55,243 bases of DNA from a virus, in the IMG/VR virus record IMGVR_UViG_3300032265_002780, positions 1 through 55,243 of that record; one strand, written 5' to 3'. The notes beneath the pieces are model-generated. The model ran no database searches, was not told the DNA's origin, and saw nothing but the letters and a program-made list of their open reading frames with translations. Position 1 is the stretch's first letter, and each line of letters begins with the position of its first letter. The position numbers and the translations under genes were made by a program. Positions 1-55,243 of this stretch are shown in pieces.

Positions 1-344
1 TGCATCTCTCTAATATTATCTTCACTCCAAAAATATTTTCCTGGAGTTTTATTTCCGTTTAAAGAATAAACTCTTTGAGGAAATTTTAAATCACCTCTAT
101 ACAGATGCATTTTAATTGTATCTTCATGTTTTCCAATTAATTGGACAACTTCTTTGATGGGGTAGGCGTGTTGTTTATTTTTATTGACATCTGCCAAACT
201 ATAAGCAACACGCTTACCCAACTGATAATCCCATGCAACAATAAGGTCCTCTGCACGAGAGCGACGTAGAACTTTGTGCAACTTGCCGTTTAGATAGAAA
301 TACCGTAGGCGTGTTGTACTATTTCTTCCTGTCTTGCTACCCAT
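1..344 (-). CDS. Winged-helix (MerR/excisionase-like) DNA-binding protein, partial
   Basis: 114 codons are visible and the 3' end runs off the window. I place the start at the ATG at 344, beginning MGSKTGRNSTTRLRYFY, which lies inside the upstream zinc-ribbon gene and overlaps it by 55 nt in another frame. Residues 60-84 (AYPIKEVVQLIGKHEDTIKM and on) read as a helix-turn-helix, followed by a wing and YFWSEDNIREM, the layout of MerR/excisionase-type winged helices. The N-terminal part is basic (KLHKVLRRSR). It may be a phage regulator or a DNA-recognition subunit; the partner and target are unknown. It follows the zinc-ribbon gene and is probably translationally coupled to it. What is seen is the fold-like pattern; the regulatory role is inferred. 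Confidence 0.6.
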   Translation of the reverse strand, partial: MGSKTGRNSTTRLRYFYLNGKLHKVLRRSRAEDLIVAWDYQLGKRVAYSLADVNKNKQHAYPIKEVVQLIGKHEDTIKMHLYRGDLKFPQRVYSLNGNKTPGKYFWSEDNIREM

Positions 345-475
345 GACCCAAACCTATTATCTCTCTTGATCATCCATCTTTTCCCACATAAAGCACAGAA
401 CAATTCAACCCGTAGGTTCTGGGAATAAACTCTATCAACGAATACTCGTCCTGTACATTTTTTACAATTAAGCAT
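290..475 (-). CDS. Small zinc-ribbon protein
   Basis: 61 aa. Two CxxC pairs (C4/C7 in NCKKC and C27/C30 in CALC), 20 residues apart, form a typical zinc ribbon. The rest is basic and aromatic (KRWMIKRDNRFGSW). Proteins of this size with a single ribbon are common in phages and usually bind nucleic acid or a partner protein, but nothing here says which. Its 3' end overlaps the start of the winged-helix gene by 55 nt, so the two are probably expressed together. It lies just downstream of the 59-aa membrane protein. Confidence 0.6.
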   Translation of the reverse strand: MLNCKKCTGRVFVDRVYSQNLRVELFCALCGKRWMIKRDNRFGSWVARQEEIVQHAYGISI

Positions 476-495
476 TATTAAGTTTTATCTATAAC

Positions 496-675
496 TTACT
501 TTGCTGGTGCGTTAAAGTGGTCAATAGTACCCTTGAGTACTGGTCCTAGGACACCAACAAGTGCTGCCCATGCTACCTTCTTGACGTCGTGATTTCCACC
601 CTGCCAAATTGCCACTGCTGCTGCAGCGGTTGCATATACATAGTGCTCTACAAGAGCTTTACGCTTTGCATTCAT
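496..675 (-). CDS. 59-aa single-span membrane protein, holin-like candidate
   Basis: Starts at the ATG at 675 after a good SD (AAAAGGAGAT, about 6 nt upstream) and ends at the TAA at 496. The product begins MNAKRKALVEHYVYATAAAA: a short basic N-terminus, then an Ala-rich hydrophobic stretch (residues 14-24), a polar turn (GGNHDVKK) and a second apolar stretch (VAWAALVGVLGPVL). Small Ala/Gly-rich membrane proteins of this type are often annotated as phage holins or membrane accessories. A second holin-like gene lies beside the endolysin at 27216-27587, so this one could be an antiholin, a spare holin or something unrelated. Confidence 0.6.
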   Translation of the reverse strand: MNAKRKALVEHYVYATAAAAVAIWQGGNHDVKKVAWAALVGVLGPVLKGTIDHFNAPAK

Positions 676-771
676 TTTTTATCTCCTTTTAAGATATAGA
701 TAGATGATGCCTTAATTAGGCGGGAATTGAAACCCTTTTTTATATAATTTTTCATCTATTTTTTCCCCTAT
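676..771. other. 96-nt intergenic gap with a GGCGGGA site
   Basis: Holds the SD of the 59-aa gene, a plus-strand copy of the enriched motif GGCGGGA at 719-725, and AT-rich sequence. I see no convincing promoter with a TGn-extended -10 and no strong hairpin. Confidence 0.4.
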
Positions 772-1575
772 TTATATAGAGAATAGTTTCCCGTCTACAT
801 AACATGTGTAGTCACGAGAAATTTCCACAATTTGTACATGAGGATGTTGACCATTCTCAATATGTGCAATTGCGAAACCTTTTTGCCAGTCATGATTTTG
901 TGTGTAATTCATACCTGCAGACTTTTCATCACACATATGACCGATTTCATATCCACGAAGAATTCTTCCATTTGTTTCTAGTGGCAGTTCATATGTAACA
1001 AAATGCGAAGCAATTCTATGTGAATGTCCTCTAATTAAAGATACTTGAAGATCAAGAACATCTTTTCTTACCGCCCCAGAGTCAGCAATTGAAAGTCCAT
1101 GATGAACATGGATGTCTCCAAATCTTTGCTTAGGCAATTCATTATAATAAATATAATCATAACCAAGGGTATCTAAAGACCACAAAGATTCTGGTGTTAT
1201 ATCAGCAAGATATTCTGGAAGCTTTTTATCTAAATAATCAAAAATTCTAATATCGTGATTCCCCAAAGCTGAAAATAATTGTGCTTCTGGCAACATCTCA
1301 CGGGTTTTTGCATAAAAATCTCTTGCACCTTTTGCTTCATGTCGCATCATTGGAACAATTAAATCTTTGCTATCATTTTTATGAAGCTGCATAAATTCTG
1401 CAGACTTTCCTTCTGTATATTTGCTATAGCAAGCTTGATCATCTGTATCTCCAAGATAATCAACAACATCTGGCTTAAACCATTTCATAACCTTGAACCA
1501 AAGTTCAATGGCCTTGTCATCTTGATACGGGAACTGCTGATCAGATGATAGCATCCATTTTAAATCATTACTCAT
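772..1575 (-). CDS. Calcineurin-like metallophosphoesterase
   Basis: 267 aa. The motif series of the family is visible in order: SSDQQF (residues 10-15, where most members have DxH; here D12-x-Q14), GD at 42-43 in YLGDTDD, GNHD at 105-108, H156/H158/H159 in IHVHHG, and GHSH at 183-186. These residues normally hold two metal ions. The family hydrolyses phosphomonoesters, phosphodiesters or nucleotides; the substrate cannot be read from sequence. Replacement of the first-motif His by Gln may change metal binding. Start: ATG at 1575 preceded by AAAGGAT. A strong promoter (TTGACA/TACAAT) sits directly upstream, so this gene begins a new transcript after the tail genes. Homologues are common in actinophages. 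Confidence 0.85.
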   Translation of the reverse strand: MSNDLKWMLSSDQQFPYQDDKAIELWFKVMKWFKPDVVDYLGDTDDQACYSKYTEGKSAEFMQLHKNDSKDLIVPMMRHEAKGARDFYAKTREMLPEAQLFSALGNHDIRIFDYLDKKLPEYLADITPESLWSLDTLGYDYIYYNELPKQRFGDIHVHHGLSIADSGAVRKDVLDLQVSLIRGHSHRIASHFVTYELPLETNGRILRGYEIGHMCDEKSAGMNYTQNHDWQKGFAIAHIENGQHPHVQIVEISRDYTCYVDGKLFSI

Positions 1576-1600
1576 ATAATCCTTTGTCTAGGTTTAATCA

Positions 1601-1630
1601 ATTGTAGCGTACTGTATTGTTTTTTGTCAA
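1601..1630 (-). promoter_or_regulatory. Sigma-70-type promoter before the metallophosphoesterase
   Basis: Reading the minus strand, TTGACA (1630-1625) is followed after 18 nt by TACAAT (1606-1601). The -35 box is a perfect consensus and overlaps the stop codon of the HNH gene. The start codon lies 25 nt past the -10 box, with an SD between. This is the best -35 box in the window. Confidence 0.6.
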
Positions 1631-1914
1631 GCAACATGTGCTTTATTATGCTCTATTCTTGAACATAAAAAAAGATTAATTAACCTGTTATCCATCTTAT
1701 CTTCATTAATATGATGAATGGTTTCCCAATCTTCTATAATTCTATTTAATTGTTTTTCTATTATAAGGCGGTGTTCATAATACCAACCTTTAAAATTTTT
1801 AGGTTGTTCTGGTACTTTTATTAAAACATAGCCTTCACGACTTATTTTCCTATCCCGCTTTGTCCAAGCTTTGATAGGTTCATACACTATCCGTTTCCTA
1901 CTGCAATCCACCAA
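1627..1914 (-). CDS. HNH endonuclease
   Basis: 95 aa. The HNH fold is clear: EHR at 47-49, then HHINEDKMDNRLINL at 67-81 (H67, H68, N70, N80), then EH at 88-89. This is the small free-standing HNH type found in phages, which nicks or cuts DNA and often behaves as a homing endonuclease. The likely start is TTG at 1914 with AAAGGATATA as SD, overlapping the end of the upstream gene by 28 nt. The gene sits between a tail-associated gene and a new promoter, a usual place for mobile HNH genes. It could also aid packaging in the way some HNH proteins do, but those normally sit next to terminase. Confidence 0.85.
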   Translation of the reverse strand: MVDCSRKRIVYEPIKAWTKRDRKISREGYVLIKVPEQPKNFKGWYYEHRLIIEKQLNRIIEDWETIHHINEDKMDNRLINLFLCSRIEHNKAHVA

Positions 1915-2291
1915 ATATATCCTTTTGAGCTTGGCGGTGCTGGGCTAACATTAACATCTACATATGTTTTAGTTGGAACTGTTGCTTTTCCTAAATATGC
2001 TGTTCTTACAACTCCATCTTGACTTGAACAAAATGCTACAACATCTGGAGGTGAAGTAAAAATTTTTTTAAAAGTTACTCTTGTTGTTGCTCCTGCATAA
2101 AGGGTATGTCCTGAATCAATAACTTGTTTTCCAGATGCGGTACTTCCATCAGGATTAACTATAACATTTGTAGCATTTGCAATTAATTGATCAATTTGAT
2201 CTTGTTGCTTATTTACTGTATCAATTAATACTGAAATAGTTGTATAGTCAATAACTGCATTGTCTGATTGAATAATCTTGTTACTACTCAT
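1887..2291 (-). CDS. Small tail-associated beta-sandwich protein (lectin-like)
   Basis: 134 aa. The N-terminus is polar with a short coiled stretch (DTVNKQQDQIDQLIANA). From about residue 65 the pattern VTFKKIFTSPPDVVAFCSSQ resembles the H-type-lectin or tail-fibre tip beta-sandwich, in which a framework of V.F...F...P.V repeats. It is the last gene of the tail block, overlapping the upstream gene by 8 nt and the HNH gene by 28 nt. A receptor- or surface-glycan-binding tip is plausible but not proved. Confidence 0.5.
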   Translation of the reverse strand: MSSNKIIQSDNAVIDYTTISVLIDTVNKQQDQIDQLIANATNVIVNPDGSTASGKQVIDSGHTLYAGATTRVTFKKIFTSPPDVVAFCSSQDGVVRTAYLGKATVPTKTYVDVNVSPAPPSSKGYIWWIAVGNG

Positions 2292-2682
2292 TTATTGGAT
2301 CCCCTTCTTCGTGGACAAGAATTTCTTGTTGTCCCGCCTTGATAACTTCTGTATTCATCCATTCTAGCACATCTGGACTTAAAATGTGTCGTCTTTTTGA
2401 ATCGCTTATAAGATATATTTTACCATCTGAAATGTCTTGAACCAAAGATCCGTCTCTAAAGCCTAACGTTCCAGACATAAGTAATTTACTTAACATATTA
2501 TCATTTGTTTTAATGATGGGTAATGACCATGACATTGTAGCTCTTTCAGATACAAGCCTAAATTTTTTACCACCCTTAACATAAAAATAACCTTTTTCAG
2601 TATGAGCAATTAAACCACTTGGTACTGATGGGTTATAGATTTTCTGGGGCGGTCTTTTCTGAAAGTTCTTTAGAATATTCAT
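2284..2682 (-). CDS. Unknown protein with a DGSLV...YLIS-type surface module
   Basis: 132 aa, soluble. The segment GFRDGSLVQDISDGKIYLIS followed by DSKRRHIL matches a short module (DG-[ST]-LV ... VYLI..G.KR.I) that I recall from actinobacterial and phage surface proteins; this is from memory and not checked. The N-terminus has GYFYVKGGKKFRLVSERA, a second beta-hairpin-like unit. It overlaps the upstream coiled-coil gene by 50 nt. A tail-tip accessory or host-surface contact role is inferred from location only. Confidence 0.5.
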   Translation of the reverse strand: MNILKNFQKRPPQKIYNPSVPSGLIAHTEKGYFYVKGGKKFRLVSERATMSWSLPIIKTNDNMLSKLLMSGTLGFRDGSLVQDISDGKIYLISDSKRRHILSPDVLEWMNTEVIKAGQQEILVHEEGDPINE

Positions 2683-2824
2683 CTATTGCTTTCTGCTTAT
2701 CTTCTGATTGTTGCATTTGTTGTGTTAATTCTGCTCTGAGTATGGCTATTTGAGTTTCATAGTTTGAAACAAGTTCACCAATACGTTGTTGTAGAGCAGT
2801 AATTACTAATTCTGCTTTTTCCAT
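2633..2824 (-). CDS. Small coiled-coil protein
   Basis: 63 aa, almost entirely a predicted coiled coil (LVITALQQRIGELVSNYETQ, then a Gln/Glu/Lys-rich stretch). No catalytic motif. It is one of three consecutive small helical genes (with 2834-3058 and 3075-3290) after the large fibre genes, which suggests a chaperone or trimerisation partner for the fibres. The 3' end overlaps the next gene by 50 nt. Confidence 0.5.
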   Translation of the reverse strand: MEKAELVITALQQRIGELVSNYETQIAILRAELTQQMQQSEDKQKAIDEYSKELSEKTAPENL

Positions 2825-2833
2825 TATATTCCT

Positions 2834-3058
2834 TTAATTAGTTATTGTTAATGTTGCAAGTTCTGCATTTAAAACATCAATTTGTTTTGTAATATCGTTA
2901 AGTTGATTATTTACATTAGAAATGACTTTTTCATCTGGAGTGGCTTTAGCATTTTCTTCTTTTAAGCTTAGCTCTATATTATATTGACCAAAATATAGAT
3001 TACTCAAATGATTATTGATGATTGATGCTTTTTCATTGTCTGTTAGTGTAGTTGCCAT
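2834..3058 (-). CDS. Small coiled-coil protein, paralogue of the next gene upstream
   Basis: 74 aa. Aligns by eye along its length with the product of 3075-3290: both have K..I...L..., a Y..IE[LF] segment, a Glu/Lys-rich middle, then NNQLNDITKQIDVLNAELATL in this one against NNDLNIILSNIQVLSTELEN in the other. A good SD (AAGGAGGAAAA) precedes the ATG at 3058. Likely a helical hairpin; function unknown, perhaps a fibre assembly chaperone. Confidence 0.55.
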   Translation of the reverse strand: MATTLTDNEKASIINNHLSNLYFGQYNIELSLKEENAKATPDEKVISNVNNQLNDITKQIDVLNAELATLTITN

Positions 3059-3074
3059 TTTTCCTCCTTCCTTA

Positions 3075-3290
3075 TTATATCAGATTTTCTAATTCTGTGC
3101 TTAAAACTTGAATATTGCTCAAAATTATATTTAAATCATTATTTAAATTATCTATTTTTGATTGATCGGGGATTTCTAAAGACTTTTCTTTATCTATTTC
3201 AAATTTAATATAGCTTTGATTTGATTTCCACATACCAATTCTTTTTTCTAAAATATATTTTTTTTGATCTATATTTAGTTGATTTATCAT
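3075..3290 (-). CDS. Small coiled-coil protein, paralogue of 2834-3058
   Basis: 71 aa, begins MINQLNIDQKKYILEKRIG and ends LSTELENLI. Charged, helical, no membrane segment. It is the tandem duplicate of 2834-3058, with which it shares the N.LN.I...I.VL..EL..L pattern. AAGGAGAAAAA precedes the start. It directly follows the 376-aa appendage gene, so a chaperone or trimer-stem role for that appendage is possible. Confidence 0.55.
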   Translation of the reverse strand: MINQLNIDQKKYILEKRIGMWKSNQSYIKFEIDKEKSLEIPDQSKIDNLNNDLNIILSNIQVLSTELENLI

Positions 3291-3299
3291 TTTTTCTCC

Positions 3300-4430
3300 T
3301 TAAATTTGAAAATATGTACTGGCGGTACCAACGGAATTAGATGCATAAGCATAATAACCTGCAAAAGTTCCATGTACGGAATCATCCCAATATTCTGATA
3401 CAAAAATTGAATTTCCTGTTCCCGTTATGGTTGTATAATAATTTCCACGACCATCATATATGTATACAGTCCAACTTGTTGCATTACTAGAATATAGTGT
3501 TGCTGATGAGCCATAATATTGATAAGGAGAGCTGTAATAAAAATAATATCCACTAGAGCTACCACCATACCCTGAATATGAATTTAAATATGAATAATCA
3601 GTTCTAGAAACAGATATTGCCCCAGGTGCTGGCAAGCTTTGTGTTGTTGCAACCAATGCTCCCGCAGTTCCTGCATATCCAGTATAATTTGACATATTTG
3701 TTCCTGTAGTTCCAGTAATTGGAATTACATATATAATATATGATCTTCCTGAAACTAATCCTGTTATAGTAAAATATTGACCATTTGTATTATCAGTATA
3801 GCCTCCGCCTCCATTTACTCCATAATAAAATGTTGATGTGGCAAGATCATAGTAATAAATAATAAATCTATTAGTATATACATAGTCTGTAGAAGATTGA
3901 TTTACATAAAATTGAATAGAATTTGTTCCTACTGAAGTTTGACTAACATTGGGTTGTCCTGGAACATATTGACTAGCGTTGGTTGATGTTGATGTATAAG
4001 AATTTCCTGATGAATCTTGTGCTACAACTCTAAAACGATAATATGCTGTACCGCCATTTACCCAATAATTTGAATTATTTGCTATTGTATATGTACCAAT
4101 TGAAGTTGATGTTGATGGATTTGTTGTTGATCCAGAAGTCATAGCTGACCAGTTAGCATTATCTGAAGACCAATCAAAATAATACGTTAATGTTGTTGGC
4201 GATGGAGACCAACGATAATTTGTTCCAGTAAGGTTTAATAATGATGATGTATTATAAGATGAAGATATTGTAACTGTTTGAGCTATCTGAAGAAATGAAG
4301 AATAAAATTGTCTCCAAACAGAACCATCACTTATATAAGCAAATTTAACAGTATTCCAAACATTGCTTCCACTTATAAAAATTGATTTTATTGTATTCCA
4401 AACATTACTTCCGCTGATTTGCATTTGCAT
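3300..4430 (-). CDS. Tail appendage protein with N-terminal SGSNVWNT repeats and Fn3-like body
   Basis: 376 aa. The N-terminus carries three tandem copies of a ~14-residue unit: ISGSNVWNTIKSIF, ISGSNVWNTVKFAY and a diverged ISDGSVWRQFYSS. The body is Ser/Thr/Tyr/Gly-rich with fibronectin-III-like beta strands (NANWSAMTSGST, YYRFRVVAQDSSG, ITGLVSGRSYIIYV). Such proteins form spikes or fibres at the tail tip and bind surface glycans. It follows the 1322-aa fibre gene after one base, so the two are almost certainly co-translated. Exact role unknown. Confidence 0.55.
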   Translation of the reverse strand: MQMQISGSNVWNTIKSIFISGSNVWNTVKFAYISDGSVWRQFYSSFLQIAQTVTISSSYNTSSLLNLTGTNYRWSPSPTTLTYYFDWSSDNANWSAMTSGSTTNPSTSTSIGTYTIANNSNYWVNGGTAYYRFRVVAQDSSGNSYTSTSTNASQYVPGQPNVSQTSVGTNSIQFYVNQSSTDYVYTNRFIIYYYDLATSTFYYGVNGGGGYTDNTNGQYFTITGLVSGRSYIIYVIPITGTTGTNMSNYTGYAGTAGALVATTQSLPAPGAISVSRTDYSYLNSYSGYGGSSSGYYFYYSSPYQYYGSSATLYSSNATSWTVYIYDGRGNYYTTITGTGNSIFVSEYWDDSVHGTFAGYYAYASNSVGTASTYFQI

Positions 4431-4431
4431 A

Positions 4432-7400
4432 TTAATAAACCAATACTATTAAGCCAACATTTGATGATGATGCTGTATATGGATTTGAGCCAGATGCTGC
4501 AACAATATTTCTTAATCCTGCTGTTGCTATTCCAGATGCGTTACCAACGGTTACTCCTCCTGAAGTGGCACTAAGATAAGAATTTGTACTAAATATTAAT
4601 TGTGCTGATGTAGAATTTAAAGATAAAGACCCGCCTGTATTTGTTCCAATGCTTATTGAATTTCCATTAGATAAACTTACATAAGAACTATTATCAGCAC
4701 TTTGCATTTGAATTATTCCAGAGCTATATCCTAAAATTGATCCTGCAAGAGATGCTCCATAACTAAAAGAAATTACATCTGAGCCGCTGTTACTTATTTT
4801 TACACCTTGACCGCTAGTTAAATAAGTTAAAGTTTGAAAAGATGAACCTGTAATTGTAGACGCAGTGATTGATCCAGTAAATGTTCCACTTGTAGCAGTT
4901 ATTGCTCCAGATATTGTAGCATTAGAAGCATGTAATGTTCCATCAGCATTTACATAAAAAGCATTTGATGAAGGAGTTGCTGAATTTCCCGCCCATAAAA
5001 CTGTTGTATTTGTAGCTGATGGTGCTGCTAATCCAACATAATAACTTGACCCACTTGTTGTATTTGCAGTAATTTTTGCATTTGTTGAATCAAGAGTAAT
5101 TGTGCCAGTTCCTGATGTTGCAGTAATATTTGGATTTCCAACTGTCCAACCACCAATATTTGCTGATTTAGTTGTAAACAAACCAGTTGTAGCATCAATA
5201 GTTGTAATTCCTTGTGTAGTTGAATTACTAAATGTTAATCCTGTTGAATTTAATATAAATCCTGCAGACGTTAATGATCCATTTGAATTAAGAGTTCCAG
5301 AATATATTGAAGCCCCGCCTGTTATTCCTGATGCTATTGAAACGTTTCCAGAAAAGCTACCGCCTGTTGCTGTAATAGTTCCATTAACTATTGCGCCTGT
5401 TGCATACATAACTCCTGCAGATGTAACGTGAAAACCTGATGAAAGATTAGAAGAAGAAGCACCGACATCTAATTGTCCGCCACTTATCGTTATATTACTT
5501 GCTTTAACTGCACCTAAAGGTGTTACGCTAAATGGGGCGGTATTGTCAGAATTTGAAGAACTTGTTGCACCTGCCCAAAATGCATAATTAGTATTAGATG
5601 CAGACAATCCAGTATATTTTGTAATTCCACTTATAAGTAAACTTTCAATTTTATTTGATGATATTGCCCAGTCCGCAATCTTTGCATTGATAGTTGAAAA
5701 TGTATATCCGCCTGAACCAGCATTTGATATTATTGATGTAGTTGGTGATGTTCCAGTTGTTGCGGATCCATCATAAGCAAATATTCCTGAGTATGAATTA
5801 TTAGTGTTGTAATATGAATCAACGCCAAGCAGTATTCTTGCGCCTGTTGATGAAGATGAGCCAACATATATTGCGCCTGCAGTTCCGCCTACTTGTACAG
5901 CATTTTGAATAAGACTTAATGCAGGGTTTATAGGTGTTATTGTTAATGCTGCAGATGTCAAAGAAGAATTACCAAAATCATCATAATATCTTATAACCAC
6001 TGATGTTGGAACATATAAATTATTAAATATATTAGCTGGACTTGGACCAGAGTACACGAGGCCCTGCATTGAATAAGTGCCTGATGCTTGGGTTGTTAAT
6101 GGATTACTTAGGGTTAAAGTAAATGTTGGAGCAGATCCAGATACTGAGGATACATAAGTATTTGCTGGAATTCCCGTTCCAGTTATAATATATCCATCAA
6201 TCACAGATGTTAATGTATTGCCATCATTATCTTTAACATTATTTACCGTTAATGTTGTAGCATTTGTTGATCCGCCAGAAACATATGACATTGTAATTGC
6301 ATCTGGGGGTTGTGTTGGCCAAGACGTATTTGTAAATTTTTCATAAACTTCAGCATATGTTGCTGGAACAGTTGAAAAATCAAACGTTAGAGCATATCCA
6401 TCAACTACCGCAATAATTGTTGGTGTTGGAGTTATTCCAGATAATCCGTTTGCTCTTGCTGGAACGTTAAAAGAAACTCCGCTACTTGGTACATCTGTTA
6501 CTGAATAACTTAACATTACTCCAGAGAAAGATGAGAAATATTGACCAAATTGTGCAAATATTTCCGACTTAGTTATTGTATAAGATTGATTTAAATTTGA
6601 AGTGCCATTTGGGAAAAAATAAAAATATCCTATTTGTGAGTTTGGTGCAGTTAATTTAATTAAATACCTAATTCCTGCATTTGTTGATGGTATTGTAAAT
6701 GGTACAACAATATTGTTTCCCGACCAAGACACCGTTCCGATAGTTACTTCGGTTGGCGAAGTAGTATTTACTGTTACGGGTGATGTTGGTGTTATAGCAT
6801 ATGCAGTTGAATATGCTGTAAAGTTTCCTATTGTATCAACAAATCTTGCTCTTACCCACCTTTTATTTGTATTTGGTGAAATTATAATTGATGGATTTAA
6901 TGTACCAGCATATACAACGTTATATCCAGTTCCTGGATTTGTGCTTGAACTTGATTCAACTTCTTCAATTGATATTGCATTAAAAGAAGGATCTGTTTGT
7001 GAATTCCATGCTACGCTGTATCCATTTGTAACAGAAGAAACTGTAATTGTTGGAGCACTTAAAGACGGAACATATGTTGCTGCTGCTGCTGTTGTAGCAG
7101 TACTTTGATTTCCAAATCTATCTTCTGCAACAATGCTTAAATTAATTGAAGTAGAAACAAAACCAAACATAGACTTATTTTCAGCTAAACTAAATGAATA
7201 TGATCTTGCTGATATAGGAAGGATTACAGATTTAGTTGCACTGCCTTCCGTAAAAGATAAAATAAAGTCTTTTGAAAAGTCTGGTGATCCCGCCGTCCAG
7301 CTCCAAGTAACATTTAATGTTGTTCCAGTCCAAGAACTAGTTAGTCCTGTTGGAGCATTAGGCTTTGGAATACTTGCTGCATCTGTTGTGTTTAATAGTG

Positions 7401-8400
7401 TACCTGCAACATCTATGCTTGTTGCAGAAAAAGAACCATCGTCATACCAATAATTTTTAGAATTTATATATATACCATTTTGACCACTTGTGCCAACTCC
7501 TGGTCCAATCTTAATTGTTCCTGCTGTAACTTGTCCAGCAAAGTATGCTTTTCCAGTTAATGCGTCAATATAAAATTCTTTTACTCCATTATTATATCCA
7601 GCTAAACCTGTTTGATTTAATACAACGCCTGTTCCAGTTGTTACTCCGCTTACTACATCTATGCTTCCAGCATCTGAAAAAGTACCAGCATATACTGCAC
7701 CGCCAGATAATTGAGTGTTAGTATTTACATTTGGTGAATTAAAGTTTGCACCACTTGCAGAAAAAGCGGGAGTTGTTATATTGAATGGATTACTCCATTC
7801 TGAAAAAATAGTATTGCCAGAACTGTCTGTTGAAACCGCTCTTACTTTAATATCATAATTTTGATTTGGAGATAACTCGGTACTAACGTCAACTAAAACT
7901 CTATTTGTAGAAGCTATATCTGCTGGAGGATTATTGGTTGGAGTATTTGATCCAGCTGATGGAGATGGAGTTATGATTCCTTGATCCAATGTTTGGCCTG
8001 TAGGGCTTTTTGTTGTTACTGGTCCAGGTCCTGGAGTTTGTGTATTATTGTTAGTTGATCCTGTAGGAGTTACAGAAACTGTTGTTGTTTTTGCAACTGG
8101 CAATATAACAAGATTTTGTGAAGATGAATTTTGATATTGTTTTGTTACTCCAGCTGTACTACCATTATATGGAGTAACATATACATAATACTTATAGCCT
8201 GGATTTAAACCTGGAAAATCAAATGTAATTGTAGAGCCAAAAGCAGAGGCATAAATGGTAATTGGTTCTGGATTATATCCATGAACAACATCTGTTAATG
8301 AAATAACATATTTTGTTGTATTTGCTGGTTTTGCAAAAGTAAGGGTTATATAATTTGTATAAGCATTTATGCTTAAGTTACCAATTGTACCTACGCTCAT
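4432..8400 (-). CDS. Large tail fibre / receptor-binding protein
   Basis: 1322 aa. Residues 1-100 and 180-540 hold Fn3-like domains (LNPGYKYYVYVTPYNGS; NYDIKVRAVSTDSSGN). The C-terminal half is repetitive, Gly/Ser/Thr-rich, with beta-helix-like units (TITATGGSFSGNVSIASG, IGGWTVGN) of the kind seen in central tail-fibre proteins. Around residue 700-770 lies a module with ITGTGIPANTYVSSVSG, related to one in the 1173-aa protein at 40810-44331. The start is ATG at 8400, preceded by GGGGGTGAAATAG, an SD that shares GGTGAAATA with the capsid and tail-tube leaders. This is the likely main host-recognition fibre, inferred from size, repeats and position downstream of the Tal-like gene. Confidence 0.65.
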   Translation of the reverse strand: MSVGTIGNLSINAYTNYITLTFAKPANTTKYVISLTDVVHGYNPEPITIYASAFGSTITFDFPGLNPGYKYYVYVTPYNGSTAGVTKQYQNSSSQNLVILPVAKTTTVSVTPTGSTNNNTQTPGPGPVTTKSPTGQTLDQGIITPSPSAGSNTPTNNPPADIASTNRVLVDVSTELSPNQNYDIKVRAVSTDSSGNTIFSEWSNPFNITTPAFSASGANFNSPNVNTNTQLSGGAVYAGTFSDAGSIDVVSGVTTGTGVVLNQTGLAGYNNGVKEFYIDALTGKAYFAGQVTAGTIKIGPGVGTSGQNGIYINSKNYWYDDGSFSATSIDVAGTLLNTTDAASIPKPNAPTGLTSSWTGTTLNVTWSWTAGSPDFSKDFILSFTEGSATKSVILPISARSYSFSLAENKSMFGFVSTSINLSIVAEDRFGNQSTATTAAAATYVPSLSAPTITVSSVTNGYSVAWNSQTDPSFNAISIEEVESSSSTNPGTGYNVVYAGTLNPSIIISPNTNKRWVRARFVDTIGNFTAYSTAYAITPTSPVTVNTTSPTEVTIGTVSWSGNNIVVPFTIPSTNAGIRYLIKLTAPNSQIGYFYFFPNGTSNLNQSYTITKSEIFAQFGQYFSSFSGVMLSYSVTDVPSSGVSFNVPARANGLSGITPTPTIIAVVDGYALTFDFSTVPATYAEVYEKFTNTSWPTQPPDAITMSYVSGGSTNATTLTVNNVKDNDGNTLTSVIDGYIITGTGIPANTYVSSVSGSAPTFTLTLSNPLTTQASGTYSMQGLVYSGPSPANIFNNLYVPTSVVIRYYDDFGNSSLTSAALTITPINPALSLIQNAVQVGGTAGAIYVGSSSSTGARILLGVDSYYNTNNSYSGIFAYDGSATTGTSPTTSIISNAGSGGYTFSTINAKIADWAISSNKIESLLISGITKYTGLSASNTNYAFWAGATSSSNSDNTAPFSVTPLGAVKASNITISGGQLDVGASSSNLSSGFHVTSAGVMYATGAIVNGTITATGGSFSGNVSIASGITGGASIYSGTLNSNGSLTSAGFILNSTGLTFSNSTTQGITTIDATTGLFTTKSANIGGWTVGNPNITATSGTGTITLDSTNAKITANTTSGSSYYVGLAAPSATNTTVLWAGNSATPSSNAFYVNADGTLHASNATISGAITATSGTFTGSITASTITGSSFQTLTYLTSGQGVKISNSGSDVISFSYGASLAGSILGYSSGIIQMQSADNSSYVSLSNGNSISIGTNTGGSLSLNSTSAQLIFSTNSYLSATSGGVTVGNASGIATAGLRNIVAASGSNPYTASSSNVGLIVLVY

Positions 8401-8416
8401 CTATTTCACCCCCGCC

Positions 8417-9352
8417 CTATAATACCTGTACGTAATATTCTATATCCAATGGTGTGCCATAAATTTTTGCAATTGGGGTTGTAAGTAAAGACTTACTAAT
8501 TATATAATCTGTACTTGATAATTCTTGAGTTACTGAAGTTTTAATAGCATCAATAGTAAGAGAAGCTGTATTGTCTGTAGCTATAGAAATTGATGTAATT
8601 TGATTTGAATTATATATGTTTGAAGGCATATTGACATTTAAAGATTGATAATCAGAATTGTTTTGAAGGGTATATGGAAAAACATATGAATTGTTATAAT
8701 TATCAACCATTGTTATTGTTAAATTTCCAGCTACTGTATTGTATGCAAGAATCTGTAATGTATCTACATTTGTATATCCTAGCAAACTAAAATTAAATGT
8801 ATTGTTTGTATATAGTGTGTTTGGAGCCATGCCTATTGAAAACCCGCCAATTCTTGGCGATGCTGCTGCTTGAGGCATAAATCCAGTTAAATAAACTGTT
8901 CCTTGATTTGAAATATTTTGAGTATTATTATTAACCGATGCATACCAGTTTGTTAAATCAGAAAAATCTGTAATAATTTGATTGCTTCTATTTGAAACAT
9001 CTGTAGATCTATGCTCTGGGTATAACCCTACTTCATAAATATTTGCATAAAGGTTTTCTGGAAGAGTTCCTCTTATTACAATTAAATCTGGATTTGATGC
9101 TGTTGCAGATTGATAAGTTTTTAAAGTTACAGGAACCCTTGCTGTTTCAAAATTTAATTCAATATCTGCTGAGCTTACAGATGTATTTAATGCCCCTATG
9201 CATAAATCTGAAGCCCAATCAGATTTAACGCCAGCTAAATATTGAAGCAAGATTTTTCTACCATTAGTAGTAATTAAATTTTCAGATCTTCCTATTTCTA
9301 AACCGTTTTGTTTAAAAATATATGTTCCTTTAAAAAATTGTGATTGGTCCAA
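8417..9352 (-). CDS. Minor tail / appendage protein
   Basis: 311 aa. The N-terminus (ENLITTNGRKILLQYLAG, then CIGALNT) follows a pattern common at the N-terminus of phage tail-fibre and baseplate proteins: NLIT..G...I...LAG, then a +xIG.G strand. The C-terminal half looks like a carbohydrate-binding jelly roll (FSLLGYTNVDTLQILAYNT; SLTIDAIKTSV). No ATG is available; TTG at 9352 is preceded by AAGGCGGTGACAA, a near-perfect SD. It overlaps the upstream gene by 23 nt. Tail-tip location is inferred from neighbours. Confidence 0.55.
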   Translation of the reverse strand: MDQSQFFKGTYIFKQNGLEIGRSENLITTNGRKILLQYLAGVKSDWASDLCIGALNTSVSSADIELNFETARVPVTLKTYQSATASNPDLIVIRGTLPENLYANIYEVGLYPEHRSTDVSNRSNQIITDFSDLTNWYASVNNNTQNISNQGTVYLTGFMPQAAASPRIGGFSIGMAPNTLYTNNTFNFSLLGYTNVDTLQILAYNTVAGNLTITMVDNYNNSYVFPYTLQNNSDYQSLNVNMPSNIYNSNQITSISIATDNTASLTIDAIKTSVTQELSSTDYIISKSLLTTPIAKIYGTPLDIEYYVQVL

Positions 9353-10136
9353 TTGTCACCGCCTTAGTTGTAGATGAAGTATACTTTGCAGCAATTTTAA
9401 AAGTATAATTTCCATAAAATTGTAATGGAACTGTTGGAGATATTTTCCAATCGTGCAATGTCTCTGTTGCTGTAGATGGAGAATTATAAACAAAAGAAGT
9501 TTGTCCATTTGTATATGGCAAGTTTGCTCCAATAACTGTTATTTCATAACCTATTGCTTTTGGAACAGAGCTCCATTTAATTCTAATTAAGCCATTTGTG
9601 GCACTTACAATTGTTACTGTAGATAAAGAAACTCCAGGAAGTACGGTTGTTGAAGGAACAATTACTCCTTTAGGAGAAACACTTTGTGTACCTCCCGCTG
9701 CTTGTTTATTTGAAGTTGTAGTTGGATCTGGAGCAACTGCAATAGCTTCATAAGTTATAGGTCCATCAGTACTAACATCATCAATAGATGGGTCAACTGA
9801 AATTTTTAATTGCCAAACAGTGTTTCCATTATTTCCTGTAACTTCAGTTATATATGCAGGATCATTAACATTGGCATAAAGACTTGTTGGGGGATGTAAA
9901 GTTGCAACTGTATTTCCAGACTCTGCAAGTACGTCTTCATTACTAGGATTAGAAACATTTTGAGTTTTTAAATATCTTTGATATTCAGATTGAGTTAATA
10001 CAATAACTTGACCTGGATAACTAGCTATATATTTTGGAGTATTTCTAGGGTCTATGCTTGATATGTATAGGGTACGTCTTTTTTCCGTAGATGTAGGCAC
10101 GGTAGTTACTTTTCTTGTGCTTGTAGATATAGTCAC
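9330..10136 (-). CDS. Fn3-domain minor tail protein
   Basis: 268 aa. Starts with GTG at 10136 behind GGAAAGGGGGAAAA. Residues ~165-268 form a fibronectin-III-like domain (IRIKWSSVPKAIGYEITV, then NYTFKIAAKYTSS). The N-terminal part (STRKVTTVPTSTEKRRTLYI) is basic and may anchor it to the tail tip. Fn3 domains on phage tail proteins bind host carbohydrate weakly. It lies just after the Tal-like gene, behind its own extended -10 box. Confidence 0.6.
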   Translation of the reverse strand: MTISTSTRKVTTVPTSTEKRRTLYISSIDPRNTPKYIASYPGQVIVLTQSEYQRYLKTQNVSNPSNEDVLAESGNTVATLHPPTSLYANVNDPAYITEVTGNNGNTVWQLKISVDPSIDDVSTDGPITYEAIAVAPDPTTTSNKQAAGGTQSVSPKGVIVPSTTVLPGVSLSTVTIVSATNGLIRIKWSSVPKAIGYEITVIGANLPYTNGQTSFVYNSPSTATETLHDWKISPTVPLQFYGNYTFKIAAKYTSSTTKAVTIGPITIF

Positions 10137-10156
10137 TTTTCCCCCTTTCCGTTTAT

Positions 10157-10165
10157 ATTATATCA
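10157..10165 (-). promoter_or_regulatory. Extended -10 promoter element
   Basis: TGATATAAT on the minus strand, 20 nt before the GTG start of the Fn3 minor tail gene and inside the 32-nt gap. No good -35 box at 16-18 nt. Confidence 0.4.
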
Positions 10166-10168
10166 TTA

Positions 10169-13100
10169 TTAGCTATTTGGTAACTCATTTAGCGTCAAGG
10201 TTGTTAAAAATGTATCTTGAAAACGTTGTTCAACGCCTTGAACAAAATATTTTTTGTTTACTATATTTTTAAATGTGTAATTTACCGTTACAACATCACC
10301 AATTTCAAACAAAGGGTTTGCATATACTGAAATTTTTGTATCTCTACTAAATCCGTCATTTGCCCTAAATACATTTTTTAAAATTCCTAATGCAGCATTT
10401 TCTGATTGTACCCAATTTGATGTAATTTCTATACTCTGAGAAATATTAGCTGGATCAAAGATTTTTTCTATGGAAACTTCGTTGCTTAAAGCAATAAGAT
10501 TATTTGTATTAACTAGGTATCCAACATCTATTGGATTTTTAGAATCTGGAACTTTTTTAATCCATATTGCAGAAGGAGAACTATTAATAATTGAAAACCT
10601 TCCTCTAAATCCAGAATTATAAATATTAGAATAAGATAGTGAATCTTCACGTAAATTTATAGACTCTAAAATTTCCTGTGGTGCTAAAGATGAAGTTGTT
10701 GTTGATTGAACGGGAACATAATAGTACCAAGAATATGGGGAGGGTACTGGGCGAGCATTTAAGGCTGGAGCTAAATTATATTGAACGTCAAAATAACTAA
10801 CCCCTATAACTTCAGGAACTGTTTGCATCACATAATTTAATTCAAAAGTTTTATTTTTTGAAGAAAGAGTGTTTGCAAAACTTGGTAACTCCCAATGATA
10901 CCAAGTTGATGCATTATATAAAGGTGTTTGAGTTGCATACAATTCAGTAAATGCAATGCTTCCAGATGTTCCAGGTATTGTTGTTTGAGAGAATATTCCA
11001 TATGTTCCCGAAGTATCAATATTTGTTGATAATGTAGGAACTGATATTTCATGATTATTTAAATAAATTTTAAAATATTCATTATTTGTAGATTTAGAAT
11101 CTAATTTAACAAATTTTAAATTAACTGTTCTTCCAAATTGTGCAAATGGGGAATCTTGAGGATATGCTTGAACATCATTTAACAATGCACTGCTTATTTC
11201 AACATATGGAAGGGGACGTTGAGTGGTTCCAAGCAATGATCCTGAGTTATTATATACATACAAGAAATAGGAGTTAGATGTAATTGTAACTCCTTTTTTA
11301 TTTACAACTTTACGCTTATTTTGTGTATCTTGTCTTATCTCAATATATGTAGGGTTTCCAGAATTAAGACCTATTACAAGCCCCCCGCCAAGTCCATTTT
11401 GAAAAGATTTATTGGACTCTGGGCCTATAACCATTTTACAAGAAAAAGTTTTATATGAATAATCTTTTACTGTTGAGCTTGATCCATCATTTGGAGATAT
11501 TGAAACATTGGAGCTTTCTTCATTTAATGGTCTAATAATATTTTTAACTCCTACTGTAGAAGCCCCCATAAAAATTTGATTGTTTGCAACAGTTGGATAG
11601 TCTCCAGAAACATATACCATCTTTGAATACAAAGAGTTTGAATCATTTGTATTATTATTGTTATTTGAAATAATGTTATGTGATCTAACTGGAGTATTAA
11701 ACATTCCTCTTTCAACATTTGCTATTTTACCTGTTGGCTTATAGCTAATGGATCCACCAAATCCCGCCCTTGCTGAAAAATCAGAAATTGCCGTTTGAAG
11801 CTGTGATGCACTATTGATTATAACGTTATAATTTTGTGGATAAGGATTTATTTGTGAATATGAAGGGTTGGCTTCTGGTGTGATACTGAATTGAAATTCT
11901 TTATCTTTAAAGCTTACAATTTCTCCCTCTATAATTGCATATCCATCTTGATCTATGCTAAATTGTGAGAACAAGTTTTTTAAGTCATCTGGATTAAGAT
12001 AAAAATAATTTTGAGAATAATTAGGTATAGATTGATTTAAAAAATTAAAAGTAACAACAGAGTCTTTGCTTAGTTCCCATAAAATATCATTTTTATCAAT
12101 TAGCTCTGTTTCCAAAGATGCGTTACCTGAAGATCCGTTTACAGCCAAAGTTTTATTAATTTGAGGAATTCTATATTTAAGCGTTGCTTTACCAATTTTT
12201 GATTTAATTGTTTCAATATATGTTCCCTCTGTTATGTTGGTTGTTACAGTAAGATTATCTGTATATCCCTGCCCAGTTGTAATTACTTGGGGGGTTGGGT
12301 TATTATGAATCAACAAGTTTGGGGTTGTATTGCCTAAAATATTATCTAGGCTTAAAAACTCCATAACTCCGTATGAGTTTATATACGCTCCTATTTGATA
12401 GACCTCAAATAATTCTCTAAGTACGTCAAAAACTTTTTGTTGCAATCCATCAACATAATAAAATGAAGAATGCATTGGTTGCTTGTTAGTCAATAATGTG
12501 CCATCAATTAAACTAGTCTGGTTTAAAGTTACTTTTCTAAGGGAGTCGTAATCATAATCTGTAAATCCAGCAAAATCTAAAACATTGCTAATTATTTTAA
12601 ATGCGTCTTGAGATTGAGATACATAATCAGTTGGTGATAATAGCTGTAAATACTTTGTGATATCATAAGCAACAACCTCAACTCTTTCAAGGTCCTTTAC
12701 ATTCCAAACATCTGTATAATAAACTCCTCCAGGAATAACGTAGTCAGAAGATGTTGGAGATGATAACCCAGTATATGAATTAAACGTTGTAGACAAGTTA
12801 TCTTTAATAACATAATTGATAATAATTTTTACATTTTGTTTAAACAGTCCTGCAAGCGGGGATGTTGAAGAATTATTAGAAAATATGCTTAATGGTTGAT
12901 TGCTTATATTTAATGGAATAGTTGTTAAGTTAATAGTTGCATTATTAGAAGATATTGCAGAAATTGGAAGAGGGCTTTGCTTATTATCTAGTTCATTTTG
13001 TGTACTGATATCTACAAGAAAATTAGATAGATCTAATTCAATTCTTGGAGATATTTCAATAACTTGAAGTCTTTTTAAATCTTTTTGATATTGTGTATAT

Positions 13101-14401
13101 CTTCCTGGATAACTGACCCCATTCATTGTGCTATTAGATATATCGTTGGATGGGCTATTATATGCAGAATTTATTGATGCTGAATTTTGTTGAACAACTA
13201 TCTTATTGATATTTTGATATAGTGTTATTTGTCCTGTTGCATTATCAAATGTAGGCATTGTTGTCCAAGCCCCGCCTTGACTTGTAGTAAGCCAAGTTCC
13301 ATTAGATTGTAGATAAATAATACAAACGCCATTTAATATATCACTATTTGTTATAGATATGCTTATAGAGTAGCCTGTAACTGTGTTATAGAGATTGACA
13401 GAAACGCTTGTTGGAGTTGAATATTGTGTATTAAATTTTAAAACTATTTTATTTGTTGCAAGCAAAGTATCATATAATGCTCCTAAAGAGTTTGTATTTC
13501 CATCTGAAACAAAATACTTATATGTTGTATAATCAGATACTATGCCATTTTTATACAAAGGATTTGAATTAGAAGATCCTAAAATATGTGGGTGATACGT
13601 TATAGGGCTGCAAGGCATTGATTGATAATTCCAAGAAGAATTATTAAAAGATGTTTTAATTTGTCTAAAGTTTGTAGGAAGGGGTGTTAATGGATTTCCT
13701 GATGGGACATAACTTTCGCCTGGTCTAAAAATGTTAAAAGGAGAAGATGTTGGCCAAGTCTTACCATATTGATAATCAAAGTCTGTTGTTTGAAATATTT
13801 CAAATTGATCAATCAAAACACTATAATTACTTGGAGCTGGTTGAACCAATGAAGCCATAGTTGTATCTCTTGATGTAAAATCAAGGGTTAAATTAAAAGA
13901 TGAGTATGCAGATTGAGTTGGTAAAGAAGTTACATAAACCTCAAATTTTGTCCATATTGTGTTATCAATAACATGAGATGTTGAAGTTGTTCTATGCCCG
14001 TCTGTTCCTATAGCTGTCAATGCAGATAAAGTTACCTCTACATCTTGTGTTGTTTTAGCATAAAAAGTAATTTTATAAGCATTTGAAACTGATGTTCCAG
14101 ATGCTGGCAATATTGTTAAAGTTCCTGATCCATTTTGACCAGATGTAGTAAATTTTAAAGCACTTCCATCTGTATAAACAGTTGATGGCTTTCCTAAAGA
14201 TGTGTCATAAACTACACTACAATTTGTTGTTGTCCAACTACTGGGTGTGTTCCAGTTTGTATATACCTGAGATCCATCTCCAGAAAATGTTGCATATGGA
14301 GCATAAAATAAATTATAGTTCCATTCTGCAGAAACTGTTGGAATTACCTTATGTTGTGTATTAGTAGAAAAATATTGTTTAACAACTGAACTTCCTAGCA
14401 T
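10169..14401 (-). CDS. Tal-like minor tail protein with lectin-like domains
   Basis: 1410 aa. It lies directly after the Dit-like gene (TAATG overlap), where the tail-associated lysin/hub protein sits in siphophages. The N-terminal ~200 residues look like a carbohydrate-binding module (SNAYKITFYAKTTQDVEVTL). The middle (about 560-700: LERVEVVAYDITKYLQLLS, then VFDVLRELFEVYQIGAYI) matches the hub-like core of actinophage minor tail proteins. About 960-1130 resembles a concanavalin-A/LamG sandwich (CKMVIGPESNKSF ... FKIYLNNHEISV). I see no peptidase or muramidase motif, so a hub and adhesin role is more likely than wall digestion. Confidence 0.65.
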   Translation of the reverse strand: MLGSSVVKQYFSTNTQHKVIPTVSAEWNYNLFYAPYATFSGDGSQVYTNWNTPSSWTTTNCSVVYDTSLGKPSTVYTDGSALKFTTSGQNGSGTLTILPASGTSVSNAYKITFYAKTTQDVEVTLSALTAIGTDGHRTTSTSHVIDNTIWTKFEVYVTSLPTQSAYSSFNLTLDFTSRDTTMASLVQPAPSNYSVLIDQFEIFQTTDFDYQYGKTWPTSSPFNIFRPGESYVPSGNPLTPLPTNFRQIKTSFNNSSWNYQSMPCSPITYHPHILGSSNSNPLYKNGIVSDYTTYKYFVSDGNTNSLGALYDTLLATNKIVLKFNTQYSTPTSVSVNLYNTVTGYSISISITNSDILNGVCIIYLQSNGTWLTTSQGGAWTTMPTFDNATGQITLYQNINKIVVQQNSASINSAYNSPSNDISNSTMNGVSYPGRYTQYQKDLKRLQVIEISPRIELDLSNFLVDISTQNELDNKQSPLPISAISSNNATINLTTIPLNISNQPLSIFSNNSSTSPLAGLFKQNVKIIINYVIKDNLSTTFNSYTGLSSPTSSDYVIPGGVYYTDVWNVKDLERVEVVAYDITKYLQLLSPTDYVSQSQDAFKIISNVLDFAGFTDYDYDSLRKVTLNQTSLIDGTLLTNKQPMHSSFYYVDGLQQKVFDVLRELFEVYQIGAYINSYGVMEFLSLDNILGNTTPNLLIHNNPTPQVITTGQGYTDNLTVTTNITEGTYIETIKSKIGKATLKYRIPQINKTLAVNGSSGNASLETELIDKNDILWELSKDSVVTFNFLNQSIPNYSQNYFYLNPDDLKNLFSQFSIDQDGYAIIEGEIVSFKDKEFQFSITPEANPSYSQINPYPQNYNVIINSASQLQTAISDFSARAGFGGSISYKPTGKIANVERGMFNTPVRSHNIISNNNNNTNDSNSLYSKMVYVSGDYPTVANNQIFMGASTVGVKNIIRPLNEESSNVSISPNDGSSSTVKDYSYKTFSCKMVIGPESNKSFQNGLGGGLVIGLNSGNPTYIEIRQDTQNKRKVVNKKGVTITSNSYFLYVYNNSGSLLGTTQRPLPYVEISSALLNDVQAYPQDSPFAQFGRTVNLKFVKLDSKSTNNEYFKIYLNNHEISVPTLSTNIDTSGTYGIFSQTTIPGTSGSIAFTELYATQTPLYNASTWYHWELPSFANTLSSKNKTFELNYVMQTVPEVIGVSYFDVQYNLAPALNARPVPSPYSWYYYVPVQSTTTSSLAPQEILESINLREDSLSYSNIYNSGFRGRFSIINSSPSAIWIKKVPDSKNPIDVGYLVNTNNLIALSNEVSIEKIFDPANISQSIEITSNWVQSENAALGILKNVFRANDGFSRDTKISVYANPLFEIGDVVTVNYTFKNIVNKKYFVQGVEQRFQDTFLTTLTLNELPNS

Positions 14402-14928
14402 TAGATCTCCGTAAATTCTATATTGATATTTACTAAATCATATCCTACCCCGCCAGATGATGTCCATTGTCCAGCAGCATTTCTTTTTGTTTGTTCATAA
14501 TCAAAAGAGGTTATGTATGCTTGATAAACCGTGGAAGAATTGGGGGCATTTAAAGAAGAGTAATAAGTATTTTCATTTGGTGCATTTCCAGAAGACGGGT
14601 TTGTTTCTCCCGCTATAATTAACTTAACATATATTGGTGTAAAGACATTTGCTTCATAGAAAGATTTCATCCAAGCCCCAGCTTTTCCAGATGTTGAATC
14701 TCCCAATATATAATCTACAGCATTTGATGTTAAGCTTGGAACATCTCTCCAAGATGCTGTAATTTTATGTTTTCTTGCAATTACATATCTTCTTAATGTT
14801 CCATCTGCCATTCTAGCTGTTTTATCAATAACCTCATATGCAACTTTAATTGGTTGACGATTATGATCTGTTAATTTATACCATGTAGATTGGTCTAATG
14901 ATACTTGTATTCCCGCCTGAATTTGCAT
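14401..14928 (-). CDS. Dit-like distal tail protein
   Basis: 175 aa from the ATG at 14928 (MQIQAGIQVS), which lies 2 nt after the tape-measure stop and behind AGGTTGATA. A TTG at 14934 would add two residues. The sequence is beta-rich (STWYKLTDHNRQPIKVAYEV; MADGTLRRYVIARKHKITAS), with ARKHKITASW as expected for the tube-like core. Position between tape measure and Tal-like gene is the classic place of Dit, which closes the tube and holds the tip. Identification rests mainly on order and size. Confidence 0.6.
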   Translation of the reverse strand: MQIQAGIQVSLDQSTWYKLTDHNRQPIKVAYEVIDKTARMADGTLRRYVIARKHKITASWRDVPSLTSNAVDYILGDSTSGKAGAWMKSFYEANVFTPIYVKLIIAGETNPSSGNAPNENTYYSSLNAPNSSTVYQAYITSFDYEQTKRNAAGQWTSSGGVGYDLVNINIEFTEI

Positions 14929-14930
14929 TA

Positions 14931-17900
14931 TCAACCTACCTTTGAACGAGTTTGAGACATTCCATTTTGAACTTTAATTTTATTGTAAAAATCTTCCATA
15001 GCTGCAGTTAATTGTTGTTGATTTAAACCACTTCCATTTATAACAATATTAAAGTTTGGAGAACTACTTGCTGCAATACCCATTTGTGCTGCAGATCCAT
15101 ACTGAACTGCAGATGGAACATTTACTGTTCCTAAATGATAGGTTCCAAGTTTGGTTGAATTTGCAGCTTTTACTAAATTATTAACAACTTTTGAGCCTGG
15201 GTCTATTCCTTGTGAAATTTGATCTTGAATGTCTGCAAGATTTTGTCTTAGTGTATCCATCTTTGTTGTATTGGCATTTGTAATTATTTTTTGATTATAT
15301 GTATCTTGATTTGCAAGCATGTTTTGTTGCAACAGGTTTGCCTGTAAATAATCTCCACCTGCTATAGCCTTACGGATTTGGTTTTGCAAATCAGTTTGTT
15401 TTGTAGCAAGATCAATAGCATCTTGTGCTTTTTGATTTTGGTCATTCATTAATTTATCTTGTCTTTCAAGATAAGTTATACGTGCTTGATCACTGTGTAA
15501 TAAAGTTTTATATTTCTTTTCTAATACTGTAGCTGCGTCTACTGTAGATGTAATTGGATCTTTTCCTGTTGTAACTTTTGACCCGCTACCTGCTGCTTTA
15601 TTTTTAGCAGCATTAGCTTTATCAAGTTTATCTAAATATCCTTGCAAAATTTCAGGGTGCTCATTTAAATATCTCCATCCGTTTGGAGTATCAAGATTAA
15701 CTGTCTTTCCATCTATTTGAACATTTTGATTTGCAAACAATCCTGCAGCAGCAACTTTAGCAATGCTTAATGAATTTGCAAGATTAATCCCTGCTGCATT
15801 AATTTTTATTAATTGATTTGCAAGAGGTGTTTGCCCAGCTGCTAAAAGACCCGCTCTTAAATAACCTAATTGATCTGTAGCACTTAACCCACTACTTGTA
15901 ATATTTTTTATATCAATATTTGTTTGTTTCATGCTTGTTGATGATGTAATTGCATCAACTGCAAGAGATTGAAATTGGTCCGCTAAGGCTTTTTGAGAAG
16001 TATTTAATGAAGAATAAGATAGTGTAAGTGGGTATGCCCATTGACCTAGGGTTCCAGCATTTGCTACTAATTTTTGAGTTAATGTTTGATTTGCAGTTTC
16101 TACATCTTTTGTTGCTGGAATAATTTCTCTTAATGCTGCAGCTGTTAAATTACTTTTTCCTGCAAGTTCTAGCATTGCAGATACCATATTCTTAACTCCT
16201 GCTGGATCCATTCCTGCAGCAACATCTGCTGCAGCTTGTGCTTTTAATGTTCCAATAATTGCTTTTGGAGAATTATACCCAGCAATTGCTTTTGCTGTAA
16301 TAGCATTAGAATCTGTTTTTGGCAATTGAGAAAGAGCTTGAACATATTTATCTATTTCTGTTTTTGCCTTCATTGCATCTGAACCGCTGCCAGCAATTGC
16401 TGTGCTAAATGTTATTACTTTATTTTCTGCAGATTTAACTGTTCCGCCAAATAACTTAATTGCATTTTCACTTGCCGTAAATGTTGAACGAATAACTTGT
16501 TGATGTTCTTTTTCTGCTTTCATTAAAGCACTAAATCCTCCTACAGCTACTCCAAGTGCTGCACCAATAGCAGCTCCTTGAACGCCAAACATCATCCCCA
16601 TTCCCGCCATAGTTGCAGCAGAAGAAGTAATTGATTGTGCATCGCTTCCTTTTGGCAACATTCCTGAAAGCATAGGTCCAGCTATCATAAGAGCAGCAGA
16701 TCCACCAATTTTACCAGTAGTGCTTAATCCTCCGCCTGGCTTTGTAAGAATTCCCTTGCCTTTTGCAAGCAATCCTGCACTGCTACCACTTGCCAATGCT
16801 TCTTCTAAACTAGTTGCTTGAACGGCCGCTTTTGTTTGTTCTTCTGCTGCAGTAACTACCTGTCTTGTTTCTTGTTTTATTCCTTGTGCTACAGAAGCAC
16901 TAAAGTTTTTACCTGCATCAACTGCAGATTGTGTACCTAGTTGTGATGCAAAACCTGCTTGGTTTATATTTCCAATAGTTTCTAGAGCAGACTTATTACT
17001 TCTTCCTCCCAAAACTTTTGCTAATGAAGCTGAATAAGATTCATTAGATTTTGAAAAATATCTTGTAGATCCACTTCCAGAAGCTCCAGTTACTCTAACT
17101 TCTTGTGGTTTTTCTAATGCTGTAGTTGAATATCCATGAGCTTGTGCAGTATCTTTAAATACTTTGCCAAAAGCTGCTGCTGAGGCTTGACTTGTTTTTG
17201 TTGGTAAATCACTTAAAGATTTAACACTTGCTGGTAAAGACTCAAGATGACTTACTAATTTTTTATCAAGATCTGTTGCAAATGATTTTCTTGCAGCTGG
17301 GTCATTAATGCCCATTGTATTCATTAGATGACTATATGCTCTTTCAGGATTATGAGTAATTGATCTAGAGGCTGGGTTGCCCATTGCATCTGTAATTTGC
17401 ATATTTGGGTTAAGCTCTCCACCATTACCAACAGTCAGAGTATTACCTTTTAGATATTTAATCATCTGTTGAGGAGTTAATGTTCCAGAATTAGTTAATT
17501 GATTAATTTCTGTATGCCATGCTGCATGAGTAGCATCTTCAACTCTTGCATTTTTATTTGCAGGAGATCCAGTATCTTGTCTTATCAATGATTGTTCTTG
17601 AGAAGGATATGAAGATAAATCTGCAGCTTGATTTAAATGAGCTAATTGTACATCTGTTCTTTTTCTTATGCTTCCGCTCTTGCTCTTATAATAAAAATTC
17701 CCGCCGTATGCTGCTCTTACATCTTCTACTTGATCTTTTGGCACGATAAGTTCACCAGGTGTTAGCATAGCTGGGACTGAATCTGTATTCCCTGATCCTG
17801 GAACTATTCCACCCTTAGAAAATTTTCTAACTGCAGAAGTCAAGTTACCAATTCCAGCACCCATATTCATGCTTCCAACAAGTTCTTGAATACTTATGGT

Positions 17901-19754
17901 TAATTGTTGAATTGCAGAATTAAGTAGGTCTACTTCATCAACGCTTGTTACAAGACCAGAATTAAATAATTCATTTGCATTTTGAGCTGCAATTAACTCT
18001 GGCGTTAATAGTTGACCTAATGTTTTACCGCCTGTTGCTAATTGTCTTAAATTAAAAATACCTTTTACTAAGTATCCAACAAAGTTTCCAAGCAAACCAG
18101 TTAACATAATAATAGGTCCTGACAAAGCTACCCCAATTGCAAGTGCTCCCATTACAGACTTAAGTGGGCCTGGTAATCCACTAAATAGCTTGCTAACTGA
18201 ATTTGCAAAATTTAATAAACTTGTACCAATTTGAATAAGTTTTTGTCCTACAGGAATAAGATCTGCTTTAAATGTTTCAATTGCTCTTTGATATTTAGCA
18301 GTTGGAGATTCGGTTGCTTGTTTCATTTCTTGATTTGCAAGAGTTGCTAATTCTGCAGAAGTTGCTCCTGCAATTTTAAGAGCATTTTGTGTTTGAGATC
18401 CAATTTGTCCAAAATTGTCAAGAAGAGCTGATACACGAGCAAATTGAAACTTACCAAAAATTTTGTCAATTACTTGTTCTTTTGCAAGTGGAGCAAGCCC
18501 TTTAAGTCCTTCTTGCAATTTTTCAATCATCTGTACTGGGGAGCCAGCATGTCTTACTGCCTCTAAGCTAATACCAAATTGTTGTGCTGCAGTTACCGCA
18601 CTTTTTGTTGGTGCGATTAAAGATGCAATTGCAGATTTTACTGCGTTGGCAGCTTGTGCTGCTGGAATACCTGCTTCACGCATTGCAACAAGCATTACTG
18701 CTGTATCTTTATATGATCCACCTAGCTGTTGCATAATTGGACCAACACGTGGAATAGCTTCTGTCATATCACCAAGAGTCATGGTGGTTTGCTTTTGAAT
18801 ATCTGAAAGAAAATTAACTGCATCAGCAAGTTGTGTAGTGCTTACCTTATAAACATTTTGTAGAGCAACAACAGTATTAGTTGCTGCAGTTGCATCAACT
18901 GCTCCAAGCTTAGAAAGTCTTTGTGTTTGATAAGTAGTATCTAGAAGGTTTTGACCTTGACGACCCATAGCAGCAAAATTAGCTGCAACTTGTACAGTAT
19001 CTTTAACTGCAAGACCCATACTGCTTGCAACATTTTTACCCAAATCTACAACTTGTGTTGAAATTTTGTCAAGCTCTGCTTGTGATGGAGGGGTCAAACC
19101 TTCACCATAAAGTCTTTGAAGCCTTGTAAGTTCTACGTTTACATCTTTAAATGCTGATGTTGCTTGTGAAGCAAATAACAATAACGGAACAGACATACCT
19201 ACTGTTAGCTGACGTCCCGCCCATTGTGTATTTTTACCCCAATTAATAAGTGCTTGGGAGCCCTTGTTTACTGCAATGTTATAGATGTTTTGTTCATTAG
19301 CAGCAATTTTTGTTGCATTTGAAACTGCATTAATTGTTTTTGGAGTAAATACTGAATAAAAACCTTGTTTTGAAGGATCTGCCATAATAACAGAATTTTG
19401 TAGTTTTGTTTGCTCTAAAGCTAATTCTTTTACACTAGTTGTAGCAACTGAATTTTTACGTGAAAGGATATTGAAATAATTGCCAAGCCCTAGGGTTCCT
19501 TTTTGTAATGATTTTCCAAAGTTTTCAATTTCACTAGTGGCTTGAACTGTTGAAAGACTAAATTGTCCTGTAGCGGTAAGGGCTTGGCTAAAACCTTTTG
19601 ATATGTTGTTTAAATTTTTTGCAAGACTTGAATCAATTGCAACATTGCCCATGCCCTGTTGAAGCAAAGCAACTTGTGCTTGTAAGGCTTTAATTTGTGA
19701 ATTAACTGAAGAAAAATCGCCAAGGGCAACTATATTAAGTTCTATTTTTGCCAT
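14931..19754 (-). CDS. Tape measure protein (TP901 family)
   Basis: 1607 aa, the largest complete gene. The TP901 core occupies about residues 180-450 (GLAVKDTVQVAANFAAMG; TTMTLGDMTEAIPRVGPIMQ; AMREAGIPAAQAANAVKSAI). Hydrophobic stretches follow (MGALAIGVALSGPIIML). At about 650-690 is GSGNTDSVPAMLTPGELIVP, a motif frequent in tape measures. The C-terminal region has coiled coils (LEKKYKTLLHSDQARITYLE). It sets tail length and is ejected at infection. At about 0.15 nm per residue it predicts a tail of ~240 nm, so a long siphovirus tail. It follows the chaperone genes as expected. Confidence 0.95.
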   Translation of the reverse strand: MAKIELNIVALGDFSSVNSQIKALQAQVALLQQGMGNVAIDSSLAKNLNNISKGFSQALTATGQFSLSTVQATSEIENFGKSLQKGTLGLGNYFNILSRKNSVATTSVKELALEQTKLQNSVIMADPSKQGFYSVFTPKTINAVSNATKIAANEQNIYNIAVNKGSQALINWGKNTQWAGRQLTVGMSVPLLLFASQATSAFKDVNVELTRLQRLYGEGLTPPSQAELDKISTQVVDLGKNVASSMGLAVKDTVQVAANFAAMGRQGQNLLDTTYQTQRLSKLGAVDATAATNTVVALQNVYKVSTTQLADAVNFLSDIQKQTTMTLGDMTEAIPRVGPIMQQLGGSYKDTAVMLVAMREAGIPAAQAANAVKSAIASLIAPTKSAVTAAQQFGISLEAVRHAGSPVQMIEKLQEGLKGLAPLAKEQVIDKIFGKFQFARVSALLDNFGQIGSQTQNALKIAGATSAELATLANQEMKQATESPTAKYQRAIETFKADLIPVGQKLIQIGTSLLNFANSVSKLFSGLPGPLKSVMGALAIGVALSGPIIMLTGLLGNFVGYLVKGIFNLRQLATGGKTLGQLLTPELIAAQNANELFNSGLVTSVDEVDLLNSAIQQLTISIQELVGSMNMGAGIGNLTSAVRKFSKGGIVPGSGNTDSVPAMLTPGELIVPKDQVEDVRAAYGGNFYYKSKSGSIRKRTDVQLAHLNQAADLSSYPSQEQSLIRQDTGSPANKNARVEDATHAAWHTEINQLTNSGTLTPQQMIKYLKGNTLTVGNGGELNPNMQITDAMGNPASRSITHNPERAYSHLMNTMGINDPAARKSFATDLDKKLVSHLESLPASVKSLSDLPTKTSQASAAAFGKVFKDTAQAHGYSTTALEKPQEVRVTGASGSGSTRYFSKSNESYSASLAKVLGGRSNKSALETIGNINQAGFASQLGTQSAVDAGKNFSASVAQGIKQETRQVVTAAEEQTKAAVQATSLEEALASGSSAGLLAKGKGILTKPGGGLSTTGKIGGSAALMIAGPMLSGMLPKGSDAQSITSSAATMAGMGMMFGVQGAAIGAALGVAVGGFSALMKAEKEHQQVIRSTFTASENAIKLFGGTVKSAENKVITFSTAIAGSGSDAMKAKTEIDKYVQALSQLPKTDSNAITAKAIAGYNSPKAIIGTLKAQAAADVAAGMDPAGVKNMVSAMLELAGKSNLTAAALREIIPATKDVETANQTLTQKLVANAGTLGQWAYPLTLSYSSLNTSQKALADQFQSLAVDAITSSTSMKQTNIDIKNITSSGLSATDQLGYLRAGLLAAGQTPLANQLIKINAAGINLANSLSIAKVAAAGLFANQNVQIDGKTVNLDTPNGWRYLNEHPEILQGYLDKLDKANAAKNKAAGSGSKVTTGKDPITSTVDAATVLEKKYKTLLHSDQARITYLERQDKLMNDQNQKAQDAIDLATKQTDLQNQIRKAIAGGDYLQANLLQQNMLANQDTYNQKIITNANTTKMDTLRQNLADIQDQISQGIDPGSKVVNNLVKAANSTKLGTYHLGTVNVPSAVQYGSAAQMGIAASSSPNFNIVINGSGLNQQQLTAAMEDFYNKIKVQNGMSQTRSKVG

Positions 19755-19769
19755 TACTTAGCACCCCCA

Positions 19770-20383
19770 TCATTCTTGTGACATAAAGCCGAGTCCTTCA
19801 CCTATTCCAAAACCTTCCTTGCTTGCAATATTTGATGACATTAACACTGTAACATCTTCTGCATCTTTTTGCTCTTGCTCAAGATCAACACCATTTATTG
19901 CTGCTAAAAACGTTCTCTCCCTTTTTTCTCTTTCTCTTGATGCATTTAATATTGCTAGTAATTCATCAATTGAAAGATTAGATTCCATCTCGTCAAAATT
20001 TTTCCAATGGCCTAGCAAGAAAACTTCGGACTCCAAGGAGCTTAGATCTAGTTCGTCCCAACTAGAGCCGCTCCCAGAAGGTTTGGGTCAGTCAACTTTA
20101 AACCACCAGAAATTTCAAGAATTTTCATCATTGTAGGAATTTCAATAATTTCCTCAAACTTTTCCCTATTTGTTCCAAGGTCGGGCCTTGCAGCCTTTAA
20201 ACATTCCATAGATGCTTTAATGAATACATCCATTGCTGCTTGCTCTGATTGATCTTCCAATCCTTGGATGCTATTAATAATATCCATAAAAACACGATGT
20301 TGTTTTATTGGTAGAGGTTTTAATGTAATGGTTGTTCCATCACTTAATTCAATTTCTACTATATCATATACTGCTGTTGCCAA
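19770..20383 (-). CDS. Tail assembly chaperone GT fusion (-1 frameshift product)
   Basis: Predicted 204-aa product: 101 codons of the upstream chaperone frame to 20081, then the -1 frame from 20081 to the stop at 19770 (103 residues). The -1 frame reads PSGSGSSWDELDLSSLESEV and continues through NFDEMESNLSIDELLAILNA and a charged helix (REREKRERTFLAAINGV), a typical T-part. The slip site is CCCAAAC at 20087-20081, in the correct X XXY YYZ register. The only in-frame start for a free-standing downstream ORF is a TTG at 20036 without an SD, so fusion is the better reading. In other siphophages the G and GT forms coat the tape measure during tail assembly. Confidence 0.8.
20048..20087 (-). other. 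Programmed -1 ribosomal frameshift site with downstream hairpin
   Basis: On the minus strand CCCAAAC (20087-20081) lies in frame as C CCA AAC, allowing both tRNAs to re-pair as CCC AAA. After 15 nt comes CTAGTT GGGACG AACTAG (20065-20048), a perfect 6-bp stem with a 6-nt loop that contains the zero-frame stop codon. The spacer is longer than the usual 5-9 nt, so the hairpin may be only a weak stimulator. Confidence 0.75.
20048..20383 (-). CDS. Tail assembly chaperone (G-like)
   Basis: 111 aa, acidic, with IELSDGTTITLKPLPIKQHR and MKILEISGGLKLTDPNLLGA, typical of the short chaperone between the major tail protein and tape measure. It stops at TAG (20048-20050) after GTN. A CCCAAAC slip site ten codons before the stop makes the longer GT form. 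It has its own promoter (TTGTCT-16-TGGTATAAT) and an SD (AAAGGAGC), so it starts a transcript after the tail-tube hairpin. Confidence 0.85.
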   Translation of the reverse strand: MATAVYDIVEIELSDGTTITLKPLPIKQHRVFMDIINSIQGLEDQSEQAAMDVFIKASMECLKAARPDLGTNREKFEEIIEIPTMMKILEISGGLKLTDPNLLGAALVGTN

Positions 20384-20407
20384 TTTATAGCTCCTTTGTT
20401 TAGTTAA

Positions 20408-20435
20408 ATTATACCAATATATATGGTCAAGACAA
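20408..20435 (-). promoter_or_regulatory. Promoter of the tail chaperone / tape measure unit
   Basis: TTGTCT (20435-20430), 16-nt spacer ending in TGG, then TATAAT (20413-20408): a -35 box plus a fully extended -10. It lies 8 nt after the hairpin that ends the tail-tube gene and 24 nt before the chaperone ATG, leaving a short leader with AAAGGAGC. Confidence 0.65.
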
Positions 20436-20443
20436 ATTCAGAG

Positions 20444-20465
20444 GCCCCGTCATTTCTGACGGGGC
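20444..20465 (-). terminator. GAAA-tetraloop hairpin after the major tail gene
   Basis: On the minus strand GCCCCGTCA-GAAA-TGACGGGGC, a perfect 9-bp stem with a GNRA loop, 33 nt past the tail-tube stop codon. It is not followed by a U-run (CTCTGAATTTG follows), so it may protect the mRNA 3' end or pause polymerase rather than act as a classical intrinsic terminator. Confidence 0.7.
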
Positions 20466-20498
20466 TTGAATCAATATTAAATTGTATATTAAGTTTTT

Positions 20499-21302
20499 TT
20501 AGAATGTTCCGTAAACACGGTCAATAACAACACCGTATTCTGAACCTGCATAGCTTGCATCTGAATCTGGTAGGCAACGGAAGTTGACTGGGAATACAGT
20601 TGCTGCATCACGCTTTAGTGCATGCATTGTTGTATCAATTGAAACAACACGACGTGCAACGTATACACGTTCTTTGTTACGTGCAACAGTTGTTGTTGAA
20701 CCTGTTCCAACTGAAACTACTGGTGTTGAACCTGTAGCTGCTGGATCATTAAATGCAGCAGATGTACCAATTTGAGCTGGAGCTTGTCCAACTGCAATAA
20801 GTACACGCTCTACTGGAGCATCTCCTAGAGCACCTGCAGCCACGTTTAATGTTGCTGCTGGTGTATCTGGTGTGCTGTTAACAGCAGAATCATTGTTTAG
20901 CAATGTTGGAACGTTAACAACTGAACCAGTTGAGTTTGCAACATATACGCTATCCATTTGACCCCATGAGAACTGTAGGTTTTCAAGAGTTGCTTCTGTA
21001 AGTTCTGTCTTTAGCATAACCTTTAGAGTTTGCTTGAAAATACGAGCTGCATCAAGAAGTTGATCAACCATTACTTCACCATATGTTGGTTCGTATGAAA
21101 CCTCAAGACCTGTAGTTGTGTAACCAACTTCACGATACAATGCAGACTGAAGTAGTCCAGTACGTGCTGATGTGTTTGTTGGCAAAAGAGCTGAAAGATC
21201 TGATTGCTTTGTTGTTGGACGACCATTATTGTTTGAGCTGTTTCCAACTGATGTGAACAATGATGCTGCGCCAACGATTACATTTTTAGTATTTGTAGCC
21301 AT
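20499..21302 (-). CDS. Major tail (tube) protein
   Basis: 267 aa. Sits between the tail terminator and the tail chaperones, the fixed place of the tube protein. GLEVSYEPTYGEVMVDQLLD and LKVMLKTELTEATLENLQFS match the tube fold pattern, with a C-terminal FPVNFRCLPDSDASYAGSEY. Codon use is richer in G/C than its neighbours, as expected for a highly expressed gene. Its 5' leader contains AAGGTGGTGAAATAA, identical to that of the capsid gene, and it has its own promoter and 3' hairpin. Hundreds of copies stack to form the tail. Confidence 0.85.
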   Translation of the reverse strand: MATNTKNVIVGAASLFTSVGNSSNNNGRPTTKQSDLSALLPTNTSARTGLLQSALYREVGYTTTGLEVSYEPTYGEVMVDQLLDAARIFKQTLKVMLKTELTEATLENLQFSWGQMDSVYVANSTGSVVNVPTLLNNDSAVNSTPDTPAATLNVAAGALGDAPVERVLIAVGQAPAQIGTSAAFNDPAATGSTPVVSVGTGSTTTVARNKERVYVARRVVSIDTTMHALKRDAATVFPVNFRCLPDSDASYAGSEYGVVIDRVYGTF

Positions 21303-21306
21303 TTAT

Positions 21307-21321
21307 TTATTTCACCACCTT
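21307..21321 (-). promoter_or_regulatory. Strong SD leader shared with the capsid gene
   Basis: AAGGTGGTGAAATAA on the minus strand, 4 nt before the tail-tube ATG. The same 15 nt precede the major capsid gene. It differs from the perfect anti-SD complement AAGGAGGTGA at one base. Confidence 0.65.
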
Positions 21322-21364
21322 ATTTATTTTAAATTTTAAAACCAAACAAGATGACAACTTGCTT

Positions 21365-21403
21365 CCTCATAGAAAATCATAGCATTTATGAGGTATAATT
21401 CAA
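21365..21403 (-). promoter_or_regulatory. Promoter of the major tail gene, with inverted repeat around the -10
   Basis: TTGAAT (21403-21398), 16 nt, then TATGAT (21381-21376) preceded by TGC. A perfect 7-bp inverted repeat, CCTCATA / TATGAGG at 21387-21393 and 21365-21371, brackets the -10 box with its arms about two helical turns apart, as an operator would. A leader of about 70 nt follows. Confidence 0.55.
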
Positions 21404-21406
21404 ACT

Positions 21407-21934
21407 TTAGATATACCTGCCAGTATTGTTGATTCCTTCATCTACTTGACGGGTATAAGTATAGACACATGAAAAATCTCCGCTCATAAATCCACCTTCA
21501 TCTACAAATGGTTGGATTGGGCTGGCAGACTCTAGTCTAAAATACAAAAACTTAAATGGGCTTCCTGCTGCATGAGCCACATCATTAACATCTGCAGCTG
21601 AGAGTTCATACCTTCTAAACAGGTCTGTTAAAAAATTAGAAATAGAAAGAATTTCAGAATTACTTCTTGAAACTATCTGCATAATCATTGTTTCTTCAGA
21701 AATCCACCATTGAACCCCTGTGTTTCTTTGAACAATATCATAAGTTATGTATGTTTTGCCTGGAAGTAAATTATTAAATTCTGGAACTTGTTGAGAAGGA
21801 ATAATTGGAACAAGTGAAGTATTAAATCCATCCGCTATGTAATCATTAGAATTTAAAAGCTTAGAACTTTGTAGTTGTGCCCAGATAGCATTTCTTACAT
21901 CAAATACTGCTACTTTTGAATAGTCAATTGTCAT
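21407..21934 (-). CDS. Tail terminator protein
   Basis: 175 aa. Between the neck protein and the tube protein. Contains YSKVAVFDVRNAIWAQLQSS, an alternating core, and DLFRRYELSAADVN, as in tail terminator / tail completion proteins that cap the growing tube and join it to the connector. ATGA overlap with the upstream gene. Identification is by order, size and general pattern. Confidence 0.6.
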   Translation of the reverse strand: MTIDYSKVAVFDVRNAIWAQLQSSKLLNSNDYIADGFNTSLVPIIPSQQVPEFNNLLPGKTYITYDIVQRNTGVQWWISEETMIMQIVSRSNSEILSISNFLTDLFRRYELSAADVNDVAHAAGSPFKFLYFRLESASPIQPFVDEGGFMSGDFSCVYTYTRQVDEGINNTGRYI

Positions 21935-22650
21935 TTAATAACTTCCCCCGTATCTATCTGATCTGCAATTTTTGTAACTGCTTCTCTAACTTGTGCAACA
22001 CCAGAATTCTTAGAACTTAAAACTGTTGATACATCATTAGCTATTCTCTCATATAATCCAGATGAATCCATAATTGTATTTCCCTTTGTTGTATACCACT
22101 CAAGAAGGTATGAAGCAAATGCATTTTTTGTTTGTATCCCGCCTGGATGAAGAATGTTTATCTGAGTTCCAGGGGCTATGAAAGCAATGTCATTACCGCC
22201 CATAATAGCTAAAACTCTTTTTGCAGTAAATGATACTGGAGTTCCAGCTTCCATTATTGATGCTTTGTTTGCAAAAATACTTTTTCTTGAAACAGACTTA
22301 CCAGTTTTTCCTGGTATTAATAATTCTGGGTTTATCGGAACTGGCATTTTAGATGGTAAAAAATTTGTAGATATTAATAAATTTCCATCTAGCATTGCTG
22401 ATCTTTCTAAAACAAAAAGCCTTGCAAGCTTATCTCCTACCCTACCCCATTCATAAACATGGTGCATTTTCTTTTTATTCATTCTTGCATAGTTATCAAT
22501 ATCCACCATAAATCTTTCGCCAGTAATTGAAAAAACTGCACGGGATATTTGTTCTAATACTTTTGGTTTTGTCAACTCTTTTATGCTTAAAACAAAACTA
22601 TCAAGATTTTCTGTTAACTGCTTTGTATTAATTTCAAGCTTGATTGTCAT
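21931..22650 (-). CDS. Neck protein (HK97 gp10-like)
   Basis: 239 aa. N-terminal helices (QLTENLDSFVLSIKELTKPK) and a basic region (NKKKMHHVYEWGRVGDKLAR) fit the gp10-like head-tail family, although it is longer than usual because of an insert around residues 100-160 (PINPELLIPGKTGKSVSRKS). C-terminal AQVREAVTKIADQIDTGEV is helical. It overlaps the stopper gene by 17 nt. A place at the head-tail interface is inferred from gene order. Confidence 0.55.
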   Translation of the reverse strand: MTIKLEINTKQLTENLDSFVLSIKELTKPKVLEQISRAVFSITGERFMVDIDNYARMNKKKMHHVYEWGRVGDKLARLFVLERSAMLDGNLLISTNFLPSKMPVPINPELLIPGKTGKSVSRKSIFANKASIMEAGTPVSFTAKRVLAIMGGNDIAFIAPGTQINILHPGGIQTKNAFASYLLEWYTTKGNTIMDSSGLYERIANDVSTVLSSKNSGVAQVREAVTKIADQIDTGEVIK

Positions 22651-23092
22651 CTTGCAACTCGCTTCTTAGAAGAACTGCTTCATAGTAAGCAGCTTTTCCA
22701 AATGGGTCTATAATTGCGTGTGCAGCTGTAATTTCAAATTTAGTATCAGGAGTATTGATTTTATCAATTTCAATAAAAATTGGATGACCGTCAGATGTAC
22801 GAATGTTTTCAATACGCCAACGCTTACTCATGAGTTCAAAACAATACATTTTTAATTGCATTTTTTCATCGTAGTTTAAATCAGAACCTTTTCCAAAACT
22901 TTTATTATCAGTTCTGGTTGAAGCGCCTCTCATTTTAACTGGCTCAATCTTACATTGTATTGTTTTTAAATATACCCATGAACGTACGATTGCTCCTGTA
23001 TTTGAATCTTGTATATTTTGTTGACTATAGATGTCAGCTGACATATTTAATACTGATCCGATAAATGAATTGGACTGGTTTTTATTAAACAT
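22634..23092 (-). CDS. Head closure / stopper protein
   Basis: 152 aa. Beta-rich: IVRSWVYLKTIQCKIEPVKM, MKMYCFELMSKRWRIENI-like strands and a C-terminal EAVLLRSELQDDNQA. The layout (short N-terminus, then a strand with R-W and a barrel) resembles SPP1 gp16-type stoppers. It starts in a TAATG overlap with the connector gene. Function by order. Confidence 0.55.
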   Translation of the reverse strand: MFNKNQSNSFIGSVLNMSADIYSQQNIQDSNTGAIVRSWVYLKTIQCKIEPVKMRGASTRTDNKSFGKGSDLNYDEKMQLKMYCFELMSKRWRIENIRTSDGHPIFIEIDKINTPDTKFEITAAHAIIDPFGKAAYYEAVLLRSELQDDNQA

Positions 23093-24048
23093 TAGATTAT
23101 AACAATATTGTTTTTGCGGTATTGATCAAGAATATTATCTACTGTAATATTTCCTGTACCATTAAAAGCACCCTTAGCCATTTCAAATGAAATTTCGCTG
23201 AGGTTAACTTTTGCCAAATACTTGTTTCTCCAATTGTAGTCATTTGAAAGAACATCATTAATTAAAAGCATTGTGGCAAGCTTAATATCTTCTGGCACAT
23301 ACTTATAACCAATTTGACCTACAAACTTGTATACATAATTATCTCTAAATCGTCCCGCCTCATAAATGGTAGGATCCATTTCATTGTTCCAGCCAGATGG
23401 GGAAGATGGATACCAAATTCTTAATTGATAACCACTAGGGCTAATCTCTGTAGTGTATCCAAAAGTATCATATACTGGTGTTTGCGTTCCATCATAAACA
23501 AGAACTTGATTTTCATACATTTGATCAATTTTAAGCATTTTTTCTGTTAACTGAATTCTATTTGAACCAATTCCGTAAGTTTCTTGACTTCCATAGTATG
23601 TATAAAATTTAATGCCTGTATAGCCTTCTACAATGGTTCTAGCGACCTTTTCTGCATTAGCTATAGATATTGGGTCAACATAGTTTAAAGATGAGGGATC
23701 TGAGCCAAATTGAAAAAAGTCTACAACTTCCCAAACATCTGCATATGGTATCTCTACCTTATAAAAATCTACTTCTGTTGTTGAAATCCCGCCAATAATA
23801 TAAGTCCACTTTATTTCTAGTGTACGGTTTATATTTGTAATGGCGGAAGTTAGCAAATAAGAATAAATACCTTCTGGGTCTTCATCTGTAGCAGTCAAGC
23901 CAGAAAATCCTGTAATTGGAGTTGAATCATTATCAGCATCATAAATAGATAGTGTCACGTATGTTCCACTATCTACTTGTTGTAAAACTCCATCACTATA
24001 AATTTTTAAAGTGATTTTTTCCTGACTATTGGTGTTGATTGTTTGCAA
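23092..24048 (-). CDS. Head-tail connector with N-terminal Ig-like domain
   Basis: 318 aa. Residues 1-100 form an Ig-like beta sandwich (EKITLKIYSDGVLQQVDSGT; LEIKWTYIIGGISTTEVDF). The rest is adaptor-like: ANAEKVARTIVEGYTGIKFY, then VPEDIKLATMLLINDVLSND and WRNKYLAKVNLSEISF, the helical adaptor that docks under the portal. Starts with TTG at 24048 behind AAGGGGGTGTTTTGA. Fusion of an Ig-like domain to the adaptor is notable but has parallels in actinophages. Confidence 0.65.
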   Translation of the reverse strand: MQTINTNSQEKITLKIYSDGVLQQVDSGTYVTLSIYDADNDSTPITGFSGLTATDEDPEGIYSYLLTSAITNINRTLEIKWTYIIGGISTTEVDFYKVEIPYADVWEVVDFFQFGSDPSSLNYVDPISIANAEKVARTIVEGYTGIKFYTYYGSQETYGIGSNRIQLTEKMLKIDQMYENQVLVYDGTQTPVYDTFGYTTEISPSGYQLRIWYPSSPSGWNNEMDPTIYEAGRFRDNYVYKFVGQIGYKYVPEDIKLATMLLINDVLSNDYNWRNKYLAKVNLSEISFEMAKGAFNGTGNITVDNILDQYRKNNIVII

Positions 24049-24062
24049 TCAAAACACCCCCT

Positions 24063-24464
24063 TTATGCGTAGTACTCTTGAGCCTCTCGTGGAGTCGCAA
24101 GGCGAAAACCTTCTTGTGTATCAAAAATTCTTTGAGCATCTGTTTCTGACATTGCAATAAATGGATGTTCTTGACTAAATTCATGCCCACCAGTTTGATA
24201 TGAGTGGTTGTTTCTTTCCATTTTTACAAGTACTTGATTAGCTGTCTTACTCATAATTTTACTTTCTCTCTTTTTCTTTTCAAGTTCTGGAACTTTAATT
24301 TCTTCTTTTTCAGCATTATCAAACTTAGCATACATTTGATAACTAATGCCTTCTTCTTCAAGAACGGCAATGATTTCTTGTTTTGTCTTTAATCCGTCTA
24401 TTTCAATAGCAAAGGATTCTGCGACTTTTTTTAATTCTGTAATTTTTAAATCTGTAAATGACAT
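24063..24464 (-). CDS. Small protein with Rho-N/SAP-like N-terminus
   Basis: 133 aa from the ATG at 24464 (MSFTDLKITELKKVAESFAI), which has an SD (AGAGGAAG). An ATG at 24482 would add six residues and has no SD, but lies 5 nt after a TGCTATAAT box and could start a leaderless message. DLKITELKKVAESFAIEIDG then TKQEIIAVLEEEGI match Rho-N / SAP-type helix-extended-loop-helix domains, which are common in the gene just after the capsid gene. The C-terminus ends TPREAQEYYA. Possible capsid-associated or head-completion role; unknown. Confidence 0.6.
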   Translation of the reverse strand: MSFTDLKITELKKVAESFAIEIDGLKTKQEIIAVLEEEGISYQMYAKFDNAEKEEIKVPELEKKKRESKIMSKTANQVLVKMERNNHSYQTGGHEFSQEHPFIAMSETDAQRIFDTQEGFRLATPREAQEYYA

Positions 24465-24487
24465 TTGACTTCCTCTCGTCATTGTTT

Positions 24488-24496
24488 ATTATAGCA
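24488..24496 (-). promoter_or_regulatory. Extended -10 box, near-leaderless
   Basis: TGCTATAAT on the minus strand, 9 nt after the capsid-gene hairpin and 5 nt before an ATG at 24482. No clear -35 box. Confidence 0.5.
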
Positions 24497-24504
24497 GAAA
24501 ATGA

Positions 24505-24532
24505 GTAAGGGAGATATTTCTATCTCCCTTAC
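24505..24532 (-). terminator. GAAA-tetraloop hairpin after the capsid gene
   Basis: On the minus strand GTAAGGGAGATA-GAAA-TATCTCCCTTAC: a perfect 12-bp stem with a GNRA loop, 18 nt past the capsid stop codon. What follows is TCATTTTCTGC, not a uniform U-run. It has the same design as the hairpin after the tail-tube gene. Confidence 0.75.
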
Positions 24533-24550
24533 GCTTGCAACTAATAAATA

Positions 24551-25699
24551 TTAGTATGTATTTCCGTTATTTCCACCAGTTACATTTGAACCGTTATATG
24601 CAGTTCCAAATGTTGTACCAGATACTGAACCTGCCACCTTAATGTTTTTAACAATAACGTGTGCATCGTAGTTTTCCATTACGCAACCAACACGAATGAA
24701 TAGTGTGTATTCAATTGTGTCCTTCTTTGGCTGGAACAAACGATAGACTGTTACGTCACGCTTGATACCAACAATGAAGTTTTGAGGGAATGTCAAGTGA
24801 AGGTCTCCGTGAGAGCCTGCTGCACCTGAATAATCTCCTGCTTGGGTTTCTGTGATCAACGGAACGTTGATAACTGGAATTCCAAACGCAAAAGGAGTTA
24901 CTGTTCCTGGACCGCCATCGTTAGCAGCAACATCACCACGAATGATACCTGAAGCGATATCAAATGGGTTTCCGTTACCAGCGTTAGCTGTCAAATTGAA
25001 CAAGTAGTCCTGTACCAAATTAGATCCTGTGAAGAAGCGAAGTTGGTTACGGCGTTGCTTGTACTTACGTGGAAGGGTCTTAATAGCTTGGTTAAAGACT
25101 GTCTTGTCAAGTCCATATCCATTAGCATCAACAACGTGTGCGTTGCTAAGTGCTAGTGAACGGAAACCTGCGAATGCTGACATCAAACCTGAACCAGTTC
25201 CAGTACCGTTAATAAGGGTATCCTCAATATCGTTACCAGCCTGGGTAGCCATAAGACGTGCAATGTGATCCTCTAGATCTGGACCTTCAATATTATCTTC
25301 AAGAGATTCTGCTGAAAGTTCCCAATCAAGACGGAGTTTGCGAGTTGTTAGAGACACCTTGTTAAATGTTGCGTTTTGTGCTGAGAAAGTTGTTGAATTA
25401 GCATTTGTATAGCTATCTCCGCTTGCAACGAAATTACGAGGATTGTCTTCTTGTGCAACTGTCATGATACGTTGTCCAACTGCAACACGATCAATCTCGG
25501 TTGTGTTTGCACGCATACGAATTGTACGAGCTGCTTTAGCTAGAATTGTTGCATCCCACATGTAATCCAAGAAGCGATTAGCTTGATCTGGATATAGAAG
25601 ACCGTTACCTGAAAGGTTAGAGGAATCTCCTGATGCATTAACTGCTGAAGAACCGAGGTTCGTTGTATCAATTACTTTTTGTAGAAGTTCATTACTCAT
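24551..25699 (-). CDS. Major capsid protein (HK97 fold)
   Basis: 382 aa. Directly downstream of the protease/scaffold gene. The N-terminal region LLYPDQANRFLDYMWDATIL, E-loop-like VGQRIMTVAQEDNPRNFV and spine helix with LEDHIARLMATQAGNDIEDT followed by LINGTGTGSGLM are typical of phage HK97-fold capsid proteins. Codon use is visibly different from the fibre genes, with more C-ending codons, in line with high expression. The 5' leader AAGGTGGTGAAATAA and the 3' GAAA hairpin match those of the tail-tube gene. No obvious separate cleaved delta domain; the scaffold is supplied by the upstream gene. Confidence 0.92.
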   Translation of the reverse strand: MSNELLQKVIDTTNLGSSAVNASGDSSNLSGNGLLYPDQANRFLDYMWDATILAKAARTIRMRANTTEIDRVAVGQRIMTVAQEDNPRNFVASGDSYTNANSTTFSAQNATFNKVSLTTRKLRLDWELSAESLEDNIEGPDLEDHIARLMATQAGNDIEDTLINGTGTGSGLMSAFAGFRSLALSNAHVVDANGYGLDKTVFNQAIKTLPRKYKQRRNQLRFFTGSNLVQDYLFNLTANAGNGNPFDIASGIIRGDVAANDGGPGTVTPFAFGIPVINVPLITETQAGDYSGAAGSHGDLHLTFPQNFIVGIKRDVTVYRLFQPKKDTIEYTLFIRVGCVMENYDAHVIVKNIKVAGSVSGTTFGTAYNGSNVTGGNNGNTY

Positions 25700-25702
25700 T
25701 TA

Positions 25703-25717
25703 TTATTTCACCACCTT
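25703..25717 (-). promoter_or_regulatory. Strong SD leader of the capsid gene
   Basis: AAGGTGGTGAAATAA on the minus strand, 3 nt before the capsid ATG and identical to the tail-tube leader. The rest of the 38-nt gap is A-rich with overlapping -10-like strings but no clear promoter. Confidence 0.65.
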
Positions 25718-25737
25718 ATATTTTTTTATAGATTTTT

Positions 25738-26259
25738 TTATATGCTAGAAGCACTGAGGAAAGCACCTTGCCATATACTTTGTTTTGGTTTTGTTTGACC
25801 CATTGGAGATTCTACCCCAACGGACTTCTGAACTGCAGTAGCTGATTCAAAGCCCTTGAGTTGATGATCTACATACTCAATTTTGCCTGACATATCAGTT
25901 ACTGACTTACTTAGTGCCTCATACTTTGTAACAAGTTCTTCGTTTGACTTTTGCATATCCTCATATGCCTTTGACAAACGAGCCATTTCAGCTCTTGTCT
26001 CGTTAACAATGTTGTACATATCTTGAACTGTTGCTGCGTGTGTAGCATAGTTCTCATTAGACTTTGTAATAGACTCACCAAAGAAGGCCTTGAGGTCAGT
26101 GACCATCTTTGTCAAATCAAGTGTATCTTCAACTTCAGAAATTGACACAGCCTTTTCAATGCTGGTATCTTCTGCGGTTTCTGCTACAGCTGAAACTTCT
26201 TCGGCTGGAGTCTCTACATCAACTGACTTCTCAATTGTTGTATTTGTATCTTCTGCCAT
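25738..26259 (-). CDS. Nested scaffold protein (internal start)
   Basis: 173 aa in the same frame as the protease. AAAGGAGGT (26274-26266) followed by AACAAA and ATG at 26259 is the best SD in the window, placed inside the linker of the protease gene. The product begins MAEDTNTTIEKSVDVETPAE, is acidic with a C-terminal coiled coil, and ends before the capsid gene. This is the lambda C/Nu3 arrangement, where scaffold must exceed protease. Expression of the short form is inferred from the SD. Confidence 0.7.
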   Translation of the reverse strand: MAEDTNTTIEKSVDVETPAEEVSAVAETAEDTSIEKAVSISEVEDTLDLTKMVTDLKAFFGESITKSNENYATHAATVQDMYNIVNETRAEMARLSKAYEDMQKSNEELVTKYEALSKSVTDMSGKIEYVDHQLKGFESATAVQKSVGVESPMGQTKPKQSIWQGAFLSASSI

Positions 26260-27174
26260 TTTGTTACCTCCTTTGTTGAGCGAAATCTCTTCACTCTTTT
26301 TAAGTCCGTCTTCAAACGTGACTTTTTTCTTGCTATTTTGATCAGGATAAAGATTTATTGTAGCATTGCTATCAATTACATTACCTGCCAAACCTGGAGC
26401 TGCTGACTCCGTTGCTTCATGTGATGATGTTGGAGCATCATCTTTCTTAAAATAAGAATCAATTACTTTTTCAATTGCTTCAAACTTTTCAATATCTGAT
26501 TGCTCTACCCAACCAATATTTGTCATTTGTGCATCACATACAACACAGTCTTTTGTTGTTGATGTTGAAGTTGAGGCAATCTCATCTGTTTTACACCAAA
26601 AAACATTTTCCAATGTGACGTCTGCCACCATGCCTTTTACAAATGTGCTTCCATCTGTATTCTTTTCAATAGAAAAAAAGTTTGCTAGTTGATTTGCTGG
26701 TGAGTCAACCAATGAAAGTTCATGAAGATCATAGTCATGAATAACACGACGATCTTTTCCAGACCCGTCATCTGCTTTTTCCATCTTTGCATCATTGATA
26801 TTTCCACCAATTGAAAATCCTGAATAAGTTCCATCAAGAACTTTTTCCCATGCATCTTGTGCACCCTTTGAAATATAAGCAGTTACATAAATTCCGTTAT
26901 ATTTTTTATTTGTTTCTGGATCAAAAAAATTGTCTTCTTTAAATTTAATCATTTTACCAACAGCTGATGGTCCGTGCATTTCACGGATGTTGCCTCTGAA
27001 TCTTTCAAATGCTTTTTTGTTTGCGTCAGATGTTACTATATCGCCGTGGCGATCAACATTATCTAGTGATGCGAAACCTGATACAGTTCTTTTTTCCTTA
27101 TTAACCTTAGAAATAGGAAAGGCAAGAGCCATTGAAGATTCGCTGTTTGACCAATAAGTTTTTTGAATGTCCAT
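25738..27174 (-). CDS. Prohead protease fused to scaffold
   Basis: 478 aa. Residues 15-170 are a U35/HK97-type prohead serine protease: RTVSGFASLDNVDRHGDIV, H67 in IREMHG, S121 in SGFSIGG and the HELSLVDSPA motif at 151-160. After a Ser/Thr/Glu-rich linker (170-305), residues 306-478 are acidic and then coiled (ETRAEMARLSKAYEDMQ), as in scaffolds. A perfect internal SD and ATG at 26259 would make the scaffold part alone. No SD precedes the ATG at 27174; a TGCTATTAT box lies 10 nt upstream, so the message may be nearly leaderless. The protease matures the capsid after assembly. Confidence 0.85.
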   Translation of the reverse strand: MDIQKTYWSNSESSMALAFPISKVNKEKRTVSGFASLDNVDRHGDIVTSDANKKAFERFRGNIREMHGPSAVGKMIKFKEDNFFDPETNKKYNGIYVTAYISKGAQDAWEKVLDGTYSGFSIGGNINDAKMEKADDGSGKDRRVIHDYDLHELSLVDSPANQLANFFSIEKNTDGSTFVKGMVADVTLENVFWCKTDEIASTSTSTTKDCVVCDAQMTNIGWVEQSDIEKFEAIEKVIDSYFKKDDAPTSSHEATESAAPGLAGNVIDSNATINLYPDQNSKKKVTFEDGLKKSEEISLNKGGNKMAEDTNTTIEKSVDVETPAEEVSAVAETAEDTSIEKAVSISEVEDTLDLTKMVTDLKAFFGESITKSNENYATHAATVQDMYNIVNETRAEMARLSKAYEDMQKSNEELVTKYEALSKSVTDMSGKIEYVDHQLKGFESATAVQKSVGVESPMGQTKPKQSIWQGAFLSASSI

Positions 27175-27184
27175 ATGTAAATAA

Positions 27185-27193
27185 ATAATAGCA
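27185..27193 (-). promoter_or_regulatory. Extended -10 box before the protease gene
   Basis: TGCTATTAT on the minus strand, 10 nt before the ATG at 27174. No -35 box of quality and no SD, so any transcript would be leaderless or carry only a few nucleotides of leader. Confidence 0.45.
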
Positions 27194-27215
27194 ATATTTA
27201 TGAATAACTCATAAT

Positions 27216-27587
27216 TTAATTAATATTATTTTCATCATTTCTGGGTATTATCTTGACGTTTTGATATGGCTGTTGTAGTTCTGGAGCCTTTATCTCCCCG
27301 CCCGTTGGTATTGAAACTGGTGGTAGTTGAGGTGGAATCTCATTGCTTTTATCATCAATATTATTTACATAAGGGGTCTCAATATGAGATTGTGGCATAA
27401 CGTTTGGTGAGGCAGTAGAGTTATGAGATGCTAGGCCTCCAGTTATAAAGCCCATAATAGGGTATAGGAGCCCTGTAACAGTCTTCTGAAATCCTGTTGC
27501 TGCCCACATTCCATATGAACTAATAAGGGCTATTCCCAGCTGTTTAGCCTCACCCACATTAAATTTAAAATGATGTTTTAAGCTCAT
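27216..27587 (-). CDS. Holin-like membrane protein
   Basis: 123 aa. A basic N-terminus (MSLKHHFKF) precedes a hydrophobic region from about residue 15 to 52 (GIALISSYGMWAATGF; VTGLLYPIMGFITGGLAS) that could make one or two membrane spans. The C-terminal 70 residues are polar and Pro-rich. It overlaps the endolysin gene by 4 nt (ATGA). Adjacency to the endolysin makes a holin role likely, though the long polar tail is unusual. Confidence 0.6.
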   Translation of the reverse strand: MSLKHHFKFNVGEAKQLGIALISSYGMWAATGFQKTVTGLLYPIMGFITGGLASHNSTASPNVMPQSHIETPYVNNIDDKSNEIPPQLPPVSIPTGGEIKAPELQQPYQNVKIIPRNDENNIN

Positions 27588-28441
27588 AGTGCACCTTTTA
27601 AGTTATCATAAACAATTTGTGGAACTGCCCCACCCTTAACAATAATTCCTAGTGTTTTATCAAATTTAACTAATGCCGCCTGTGTTTGTACATTCATTGT
27701 TCCTGTTGCATATTTTGCCAAAAGTATTTTTTTCTTAACTAAAGCTGATTGTATTGTTAATACGGCATCATTTGTTTGTCCTAATTTAAATGAATTTTGT
27801 GATGATGGAAATGGTGGTGCAACAAATAATGTTTGTGGTTTATTGTTGGAAGTATTTTGTGTGTTTGGTGCTGTGTGAAGCATCCCAGTAGTTCCCGCCA
27901 CTGCTGCACCTGTTGCTGCTACGCCCGCTGTTGCTTTTTTGCCTGTTGAAACACTTGTTGTTGGTTTTACTGGTACTGGATATTTAGGTCTTACAATTGC
28001 CATTACATAAAGATATGGGCGATGTTCTCTGTAACATCCTCCACCATTTGCTGCTTCTTTTGTATTTTTATCTGTAGTGTTAAAACCAATTGTTGTTAAT
28101 CCGTCTGGTGATGCTGCTTCTACAATTTCTACATGCTCAGCAACTCCTGAACCCCAACTAAAAAAAACAATGTCTCCAGGTTGTGCTTGATATTTATTTA
28201 CAACTAAACCTTGTCGTTGAAACCAAGTTAATCCTGCTGGACAATATGCAAAACCTTTTGGAGTTTGTGCTGCAACTAAATGTGATAAACCAACTCGTGA
28301 AAAACACCAACTAATTCCCATTGCACAATAAGCTGCATTTGGAACACCATACCAAATTCCATATGGGTTTTCATTCATAGGTCCTTCAACAAAACCTATT
28401 TGACTACGAGCAACATTTAAAACATCAAGTGCTGTTGCCAT
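27584..28441 (-). CDS. Endolysin: CHAP domain plus peptidoglycan-binding domain
   Basis: 285 aa. Residues 1-155 are a CHAP-type amidase/endopeptidase: C39 in AAYCAMGISWC, H103 in AEHVEIVE, with GDIVFFSWG between. An Ala/Thr-rich linker (about 155-215) leads to a PG_binding_1-like domain (FKLGQTNDAVLTIQSALV; YDNLKGAL). It cuts peptidoglycan at lysis, which suits a Gram-positive host. No signal peptide, so it needs a holin; the next gene overlaps by 4 nt and is holin-like. The location between portal and protease is unusual. Confidence 0.85.
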   Translation of the reverse strand: MATALDVLNVARSQIGFVEGPMNENPYGIWYGVPNAAYCAMGISWCFSRVGLSHLVAAQTPKGFAYCPAGLTWFQRQGLVVNKYQAQPGDIVFFSWGSGVAEHVEIVEAASPDGLTTIGFNTTDKNTKEAANGGGCYREHRPYLYVMAIVRPKYPVPVKPTTSVSTGKKATAGVAATGAAVAGTTGMLHTAPNTQNTSNNKPQTLFVAPPFPSSQNSFKLGQTNDAVLTIQSALVKKKILLAKYATGTMNVQTQAALVKFDKTLGIIVKGGAVPQIVYDNLKGAL

Positions 28442-28444
28442 TTG

Positions 28445-30022
28445 CTATGCCTGTTGTCTTCCCTCACCTTTTGGAGCACGAGAGGTGCCCATCTTATCTG
28501 GTGCATTTAATACACGATCTTGACTTCTTGTTTTATTACCACTTGCATCAGATGCAGCATCTTGTGCAGCTTTTGGATTAATAATAAGAACATCGTCTCC
28601 ACCTGTAAGTGGAGCCATGCCACGACGTGCACGAACTTCATTAGGAGTAATAACTTGATCTTTAAGATAACGATCATCAATTCTTGATTGTGTTTCTTCA
28701 TCTGTCAATGCAAGTTCATTAAACCTTAATACAAAAGCATCTGTAAATTCTTTAATAATAAGATTAATTTTAAACTCAAGTTCTTCTTGACGTGGACGGC
28801 ACACTTGCTCTTTAAATGTTTTATCAGCATCTTTAGCATTTGCAAGAGAAACTCCAACTGGCATTCCAAGCTTTGATACTGGAACACGGTGTGAAAGAAG
28901 AATACGATCTCTGTTTTCTACTGCATAGTTTCTAAATGAAGAATCTTGAATTCCAGCTTCAATTGGCTGCATATCAAATTCAACACGACCTTGCTCTCCA
29001 TCTGATGGAAGAGGAATATAAAGAGTTCTATGATTTCTTCCCTTAAGACCTGTTTGAAAAAACTCAAGAAGCTTTCGTTCTGAATCAGCAGTAAGTTTTG
29101 CACCTTTTACCGTAATGATATATCGTGGAACTGCTTTATTTTCAAAATAATCTAGATTAAAACGTTGTGCAAATTCATCACCAGCAACTGCATTTTTAGC
29201 AGACAAAACATCTGGAACTCCATAGTATGTATTTGAAGGCGTAAATACTTTAAAATGAATTACTTCATTTGGCTGTGGATCTGTACCAATTTGATCAGGA
29301 GTTTCTGTATCTCCAAAATTTCTAAAGAATGTGTAGCGATTGTATACAACTTGTACAAAACCGTCACGGTGACGGCGGATACGCATAGTTGTTGTAGGAA
29401 TATGTCCAATATAACCAATTTTGCCTGTGGCTGTACGACCAATTTCCATATAAGCATTTCCTGTTGATTCAAGATCAATAAAAATCTTTTTCATTGTTTC
29501 TGTAAATGAATCATCAGAATTAAGAGACTCTAAATATTCTCTAAGCTGCTCTTTCATTCCTTCAATTTTTGAACGTAGTTTGTCAAGCTTTTTTGCATTA
29601 TCCATTGACTCTTCAATTTTTAATGTAGTAGCCCATGTATTTTCAAATTTATATCCTAGACCAATTACGTTTGCAGACTTGGCATTTACTGCAGAGTGAT
29701 GATATGGAGATACATCATAAAGTTGTGCTAAATAAAGAACATTGTATGGAGGTTGAACAATTTGAAAAAGAGAATACCCTGTAAGGTCAAGTGGATCAAG
29801 TTTCTTAGACTTTGCATCTCCCTGCCCAGTAAATGACTTTTGCATTCTATCAACTTTACGGCGAAAGTTTGCACCAAGTCCTTCTGCTTTACGAATGTTT
29901 TCCCATGTTGAATTAAATGGGTCATCAAAATCATGTTCTACTGTATGGGCGGGTGCATCAAGTTTTACTGTAATTCCACCCTCATCATCATCAATACTGT
30001 CATCAATAGTTAAATTAGCCAA
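28445..30022 (-). CDS. Portal protein
   Basis: 525 aa. Matches the phage portal family (HK97/PBSX type): SPYHHSAVNAKSANVIGLGY, IFIDLESTGNAYMEIGR, DVLSAKNAVAGDEFAQRFNL, and a C-terminal VITPNEVRARRGMAPLTGGD. It forms the dodecameric ring at the packaging vertex. Starts with TTG at 30022, overlapping the upstream gene by 8 nt. Terminase would normally be next upstream, but it is not in the window. Confidence 0.92.
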   Translation of the reverse strand: MANLTIDDSIDDDEGGITVKLDAPAHTVEHDFDDPFNSTWENIRKAEGLGANFRRKVDRMQKSFTGQGDAKSKKLDPLDLTGYSLFQIVQPPYNVLYLAQLYDVSPYHHSAVNAKSANVIGLGYKFENTWATTLKIEESMDNAKKLDKLRSKIEGMKEQLREYLESLNSDDSFTETMKKIFIDLESTGNAYMEIGRTATGKIGYIGHIPTTTMRIRRHRDGFVQVVYNRYTFFRNFGDTETPDQIGTDPQPNEVIHFKVFTPSNTYYGVPDVLSAKNAVAGDEFAQRFNLDYFENKAVPRYIITVKGAKLTADSERKLLEFFQTGLKGRNHRTLYIPLPSDGEQGRVEFDMQPIEAGIQDSSFRNYAVENRDRILLSHRVPVSKLGMPVGVSLANAKDADKTFKEQVCRPRQEELEFKINLIIKEFTDAFVLRFNELALTDEETQSRIDDRYLKDQVITPNEVRARRGMAPLTGGDDVLIINPKAAQDAASDASGNKTRSQDRVLNAPDKMGTSRAPKGEGRQQA

Positions 30023-30353
30023 TTTTCATGTCCCTCATTTCTTTAATATAGTCAAGCATTGCAGGCATATCTTGTTCATCTGGAACAAGTCCCAATTCCA
30101 TTCTTTGTTTTTGTATTTCAAGCTCTTCATCATTTACTGGTCTATGCCCCGCAAAAAATACTGGATGACCATCTCCAAGTCCATAAGATTTTGCAACATC
30201 TTTAAGCTTTTTAATTTGGCGAATATCGCCCTTCATGGAAGGGATGCTTAAATATGCACCCTCTTCATCCATAACTAAAGTTTCGTCTGGCATCATCCAG
30301 GCGTATAAACCCCAGTTTACTTCTTCAATCGGTGTTACTTTCATCTTACCCAT
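30015..30353 (-). CDS. Unknown protein upstream of portal
   Basis: 112 aa, soluble: EEVNWGLYAWMMPDETLVMD, then IRQIKKLKDVAKSYGLGDG and an acidic C-terminal helix. No recognised motif. The ATG at 30353 has no SD but lies 6 nt after TGGTATTAT, so a leaderless start is likely. It overlaps portal by 8 nt and begins the head transcript, so an early head-assembly role is possible. Confidence 0.6.
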   Translation of the reverse strand: MGKMKVTPIEEVNWGLYAWMMPDETLVMDEEGAYLSIPSMKGDIRQIKKLKDVAKSYGLGDGHPVFFAGHRPVNDEELEIQKQRMELGLVPDEQDMPAMLDYIKEMRDMKIG

Positions 30354-30359
30354 ATGCCA

Positions 30360-30368
30360 ATAATACCA
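30360..30368 (-). promoter_or_regulatory. Extended -10 box, leaderless start
   Basis: TGGTATTAT on the minus strand, ending 6 nt before the ATG at 30353. No SD. It appears to launch the portal-endolysin-capsid transcript. Confidence 0.55.
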
Positions 30369-30405
30369 CGTAAACCTTAAAAAGTGTTACATGTGGATGC
30401 TATTT

Positions 30406-32376
30406 TTAATATATATGGTTGTGAGCTAGTACTGGAACCCCGCCATTTATGCTTGCTGAAGAGTTTCCAGAGAACTCTGCAATGCTACCTAGGGTAGTCA
30501 TGCTGTCATAGACTGCAGCAGTTTGAGTTGATATATATGATAAATATCTTGTTTGAATATCTGTAGATGAAAGAACACTTGGGAAAAGAGTAATATAGCC
30601 ATACATTGCTCTTAATGGTGTTGATAATCCATCTGTGCTTCCATTTACATATATAGGGTTGTTTGTAGATGTATTATAAGTTAAAGCAACATAATACGTT
30701 TCTCCCGCCACAATCGTATATTGCCCAGAAGGTTGTATGAAGCCGTTGACATATAGGCTTCCATTAGCCCCCAGATTGCTTACAAGCATGTTTGTAGAAG
30801 GATTTACATATAGATCCACCCCTGATACAGTTGAGGTATCTAAAACGGCTCCTAGCGATGAATTTTGACAAGATTCATATCTAAACCAAAATTCAACAGT
30901 TTGATAATTGCTATTGTTTGATGAATTAATTATAGCTGTTCCTGGATATCCAGAACTTGGATTTTGATTGACAAAATGAAGACCAATGTTTTTTTCACGC
31001 AATAAAATATTGCTATCATCTTCTCTAATCATATATGTTTGACTTGTTGCAGGAGACAATACAAACCCGCCCGAATCTGCGGGGATACTTAAGCTCTTAT
31101 ATATTTTAACTAATAGGTTATCAATTCTTGGTTGTATTGTTTGTGAAGTATCTGAAGAGTTAATTTGAACTTTAATAAAAAGCTGAGCAGATGTAGCATT
31201 AGATGTTGTTGATAAAAAATAAGGAACTATTTCATTTTTATATACTGAAAACCATGTTGTTCCACCATCATATGATGCATAAACTGAGGCATACTGATTT
31301 GAAGCTGATGAAATAGGGTTTGATCCAGAATCCCAAGAAATACTAATTCCTGCAAAATTTTGGTATTGAATTATAGGAAAATTATAATACCAAATACCAG
31401 TTGATGCTGCAGCAGATTCAGTTTGACTAAACGTCAAACCATTTGCATCTGGAACTAAATTGTAATAAGTCCCTTCATTATAATCAGCATTTGTTGAAAA
31501 CAATTTTTGTGAATGAACCATTTCTTTTCTTGAAGCAATATCAAAATGATGAGCACTTGTTTGTTGTGCAAAATACTCTGGCCCTGAATTAATACTTGCC
31601 CAAACCATATGAGATCTTATTTCATTTAAAGATAGACTTCTATTATAAAAAGCTAAATCATTGATTACAAAGCTTTTGCCTGAAGGTGCTGGCCCCACCC
31701 TATATTTTACATATGTATTGTCTGTTGTAGTAAAGGTAAATGATGTAGGCAATTGAATTATTTCATCAGATATTCCATTAACAAAAACTTGAATAGTTTT
31801 TTCTGAATATAATACAAAAACATGTAGTTTTTCATGCCATGAATGAATTTGTTTTTTAGTAATATATGAGCCAGTGCTGCCATTTACATTAAAACAAATA
31901 GTATCATTTAATGCATATGCTTGAGCAATTATAGAAGATCCATTTACTATGGACAATAGATTAGTTTGTGATGTTGGAGACTCAGGAAATGATATCCAAA
32001 ATTCCGCCCCAAATATTCCCTTTTCATATCCTTGATCAAAAAATTTATATATATCAAAAATACTAATAATTGATGAATCTGATATTTTGCAACCACTATA
32101 ATTGGTATCACTAAACAGGCGGGAATTAAGAGTTAAAATATCTTTAAAAATAGGTTGTTGTGTTCCAAAAGCTATAGCAGCATGATTGTTTTTTGGTGAT
32201 GCATCTTCAAATGTATAAGAACCTATTTCATATCCATAATTTGCCTCTGAATTAATCCATTGTTGATATGTTTGATATTCTTCAAGAATAGTGGCATATG
32301 TTCTTAATGTGACATTACCCGTCAAAGGCCAAAAAGATATTGGGTCATCTCTTAAAACTGCTTGTTTATATGACAT
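30406..32376 (-). CDS. Structural protein with two LamG-like domains
   Basis: 656 aa. Begins MSYKQAVLRDDPISFWPLTG, the standard entry of a LamG/concanavalin-like domain (here residues 1-250, with FWISFPESPTSQTNLLSIV, FVLYSEKTIQVFVNG and INDLAFYNRSLSLNEIRSHM). A middle beta domain (about 300-430) precedes a second LamG-like domain (about 480-640: QTVEFWFRYESCQ; LYVNGFIQPSGQYTIVAG). Such proteins bind surface glycans. It follows the truncated 36-aa tail-module ORF with no gap, and separates the modification genes from the head block. Probably a fibre or head decoration. Confidence 0.65.
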   Translation of the reverse strand: MSYKQAVLRDDPISFWPLTGNVTLRTYATILEEYQTYQQWINSEANYGYEIGSYTFEDASPKNNHAAIAFGTQQPIFKDILTLNSRLFSDTNYSGCKISDSSIISIFDIYKFFDQGYEKGIFGAEFWISFPESPTSQTNLLSIVNGSSIIAQAYALNDTICFNVNGSTGSYITKKQIHSWHEKLHVFVLYSEKTIQVFVNGISDEIIQLPTSFTFTTTDNTYVKYRVGPAPSGKSFVINDLAFYNRSLSLNEIRSHMVWASINSGPEYFAQQTSAHHFDIASRKEMVHSQKLFSTNADYNEGTYYNLVPDANGLTFSQTESAAASTGIWYYNFPIIQYQNFAGISISWDSGSNPISSASNQYASVYASYDGGTTWFSVYKNEIVPYFLSTTSNATSAQLFIKVQINSSDTSQTIQPRIDNLLVKIYKSLSIPADSGGFVLSPATSQTYMIREDDSNILLREKNIGLHFVNQNPSSGYPGTAIINSSNNSNYQTVEFWFRYESCQNSSLGAVLDTSTVSGVDLYVNPSTNMLVSNLGANGSLYVNGFIQPSGQYTIVAGETYYVALTYNTSTNNPIYVNGSTDGLSTPLRAMYGYITLFPSVLSSTDIQTRYLSYISTQTAAVYDSMTTLGSIAEFSGNSSASINGGVPVLAHNHIY

Positions 32377-32487
32377 TTATTTTCCCATTAAATTAGGATC
32401 TATTTGTATAGGGTTACAAGACCAAGTATGACCATTATAAGAGTATTGTTGGTTTAAAATAAGGGAATCTGGAAATGATATTGCCAT
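32377..32487 (-). CDS. 36-aa truncated tail-module ORF
   Basis: Starts at ATG 32487 after an SD (TTAGGAGTATT) and ends TAA at 32377, directly abutting the LamG gene ATG. The product starts MAISFPDSLILNQQYSYN and keeps only the first ~24 residues of the N-terminal module seen at 44791 and 48619 before diverging (HTWSCNPIQIDP). It is either a remnant or a translated leader that couples to the LamG gene. A weak -10 (TATAAT, 32503-32498) lies just upstream. Confidence 0.5.
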   Translation of the reverse strand: MAISFPDSLILNQQYSYNGHTWSCNPIQIDPNLMGK

Positions 32488-32497
32488 AATACTCCTA

Positions 32498-32503
32498 ATT
32501 ATA
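32498..32503 (-). promoter_or_regulatory. -10-like box before the truncated module
   Basis: TATAAT, preceded by TAG, on the minus strand, 10 nt before the ATG at 32487. No -35 box. The gap 32488-32526 contains nothing else I can support. Confidence 0.3.
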
Positions 32504-32526
32504 CTACTAGTTGGGTTATGAGCGTT

Positions 32527-32730
32527 TTACTCCCTGCCCCATTTAACTTTATTCCAAACACGTTCGTGTACATAATAAAGGAAAATCTTAGTAAATATCT
32601 CCATCCCCGAAATAGCTAAAGCAAGCTTTGCCTTACCAGTAATTAAGTAAGACAATATAAAGGTATCTAAAGTTCCCGTAAGTCTCCATGTGACGGCTTT
32701 AATAAAAGAACGGGAATGTGTAACGTTCAT
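32527..32730 (-). CDS. DUF2061-like small membrane protein
   Basis: 67 aa. RSFIKAVTWRLTGTLDTFIL, then YLITGKAKLALAISGMEIFT and YYVHERVWNKVKWG match the DUF2061 family (RS..KA.tWR..Gt.Dt; HErvW). Two membrane segments are likely. Function of the family is not known to me. It follows the APS-kinase-like gene. Confidence 0.75.
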   Translation of the reverse strand: MNVTHSRSFIKAVTWRLTGTLDTFILSYLITGKAKLALAISGMEIFTKIFLYYVHERVWNKVKWGRE

Positions 32731-32763
32731 TGTTTACCACCTAACGACATCATGTTAAGTAGA

Positions 32764-33522
32764 TTAGATACCCATCTGCTTGCGTTTTTCAGTTGCTGAA
32801 ATAGCTTCAATTTCTTCTCCTAACTTTACTTGTTCAATTTTGTAGCCAACATCACGACCATAGACTATATTTGTAATATTAGGCATTTTTATTACCATTG
32901 CACTATCCATAAATTCATCTTTAGCGATATATTCTTTTACTTGATTAAAAGTTAATGGATCTTTAGGGCTAGTATTAAATGTATTTCTAACTCCTAGCAT
33001 AACTTGACTTGTTCGTTTTCCCGCCTCTTCATATAAAGCATGATGACCTTCGTGCCATGGTTGATAACGACCAAGCATTAAAGTTGTAGGTGCTGACCAA
33101 TCGTGGAGATTAAACTTTTGAATAATATATGTTGATTTTTCATACTCATCCATTTTATGAGAAGAAAATTCAATATCAAAAGTTTTTGGAGAAACAAACA
33201 TTTTATTTGTATCTTCAAATCTTCCTTCATCAATTGTATTCATCCAAATTAAAATATCTGGTTGTCCAAAAGCTTCTCGTGTTGCTGGTGTTGGACAAAT
33301 AAAATCTACAACAACATTAAGTCCTTGACCAGATAACATCTTTGCTATTTCCCCCATGCGTCTGGCGTGTTCAATGCGATTTTCAATTGTAAATCCAAGG
33401 TCTGAGTTTATTGTAGAGCGAACATAATCTGCATTTAAATGTACTGCATTAATTCTATCTTTAAGGGCAGTGGCAAGAGTGGTTTTTCCACTTCCTGGCA
33501 AACCAATAATTTGTATAATCAT
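32764..33522 (-). CDS. APS-kinase-like / nucleotidyltransferase fusion
   Basis: 252 aa from the ATG at 33522, which has an SD (TTAAGGAGAATA); an in-frame TTG at 33570 is less likely. Residues 1-140 are an adenylylsulfate-kinase-like P-loop enzyme: Walker A GLPGSGKTT (7-15), HLNADYVRSTINSDLGFT, NVVVDFICPTPATREAF. Residues 145-252 are a HIGH-type nucleotidyltransferase: GRYQPWHEGH (HEGH 157-160) and ISATEKRKQM. Fusion suggests a phosphorylation followed by nucleotidyl transfer on one substrate, or PAPS-related chemistry; the substrate is unknown. It lies directly after the oxygenase cassette, with DUF2061 downstream. Confidence 0.8.
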   Translation of the reverse strand: MIIQIIGLPGSGKTTLATALKDRINAVHLNADYVRSTINSDLGFTIENRIEHARRMGEIAKMLSGQGLNVVVDFICPTPATREAFGQPDILIWMNTIDEGRFEDTNKMFVSPKTFDIEFSSHKMDEYEKSTYIIQKFNLHDWSAPTTLMLGRYQPWHEGHHALYEEAGKRTSQVMLGVRNTFNTSPKDPLTFNQVKEYIAKDEFMDSAMVIKMPNITNIVYGRDVGYKIEQVKLGEEIEAISATEKRKQMGI

Positions 33523-33530
33523 TATTCTCC

Positions 33531-34145
33531 TTAATCTGTTCCTTTTATTTTCTCTGTATTGTGAAGCCATGTTGGAATAGCATATCTTATTCCATTCTTT
33601 ATTTCAGACACAGAATGTATATAAATAAAATTTGATGGAAACAAGATAACGCTTCCAGCTTTAGGTTTTAATGTAATATTAGATTGGGGAAAATTAATTT
33701 CCCCGCCCTCATAATCATCATTAAGATATATTAACACACTTAATGCCCTGCTACTAGATCCATGATCTTCGTGTGGGGGCAAAGCACCGCCTCCAACATA
33801 TTTTAAAACATTTGGGTTTTCACGAGCTTTTAAGTTTATTTTTGAATAAGGATATATTTTATAATATTGTTCAAGGGCTAAACCTACAAAATCATTTATT
33901 GAATTATGAATATTTATTTCTTCATTATAAAAGGGAAAATCTTTTTGTATTTCAAACGCATTTTTTAATCTAAATTCATAACAAAAGGGTTGTTTATTTT
34001 TGTCTTGCCAAGGCTTCCATATTGTTTCTAAGCCCATCTCTATTCTTTTTTGATTTAAAGATTCAATGTTTTCAACTATTTGATTTGGATTTGTAACTAC
34101 ATCCTCAACAATTACCAAGCCTAGGTCTAAAATATTAATTTTCAT
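33531..34145 (-). CDS. 2-oxoglutarate/Fe(II) oxygenase (prolyl-4-hydroxylase-like) 1
   Basis: 204 aa. The double-stranded beta-helix signature is complete: H125-x-D127 (PPHEDHG), distal H177 (IHSVSEIKNG) and R187 (GIRYAI) for 2-oxoglutarate. The strand SRALSVLIYLNDDYEGGEIN is diagnostic of P4H-like enzymes. It probably hydroxylates a protein side chain or a small molecule. It overlaps the next oxygenase gene upstream by 11 nt. One of five such genes in 5.7 kb. Confidence 0.85.
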   Translation of the reverse strand: MKINILDLGLVIVEDVVTNPNQIVENIESLNQKRIEMGLETIWKPWQDKNKQPFCYEFRLKNAFEIQKDFPFYNEEINIHNSINDFVGLALEQYYKIYPYSKINLKARENPNVLKYVGGGALPPHEDHGSSSRALSVLIYLNDDYEGGEINFPQSNITLKPKAGSVILFPSNFIYIHSVSEIKNGIRYAIPTWLHNTEKIKGTD

Positions 34146-34692
34146 TTTTTAACAAATCTGGATCAGCAAATTCAATTTTTGATGAATGATGAAATAAAAG
34201 AGTATATCTTGTTCCGTTTGTAACTTCTGTTATTCCATGTATATAAGAAGAGTCTTGTTGCGGAAAAAATACTGCACTATATTTTACTGGAATATATTCA
34301 AAATTTTTCTTTGGAAAATAAATTACCCCTCCTTCAAATTCTGGATGCTCGTTTAAATAAATTACAGTGCTCCATTCAATAAATGGTTCTTTTTCAATAT
34401 TATCAATATGTGGATTTCCAGAAAAGCCTTTTAACCATTTTGATGAATACCCTTTTGTAGTATAGACATCAAAGTCTAAATTAAAAAGATTTTTTATTTG
34501 TTTATTTGCTTTATCAGAATATTTTTTTAAAATTGCCAAGGTGGTTTTATTGTATGGAAGAGCTGTTCCTCCGTTTCTATTTGAATAATGTTCTGGGTAT
34601 GGATTTACTTCTGAGGGATTGTTAATTTCAGAAATAATTGTGTTTGCACATTTTTGATCAATAAAGTTTTCAACAATATGTATTTGATTCAT
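34135..34692 (-). CDS. 2-oxoglutarate/Fe(II) oxygenase 2
   Basis: 185 aa. H95-x-D97 (NPHIDN), H152 (YIHGITEV) and R162 (NGTRYTLL) form the full metal and co-substrate set. STVIYLNEHPEFEGGVIYFP is the P4H-like strand pair. It is paralogous in plan to the gene at 33531-34145, with diverged sequence. Both ends are tied to neighbours: the 3' end overlaps by 11 nt and the start shares a base with the glycosyltransferase-like gene stop. Confidence 0.85.
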   Translation of the reverse strand: MNQIHIVENFIDQKCANTIISEINNPSEVNPYPEHYSNRNGGTALPYNKTTLAILKKYSDKANKQIKNLFNLDFDVYTTKGYSSKWLKGFSGNPHIDNIEKEPFIEWSTVIYLNEHPEFEGGVIYFPKKNFEYIPVKYSAVFFPQQDSSYIHGITEVTNGTRYTLLFHHSSKIEFADPDLLKNEN

Positions 34693-35468
34693 TATATTCT
34701 ACTTCCATGATTAATAAATCTTTCCATGCCTCTATGAGGTAATTCTTTATATGTATACTCAACATCATTTAATTGATGATAAATTTTTTTTATTGGATAT
34801 TTTTTTGAATAAAAATCTACCTTATCAATATTTTCTTTTAAATCAACAAACTTATTAAATCCATAATTATACAAGGATTCAACTTCGTTATAGTTATGTG
34901 TTTTTGAAAAAGGTATATGATCATAGTCTTTTTCTTCTTCAACTTCAATAAGTTTATCTATGCCTTCCAAGATTTCATAAGACTTTGCGTATAGTCTAAT
35001 GGACAAATCCTCTTCTTCCCCCATAAGTCTTAGATAGTTTGGATACCCAATGTTTTTTATTACTTCTTTATTAATTAAAGTGCCCTTTAAAGAAAACTTA
35101 TCTTTATATAAAGAAATCAATGTTTTTTTATTATTATTTTTAATAAAATCTTTTAAATTTGTATCCCAGCCCTGTTTAAATTTTGTTGAAGAAGATATAA
35201 AAAATATATAGTGATCATCTGGAATTAAATCAATCATTCTTGATCTATGTTTTACAAAACCTTCAAAATGATCCCATAAAAAATATTCTATCCTATCTGA
35301 TTTAGAAAATTCTTTAACCTTGTGATGATAGCTGTCTTGTATTGTAATTGATAGCCTAATATCTTCAGGATTATTACATTTGTTAAATGCGTCTTCTACG
35401 GTTTCAATAATTTTTTTATCCCTGTAAGCAACACTTAATAATGTTATTTTTATGTTAGTGGTATCCAA
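34692..35468 (-). CDS. Glycosyltransferase-like protein (GT-A, GlcNAc-transferase type)
   Basis: 258 aa. ITLLSVAYRDKKIIETVEDA and NNPEDIRLSITIQD match the start of the family that includes the Skp1 hydroxyproline GlcNAc-transferase of Dictyostelium. FVKHRSRMI, then FFISSSTKFKQGWDTNL and GEEEDLSIRLYAKSY match later motifs. The usual metal site (IDSHM-like, D-x-H) reads ISSST here, so a catalytic Asp may be missing. Starts with TTG at 35468 behind CAGGAACAACA, overlapping the upstream oxygenase by 19 nt. Among oxygenases, it could glycosylate hydroxylated residues, but the altered motif leaves activity open. Confidence 0.6.
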   Translation of the reverse strand: MDTTNIKITLLSVAYRDKKIIETVEDAFNKCNNPEDIRLSITIQDSYHHKVKEFSKSDRIEYFLWDHFEGFVKHRSRMIDLIPDDHYIFFISSSTKFKQGWDTNLKDFIKNNNKKTLISLYKDKFSLKGTLINKEVIKNIGYPNYLRLMGEEEDLSIRLYAKSYEILEGIDKLIEVEEEKDYDHIPFSKTHNYNEVESLYNYGFNKFVDLKENIDKVDFYSKKYPIKKIYHQLNDVEYTYKELPHRGMERFINHGSRI

Positions 35469-36079
35469 TGTTGTTCCTGTTCTATTGGAAACTTTTTAAT
35501 ATGATTAAATGGAACTATGTCATATGCAACAGTAATTCTTGGTCCTTCCCATTGCCAATCCCCCATGGCGTGTGGGTGTCCCATTTCTGAAACAATCATT
35601 CTATTATTTTTATTTATATTTTCAAAAACTTTGCTTTCATCATTAAAAAGCTTATAGTATGTAGATGATGGTTCTGCTTTTACACAATAGTATCCGTGAA
35701 ATAAAGGTGCAAATTGATCTTTAGAATGATCATGCCAATTTAATTTGCCACCTTTTGCATCATTAATATTAAACCAGCCTTGCATCATATAGTTCTGCTT
35801 ATAAAAATCAATATCATAATAATTACAAGCTTCTTTGACAAGCTCAGAAACTCCATTATAAAGATTTCTAATGCCCTCTATATGAAACTGAAAAACATTA
35901 TACTCTCTCCATTTGATTGTTGAGATGCTTTTTGATTCTAGCCAATACTCTTCTGATCCCAGCTCTTTAACGCCAATAACTTTGGCTTGTTCTATAAGGG
36001 CATACCTTTTTGATAATTCATCAGACAATATATCTAGATCGTTATCTAAATATTTTTCAAAAAATTTATGATCTTTCAT
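35450..36079 (-). CDS. 2-oxoglutarate/Fe(II) oxygenase 3 (PF13759-like)
   Basis: 209 aa. QGWFNINDAKGGKLNWHDHS (H116, D117, H118), GYYCVKAEPSSTYYKL, MGHPHAMGDWQWEGP with H168/H170, and R181 (GPRITVAYD) fit the putative 2OG-Fe(II) oxygenase family often seen in marine phages. The metal set uses an H-x-H/HD pattern rather than plain H-x-D. Starts in a TAATG overlap with the gene upstream. Substrate unknown. Confidence 0.8.
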   Translation of the reverse strand: MKDHKFFEKYLDNDLDILSDELSKRYALIEQAKVIGVKELGSEEYWLESKSISTIKWREYNVFQFHIEGIRNLYNGVSELVKEACNYYDIDFYKQNYMMQGWFNINDAKGGKLNWHDHSKDQFAPLFHGYYCVKAEPSSTYYKLFNDESKVFENINKNNRMIVSEMGHPHAMGDWQWEGPRITVAYDIVPFNHIKKFPIEQEQHWIPLT

Positions 36080-36777
36080 TAATTATATTCTTTCTTTGAG
36101 TGAAGATATTTTGTATACCAAGAATGCAGTGTCATGCGTCTATTCTCATGCTCCCACATTTTTTCTTCTGTTATTGAGTTGTCTATTTCCATTTGCCAAG
36201 ATTCTCTGGTGTAAGGAAATACTTGAAATATTGGTGTTCCTTTTTTAATTATACCACTAAAGTCCCTTCTAAGTACAAACCTTATATCTAGCGGGGCAAA
36301 TTTTTTATCTGAATCTACAATTGCAGTTGGAACATGAAATGGCAAATCTGATCTATTAAAGGGGTGGGTTACAAGAACAGATGTTCCTGGTGGTGTTGAT
36401 ATACCAAACATCATTCTAAATGAAAAAGCTATTGGATGAAAAAATGGAGGAATAGGAAATTCAACTAAATGGAATCTATTTATAACAAAGTTTTTTGATT
36501 CCCAAGAAATCTCTGGAACACCTTTTTCATTAATTTCAACCAATATATCTTCTGGTAAAACAAAATGATATCCTGAAGCAAAGGCGTCAAACGTTGGTGC
36601 ACAAATCTTTAAAGATAAAGAGGATGAGTCAAGACCTTCATTATTTTCTATGTTAATATCGTTTAAATGATTAGACGCATTATACATGCTGATATCTTTA
36701 TACCACTGAGGAATATTAACTTTTGCTGGAACTGGATCTGGTCCATTACCCACCCTATAAAATTTTATTTTTTTCAT
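36079..36777 (-). CDS. Unknown protein, family A (copy 1)
   Basis: 232 aa. Related by eye to the product of 37301-38014: both have a short N-terminus ending IP-x-W[YW]K, CAPTFDAFASGYHFVLPEDI against CQAIFDALATGYVLKAPVDI, TPPGTSVLVTHPFNRSDLPF against TPPGYSTLFLPPMHGKDLPI, and RRDFSGIIKKGTPIFQVFP against KRNFNGIIKQGTPIAQILP. It resembles aquatic-phage proteins I cannot name with certainty. A beta-rich, cupin-like fold is possible. ATGA overlap with the gene upstream. Confidence 0.65.
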   Translation of the reverse strand: MKKIKFYRVGNGPDPVPAKVNIPQWYKDISMYNASNHLNDINIENNEGLDSSSLSLKICAPTFDAFASGYHFVLPEDILVEINEKGVPEISWESKNFVINRFHLVEFPIPPFFHPIAFSFRMMFGISTPPGTSVLVTHPFNRSDLPFHVPTAIVDSDKKFAPLDIRFVLRRDFSGIIKKGTPIFQVFPYTRESWQMEIDNSITEEKMWEHENRRMTLHSWYTKYLHSKKEYN

Positions 36778-37301
36778 TTTATAACCATATCATATGCTGG
36801 AGTTAATCTATTTATTTTTCCATATGTTTCTTTAATTGCACTTGATTCTTTTTTAACAAAAAATGGAATCCAAACAGGTTCAAGAATTGTTCTTGGTTCT
36901 GGATAAATAGACTTAAAATTTACAATATTTTTTTCAGGAATAAAAAAGGGATAATCTTTTATGTTTGGTTCTACAAATTCAACTTCAGCATCAATATCAA
37001 TAAACCATGGGCAATACCAAGCATATAAATTTGAAAAACAATTATCTGGAACCGTTATGCCAACATTTTTAATTTCTTTAAATTGTGGTGTTGCTGGTCT
37101 TGATTTCATAAAAATTTCTTTATCATTTTTAAAAATAATTGCATATTCACTATAACAAACCTGTCTATAAATATTTTTAGATATTTTACTGGGTTTTGGC
37201 ACAATTATGTATGAATACAGATGTATTGGTTTTAAAACATCTTTACAAAATTTACTTTTAATTTCTGGATTTATTTCAGCATAAGTTGTATTATGTCTCA
37301 T
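36774..37301 (-). CDS. Unknown protein inside the oxygenase cassette
   Basis: 175 aa from the ATG at 37301 (MRHNTTYAEINPEIKSKF), which overlaps the previous stop as TAATG; a TTG at 37325 is less likely. Contains AWYCPWFIDIDAEVEFVEPN and PEPRTILEPVWIPFFVKKES. The aromatic, Pro-rich pattern recalls family A on either side, but the match is too weak for me to claim homology. No metal-binding triad. Confidence 0.55.
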   Translation of the reverse strand: MRHNTTYAEINPEIKSKFCKDVLKPIHLYSYIIVPKPSKISKNIYRQVCYSEYAIIFKNDKEIFMKSRPATPQFKEIKNVGITVPDNCFSNLYAWYCPWFIDIDAEVEFVEPNIKDYPFFIPEKNIVNFKSIYPEPRTILEPVWIPFFVKKESSAIKETYGKINRLTPAYDMVIK

Positions 37302-38014
37302 TATCGGTATTCTTTCTTTGACCAAAATTTCATTCTATACCCATTAGAAAAAGTTGATCTAATTTTTTTTCTTTGACGCTCTATTGTATCTGCATCATAA
37401 TCATGAATAATGTGGTCCCAGTCTTCTCTTTTAAAAGGTAAAATTTGAGCAATTGGTGTTCCCTGCTTAATAATTCCATTAAAATTTCTTTTTACTAAAA
37501 AGGACAGATGTCCGTCTGTAACAAAAGTGTCTGTGTCTATAACTGCTGGAACCATTTGTATTGGAAGGTCTTTTCCATGCATTGGCGGTAAAAATAAAGT
37601 GCTGTAACCTGGAGGTGTTTTTACAACCCACAAAGGATGAATTCTTAAAATATCTGGCATAAAAATAGATTTATCTATTGGCATCATTGAAACTTGTTCT
37701 CTTGGATGTCCTGAAATAATTAGCGGTGATGCATGCTTCCAATCATGAGGAACTTGAGCCTCATGTCTTTCTTTTTTTGAATCAATAAAAATATCAACTG
37801 GAGCTTTTAAAACATATCCAGTAGCTAGGGCATCAAAAATAGCTTGGCATTTTTTTACCGTAAATTTATAAGAACCGTCAATTATATTTTGTTCTCCGTT
37901 TATTGTTGCTGGTTGTTCTTTCCACCAAGAAGGTATGTTTAAAGTAGTTGGTTCTGGTTCGGGTGCTGTTCCAATTAAAATATTGTTTGCTGGTAAAAAA
38001 GATATTGTTGGCAT
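37301..38014 (-). CDS. Unknown protein, family A (copy 2)
   Basis: 237 aa. MPTISFLPANNILIGTAPEP, then LNIPSWWKEQP, IFDALATGYVLKAPVDIFID and VKTPPGYSTLFLPPMHGKDL. Paralogue of 36079-36777. The two flank the unknown 175-aa gene, and all three sit between oxygenase genes, so a shared pathway is likely. No enzyme motif that I recognise. Confidence 0.65.
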   Translation of the reverse strand: MPTISFLPANNILIGTAPEPEPTTLNIPSWWKEQPATINGEQNIIDGSYKFTVKKCQAIFDALATGYVLKAPVDIFIDSKKERHEAQVPHDWKHASPLIISGHPREQVSMMPIDKSIFMPDILRIHPLWVVKTPPGYSTLFLPPMHGKDLPIQMVPAVIDTDTFVTDGHLSFLVKRNFNGIIKQGTPIAQILPFKREDWDHIIHDYDADTIERQRKKIRSTFSNGYRMKFWSKKEYR

Positions 38015-38016
38015 AA

Positions 38017-38628
38017 TTAACTTTCTTTTTTCAATGTGTAATCAACATTTAAAATGCATCTAAATGGATTGTTTTTTGTTGTGTATGAAGAATGAAATTG
38101 ATGACCATTAAATCTAATTGCTTTGCCCATTTTTGGCGTAACAGATTTAATAATTTTTGCATCTTTTGTATCTTCTCCAAAAAATTTATTAAAAAAAATT
38201 GTGTCCCCATCAGAATCATTTAAATAATATAAAAAGACATCATGTTTAACTATTGTGTCTACATGTGGATAATGAAAATAATCATCATTATTCATACCCA
38301 AAACAACAATCCTTGATCTTAAAATTTTATCATATTTAATGTTGTGTTTTATGCAAAATTTATCAAAAATATGTTTAAAGTCTTCAAATTCTATTTCACC
38401 TATAACTTGAAAAAACGGTTTAGCATTTTCATGATCAAAGGCTAGTGGGGTTCCTTGATAGGGAAAGAGTTTAGGGTTTTCTTGTTTTGCAAGAATGGCT
38501 TGAATATTAGTAAGTCTCCATTTAGGTTTTTGAGAACCAACTTCCTCTGTACCAAAAATTTGCAGGACAAAATCCATTTGCTCTTCTTTTGTTAAGAAGT
38601 TATCATCTTCTATAATATAATCGCTCAT
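38017..38628 (-). CDS. 2-oxoglutarate/Fe(II) oxygenase 4
   Basis: 203 aa. H122-x-D124 (YPHVDTIV), H179 (HQFHSS) and R190 (NPFRCILNVDY) complete the active site. VFLYYLNDSDGDTIFFN is the P4H-like strand. Gap of 2 nt to the downstream gene. Likely a protein or small-molecule hydroxylase; substrate unknown. Confidence 0.82.
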   Translation of the reverse strand: MSDYIIEDDNFLTKEEQMDFVLQIFGTEEVGSQKPKWRLTNIQAILAKQENPKLFPYQGTPLAFDHENAKPFFQVIGEIEFEDFKHIFDKFCIKHNIKYDKILRSRIVVLGMNNDDYFHYPHVDTIVKHDVFLYYLNDSDGDTIFFNKFFGEDTKDAKIIKSVTPKMGKAIRFNGHQFHSSYTTKNNPFRCILNVDYTLKKES

Positions 38629-38639
38629 ATCTATCTTTC

Positions 38640-39200
38640 TTATTTGATAAATCTAAATAGGACTATGTTTACAAATTCCCCGTCATTAAATTTCTTAAAG
38701 GGCCTTGAATGTTCTTGCTCTTTACCCATAAAAGTTACGCCTTCATTATTTTTAAGTAAATAATCAAATCCCTCTACATTAATATTCCAGTCTGTATTTG
38801 ATTCTATCTGATAATCTAGGTGCACTGTAAAATCTGCTTCTGTATGATCTTTGTGACCTGGCAATTTAGGATTTCCAAATAAACCATTGTATTCAAAATA
38901 AGATGTAGAATCAGAATATTTATAATCTTTAAATCCTGATTCATTTATCAATAAAGTAAGTCTATCAATTATGTTTTGAGGAATTTTTAAATTATGTAAA
39001 ACAATCCTTCCAAGCTCTTTTTTATGAATAAATAATGTTTTATTAGTATTAAGCTTTTCACCTTTTTCATTTTTTGGAAAATCTTTAATCCATTTTTGCC
39101 AAGAGTCTTGTTCTTGTATGCCTTTATTAATAATAGATTTTAAATTAATTAATTGATCATTATTTAATACATCTTTAATAACAACATTTTTATTGTTCAT
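38640..39200 (-). CDS. 2-oxoglutarate/Fe(II) oxygenase 5
   Basis: 186 aa. H127-x-D129 (FTVHLDYQ), H164 (EHSRPFKKF) and R183 (LFRFIK) are the probable ligands. GNPKLPGHKDHTEADFTVHL is a feature seen in several phage oxygenases. First gene of the cassette in transcription order, preceded by a short gap that holds a GGCGGGA site (39221-39227, plus strand). Confidence 0.72.
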   Translation of the reverse strand: MNNKNVVIKDVLNNDQLINLKSIINKGIQEQDSWQKWIKDFPKNEKGEKLNTNKTLFIHKKELGRIVLHNLKIPQNIIDRLTLLINESGFKDYKYSDSTSYFEYNGLFGNPKLPGHKDHTEADFTVHLDYQIESNTDWNINVEGFDYLLKNNEGVTFMGKEQEHSRPFKKFNDGEFVNIVLFRFIK

Positions 39201-39220
39201 AATCTTTATTATATCACGAA

Positions 39221-39227
39221 GGCGGGA
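39221..39227 (+). other. GGCGGGA site in an intergenic gap
   Basis: Copy of the enriched 7-mer in the 27-nt gap between the Hint-like gene and the oxygenase cassette. Its presence outside coding sequence shows that the motif is not only a result of protein content. Confidence 0.45.
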
Positions 39228-40109
39228 TTAAATATTTTTTTCAGAGCCCAGTACGAGCATATTTTCAGTAAAAAAGTTATTATATGGTTTACATACAATA
39301 GCTACATTGTCAAATGTAGATTCAATTTCTTCTACAAGCTGGATATCAATAAATCTATTAAATTTATAAGAGTATATTTGATATGTATCATTAACTTCAG
39401 ATGCTTTTATAAAAGAAACTAAATCTTCTTTTTTGCATAAAATATAATGAGAGGGGGTAAAAACATCTCCATCTATATAAATATACTTGTCTGATGGACC
39501 CACATTTATTGAATCAACAACAGTTTCTACAAAATCTTTTTCAGGATCTATATTTTTAAAATCTATTCTTGATAAATCTTGAGAATTTATTTTTAAAGCC
39601 AATAATTTATCTCCAACTTTAAGTTGTTCTGAAGATTTTAATCCATTTAATGTTTGCACTTTTGTTTTAATATTTAAAGAATTTGACCAACCACCACCAA
39701 ATCCGTAAGGTGTAAAGCCAAACGGTGTAAAAGAAAATGGTACAAAAGAAAAGTTTGGAACAATTCCTGTTGTTGTTGAAATATAAGGCCCTGGGCCTGC
39801 AGCTGTTCGTGCTCTCAAACTAAATTCATATGTGTTGTTTACTGTAAAGCTTCCAGTTACTGTTATTGTCCCGCCCGCTGGATTTAAAGTTCCAGAATAT
39901 GTAATTGGTATTGAGGTTCCTAAAATATCAATAATATCTCCAGTATTTGTTCCAGAGCCTTGTAAAGGAATCAAAAATTCGCCATTAGTTTGTATTGGTC
40001 CGTATGTAAGTGTAACTGTTGTTGAGTTTACAACCGTATTTGTTAATGAAGCGGGTGAAGATGGAACTCCAACTGAATCTCCAGCTAAATTTGTTAAAAT
40101 ACCAGCCAT
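39228..40109 (-). CDS. Structural protein with Fn3-like domain, aromatic linker and Hint-like domain
   Basis: 293 aa. Residues 15-115 are Fn3-like (PSSPASLTNTVVNSTTVTLT). Residues 119-141 are a Phe/Pro/Gly linker (FSFVPFSFTPFGFTPYGFGG). From S144 onward the sequence follows Hint (intein/hedgehog) architecture: S-LNIKTKVQTLNGLKSSEQL-KVGDKLL, block-B-like TPSH at 218-221, and a final NNFFTENMLVLGS where inteins end in a strand plus HN. S144 aligns with the catalytic Cys1, and the terminal His-Asn is absent, so any autocleavage would be N-terminal, hedgehog-style. It lies among appendage genes. Confidence 0.6.
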   Translation of the reverse strand: MAGILTNLAGDSVGVPSSPASLTNTVVNSTTVTLTYGPIQTNGEFLIPLQGSGTNTGDIIDILGTSIPITYSGTLNPAGGTITVTGSFTVNNTYEFSLRARTAAGPGPYISTTTGIVPNFSFVPFSFTPFGFTPYGFGGGWSNSLNIKTKVQTLNGLKSSEQLKVGDKLLALKINSQDLSRIDFKNIDPEKDFVETVVDSINVGPSDKYIYIDGDVFTPSHYILCKKEDLVSFIKASEVNDTYQIYSYKFNRFIDIQLVEEIESTFDNVAIVCKPYNNFFTENMLVLGSEKNI

Positions 40110-40110
40110 T

Positions 40111-40794
40111 TTAAGATATTCCGTTTCCGCTAATTGTCCAAGATGTTGAAGTTGTTTTTATTAATGTTGCCATAGCATATGGAGAAAGTGTTCTAGTTCC
40201 AGTTGAACCAGTTCCAGCTAGTAGAAGTGTGTCTCCACAAGCAATTGTTGATGTAACTCCTGCTGCATTTATAATTACAAAAGAAAAACCAATTGGTAAT
40301 GCTAGGTTTGAATTTGCAAGAATTGTAAGTGCAGTTGAATTTGTGGTTATATAAATATGTTTTCCATTGTCTGTTGCTGCAATATTATAAGATGAACCTG
40401 GATTTGTATTTTGTGGAATTCCCATATAACCAACTTGTGAAGAACTTGTTAAAGTTCCTGCACCTGCAATGATTGTTGAAGGCAAAATTCCCGCAGATAT
40501 ATTTGTTGCTGGAAATGTTCCAGAAGTTATATTTCCGACGGAAGTTAGAGATGAAAAAATAACATTAGAAGCAAGAGTTGTCCCTACTAAAGTTGATGCA
40601 CTTGCTGTAAGTGGAACACCATTAACGCTAAAAATTCCATTAACATTTAAATTTCCAGATATATTTGTTAATCCACCAACATTTAAATTTCCAGATATAT
40701 TTGTTAATCCACCAACATTTAAAGGACCATCTACATTAAGAAAAGATGCTTTTAAGGGGTCTATATATTGATGCTGTAACTTGGCTAATGCCAT
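40111..40794 (-). CDS. Tail fibre-like protein
   Basis: 227 aa. MALAKLQHQYIDPLKASFLN, then LNVGGLTNISGN repeated twice exactly, then a beta-rich body (SSYNIAATDNGKHIYITTNS; GDTLLLAGTGSTGTRTL) like C-terminal domains of phage fibres. The repeat has the look of a beta-solenoid start. It abuts the Hint-like gene by one base. Appendage role inferred. Confidence 0.6.
   Translation of the reverse strand: MALAKLQHQYIDPLKASFLNVDGPLNVGGLTNISGNLNVGGLTNISGNLNVNGIFSVNGVPLTASASTLVGTTLASNVIFSSLTSVGNITSGTFPATNISAGILPSTIIAGAGTLTSSSQVGYMGIPQNTNPGSSYNIAATDNGKHIYITTNSTALTILANSNLALPIGFSFVIINAAGVTSTIACGDTLLLAGTGSTGTRTLSPYAMATLIKTTSTSWTISGNGIS
40657..40728 (-). repeat. Perfect 36-bp tandem repeat in the fibre gene
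   Basis: Two identical 36-nt copies encode LNVGGLTNISGN twice. Exact nucleotide identity, including synonymous sites, suggests a recent duplication. Confidence 0.8.
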
Positions 40795-40809
40795 TTATTA
40801 GCCCCCTTA

Positions 40810-43800
40810 TTAAGCCTGTGCTTCTGTCCAGGATATACGTGCGTATACTTGAGCTGTAGTACTTGCAAGATTTTGTACAACAATTGTAAGTACATCTGGT
40901 CCATCTGGGTAAATACCAGTATTTGCAACTGCTGTTCCGCCACCAAGTATTGAGTTACCAAGATCACGAAGTGGAGATAAATCTGATGTTCCTGTACCTG
41001 CTACAAAGAATCCACCAGTTTTTTCACCACCGCTAAAGGTAACGTTTCCATTTAAAGAATAATCTGCAATTTGTGCAAGTGAAGAGTTTGGAACATTTGC
41101 TACTCCACCTATTGCATTTGTCCATGTTGTTGCTGCAGAAGGAACGCCATTTAGATATGCTAATACTAAAAGGTTAGATGTTGCAGAGTTTAAAACAGAA
41201 ATATCAAGAGTTGAAAGTGCCAACTGCATTCTATTTATAAGTTCACGAGCACCAAAACCTGCTGCAATACCATTGTCTACAGATGGTGCACATCTAATAG
41301 ATAGCAATGCTTTTGTATTTGCAAGTGAAAATGAAAGCGTAGCTGAAGATAATGTAGTAGCAATATTTTGATTAATTGTAAATGTTGTTGCAGAGTTAAC
41401 TGCAGTAACATAAGAACCAGCAGTTAGTGCTCCAGTTCCTGAAGTTACTGTTACTATTTGACCAACAGCAACCGCAGCAGTACTTGTTACGGTAATAATT
41501 GCTTGTGCTGATGAACCACTTGCGCCTGTAATTGTTTGAACAGTTGATGGCCCAATCTGAGTTGGAGCAGTTTGTCCATAAGTAAAGAGAAGAGATTTAT
41601 CTCCATCAAAACGACCATCCATAATAACTGATGTTCCCCAGTGTGATATTGAAGGAGCAAAAGTTGGATAGGCAAGTTCTACAGCAATTGGTGCTGTTGA
41701 AGAATATGTAAATGTTTGTCCAGTTGATGTGTTTGCACCATTTGATCCTGTTGTAACACCCATTGGTGGTACAACTACTGATGATGTAGAAGCTGTTGCT
41801 GCTTGACTAATTGTAAATGTATTTGCACCCGCATTAATTGAGGTAATATATGTTCCATCTGGAATTGTTGTAGCAATAACTCTTTGACCAATTTGTAGTC
41901 CTGCTGTAGCTCCTGCAGAAACAGTTGCTACACTTGAACCAGAGGCTAAAGTTGTTGATAGGGAGGTATTTCCTGCTTGACAACGAATTAAACCAGTAAA
42001 GCTTGTTGATGTTGTTCCTGTGTAATTAACATATTCATAATTTGAAGCATTACGAACAACCAAGGTTCCTGATGAAGGAAATTTAGATGTATCAGAAACT
42101 ACAATTGATGTATCTGAAGGATTAACTGTTGATGTTATAAATGTTGTTGGAGGTGTTGTTACTGTTTCATAACGTCCTGGAAGGTTTCCTGAACGCATAT
42201 ATGCTTCTGTATTAAGATTGTTATTAGGCATCTTATGAACATAAGTTACATCTCCACTAGGTCCTCTTAGGCCCCAACGAACAAATCCTGCACCATACCA
42301 TGTGTAATCAATATAAAACATTTGCATTTTAGATAGATCAAGACTGTATCCTGAAGGGCCTGTTCCATCCATTTTATCAAGATTCCATTGTGATTGTGGA
42401 ATTTTAGTATCAACTGTACGTGATACAATTGCATTTGTTGCGGTTGTTCCACGATATGATGGGCTAATTGTAAGGCTTGTGTCAGAAGCAATATCTGTTA
42501 CACGATAAGATTGTCCACGAAGAACAATATTATCTCCTGGAACTAATTGTTTTGAAAAATATGTTGGAAAAGATGAGTTTGTTTGAGTAATTGTATTTGA
42601 ACTATTTGTTAAAGTAACTTTTCCAGAAATTTGAAAAACAGAGTTACGACGAACAGCATAAATTGTTGTTCCATCAAATTCAAAAAATAAACCGTTTTGT
42701 TGATCAAATATACCTAGTCTATTTGATGCTCCATACCATTGAGCTACTGAAAGTGTATAGTTTCCTGAAGCAACTGAAGCAGACGGAGTAGTTGTTGCTG
42801 TATACGTAAATTGATTCCATCCAATTACCGATGTAACAACAAATGTTCCATTATATGCAGATTCATTTGCTCCAGCAACTATAATGGATGCACCTGGTTG
42901 AAGATTATGTTTTTCTTTTGTTTGAACTGTAACTGTTGTTCCAGAAGAAGTAATTACATCTAGATTTGCATAAGGCTTAAGAATTGTTCCAGATGACATT
43001 TGAATTCCCTTACCTGATTGATAACGGAAATAACGACGTGTTTGTCGTACTGCTTGTTCAAAATTTGATGAACCATTAGATGAGAAAAGTACTCCTCCAT
43101 CAAATGCTCTGTGAGCAAATGAACCTTGTGGGCGAACATAAACTGCTGCTGATGTTGCAACAAGTGTTCCACCAGTAATTGCAGCTGCTGGATAAACAAT
43201 AAATGTTGTAGGGTTTGTTATTGTGGATACAACAAAAGATCCATTTGGATTTGTTCCTGTTGCTCCAGTAATACCAGTAATTGCAATTTCATTTCCAATT
43301 GCTAATCCGTGTGGAACTGTAGTTGTTACTGTTAAAGCATTTGTTCCAGCAGCAAATGAGACTGTAGGTGCTGCACCAATTTGTGCACCAGAATATGCTG
43401 CTCCTGTATAAATTGCAGTTTTATTTGTATCAAAAATAGATGTAAATGATGTATTATTTGCTGCTCTTGCAGTATATGTAAAATTTGTTCCTGCAGAAAC
43501 TGTTTCTACAATAAAATTACCATTTGCAATACCAAGGTATGTATCAAGTATTGAAACTGGCGTTCCAACTGATGGAGGTGTTGTAGTCAATACAGTAACA
43601 GTTCTTGAATTTGAAGCCATTGTAATATCTGTGATGTTAGAAATTGTATATGGCTGTGAATATGCATATGGGCGATTATTAATCGTTGTAAGATTTTCCC
43701 ATTTAGAAATTTGTGGACCATATTCAAAGTCAGTATCAATAAGTGCTTGTGGAGATGATGTACGAAGCTTATTTGTTGGATCTAAAACTGTTTGATCTGG

Positions 43801-44331
43801 GGTAAACTTTTCTGCATATTCATCAATTGTAATTTGAATCTTATCTGTTGATGACATTGCAGATGTATTATAATTTAGAACAATTACTGTATTTGCTGCA
43901 GCAGTAATAGTTCCTCCAGAAATCCATGTAGTTCCCGCTGTTAAATAACCAGCTGCAGTTTGAGCAATAGTAAATTGTGTAGAAGTTGCAGAAGCAACAA
44001 TACCAGTAATATTAAAAGCGCTAGGAGTTGTGCCTGTAATAGTTACTGTTTGTCCTGGTAAAAATGAATTATTTGCAGTAATTGTAGTTATTGTTCCTAC
44101 GGTTGCAGGTGCTACAGACATACCTGTTACATAAGCAATTAATTGGTTATCAGTATAACTAGAATATGAAGTTGCTAGGAGGGAGGCATCAGAAAAATTA
44201 TAAATTACTTTGTTAGCAGTAACGTTTGTAATAAGTACTAAACGTTCTCTTCCAATATATCTTGGTAATACTACTGTTTTTGTACTTGGTACAAATGTAT
44301 AACCTGTTTCTAACAAAATCTTTCTTGCCAT
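40810..44331 (-). CDS. Large structural protein resembling cyanophage virion proteins
   Basis: 1173 aa. MARKILLETGYTFVPSTKTV, then RYIGRERLVLITNVTANKVI and YNFSDASLLATSY match a virion protein I recall from T4-like cyanophages and other aquatic phages. The body has repeated beta modules such as GLQIGQRVIATTIPDGTYIT followed by AGANTFTISQAA, and a jelly-roll-like middle (IFDQQNGLFFEFDGTTIYAV). Fairly balanced codon use. Likely a tail or neck-whisker component; not a fibre of simple repeats. Confidence 0.65.
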   Translation of the reverse strand: MARKILLETGYTFVPSTKTVVLPRYIGRERLVLITNVTANKVIYNFSDASLLATSYSSYTDNQLIAYVTGMSVAPATVGTITTITANNSFLPGQTVTITGTTPSAFNITGIVASATSTQFTIAQTAAGYLTAGTTWISGGTITAAANTVIVLNYNTSAMSSTDKIQITIDEYAEKFTPDQTVLDPTNKLRTSSPQALIDTDFEYGPQISKWENLTTINNRPYAYSQPYTISNITDITMASNSRTVTVLTTTPPSVGTPVSILDTYLGIANGNFIVETVSAGTNFTYTARAANNTSFTSIFDTNKTAIYTGAAYSGAQIGAAPTVSFAAGTNALTVTTTVPHGLAIGNEIAITGITGATGTNPNGSFVVSTITNPTTFIVYPAAAITGGTLVATSAAVYVRPQGSFAHRAFDGGVLFSSNGSSNFEQAVRQTRRYFRYQSGKGIQMSSGTILKPYANLDVITSSGTTVTVQTKEKHNLQPGASIIVAGANESAYNGTFVVTSVIGWNQFTYTATTTPSASVASGNYTLSVAQWYGASNRLGIFDQQNGLFFEFDGTTIYAVRRNSVFQISGKVTLTNSSNTITQTNSSFPTYFSKQLVPGDNIVLRGQSYRVTDIASDTSLTISPSYRGTTATNAIVSRTVDTKIPQSQWNLDKMDGTGPSGYSLDLSKMQMFYIDYTWYGAGFVRWGLRGPSGDVTYVHKMPNNNLNTEAYMRSGNLPGRYETVTTPPTTFITSTVNPSDTSIVVSDTSKFPSSGTLVVRNASNYEYVNYTGTTSTSFTGLIRCQAGNTSLSTTLASGSSVATVSAGATAGLQIGQRVIATTIPDGTYITSINAGANTFTISQAATASTSSVVVPPMGVTTGSNGANTSTGQTFTYSSTAPIAVELAYPTFAPSISHWGTSVIMDGRFDGDKSLLFTYGQTAPTQIGPSTVQTITGASGSSAQAIITVTSTAAVAVGQIVTVTSGTGALTAGSYVTAVNSATTFTINQNIATTLSSATLSFSLANTKALLSIRCAPSVDNGIAAGFGARELINRMQLALSTLDISVLNSATSNLLVLAYLNGVPSAATTWTNAIGGVANVPNSSLAQIADYSLNGNVTFSGGEKTGGFFVAGTGTSDLSPLRDLGNSILGGGTAVANTGIYPDGPDVLTIVVQNLASTTAQVYARISWTEAQA

Positions 44332-44332
44332 A

Positions 44333-44791
44333 TTAATTCGCTCCTAATAGAATGTCCATTGCTTTAAATGGATAAGTATTTGTACTGCTTTGTGTTACGG
44401 GTCCCGCCATTATTCTTGCATTAAATGTTGATCCTGCTGGTGGTACTTCAGAAAAAGCAATATACCCATCTGAATCTATTGTAAAACCATCATAACTGAA
44501 AGGGGTTCCCCAAACAACTTCTGGAAAGCTTACATTTTGAATTATACCATTTAAGCTTAATAAAAGCGTAAAAGGGTTGGTTATTGCTTGAACAACGCCA
44601 TTGTTTTTTGGATAAAACCTTGATTGAATTCCATCAAACTCATATTGAAGATTATCTAAAGGTACTATGTCTGGCAATGTAATATTTGCTGTTCCTACTG
44701 ATTGCCATGCAGTTCCATTCCATGACCAAGTGCGACCAGCGTATGAATATTGCTGATTAAGGGAGGGGTTGGAAGGAAATACTATTGCCAT
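44333..44791 (-). CDS. Small appendage protein with MAIxFP N-terminal module
   Basis: 152 aa. Residues 1-33 (MAIVFPSNPSLNQQYSYAGR, then TWSWNGTAWQSVG) are the same module as at 48619, and are also met as relics at 32487 and 52587. Residues 40-152 (LLSLNGIIQNVSFPEVVWG; FSEVPPAGSTFNARIMAG) follow a virion pattern common in aquatic phages. Probably a small adaptor for the 1173-aa protein, which it abuts by one base. Confidence 0.6.
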   Translation of the reverse strand: MAIVFPSNPSLNQQYSYAGRTWSWNGTAWQSVGTANITLPDIVPLDNLQYEFDGIQSRFYPKNNGVVQAITNPFTLLLSLNGIIQNVSFPEVVWGTPFSYDGFTIDSDGYIAFSEVPPAGSTFNARIMAGPVTQSSTNTYPFKAMDILLGAN

Positions 44792-44794
44792 ATA

Positions 44795-45157
44795 TTATCC
44801 TTGTGTTCCTTCTGTAAATAAATGCTCGTCATAAATAGTAGCTTCTGCAATAGTGGCGGGAGGTACATAATTACCACTCTCATCCTTAGTCCACATTGCC
44901 TTTACATCTTTATGAACAATATCTCCAGTTACATCTGAAGCATATACTGTTGAATTAATTCTTAAAACTTTATTGCCAAACATCTCTTCTACAAAATAAA
45001 TAAGGGGGGCATCTACCCATTCCCCGTCAATATATTTTTTAGCTAAAACTGTGTGTGGGTCAATACTGTCATCTAAAGGAGTAGAATTTCCTACAAAATT
45101 GCTTGAATTAACAAAGGCAAAAGCCACTCCGTCTTTAAATTGAATCCAATTTGTCAT
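44795..45157 (-). CDS. Unknown small virion-region protein
   Basis: 120 aa, acidic: GVAFAFVNSSNFVGNSTPLD, then LIYFVEEMFGNKVLRINSTV and YVPPATIAEATIYDEHLF. No recognised domain. SD AAGGAGAAAAA before ATG 45157. Lies between the four-paralogue array and the MAIxFP adaptor. Structural role inferred from position only. Confidence 0.5.
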   Translation of the reverse strand: MTNWIQFKDGVAFAFVNSSNFVGNSTPLDDSIDPHTVLAKKYIDGEWVDAPLIYFVEEMFGNKVLRINSTVYASDVTGDIVHKDVKAMWTKDESGNYVPPATIAEATIYDEHLFTEGTQG

Positions 45158-45166
45158 TTTTTCTCC

Positions 45167-45547
45167 TTAATTATATTCCACAACTTGCCATACACATGCT
45201 CCAGTTGCAGTTAGTGTTGTTGCATTAGTTAAGTATACCCCATATTCGTTTGAAACAATAGATGTTGCTCCTGCGGAAACAGTTCTTGTTCCTGCATAAT
45301 TTGGCATTGTTCCACCACTATCTGAACCACCGCCACCTCCTGCATTCATACTTCCTCCAGAAGCAGTTAATGTTCCGCTTAAAGTTCCAGTTGCACCAAT
45401 TGAACCAGCTGAACCATTTGAATAAGAGTGAACAAAAGATTTTGATGTATTTACAGATGATATTGTTATTGCTCCTGCAGAACCTGTTGTCCCAGATTGT
45501 ATTGATTTAATTCCAGACGAGACTGAAGGATATGCTGAAATTGCCAT
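45167..45547 (-). CDS. Tandem paralogue 4 of the YPxxSSxIKSIQ family
   Basis: 126 aa. MAISAYPSVSSGIKSIQSGT, a Gly/Ser-rich middle (GSMNAGGGGGSDSGGTMPNY), then YGVYLTNATTLTATGACVWQ and VVEYN. Same family as the three genes upstream, and the most diverged at the N-terminus. Starts in a TAATG overlap at 45547. The pattern fits a tail-surface or baseplate decoration protein. Confidence 0.65.
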   Translation of the reverse strand: MAISAYPSVSSGIKSIQSGTTGSAGAITISSVNTSKSFVHSYSNGSAGSIGATGTLSGTLTASGGSMNAGGGGGSDSGGTMPNYAGTRTVSAGATSIVSNEYGVYLTNATTLTATGACVWQVVEYN

Positions 45548-45927
45548 TAGTTATACTCTATTACTTCCCATTTACATGCACCCGTTGCAGTTAATGTTGT
45601 TGAGTTTGTTAAATAAACGCCATATTCAGAAGCGGTTAAAGAAGTTGATCCAGCACTTATTGATCTTGTTCCTACATAATTTGGCCAGCTTCCTGAGCTT
45701 GCAGCATTTCCTCCACCACCAGCACCAACAACTCCTCCAGATGGGGATAATCCTCCAGAGGTATTTCCAGTTGCTGCTACTGTTCCAGCTGATCCCGTTG
45801 AATAAGATTTTACAAAAGTATTTGATGTGTTTACAGAAGCAATAGTTATTGCTCCTGCAGAAGCAGCTGTTCCTCTTTGAATAGATTTAATTGGAGAAGA
45901 AACGACTGGATAAAAATTTGAACCCAT
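45547..45927 (-). CDS. Tandem paralogue 3 of the YPxxSSxIKSIQ family
   Basis: 126 aa. MGSNFYPVVSSPIKSIQRGT, Gly-rich middle, then GTRSISAGSTSLTASEYGVY and KWEVIEYN. Its first ~15 codons are identical at DNA level to those of the gene at 46304, which points to recent duplication or gene conversion. TAATG overlaps at both ends. Confidence 0.68.
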   Translation of the reverse strand: MGSNFYPVVSSPIKSIQRGTAASAGAITIASVNTSNTFVKSYSTGSAGTVAATGNTSGGLSPSGGVVGAGGGGNAASSGSWPNYVGTRSISAGSTSLTASEYGVYLTNSTTLTATGACKWEVIEYN

Positions 45928-46304
45928 TAGTTGTACTCTACCACTTCATAATAACAAGCACCATCTATAGTTAAAGTTGTTGAATTTGTTAAATATGCAC
46001 CATATTTTGCAACAGTTAAATTAGTTGTTCCACCAGAAAAAGATCTTGTTCCGCTATACGTTCCCCAGCTTCCACCTCCAGTAAGGCCACCGCCACCGCC
46101 AGAAACGGCATAACTGGCTGGAGTCAATGTCCCAGATTCACTTGAATTTATTCCAACAGAGCCTGCAGCACCATTAGAAAAAGAACGAACAAAAGTTTTT
46201 GAAGTATTAACAGAAGCAATTGTTACTGTTCCCGATGAAGCAGCGTTACCTCTTTGAATAGATTTAATTGGAGAAGAAACGACTGGATAAAAATTTGAAC
46301 CCAT
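45927..46304 (-). CDS. Tandem paralogue 2 of the YPxxSSxIKSIQ family
   Basis: 125 aa from the ATG at 46304; an in-frame start ten codons upstream (46334) would run deep into the previous gene and is less likely. MGSNFYPVVSSPIKSIQRGN, YAVSGGGGGLTGGGSWGTYS, ending CYYEVVEYN. Same gene family and the same TAATG coupling. Confidence 0.68.
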   Translation of the reverse strand: MGSNFYPVVSSPIKSIQRGNAASSGTVTIASVNTSKTFVRSFSNGAAGSVGINSSESGTLTPASYAVSGGGGGLTGGGSWGTYSGTRSFSGGTTNLTVAKYGAYLTNSTTLTIDGACYYEVVEYN

Positions 46305-46681
46305 TAGTTGTACTCCACAACTTGCCAATAACAAGAACCATTTACAGTAATTGTTGTTGCATTAGTTAATGTTACACCATATGCGGATGTAATAATTGAT
46401 GTTGCTCCTGCTGATAAAGATTGTGACCCAGCGTATGTTGGAAAAGTTGCCCCTGCCCAACCACTTCCTGGTGTAGCAGTACAAGTACCGCCTGCTGGGC
46501 TAAGTGTTCCAGAAAAGCTACCAGTAACGCCAGCAGATCCTGCTGAACCATTAGAAAAAGAATAAACAAAAGTTTTTGCAGTATTTACAGAAGTAATAGT
46601 TACTGGGCCAGAAGAGGAAGAATTTCCTCTTTGTATAGATTTAATAATTGAAGTAGTTGCTGGATAAACAGATGTACCCAT
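46304..46681 (-). CDS. Tandem paralogue 1 of the YPxxSSxIKSIQ family
   Basis: 125 aa from the ATG at 46681, placed right after the upstream stop. MGTSVYPATTSIIKSIQRGN, then VTITSVNTAKTFVYSFSNGS and CYWQVVEYN. First copy of the array in transcription order. Same role as its three neighbours: probable virion surface protein. Confidence 0.65.
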   Translation of the reverse strand: MGTSVYPATTSIIKSIQRGNSSSSGPVTITSVNTAKTFVYSFSNGSAGSAGVTGSFSGTLSPAGGTCTATPGSGWAGATFPTYAGSQSLSAGATSIITSAYGVTLTNATTITVNGSCYWQVVEYN

Positions 46682-46682
46682 T

Positions 46683-47015
46683 TTAGGATATCTCAACACC
46701 ACTTATATGAATTGCTAAAGCTGAGCTTGTTGATGCCCATCCAACGATTGTTTGTGTTCCCGTCCCGCCTAAAACTTGCTTTAAATCAAAAAAAGCAACG
46801 CTGTTGGCTCCTACTGTAACTGCTGTTGCAATTTGTACTTGAGTGCCAGTAGCGTCTGGAATTGTTAAATTAAATGATGCTGCAGAAGCAGTACTATTAC
46901 TAACTACAATATTAGTAATTGTTGTAGTTGTTGATGAATTTGGAACTGTGTATAAAACAGTTGTATTTGTTGTTGTTAAAACTGTACGTGCTAAAAGTTT
47001 TGTTATTACTGCCAT
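46683..47015 (-). CDS. Small beta-sandwich virion protein
   Basis: 110 aa. MAVITKLLARTVLTTTNTTV, LYTVPNSSTTTTITNIVVSN, VGANSVAFFDLKQVLGGTGT. The alternating pattern (YTVP ... TNIVV.N ... FDL ..L) is that of a small phage beta-sandwich protein. Good SD (TAGGAGAAAAA) before ATG 47015, and a TGCTATAAT promoter 40 nt upstream. Likely heads the paralogue-array operon. Confidence 0.58.
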   Translation of the reverse strand: MAVITKLLARTVLTTTNTTVLYTVPNSSTTTTITNIVVSNSTASAASFNLTIPDATGTQVQIATAVTVGANSVAFFDLKQVLGGTGTQTIVGWASTSSALAIHISGVEIS

Positions 47016-47055
47016 TTTTTCTCCTATTAATTAGAGTTAATTTACTTATATAAAG

Positions 47056-47064
47056 ATTATAGCA
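47056..47064 (-). promoter_or_regulatory. Extended -10 box before the paralogue array
   Basis: TGCTATAAT on the minus strand, 40 nt before the ATG at 47015, within the 53-nt gap. No good -35 box. The leader contains an SD, unlike the leaderless group. Confidence 0.5.
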
Positions 47065-47068
47065 CTTG

Positions 47069-48619
47069 CTAAATTGCATCCATAATTTTTAGTATAAGAA
47101 CGTCATCTGCCCATCGTATACCTGGTGATTGTGTTGAATCTACAACAAGTGTTTGAAATTTTGTACCAACTGGAAGTCTTGTTGTTGATTGAAAACCATT
47201 ACCTACTATTAAATCACCTGTATTAGTAATAAGTGCATTAAAGTTACCCAGAGGTCCTTGAACTCCTTGTAATCCCTGCACTCCTTGTACGCCTTGAATT
47301 CCTTGCGCTTGATTAAATCCACCACCTTGCAAACCTTGAGTTCCTTGAAGTTGTGCATAACCAAATCCTTGAATACCTTGTGTGCCTTGTGGACCTTGAA
47401 TACCTTGAATGCTTAAACCTTGAAGGCCTTGAGTTCCTTGAAGTTGTGCATAACCAAATCCTTGAACACCTTGTGTGCCTTGTGCACCCTGAATACCTTG
47501 TGTACCAGTTGCTCCTTGTAAACCTTGTAAACCTTGTGTACCTTGTGCTTGATTAAATCCGCCACCCTGAAGACCTTGTACACCTTGTGAACCTTGAACT
47601 CCCATAAGATTATCATAAGATTCAAACCATTCTGCACCATCCCAAATATATGTTCTTCCGTCATTAATATTTATCCATCCCGACCCAATTAATGGTGAAG
47701 ACGGAGGTGTTGATGAAATTGCATATGTGTTTACATTTCCTTGAATGCCTTGTAAGCCTTGTATACCTTGTGTGCCTTGTAAACCTTGAGTACCTTGAAT
47801 ACCTTGAATACCTTGTATACTTATGCCTTGTAAGCCTTGTATACCTTGTGTGCCTTGTAAACCTTGAGTACCTTGAACGCCTTGAATACCTTGTATACTT
47901 ATGCCTTGTAAGCCTTGTATACCTTGTGTGCCTTGTAAACCTTGAGTACCTTGAACTGAACCAGCTTGTCCTTGAATACCTTGTAAACCTTGTGCTTGAT
48001 TAAATCCGCCACCTTGAAGACCTTGTAAACCTTGAAGACCCTGTGTACCCTGTGCAGCAGTTGGACCTTGAATACCTTGTGTACCTTGTAATCCAATTTG
48101 TCCAGCAACAGAAAATATCCATCCTGCATATGTTCCAGATCCGACAAATTTATCTGAGTTTACTGTGATAGAAGTATTTGCTGTTAATGAAGTAATTTGT
48201 CCTTCAATATAACTTGTTGGAGATCCCGACGGAACTACAATTACTCTTTGTCCATTTATAAATGCACCAGTACTTGACACTGCAAATGTAAGGGAGCCTG
48301 TTCCTAAAGTTATACTTGTTGTTGATGAAACACCTAAATAAGAAACGCCTTGTGTTCCTTGAATGCCTTGAATAGACAAGCCTTGCACACCTTGTGTGCC
48401 TTGAATGCTTAATCCCTGTAAACCTTGATTTCCTTGTGTTCCTTGAACGCCTTGAATACCTTGTGTTCCAGCGCCTGTTTGTCCTTGTAAACCTTGAACA
48501 CCTTGCGAACCAATTGTTGTTCCAATAGAATCCCAAGTAGTACCATTCCAAATCCAAGTGCGACCTTGGTAGCTGTAGGTTTGATTTAACGACGGGGATG
48601 ATGGAAAACTTATGGCCAT
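47069..48619 (-). CDS. Collagen-like tail protein with MAIxFP module
   Basis: 516 aa. N-terminal module MAISFPSSPSLNQTYSYQGR, then TWIWNGTTWDSIG (residues 1-35); then long Gly-x-Gln runs ([10 protein letters not shown] types) from about 40-90 and 180-310; an inserted beta module (SSTPPSSPLIGSGWININDG, RTYIWDGAEWFES) at about 310-345; more collagen; a C-terminal head (NALITNTGDLIVGNGFQSTT). The repeats form a trimeric triple helix in other phages and extend the appendage. The start lacks an SD and lies 9 nt after a -10 box. Confidence 0.75.
   Translation of the reverse strand: MAISFPSSPSLNQTYSYQGRTWIWNGTTWDSIGTTIGSQGVQGLQGQTGAGTQGIQGVQGTQGNQGLQGLSIQGTQGVQGLSIQGIQGTQGVSYLGVSSTTSITLGTGSLTFAVSSTGAFINGQRVIVVPSGSPTSYIEGQITSLTANTSITVNSDKFVGSGTYAGWIFSVAGQIGLQGTQGIQGPTAAQGTQGLQGLQGLQGGGFNQAQGLQGIQGQAGSVQGTQGLQGTQGIQGLQGISIQGIQGVQGTQGLQGTQGIQGLQGISIQGIQGIQGTQGLQGTQGIQGLQGIQGNVNTYAISSTPPSSPLIGSGWININDGRTYIWDGAEWFESYDNLMGVQGSQGVQGLQGGGFNQAQGTQGLQGLQGATGTQGIQGAQGTQGVQGFGYAQLQGTQGLQGLSIQGIQGPQGTQGIQGFGYAQLQGTQGLQGGGFNQAQGIQGVQGVQGLQGVQGPLGNFNALITNTGDLIVGNGFQSTTRLPVGTKFQTLVVDSTQSPGIRWADDVLILKIMDAI
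47821..47976 (-). repeat. 78-bp tandem repeats in the collagen-like gene
   Basis: Two adjacent, nearly identical units of 78 nt (26 residues: [26 protein letters not shown]) from about 47821 to 47976, with a related partial copy at lower coordinates. They offer easy length change by slipped pairing. Confidence 0.65.
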
Positions 48620-48628
48620 AATAAGTTT

Positions 48629-48634
48629 ATTATA
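48629..48634 (-). promoter_or_regulatory. -10-like box before the collagen-like gene
   Basis: TATAAT, preceded by TAG, 9 nt before the ATG at 48619. No SD in the leader and no clear -35 box. One of the near-leaderless starts. Confidence 0.4.
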
Positions 48635-48657
48635 CTATTATTCCTGGTTAAAGCGGA

Positions 48658-48882
48658 TTAATTGTCATTGTTTGTAATCCAAGAATGCCATGAACATTCT
48701 TGATGAACAATTGGTAGAAAGGCTTCACCCTCTGCATTTTTTTGTTCTTCCTCCCAAACTTTGGCGGGAGGCAAAGTAGCAAGAATAGGATTTAACCATT
48801 CTTGTGCTTCTTGAATAGTATCAAATGTTTTTTCTTCTGTTGGAGATTTATCAACATCTCCATATCCTGCTGTATATGTCAT
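48658..48882 (-). CDS. Unknown small acidic protein
   Basis: 74 aa. MTYTAGYGDVDKSPTEEKTF, then DTIQEAQEWLNPILATLPPA and a His/Trp-rich end (HQECSWHSWITNNDN). No recognised motif. Good SD (AAGGAGAAATA) before ATG 48882. Located among tail-appendage genes, so it may be a chaperone or minor virion protein; not determined. Confidence 0.5.
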   Translation of the reverse strand: MTYTAGYGDVDKSPTEEKTFDTIQEAQEWLNPILATLPPAKVWEEEQKNAEGEAFLPIVHQECSWHSWITNNDN

Positions 48883-48891
48883 TATTTCTCC

Positions 48892-49131
48892 TTATGGTGT
48901 TTTTGGGTATTTTGTATATGCTTGTAAATTTGTTGATGTTGTTGATTTATAGCTAGAAATAAAACTTGTTATTGAATCTCCATAATATTGTGTTAAAAGG
49001 AGCACATATGTTTGTGCAGTATAACTATTGTTGTTATTTGGATATGAAGAAAATAAAGAAATATTATTAAATGTAAATGTTGTTGATGTTGCTGTAGTTA
49101 ATAGTGGTTGATCTCCTGTATATGCTGTCAT
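48892..49131 (-). CDS. Unknown small protein
   Basis: 79 aa, Ser/Thr/Tyr-rich: MTAYTGDQPLLTTATSTTFT and VLLLTQYYGDSITSFISSYK. No domain that I recognise. SD AAGGATAAAAT. Follows the 317-aa appendage gene with a 9-nt gap. Confidence 0.48.
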   Translation of the reverse strand: MTAYTGDQPLLTTATSTTFTFNNISLFSSYPNNNNSYTAQTYVLLLTQYYGDSITSFISSYKSTTSTNLQAYTKYPKTP

Positions 49132-49140
49132 ATTTTATCC

Positions 49141-50094
49141 TTATTGTTTTGGAATCCACATGTAAGAAGGATAAGTTACATATGTAGATGGTTTTACATA
49201 GTTGTATGTATTTGCACCTACAGTTATTGATAAAGTATCTCCACCTGCAGTGTTAGCAGCACCTTGAGGATTATATATAAAATCTTTAAGTGTTCCTAGT
49301 TGTCTTTGATATGCTGGTGCATGTAAAGATGTAAAAGTAAATAATGATGAATATACAAAACCTGTTTTAGGATTTGTACCAGAAGGAACTCCATCATTGC
49401 TAAGTTGAAAAACAGCGCTGCTAGATGTGTAGGAGTTATAAACAGCCCAATTAGTTGTTGCTGCTGTAACATATGTTTCTCTCGTTAAAGCTCCAGATCT
49501 AGAATTTGTATATGTAGGGGTGATTGTGCCGTTGTAGCTATTATATCCAATATTTAAAACAATTAATGGGAAAAGGCTTGCACTTCCAATAGGGTCGTAT
49601 AATCCAGCGTAGCCATTATCGCTATAGCTTGTAGAATTTCCCCAAATTATTCTATTAACATTTATATTAACATAATGTGTTATAGCTGTTGATACTGGAG
49701 CGTAAATATATGTACTTTTATATAAAGATGCCCCGCTTGTTGTTGATGATAAAAGAACGCCAGAATCGTTTACAGATCCATCAGAAGCGGGAGTCATAGA
49801 AGTTCCACCAGTTTGTGGAGCATATTTTGTAGCTAAATGTGTTGAAACGTTATATTGTTCAAATACCATAACTGACACAGTTGTGGTAGTTGTAGAAATT
49901 CTATTAAATCCAATATAAAAATCTGTACCAAATGAGTTAGATGTTCCTGGAGATTTGTAAACATCACTAATATTTGTACCAGATGTATATGTTTCAACAA
50001 AAACATAACCATTTGCAGGCATCCATGTCTGCAAATTAGTCATAATATCTAAAGCTGGGTTAGCTGTGTTATATGTTGTCTCATAATATGCCAT
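49141..50094 (-). CDS. Appendage structural protein
   Basis: 317 aa. ALDIMTNLQTWMPANGYVFV, YIGFNRISTTTTTVSVMVFE and LFPLIVLNIGYNSYNGTI. The NxxTW.....GW/Y.F start followed by DFY+GF.R strands resembles a domain in phage tail fibres of actinobacterial and Bacillus phages. Beta-rich throughout, no enzyme motif. Sits directly after a collagen-like gene, and may form its globular head. Confidence 0.55.
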   Translation of the reverse strand: MAYYETTYNTANPALDIMTNLQTWMPANGYVFVETYTSGTNISDVYKSPGTSNSFGTDFYIGFNRISTTTTTVSVMVFEQYNVSTHLATKYAPQTGGTSMTPASDGSVNDSGVLLSSTTSGASLYKSTYIYAPVSTAITHYVNINVNRIIWGNSTSYSDNGYAGLYDPIGSASLFPLIVLNIGYNSYNGTITPTYTNSRSGALTRETYVTAATTNWAVYNSYTSSSAVFQLSNDGVPSGTNPKTGFVYSSLFTFTSLHAPAYQRQLGTLKDFIYNPQGAANTAGGDTLSITVGANTYNYVKPSTYVTYPSYMWIPKQ

Positions 50095-50104
50095 TTTTTA
50101 TCTC

Positions 50105-50926
50105 CTATACAAATCTTTCTACTCTTAAATTTGCTAATGTAAAGTTTGCTGTAGATCCACTTACATTTTTAACTCTTATCCACATTGAATTTCCTGAATC
50201 TGCTTCAAAATACCAAGGTGCTGATAAATTGTATGAAGTTCCATAAAATCCTGCTGTAGATAACATTACTGTTCCCCCGCCACTTGATGCAGAGCGAACC
50301 TCTATGTCAAACTGGGTTGGAGTATCAGCCGTTATATTAAATAATGATACCAGACCACGCTGACAAACAGAAGTTATTTCAGTTTCTGTAAATGATGTTG
50401 ATACTGGAATATTGCCCAAAGATACTGCAGATTTTGTAACTTTTGCTGTTGAACCTGAAGGTCCTTGTAAACCTTGTGATGCTCCTGAACCTTGTAATCC
50501 TTGTGGTCCGTTATATCCTTGTACGCCCAAATAATTTCCATAAGGTTCAAACCATTCTAAACCATCATAAACATATAGACGACCAGTGTTTGTATTTAAC
50601 CAAGCAGTTCCTGTTAATGGTGTTGCTGGAGGTGTTGTAGAAACTGTATAAACACCTTGCAAACCAATAAGTCCTTGAACACCTTGCAAACCAATAAGTC
50701 CTTGAACACCTTGAATTCCTTGACGACCTTGTATTCCTTGTACGCCTATTAAACCTTGTATTCCTTGAATACCTTGAATACCAGTAAAACCTTGAATACC
50801 TTGAGGTCCTTTATTTGTTGTAAGGTAATTATCAATTTCAGAAGCCAATGCATAAATATCCCTAGGGACGTCGGGAGTATCAGTATATTGTGGGTAGTTG
50901 AAACCCTTAGTAGTTTGCAGGCTCAT
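50105..50926 (-). CDS. Short collagen-like tail protein
   Basis: 273 aa. N-terminus [20 protein letters not shown], typical of fibres that dock through residues 1-40 (DT.D..RDI..LA..ID); then [19 protein letters not shown] and GLIGVQG-type repeats (residues 40-90); a [33 protein letters not shown] module (residues ~92-130), also present at 48619; a second short collagen run; and a beta-rich head ([20 protein letters not shown]). The start lies 8 nt after TGGTATACT and has no SD. Confidence 0.7.
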
Positions 50927-50934
50927 ATGCTATA

Positions 50935-50943
50935 AGTATACCA
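50935..50943 (-). promoter_or_regulatory. Extended -10 box, near-leaderless start
   Basis: TGGTATACT on the minus strand, 8 nt before the ATG at 50926, in a 39-nt gap. No SD. Confidence 0.5.
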
Positions 50944-50965
50944 AAATAAGTACAAAATGCATGCA

Positions 50966-51520
50966 TTAAAGTCTTTGTAGATTATATTCTACAGATGATC
51001 TGTATGTTAAACTAATATCTTGTTTAAGCAATCTTTCAAATATTTCTTTGGATTCTACTTTTCTTCCCAGCCACCAGCCCGATACGCCTTTTTCAAATTC
51101 AAGGCAATATAATCCATAGTATTCAACATCAATTGGAAGAGCTTCTAAGCGGGAATTGTGAGTAAGCCCTACCTGAGCCCATGTATAACATTCCTGCCAA
51201 TCTTGTTTTCTTTCATAATATCTAGATAGGAGAAAATAAGCTTCTGGTCTATTTGGCAAATATTGTATTGCTTGTAACAAGCAATGTTTTGTAGTATGTT
51301 CTCTTTCACGTTGTGAATCAAAACAAAGAGACATTCTTAAAAGTGATGCATATACAACAAGTGGATCTATATCGTGTCCATATTCTGCAGCTCTTAAATA
51401 AAATGATATTGCAGATGCAGATTGACCCATTTCTTCATATTTTTTAGCAATCTCAAAATTAAGTTTTGGATTAAACATATCATGAGAAGCATCTTCAACT
51501 AACTTTTCAATTGTTGGCAT
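50966..51520 (-). CDS. TPR-repeat protein
   Basis: 184 aa. Tetratricopeptide-like helices: NFEIAKKYEEMGQSASAISF followed by YLRAAEYG; HCLLQAIQYLPNRPEAYFLL; SRYYERKQDWQECYTWAQVG. Ends VEYNLQRL. Overlaps the GH130-like gene by 14 nt, so the two products probably act together. TPR proteins hold partners. In aquatic bacteria such TPR genes often accompany glycosyltransferases, but no transferase motif is visible here. Confidence 0.7.
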   Translation of the reverse strand: MPTIEKLVEDASHDMFNPKLNFEIAKKYEEMGQSASAISFYLRAAEYGHDIDPLVVYASLLRMSLCFDSQREREHTTKHCLLQAIQYLPNRPEAYFLLSRYYERKQDWQECYTWAQVGLTHNSRLEALPIDVEYYGLYCLEFEKGVSGWWLGRKVESKEIFERLLKQDISLTYRSSVEYNLQRL

Positions 51521-52520
51521 GTTGAATAATCTCCTCTATCATTTCTGTAACTAATTTATTTGGAACACGCAATACAAATGCTGCATTATCTTGAAATCCA
51601 AATGATATTAACAAATCATTATTATGTACTGCTGCACCAGCAGCAAATTCTATTCTTGCATCTAAGAATGAAAAATGTTCTGGAGATACTCCAATTAAAT
51701 TATATTCTTTATCCCATACACATAATCTATGACGATATACTCCATCTTTTTGATTAAGATAATTAAAAAATAGATTTACTTCGTGTGTAATAGATAGATA
51801 GTAATTACCAAAAGGGATTAATTGTGACCCGCCCCGTTGATCTGCAAGCATTGCAATGCCTGTTTCTTTAATTGAAACTTGATCGCAACGAGCGGGAAGA
51901 TCTGGGTAAGTCTTTACAATTTCAGTAGGAGAAGTCCACTTAACAAAATGATAAGGTTTATCAATAATAGGATACCAATTCTTTTCACAATATGATTCAT
52001 CAGTTCCTGGAGCTGGAATTCTAATACGAGATACTTCTTTTGCTGTCCAATTCTTTTTATCTAATTCAATCTTAGATAATTCCATACGACCTTCGCCGTT
52101 AGGCTTTGTATCTCTGCGAACACCAATATTATAATAGTCCCCGTCCCATTGAACTAAACGACAATCTTCTTGTCCAATAAACTCCCACACGGGCGGGACA
52201 TCAAGAGTACTAGTGTCAACTAAACAACTATTCATTACATTTAAATTATCATCTAAACGCATAAGATAATTAGTAGTTCTAAGTGTTAGATCTTTTTCTG
52301 GATGTAGATATGATAATGGCCCCCAAATTGACGGGAACTTTTGATTATTCTCAGAATGATAAAGAGTATAATTTGTATGTCTTAAATTTACTAGTATTTC
52401 TCCATCATCATCTATAAATATGGATGGGTTCATTAATCCCGTCCCAGATGTCAATATTTTTTCAATGACCAATGGTGCTAATTTTCCACCATATTGGACG
52501 GATTTTTGAACAAGATTCAT
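51507..52520 (-). CDS. GH130/GH43-like five-bladed beta-propeller protein
   Basis: 337 aa. NPSIFIDDDGEILVNLRHTN, then GQEDCRLVQWDGDYYNIGVR, RRDTKPNGEGRMELSKIELD, EKNWYPIIDKPYHFVKWTSP and RGGSQLIPFGNYYLSITHEV: five strand-blade units with acidic residues in the D/E-D-x-R style of glycoside phosphorylases and related propellers. Likely binds or cleaves an oligosaccharide. Candidate roles are host-surface glycan processing by the virion or trimming of glycans made in infection. Leaderless start: TATAAT lies 6 nt before the ATG. Confidence 0.65.
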   Translation of the reverse strand: MNLVQKSVQYGGKLAPLVIEKILTSGTGLMNPSIFIDDDGEILVNLRHTNYTLYHSENNQKFPSIWGPLSYLHPEKDLTLRTTNYLMRLDDNLNVMNSCLVDTSTLDVPPVWEFIGQEDCRLVQWDGDYYNIGVRRDTKPNGEGRMELSKIELDKKNWTAKEVSRIRIPAPGTDESYCEKNWYPIIDKPYHFVKWTSPTEIVKTYPDLPARCDQVSIKETGIAMLADQRGGSQLIPFGNYYLSITHEVNLFFNYLNQKDGVYRHRLCVWDKEYNLIGVSPEHFSFLDARIEFAAGAAVHNNDLLISFGFQDNAAFVLRVPNKLVTEMIEEIIQHANN

Positions 52521-52526
52521 CTATTG

Positions 52527-52556
52527 ATTATACCCTACTGCTATATGTTTTGTCTA
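52527..52556 (-). promoter_or_regulatory. Promoter of the GH130-like/TPR pair
   Basis: TAGACA (52556-52551), 18-nt spacer, TATAAT (52532-52527), ending 6 nt before the ATG at 52520. It lies within the relic ORF described next. No SD, so the transcript should be leaderless. Confidence 0.5.
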
Positions 52557-52587
52557 TTGTAGGGCTTGTTGGAAAATCAATAGCCAT
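52528..52587 (-). pseudogene. 19-codon relic of the MAIxFP tail module
   Basis: ATG at 52587 reads MAIDFPTSPTIDKTYSSRV, then TAA. It matches the first ~17 residues of the module at 48619 (MAISFPSSPSLNQTYSY) and is cut off there. The promoter of the next gene lies inside it. No SD, so it is likely untranslated. Confidence 0.55.
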
Positions 52588-52608
52588 TATGACTTTTTGT
52601 AAATTTCA

Positions 52609-55243
52609 TTATGTCCAGGAACCGACAGATGCAACGGTGTCTGTTCCTATTGGTGTTAAACGAATATATGAACCTGGCGCAGTTTGGGTAGGAGATGAAC
52701 CTGGGGCAGTAGAAAACGCAATTTGCGGAATAATTGTTCCTGTAGCGTTAATTCTTAAAACACCCTTAACTTGGAAAGGATTTGCAAGTGCCTGTGATGT
52801 AGTTGTGTACATATTTCCACCAGTTGCCGCTGTCCAAACAAGATGACGAGCCGTTCCAGCAGTTCCAGCCGATGTTTGCGGTGAATAAATAGTTTGAAAA
52901 TAGGCTGAAGTAAATGTTGCCGTACCACCAAAGTTAAAGTTTAATAAAAATGAGTTACTTGCACCTGTTGTAATAATGTTGGCAACTATTTCAAACAAAT
53001 AACTTGTGTTTGCCGCTACGGTAAACGCTCCGTTAGTAGTTGCGTTAAACATGGCTTGGTTTCCAGTTGCCGATGATAGCGTTTTAGCAGTAGAAAGTAT
53101 TTCAAAATAAGATAGATCAATTACTGCGCGACCTGCTGTTGCTGTAGTTGTAAAGTATCCTGCGTTTCCGTCATACTCAATTGCACCCGCAGTAGGTGAG
53201 GTTTGGCTTGTTCCCGAAGTAAGGTTTAATGGAGCGTATGTTGTATTTCCAGCACCTAGTATTGTTGAACCATTAATAGTTGTTTTAGCATAGTTGGTGG
53301 TGCTTGTACGCTGACCGATGTTTATGCTGCCGCCTACGGATTGGTTTGAAACTGGTCCTATTATTACGGCGGCTTGTGAAGTATTTGTACCAAAAGCAAT
53401 ACCTGATGCAGCAGTAGTGCCAGCAATTCCACCAGGAACAATTGTACCAAGTCCATAACTTGTACTTGCTTGCGGATCATCTATTGGCAAATTCTCGTAT
53501 GCTATATCCCATGCACTATTGGTATCTACCGATGTTGAAATGACCGTGCAACGAATTCTTGCTTGAATAGGTAAATTAACAAGTGATGCTGCGCTGCCTG
53601 TCCTAATTGCTGCGGGAGCAGTAGCAGTACTTAAATTAACAATAAGAAAAGAATCACCAAGTGATAAAGTGCTTGTGGTTGGCAAATTAACATACCAAGT
53701 AGTACCGCTTGCACTTCCAGTATAATACTGATTTCTAGCAGATGCAGATGTTAAATTGTAATTTGTGGCTGCAACCGCAACTGTTGTTGCATAAGAAACA
53801 CCAGCAGAAGTACCAGTAGTGCCTTGTAAACCGTTAGTTCCCTGTAAACCTTGAATACCTTGAATTGAAATTCCTTGTAAACCTTGAACTCCTTGAATAC
53901 CTTGTGAAGCAACTAAACCTTGTAAACCTTGTGTTCCCTGTGATCCAGCTCCTGTTAAACCTTGAAAACCTTGGATGCCTTGTAAACCTTGAATGCCTTG
54001 TGTTCCCTGTAATCCAGCTCCTGTTAAACCTTGAAAACCTTGGATGCCTTGTAAACCTTGAATGCCTTGTGTTCCCTGTAATCCAGCTCCTGTTAAACCT
54101 TGAAAACCCTGTATGCCTTGTAAACCACGTCTTGATTGAATAAAGCTGTATGTTATTCCATTTGTAAATGTTCCACCATTTGATACAAAAGTTACAGGAA
54201 TTGTATATGTTGTAGTATTTAATGTTGGTGTTGCTGAAACTTGAAATTCCGCCCAAGTTGCTCCAAATGTAAACCAAATAGTATCTCCATTTGCTATTGA
54301 GCTTCCTGAAGTATTATTTATATACACATTTGTTACAGAAGATACTGTAGCGTTGTTAAAGTTAAATTGTCCAGCAGTTGATGATGTAGATGTTGTTCCA
54401 TTATTAAATGTTAGTGGAACACCAGAAGCAGAGCCCTGTAAACCCTGAATACCTTGAATGCCCTGTGCACCAGTTCCAATAAGACCTTGTAAACCAGTTG
54501 TTCCTTGTGTACCTGTTGTGCCCTGTGAACCAATTGTACCCTGTGCGCCTGTTGTACCTTGTGCACCTGTTGTACCTTGTAAACCAGTTGTTCCTTGTGT
54601 ACCTGTTGTGCCCTGTGAACCAATTGTGCCCTGTGAACCAATTGTACCCTGTGCGCCTGTTGTACCTTGTGCACCTGTTGTACCTTGTGAACCAATTGCG
54701 CCTTGTGCACCTGTTGTACCTTGTGAACCTGTAAGACCTTGTGCTCCAACTAATCCTTGTACACCTTGTGTACCTATTGTGCCTTGTAAACCAATTGTGC
54801 CCTGTGCACCTGTTGTGCCTTGTGCACCTGTTGTGCCCTGTGAACCAATTGTACCCTGTGCACCTATTGTTCCTTGTGTGCCTATTGTGCCCTGTGAACC
54901 TGTTATTCCTTGTGCACCTGTTCTACCTTGTACACCTTGTGTACCCTGTGATCCAGTTATTCCCTGTGATCCAGTTGTTCCTTGTGCTCCAGTTAATCCT
55001 TGTACACCTTGTGTACCCTGTGTTCCTTGTGCTCCAGTTAATCCTTGTACACCTTGTGTACCCTGTGTTCCAGTTAATCCTTGTACACCTTGTGTACCCT
55101 GTGATCCCTGTGAGCCAGTTAATCCTTGTACACCTTGTGTACCCTGTGATCCCTGTGATCCAGTTAATCCTTGTACACCTTGTGTACCCTGTGTTCCCTG
55201 TGATCCAGTTATTCCCTGTGATCCAGTTGTTCCTTGTGCTCCA
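52609..55243 (-). CDS. Large collagen-like tail fibre, 5' end outside the window
   Basis: 877 residues are visible. The frame is open from the edge ([16 protein letters not shown] ...) through to the stop at 52609, so the GTG at 54327 is not its start. Layout: a Gly-x-y collagen domain over roughly the first 265 visible residues, made of Thr, Gln, Ser, Ala, Val and Leu with no Pro or Lys; a beta module (about 275-375, [20 protein letters not shown]); a second collagen run ([10 protein letters not shown]-type, 69-bp repeats); and a C-terminal head of ~380 residues ([40 protein letters not shown]). A long trimeric fibre is the likely role. Confidence 0.8.
53945..54125 (-). repeat. 69-bp tandem repeats in the collagen-like fibre
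   Basis: About 2.6 copies of a 69-nt unit (23 residues, [23 protein letters not shown]). The GAG break shifts the Gly-x-y phase in each unit, so each copy adds a kink or hinge in a triple helix. Confidence 0.7.
54430..55243 (-). repeat. Low-complexity Gly-x-y coding repeat
   Basis: Almost unbroken 9-18 nt units (GGxACACAAGGx) encode [15 protein letters not shown] and G-T-I triplets. A single interruption (GTGAQG) occurs near its 3' end. It may expand or shrink by slipped pairing. Confidence 0.7.

Follow-up and report, generated by a model that had tools for sequence, protein, structure and literature searches.

We identified a lake-phage gene cassette, encoding five 2OG-Fe(II) oxygenases and three paralogous proteins with a predicted dUTPase-like fold, that sits beside a gene for a phenylalanine/proline (Phe/Pro)-repeat protein and is reciprocally linked to such genes across viral contigs. 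This linkage suggests that many phages hydroxylate one of their own structural proteins with a previously undescribed set of enzymes. The cassette lies in a 55,243-nt viral contig (IMG/VR record IMGVR_UViG_3300032265_002780, positions 1 to 55,243; hereafter, the window).

Composition of the oxygenase cassette

An initial annotation, made from the sequence alone, described five diverged 2OG-Fe(II) oxygenases, a glycosyltransferase-like gene and three unknown genes in one overlapping cassette at 33531–39200. This observation held up: all nine open reading frames (ORFs) are present, all on the minus strand. Neighbours overlap by 11, 1, 19, 1 and 4 nt, and by 25 nt (U6/U7) if U6 starts at its TTG, whereas U7/Ox4 and Ox4/Ox5 are separated by 2 and 11 nt, such that not every pair overlaps as had been stated.

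To assess oxygenase identity, we combined Pfam and PHROG searches, profile–profile alignment and structure prediction; each of the five had a superfamily profile match or a matching predicted fold. Ox1 (33531–34145; HED…H…R; PF13640, E = 6e-15) and Ox2 (34135–34692; HID…H…R; PF13640, E = 1e-8), both P4H-like, passed the Pfam cut-off. Ox4 (38017–38628) was sub-threshold in Pfam but matched phrog_274 (E = 3e-21), has an invariant H122xD124…H179…R190, aligned to the Ox1 family on HxD (hhalign probability 50, E = 1.6e-4), and has cyanophage homologues annotated as 2OG oxygenases. Ox3 (35450–36079) had no Pfam hit, but its AlphaFold model (pLDDT 94) matched 3bvc, 2rg4, PHD2 and a bacterial P4H (from P. 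putida) in the PDB, with E down to 1.5e-6; at least 112 viral contigs encode a relative. Ox5 (38640–39200) passed no Pfam cut-off but aligned to the Ox1 family at hhalign probability 94. PDB sequence searches with the Ox3, Ox4, Ox5, U and glycosyltransferase-like profiles, and tblastn searches of annotated phages with Ox3, the glycosyltransferase-like protein and U6, gave nothing useful.

The initial annotation also assigned a metal triad and a 2OG-binding arginine to each oxygenase, which holds fully for Ox1, Ox2 and Ox4 only. Ox3 retains the arginine but has HxH in place of HxD (invariant H116-D/x-H118…H170…R181). Ox5 has the triad (H116xD118…H164) but lacks the usual arginine about 10 residues after the distal histidine; its invariant arginine is R166, at +2. 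On either criterion the five proteins do not give a uniform answer, and Ox3 and Ox5 might not be active in the usual way.

The three unknowns, U5 (36079–36777), U6 (36774–37325; TTG start, uncertain) and U7 (37301–38014), are paralogues. U5 is 34% identical to U7, and both match phrog_7084 (E = 7e-30 and 1e-39, respectively); U6 is the most diverged (hhalign probability 86.5 to the U5/U7 family). For the AlphaFold model of U7 (pLDDT 85), all 50 listed Foldseek PDB hits were dUTPases (best E = 4e-4, target TM up to 0.74). Structures of U6, Ox5 and the glycosyltransferase-like protein were not predicted. However, compared with the SPbeta dUTPase YosS (PDB 2xy3), the family alignment has a P-M-N/H type sequence in place of motif 2 (RSG/RSS), lacks the C-terminal motif 5 (GxGSTG, GHGSTG), and retains only a motif-3-like V/I-D-x-D and a motif-4-like GTPxxQ; U7 also has extra N- and C-terminal parts. 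Only 1 of 31 family members matched the dUTPase profile (PF00692; E = 0.049), and single-sequence hhalign against YosS was not significant. On the basis of these motifs we rejected U5–U7 as working dUTPases. U7 scored below the DUF6065 (PF19541) cut-off (17.8 against 26.6 bits), although family members at two other loci (L074 and L085) and HSTV-2 gp40 pass it. A literature search found no paper on DUF6065, in the library searched.

The glycosyltransferase-like protein (34692–35468; TTG start) is related to GT60 (PF11397; 29.6 bits, cut-off 21), and 9 of 16 members of its family match this profile. Its DxH metal motif is lost: non-cassette relatives keep DSH, whereas cassette copies have SSS (the window copy), NPA, GDD, SDS, KRS and others.

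To determine whether the cassette is more than a chance grouping, we examined its relatives, because scattered and unlinked genes there had been named in advance as grounds for rejecting it. The outcome was the opposite: the cassette recurs in order in many diverged freshwater phage contigs, and hundreds of viral contigs carry a U-family gene, typically inside O-U-O-U-O-O-O arrays (O, oxygenase). A scan of genome contigs found one MAG contig. The suggestion that a lack of GGCGGG sites hints at a separate origin was not supported. There are 37 sites on both strands over 55 kb, and the largest gap, 5.5 kb (33702–39221), is one for which a gap that long or longer is expected by chance with p of about 0.85; moreover, one site lies inside Ox1 and the neighbouring structural gene has a 4.5-kb gap.

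Linkage to a Phe/Pro-repeat protein gene

Upstream of Ox5 by 28 nt is a gene (39228–40109, minus strand) encoding a 293-amino-acid protein with a fibronectin-III (FN3)-like N-terminal part, a Phe/Pro repeat not noticed in the initial annotation (39699–39752, minus strand; FSFVPFSFTPFGFTPYGF) and a C-terminal Hint-like domain. It belongs to a family of 100 ORFs in 77 loci and, on a near-identical contig (L001), is the only ORF that passes the repeat filter. The window copy itself has no Pfam hit, but 9 of 10 tested relatives directly upstream of cassettes carry Pfam fn3. One relative (locus L021) hits Intein_splicing at E = 0.0016, below the cut-off, and the window copy appears to have Ser in place of the Hint Cys; these observations leave autoprocessing undecided.

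To test whether the linkage holds when cassette genes are not used to find it, we searched viral contigs only for DNA encoding such repeats. Among dereplicated loci of the FFPPFFP type (found with FFPPFFPFFP), 66/73 carried a 2OG oxygenase within 3 kb downstream and 65/73 a U gene within 4 kb; for the FGFxPF type, the counts were 34/44 and 16/44. Collagen-like fibre loci, used as a control, gave 0/40 and 1/40 (Fisher p = 1e-23 and 9e-15 for the oxygenases of the two repeat types). Because the viral scans covered a limited number of matches, these counts are lower bounds and samples rather than censuses; about 10–25% of repeat loci have no recognised oxygenase nearby. In the forward direction, 27/28 cassettes found through U and 36/40 found through Ox3 had a Phe/Pro-repeat ORF within 2.5 kb upstream, against 18/3238 ORFs in control loci.

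Repeat type and enzyme set go together. FGFxPF repeats occur with Ox3-type cassettes (first neighbour Ox3 in 26/44), and FFPPFFP repeats with O-U-O-U-O arrays of typically 5–9 oxygenases. In 34 arrays, the oxygenases at positions a, b and c1 fall into near-single clades (2–3 label changes for 33–34 genes each), so they are old, non-redundant paralogues. The repeats are maintained as protein, with several Pro codons used within one repeat.

A proposed hydroxylation module and alternative readings

Our preferred explanation, held with moderate confidence, is that the cassette is a post-translational modification module for the protein encoded beside it. In this view, the phage makes an FN3-domain surface or tail-type protein with a Phe/Pro-rich repeat late in infection, and the several diverged oxygenases, each kept as a separate paralogue, hydroxylate different positions of the repeat (prolines most likely, perhaps Phe/Tyr/Gly positions too). 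U5–U7 would act as partners (substrate binding, presentation or trimer scaffold) rather than as dUTPases, and the Hint-like domain, where its Cys or Ser is kept, would cleave the protein. The resemblance of Ox3 in fold to the prolyl hydroxylases PHD2 and P. putida P4H is consistent with this proposal, as is the independent occurrence in cultured cyanophage S-SCSM1 of four consecutive 2OG oxygenases just upstream of a short tail fibre with an Arg/Pro/aromatic repeat. What our analysis establishes is the identity of the folds, the conserved gene order, and the reciprocal and specific linkage of repeat gene and cassette; that the repeat protein is the substrate, which residues are modified, its presence in the virion, and every role of U5–U7 and the glycosyltransferase-like protein are inferences from gene linkage plus fold, as no enzyme activity was assayed. 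Several observations count against the model: the repeat in the window is short (about 18 amino acids, three prolines), which seems little for five oxygenases, and in haloviruses and cyanophage S-RIM4 U relatives occur without an oxygenase array.

The interpretation in the initial annotation, a pathway perhaps hydroxylating and glycosylating virion proteins or making a modified metabolite, was thus supported in part. Five diverged oxygenases of one system, and modification of a structural protein, are supported, the latter because a specific candidate substrate gene is tightly and reciprocally linked. Glycosylation is not supported: hydroxylation followed by glycosylation by a GT60 enzyme, as on Skp1, was attractive from the Pfam hit but is weakened by loss of the DxH motif. 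A literature search on hydroxyproline in phage tail fibres found no paper.

We considered it unlikely that the oxygenases are auxiliary metabolic enzymes altering host 2-oxoglutarate, nitrogen or energy metabolism, with incidental linkage to the repeat gene, although this is the usual published suggestion for cyanophage 2OG oxygenases (PMC4164917, PMC9602691). It is at odds with the specific linkage to Phe/Pro-repeat genes but not collagen fibres, the many non-redundant paralogues in fixed order, and the placement inside the late structural region. Modification of another structural or surface target (another tail fibre, or host glycan), with both genes merely kept in one late, fibre-linked module, is also unlikely. 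Tail and other structural genes do surround the cassette, and the fibres in the window are collagen-like, a classical class of hydroxylation substrate. However, their repeats are of the Gly-x-Gln type with almost no Pro or Lys, the collagen control was unlinked, and repeat type tracks enzyme type; we therefore rejected the window's collagen fibres as substrate.

Equally doubtful is a base-J-like nucleotide or DNA hypermodification pathway, in which the dUTPase-fold proteins bind a pyrimidine nucleotide, TET/JBP-like oxygenases oxidise it and the glycosyltransferase-like protein decorates it. In its favour are the predicted fold of U7, a weak Tet_JBP match of Ox1 (E = 0.0012), and the location of U relatives near RNR or thymidylate synthase in haloviruses and next to RNR in S-RIM4, with RNR also following the array at one locus (L171). 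However, U lacks dUTPase motifs 2 and 5, HRTV-14 has a separate true dUTPase, the glycosyltransferase-like protein lost its metal motif, Ox3 has a fold close to PHD/P4H enzymes, and the repeat-protein linkage is not explained. Least likely is that the repeat protein is a precursor of a RiPP-like peptide, released with the Hint domain as processing element and acting outside the virion. A multi-enzyme cassette next to a repetitive substrate, Hint-like domains in 27/37 FGFxPF proteins and Cys-rich tails in 21/55 FFPPFFP proteins would fit, but the FN3 domains and structural-gene setting fit a fibre or surface protein better, and no leader-recognition element, protease or export gene was seen.

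A bolder version of the model, which we offer only tentatively, is a widespread system in which batteries of 2OG oxygenases, with catalytically dead dUTPase-fold partners, convert an extremely hydrophobic Phe/Pro repeat of a tail or surface protein into a multiply hydroxylated (mussel-adhesive-like) fibre that governs adsorption or stability, each oxygenase serving one position of the repeat. 2OG oxygenases are among the commonest unexplained genes of aquatic phages and are usually put down to host metabolism; the linkage described here gives a concrete, testable substrate for a large share of them in freshwater phages, and would make multi-site protein hydroxylation a phage trait. It also provides a lead on DUF6065, as a dUTPase-like fold without dUTPase motifs, and describes a new class of Phe/Pro-repeat structural protein.

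Relation to known systems

Among T4-like cyanophages, cultured S-SCSM1 has 24 2OG-Fe(II) oxygenase genes (PMC9602691). Independently of the cassette, four of these are consecutive just upstream of a short tail fibre gene (ORF245) whose product has an Arg/Pro/aromatic repeat; virion mass-spectrometry data for this phage cover 45 virion proteins. We saw no dUTPase-fold gene in the stretch examined and no Phe/Pro FN3 protein there; the authors state that the functions of the oxygenases were not investigated, and we found no link to the fibre drawn in that work. In the mimivirus collagen lysyl hydroxylase/glycosyltransferase system (PMC9546862), a virus-encoded 2OG oxygenase likewise acts on a virus-encoded repetitive structural protein, but in a eukaryotic virus, on a collagen Gly-X-Y substrate, with few enzymes, a working glycosyltransferase and no dUTPase-fold partner. 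A substrate of this kind, rich in Pro/Lys and linked to the enzymes, was not found here. The Skp1 prolyl hydroxylase and GT60 GlcNAc-transferase of Dictyostelium/Toxoplasma (PMC3515798) similarly pair a P4H-type oxygenase with a PF11397/GT60-related protein, but the phage system has several oxygenases, a different substrate type and a degenerate DxH motif.

A possible accessory gene adjoins the other end of the cassette. It encodes a P-loop kinase plus HxGH nucleotidyltransferase protein (32764–33570, minus strand; phrog_10255, E = 7e-67); its membership in the system is uncertain. The gene overlaps Ox1 by 40 nt, and relatives occur on the same locus as cassette genes in six further loci (L024–L028 and L078).

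Predicted oxygenases and dUTPase-fold proteins of the cassette

To verify the gene block described in the initial annotation, we first re-examined its open reading frames. All nine ORFs named there are present on the minus strand between 33531 and 39200. The window is a 55-kb IMG/VR virus record of a tailed phage, with portal, head protease, tape measure and tail-fibre genes lying around the cassette. All genes of the block point the same way and mostly overlap, so one operon is likely. A protein with a P-loop kinase fused to an HxGH nucleotidyltransferase domain (32764-33570) overlaps Ox1, one of the five oxygenases, by 40 nt, and its relatives occur near cassettes in loci L024-L028 and L078 of the retrieved viral contigs.

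The oxygenases Ox1 and Ox2 passed the Pfam cut-off for 2OG-FeII_Oxy_3. Ox4 belongs to phrog_274 (E 3e-21) and keeps H122xD124, H179 and R190; its cyanophage homologues are annotated either as 2OG oxygenase or, probably wrongly, as ‘DNA endonuclease V’. More broadly, the labels ‘DNA endonuclease V’, ‘DNA endonuclease’ and ‘ferrochelatase’ of PHROG families 274, 2297 and 3531 match 2OG oxygenases here and are copied by phage records, a probable misannotation. Ox3 had no Pfam match, but its structure was modelled at pLDDT 94 and the model matched solved 2OG oxygenases (3bvc, 2rg4, PHD2 and Pseudomonas P4H). The invariant residues of Ox3 are H116, H118, H170 and R181, so a His replaces the usual Asp. 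Ox5 required a wider alignment (20 sequences), which aligned with the Ox1 family at 94% probability with the HxD columns matched; its invariant Arg lies two residues after the distal His. The initial count of five oxygenases is therefore right, whereas the claim that each shows the metal triad and 2OG arginine is right for three.

Of the three proteins first listed as unknown, U5 and U7 are paralogues (34% identity) of phrog_7084 and are related to DUF6065. The AlphaFold model of U7 (pLDDT 85) matched only dUTPases among the 50 listed PDB hits (best E 4e-4). The sequence keeps echoes of dUTPase motif 3 (VIDTD) and motif 4 (GTPIAQ) but, compared with the dUTPase YosS, lacks motif 2 (RSG/RSS) and motif 5. 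It should not hydrolyse dUTP in the known way, and sequence-level homology to dUTPase is not significant. U6 is a diverged third paralogue (hhalign probability 86.5 to U5/U7). The halovirus HRTV-14 carries both a U relative and a separate true dUTPase. Lone U/DUF6065 relatives without oxygenase arrays occur in haloarchaeal tailed viruses, between tail fibre/adhesin genes and RNR or thymidylate synthase, and in cyanophage S-RIM4, near RNR and transaldolase (loci L097, L098 and L535).

The glycosyltransferase-like protein scored above the cut-off of PF11397, the family of the Skp1 hydroxyproline GlcNAc-transferase. In relatives outside the cassette the sequence reads ..DSHT..WD. A canonical metal-dependent transfer is doubtful for the cassette copies, in which the D and H are replaced (SSST in the window), as read directly from the sequences.

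Conservation of the gene block

To assess how widely the block is conserved, we scanned IMG/VR and recovered relatives of Ox3 (at least 112 contigs), of U7 and of the U family (at least 477 contigs). The order Hint protein - U7 - (Ox5) - U6 - U5 - Ox3 (- Ox3) - GT - Ox1 - Ox2 (- Ox4) recurs in loci L010-L012, L016-L020, L022, L082 and others. In L024, a NodU/Nol-like carbamoyltransferase (12735-14177) directly follows the last cassette oxygenase, suggesting possible decoration of hydroxyl groups. A second and commoner layout is oxygenase - U - oxygenase - U - three or more oxygenases; among 31 arrays with enough sequence, 29 have five to nine oxygenases. Loci L100-L179 and L180-L294 comprise very large freshwater viral gene arrays, in which two genes for predicted dUTPase-fold proteins are interleaved with typically 5-9 tandem 2OG oxygenases behind an FN3-(FFPPFFP)n protein, some with a Cys-rich C-terminus. 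A 5.3-kb contig binned to a Chitinophagaceae MAG (L099) carries O-O-U-U-O (O, oxygenase) and is probably a phage contig in the bin. In a tree of 197 oxygenases from 34 arrays of the second layout (a FastTree tree with several long branches), the genes at the first three positions fall into near-single clades, so the paralogues are old and kept in order.

Linkage to a Phe/Pro-repeat protein

The gene 28 nt upstream of Ox5 (39228-40109) encodes an FN3-like part, the repeat FSFVPFSFTPFGFTPYGF and a Hint-like domain. Its counterparts beside the other cassettes carry long repeats, namely FGFTPFGFTPF..., FGVFGFSPFGVFGFSPF..., or (FFPPFFPFFPPYFP)n, where 50% of residues are Phe and 41% Pro, behind Pfam fn3 domains.

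To test whether this neighbour is specifically linked to the enzymes, we fetched viral contigs by DNA pattern only, with no reference to the enzymes. Loci encoding FFPPFFPFFP had an oxygenase within 3 kb downstream in 66/73 dereplicated cases and a U gene within 4 kb in 65/73. For loci encoding FGFxPFGFxPF, the corresponding counts were 34/44 and 16/44, with 39/44 having an Ox3, U or Ox1-type gene as nearest recognised neighbour within 1.5 kb. In control loci encoding a collagen-like fibre repeat, the counts were 0/40 and 1/40 (Fisher p 1e-23 and 9e-15 for the oxygenases at FFPPFFPFFP and FGFxPFGFxPF loci, respectively). In the opposite direction, 27/28 cassettes found by U and 36/40 found by Ox3 had a Phe/Pro-repeat ORF within 2.5 kb upstream, while 18 of 3238 ORFs of the control loci passed the same filter. 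Repeat type and enzyme type go together. Several proline codons are used within single repeats, so the repeat is maintained at protein level.

An independent example is found in the cultured cyanophage S-SCSM1, where four consecutive 2OG oxygenases lie directly upstream of two tail-fibre genes (locus L533, 3885-8349), and the short tail fibre ORF245 has a long Arg/Pro/aromatic repeat of roughly 230 aa. The virion proteome of this phage was measured by mass spectrometry (PMC9602691), so existing data bear on part of the hypothesis.

A putative protein-modification module

The most economical reading is a modification module, in which the oxygenases hydroxylate the Phe/Pro-repeat protein. Hydroxylation of prolines is the likeliest chemistry because the closest folds and Pfam families are prolyl-hydroxylase-like, but hydroxylation of Phe, Tyr or other residues is also possible. 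The predicted dUTPase-fold proteins are probably partners. We infer every one of these functions from gene linkage and fold, without a demonstration of activity, and a virion location of the repeat protein is likely but was not shown. The window copy has a short repeat and a non-Cys Hint start, so it may be a reduced form of the system.

Multiple 2OG oxygenases in T4-like cyanophages are known, and virus-encoded hydroxylation of a structural repeat protein is known from mimivirus. We found no description of the Phe/Pro-repeat proteins, of their linkage to oxygenase arrays, or of dUTPase-fold partners, and no paper on DUF6065 among the open-licence papers searched. Over the whole window, GGCGGG occurs 30 times on the coding strand and 7 times on the other, a bias towards the coding strand of unknown meaning, and several collagen-like fibre ORFs (47069-48619, 50105-50926, 52609-54327 and 54469-55243) carry Gly-x-Gln repeats almost free of Pro and Lys.
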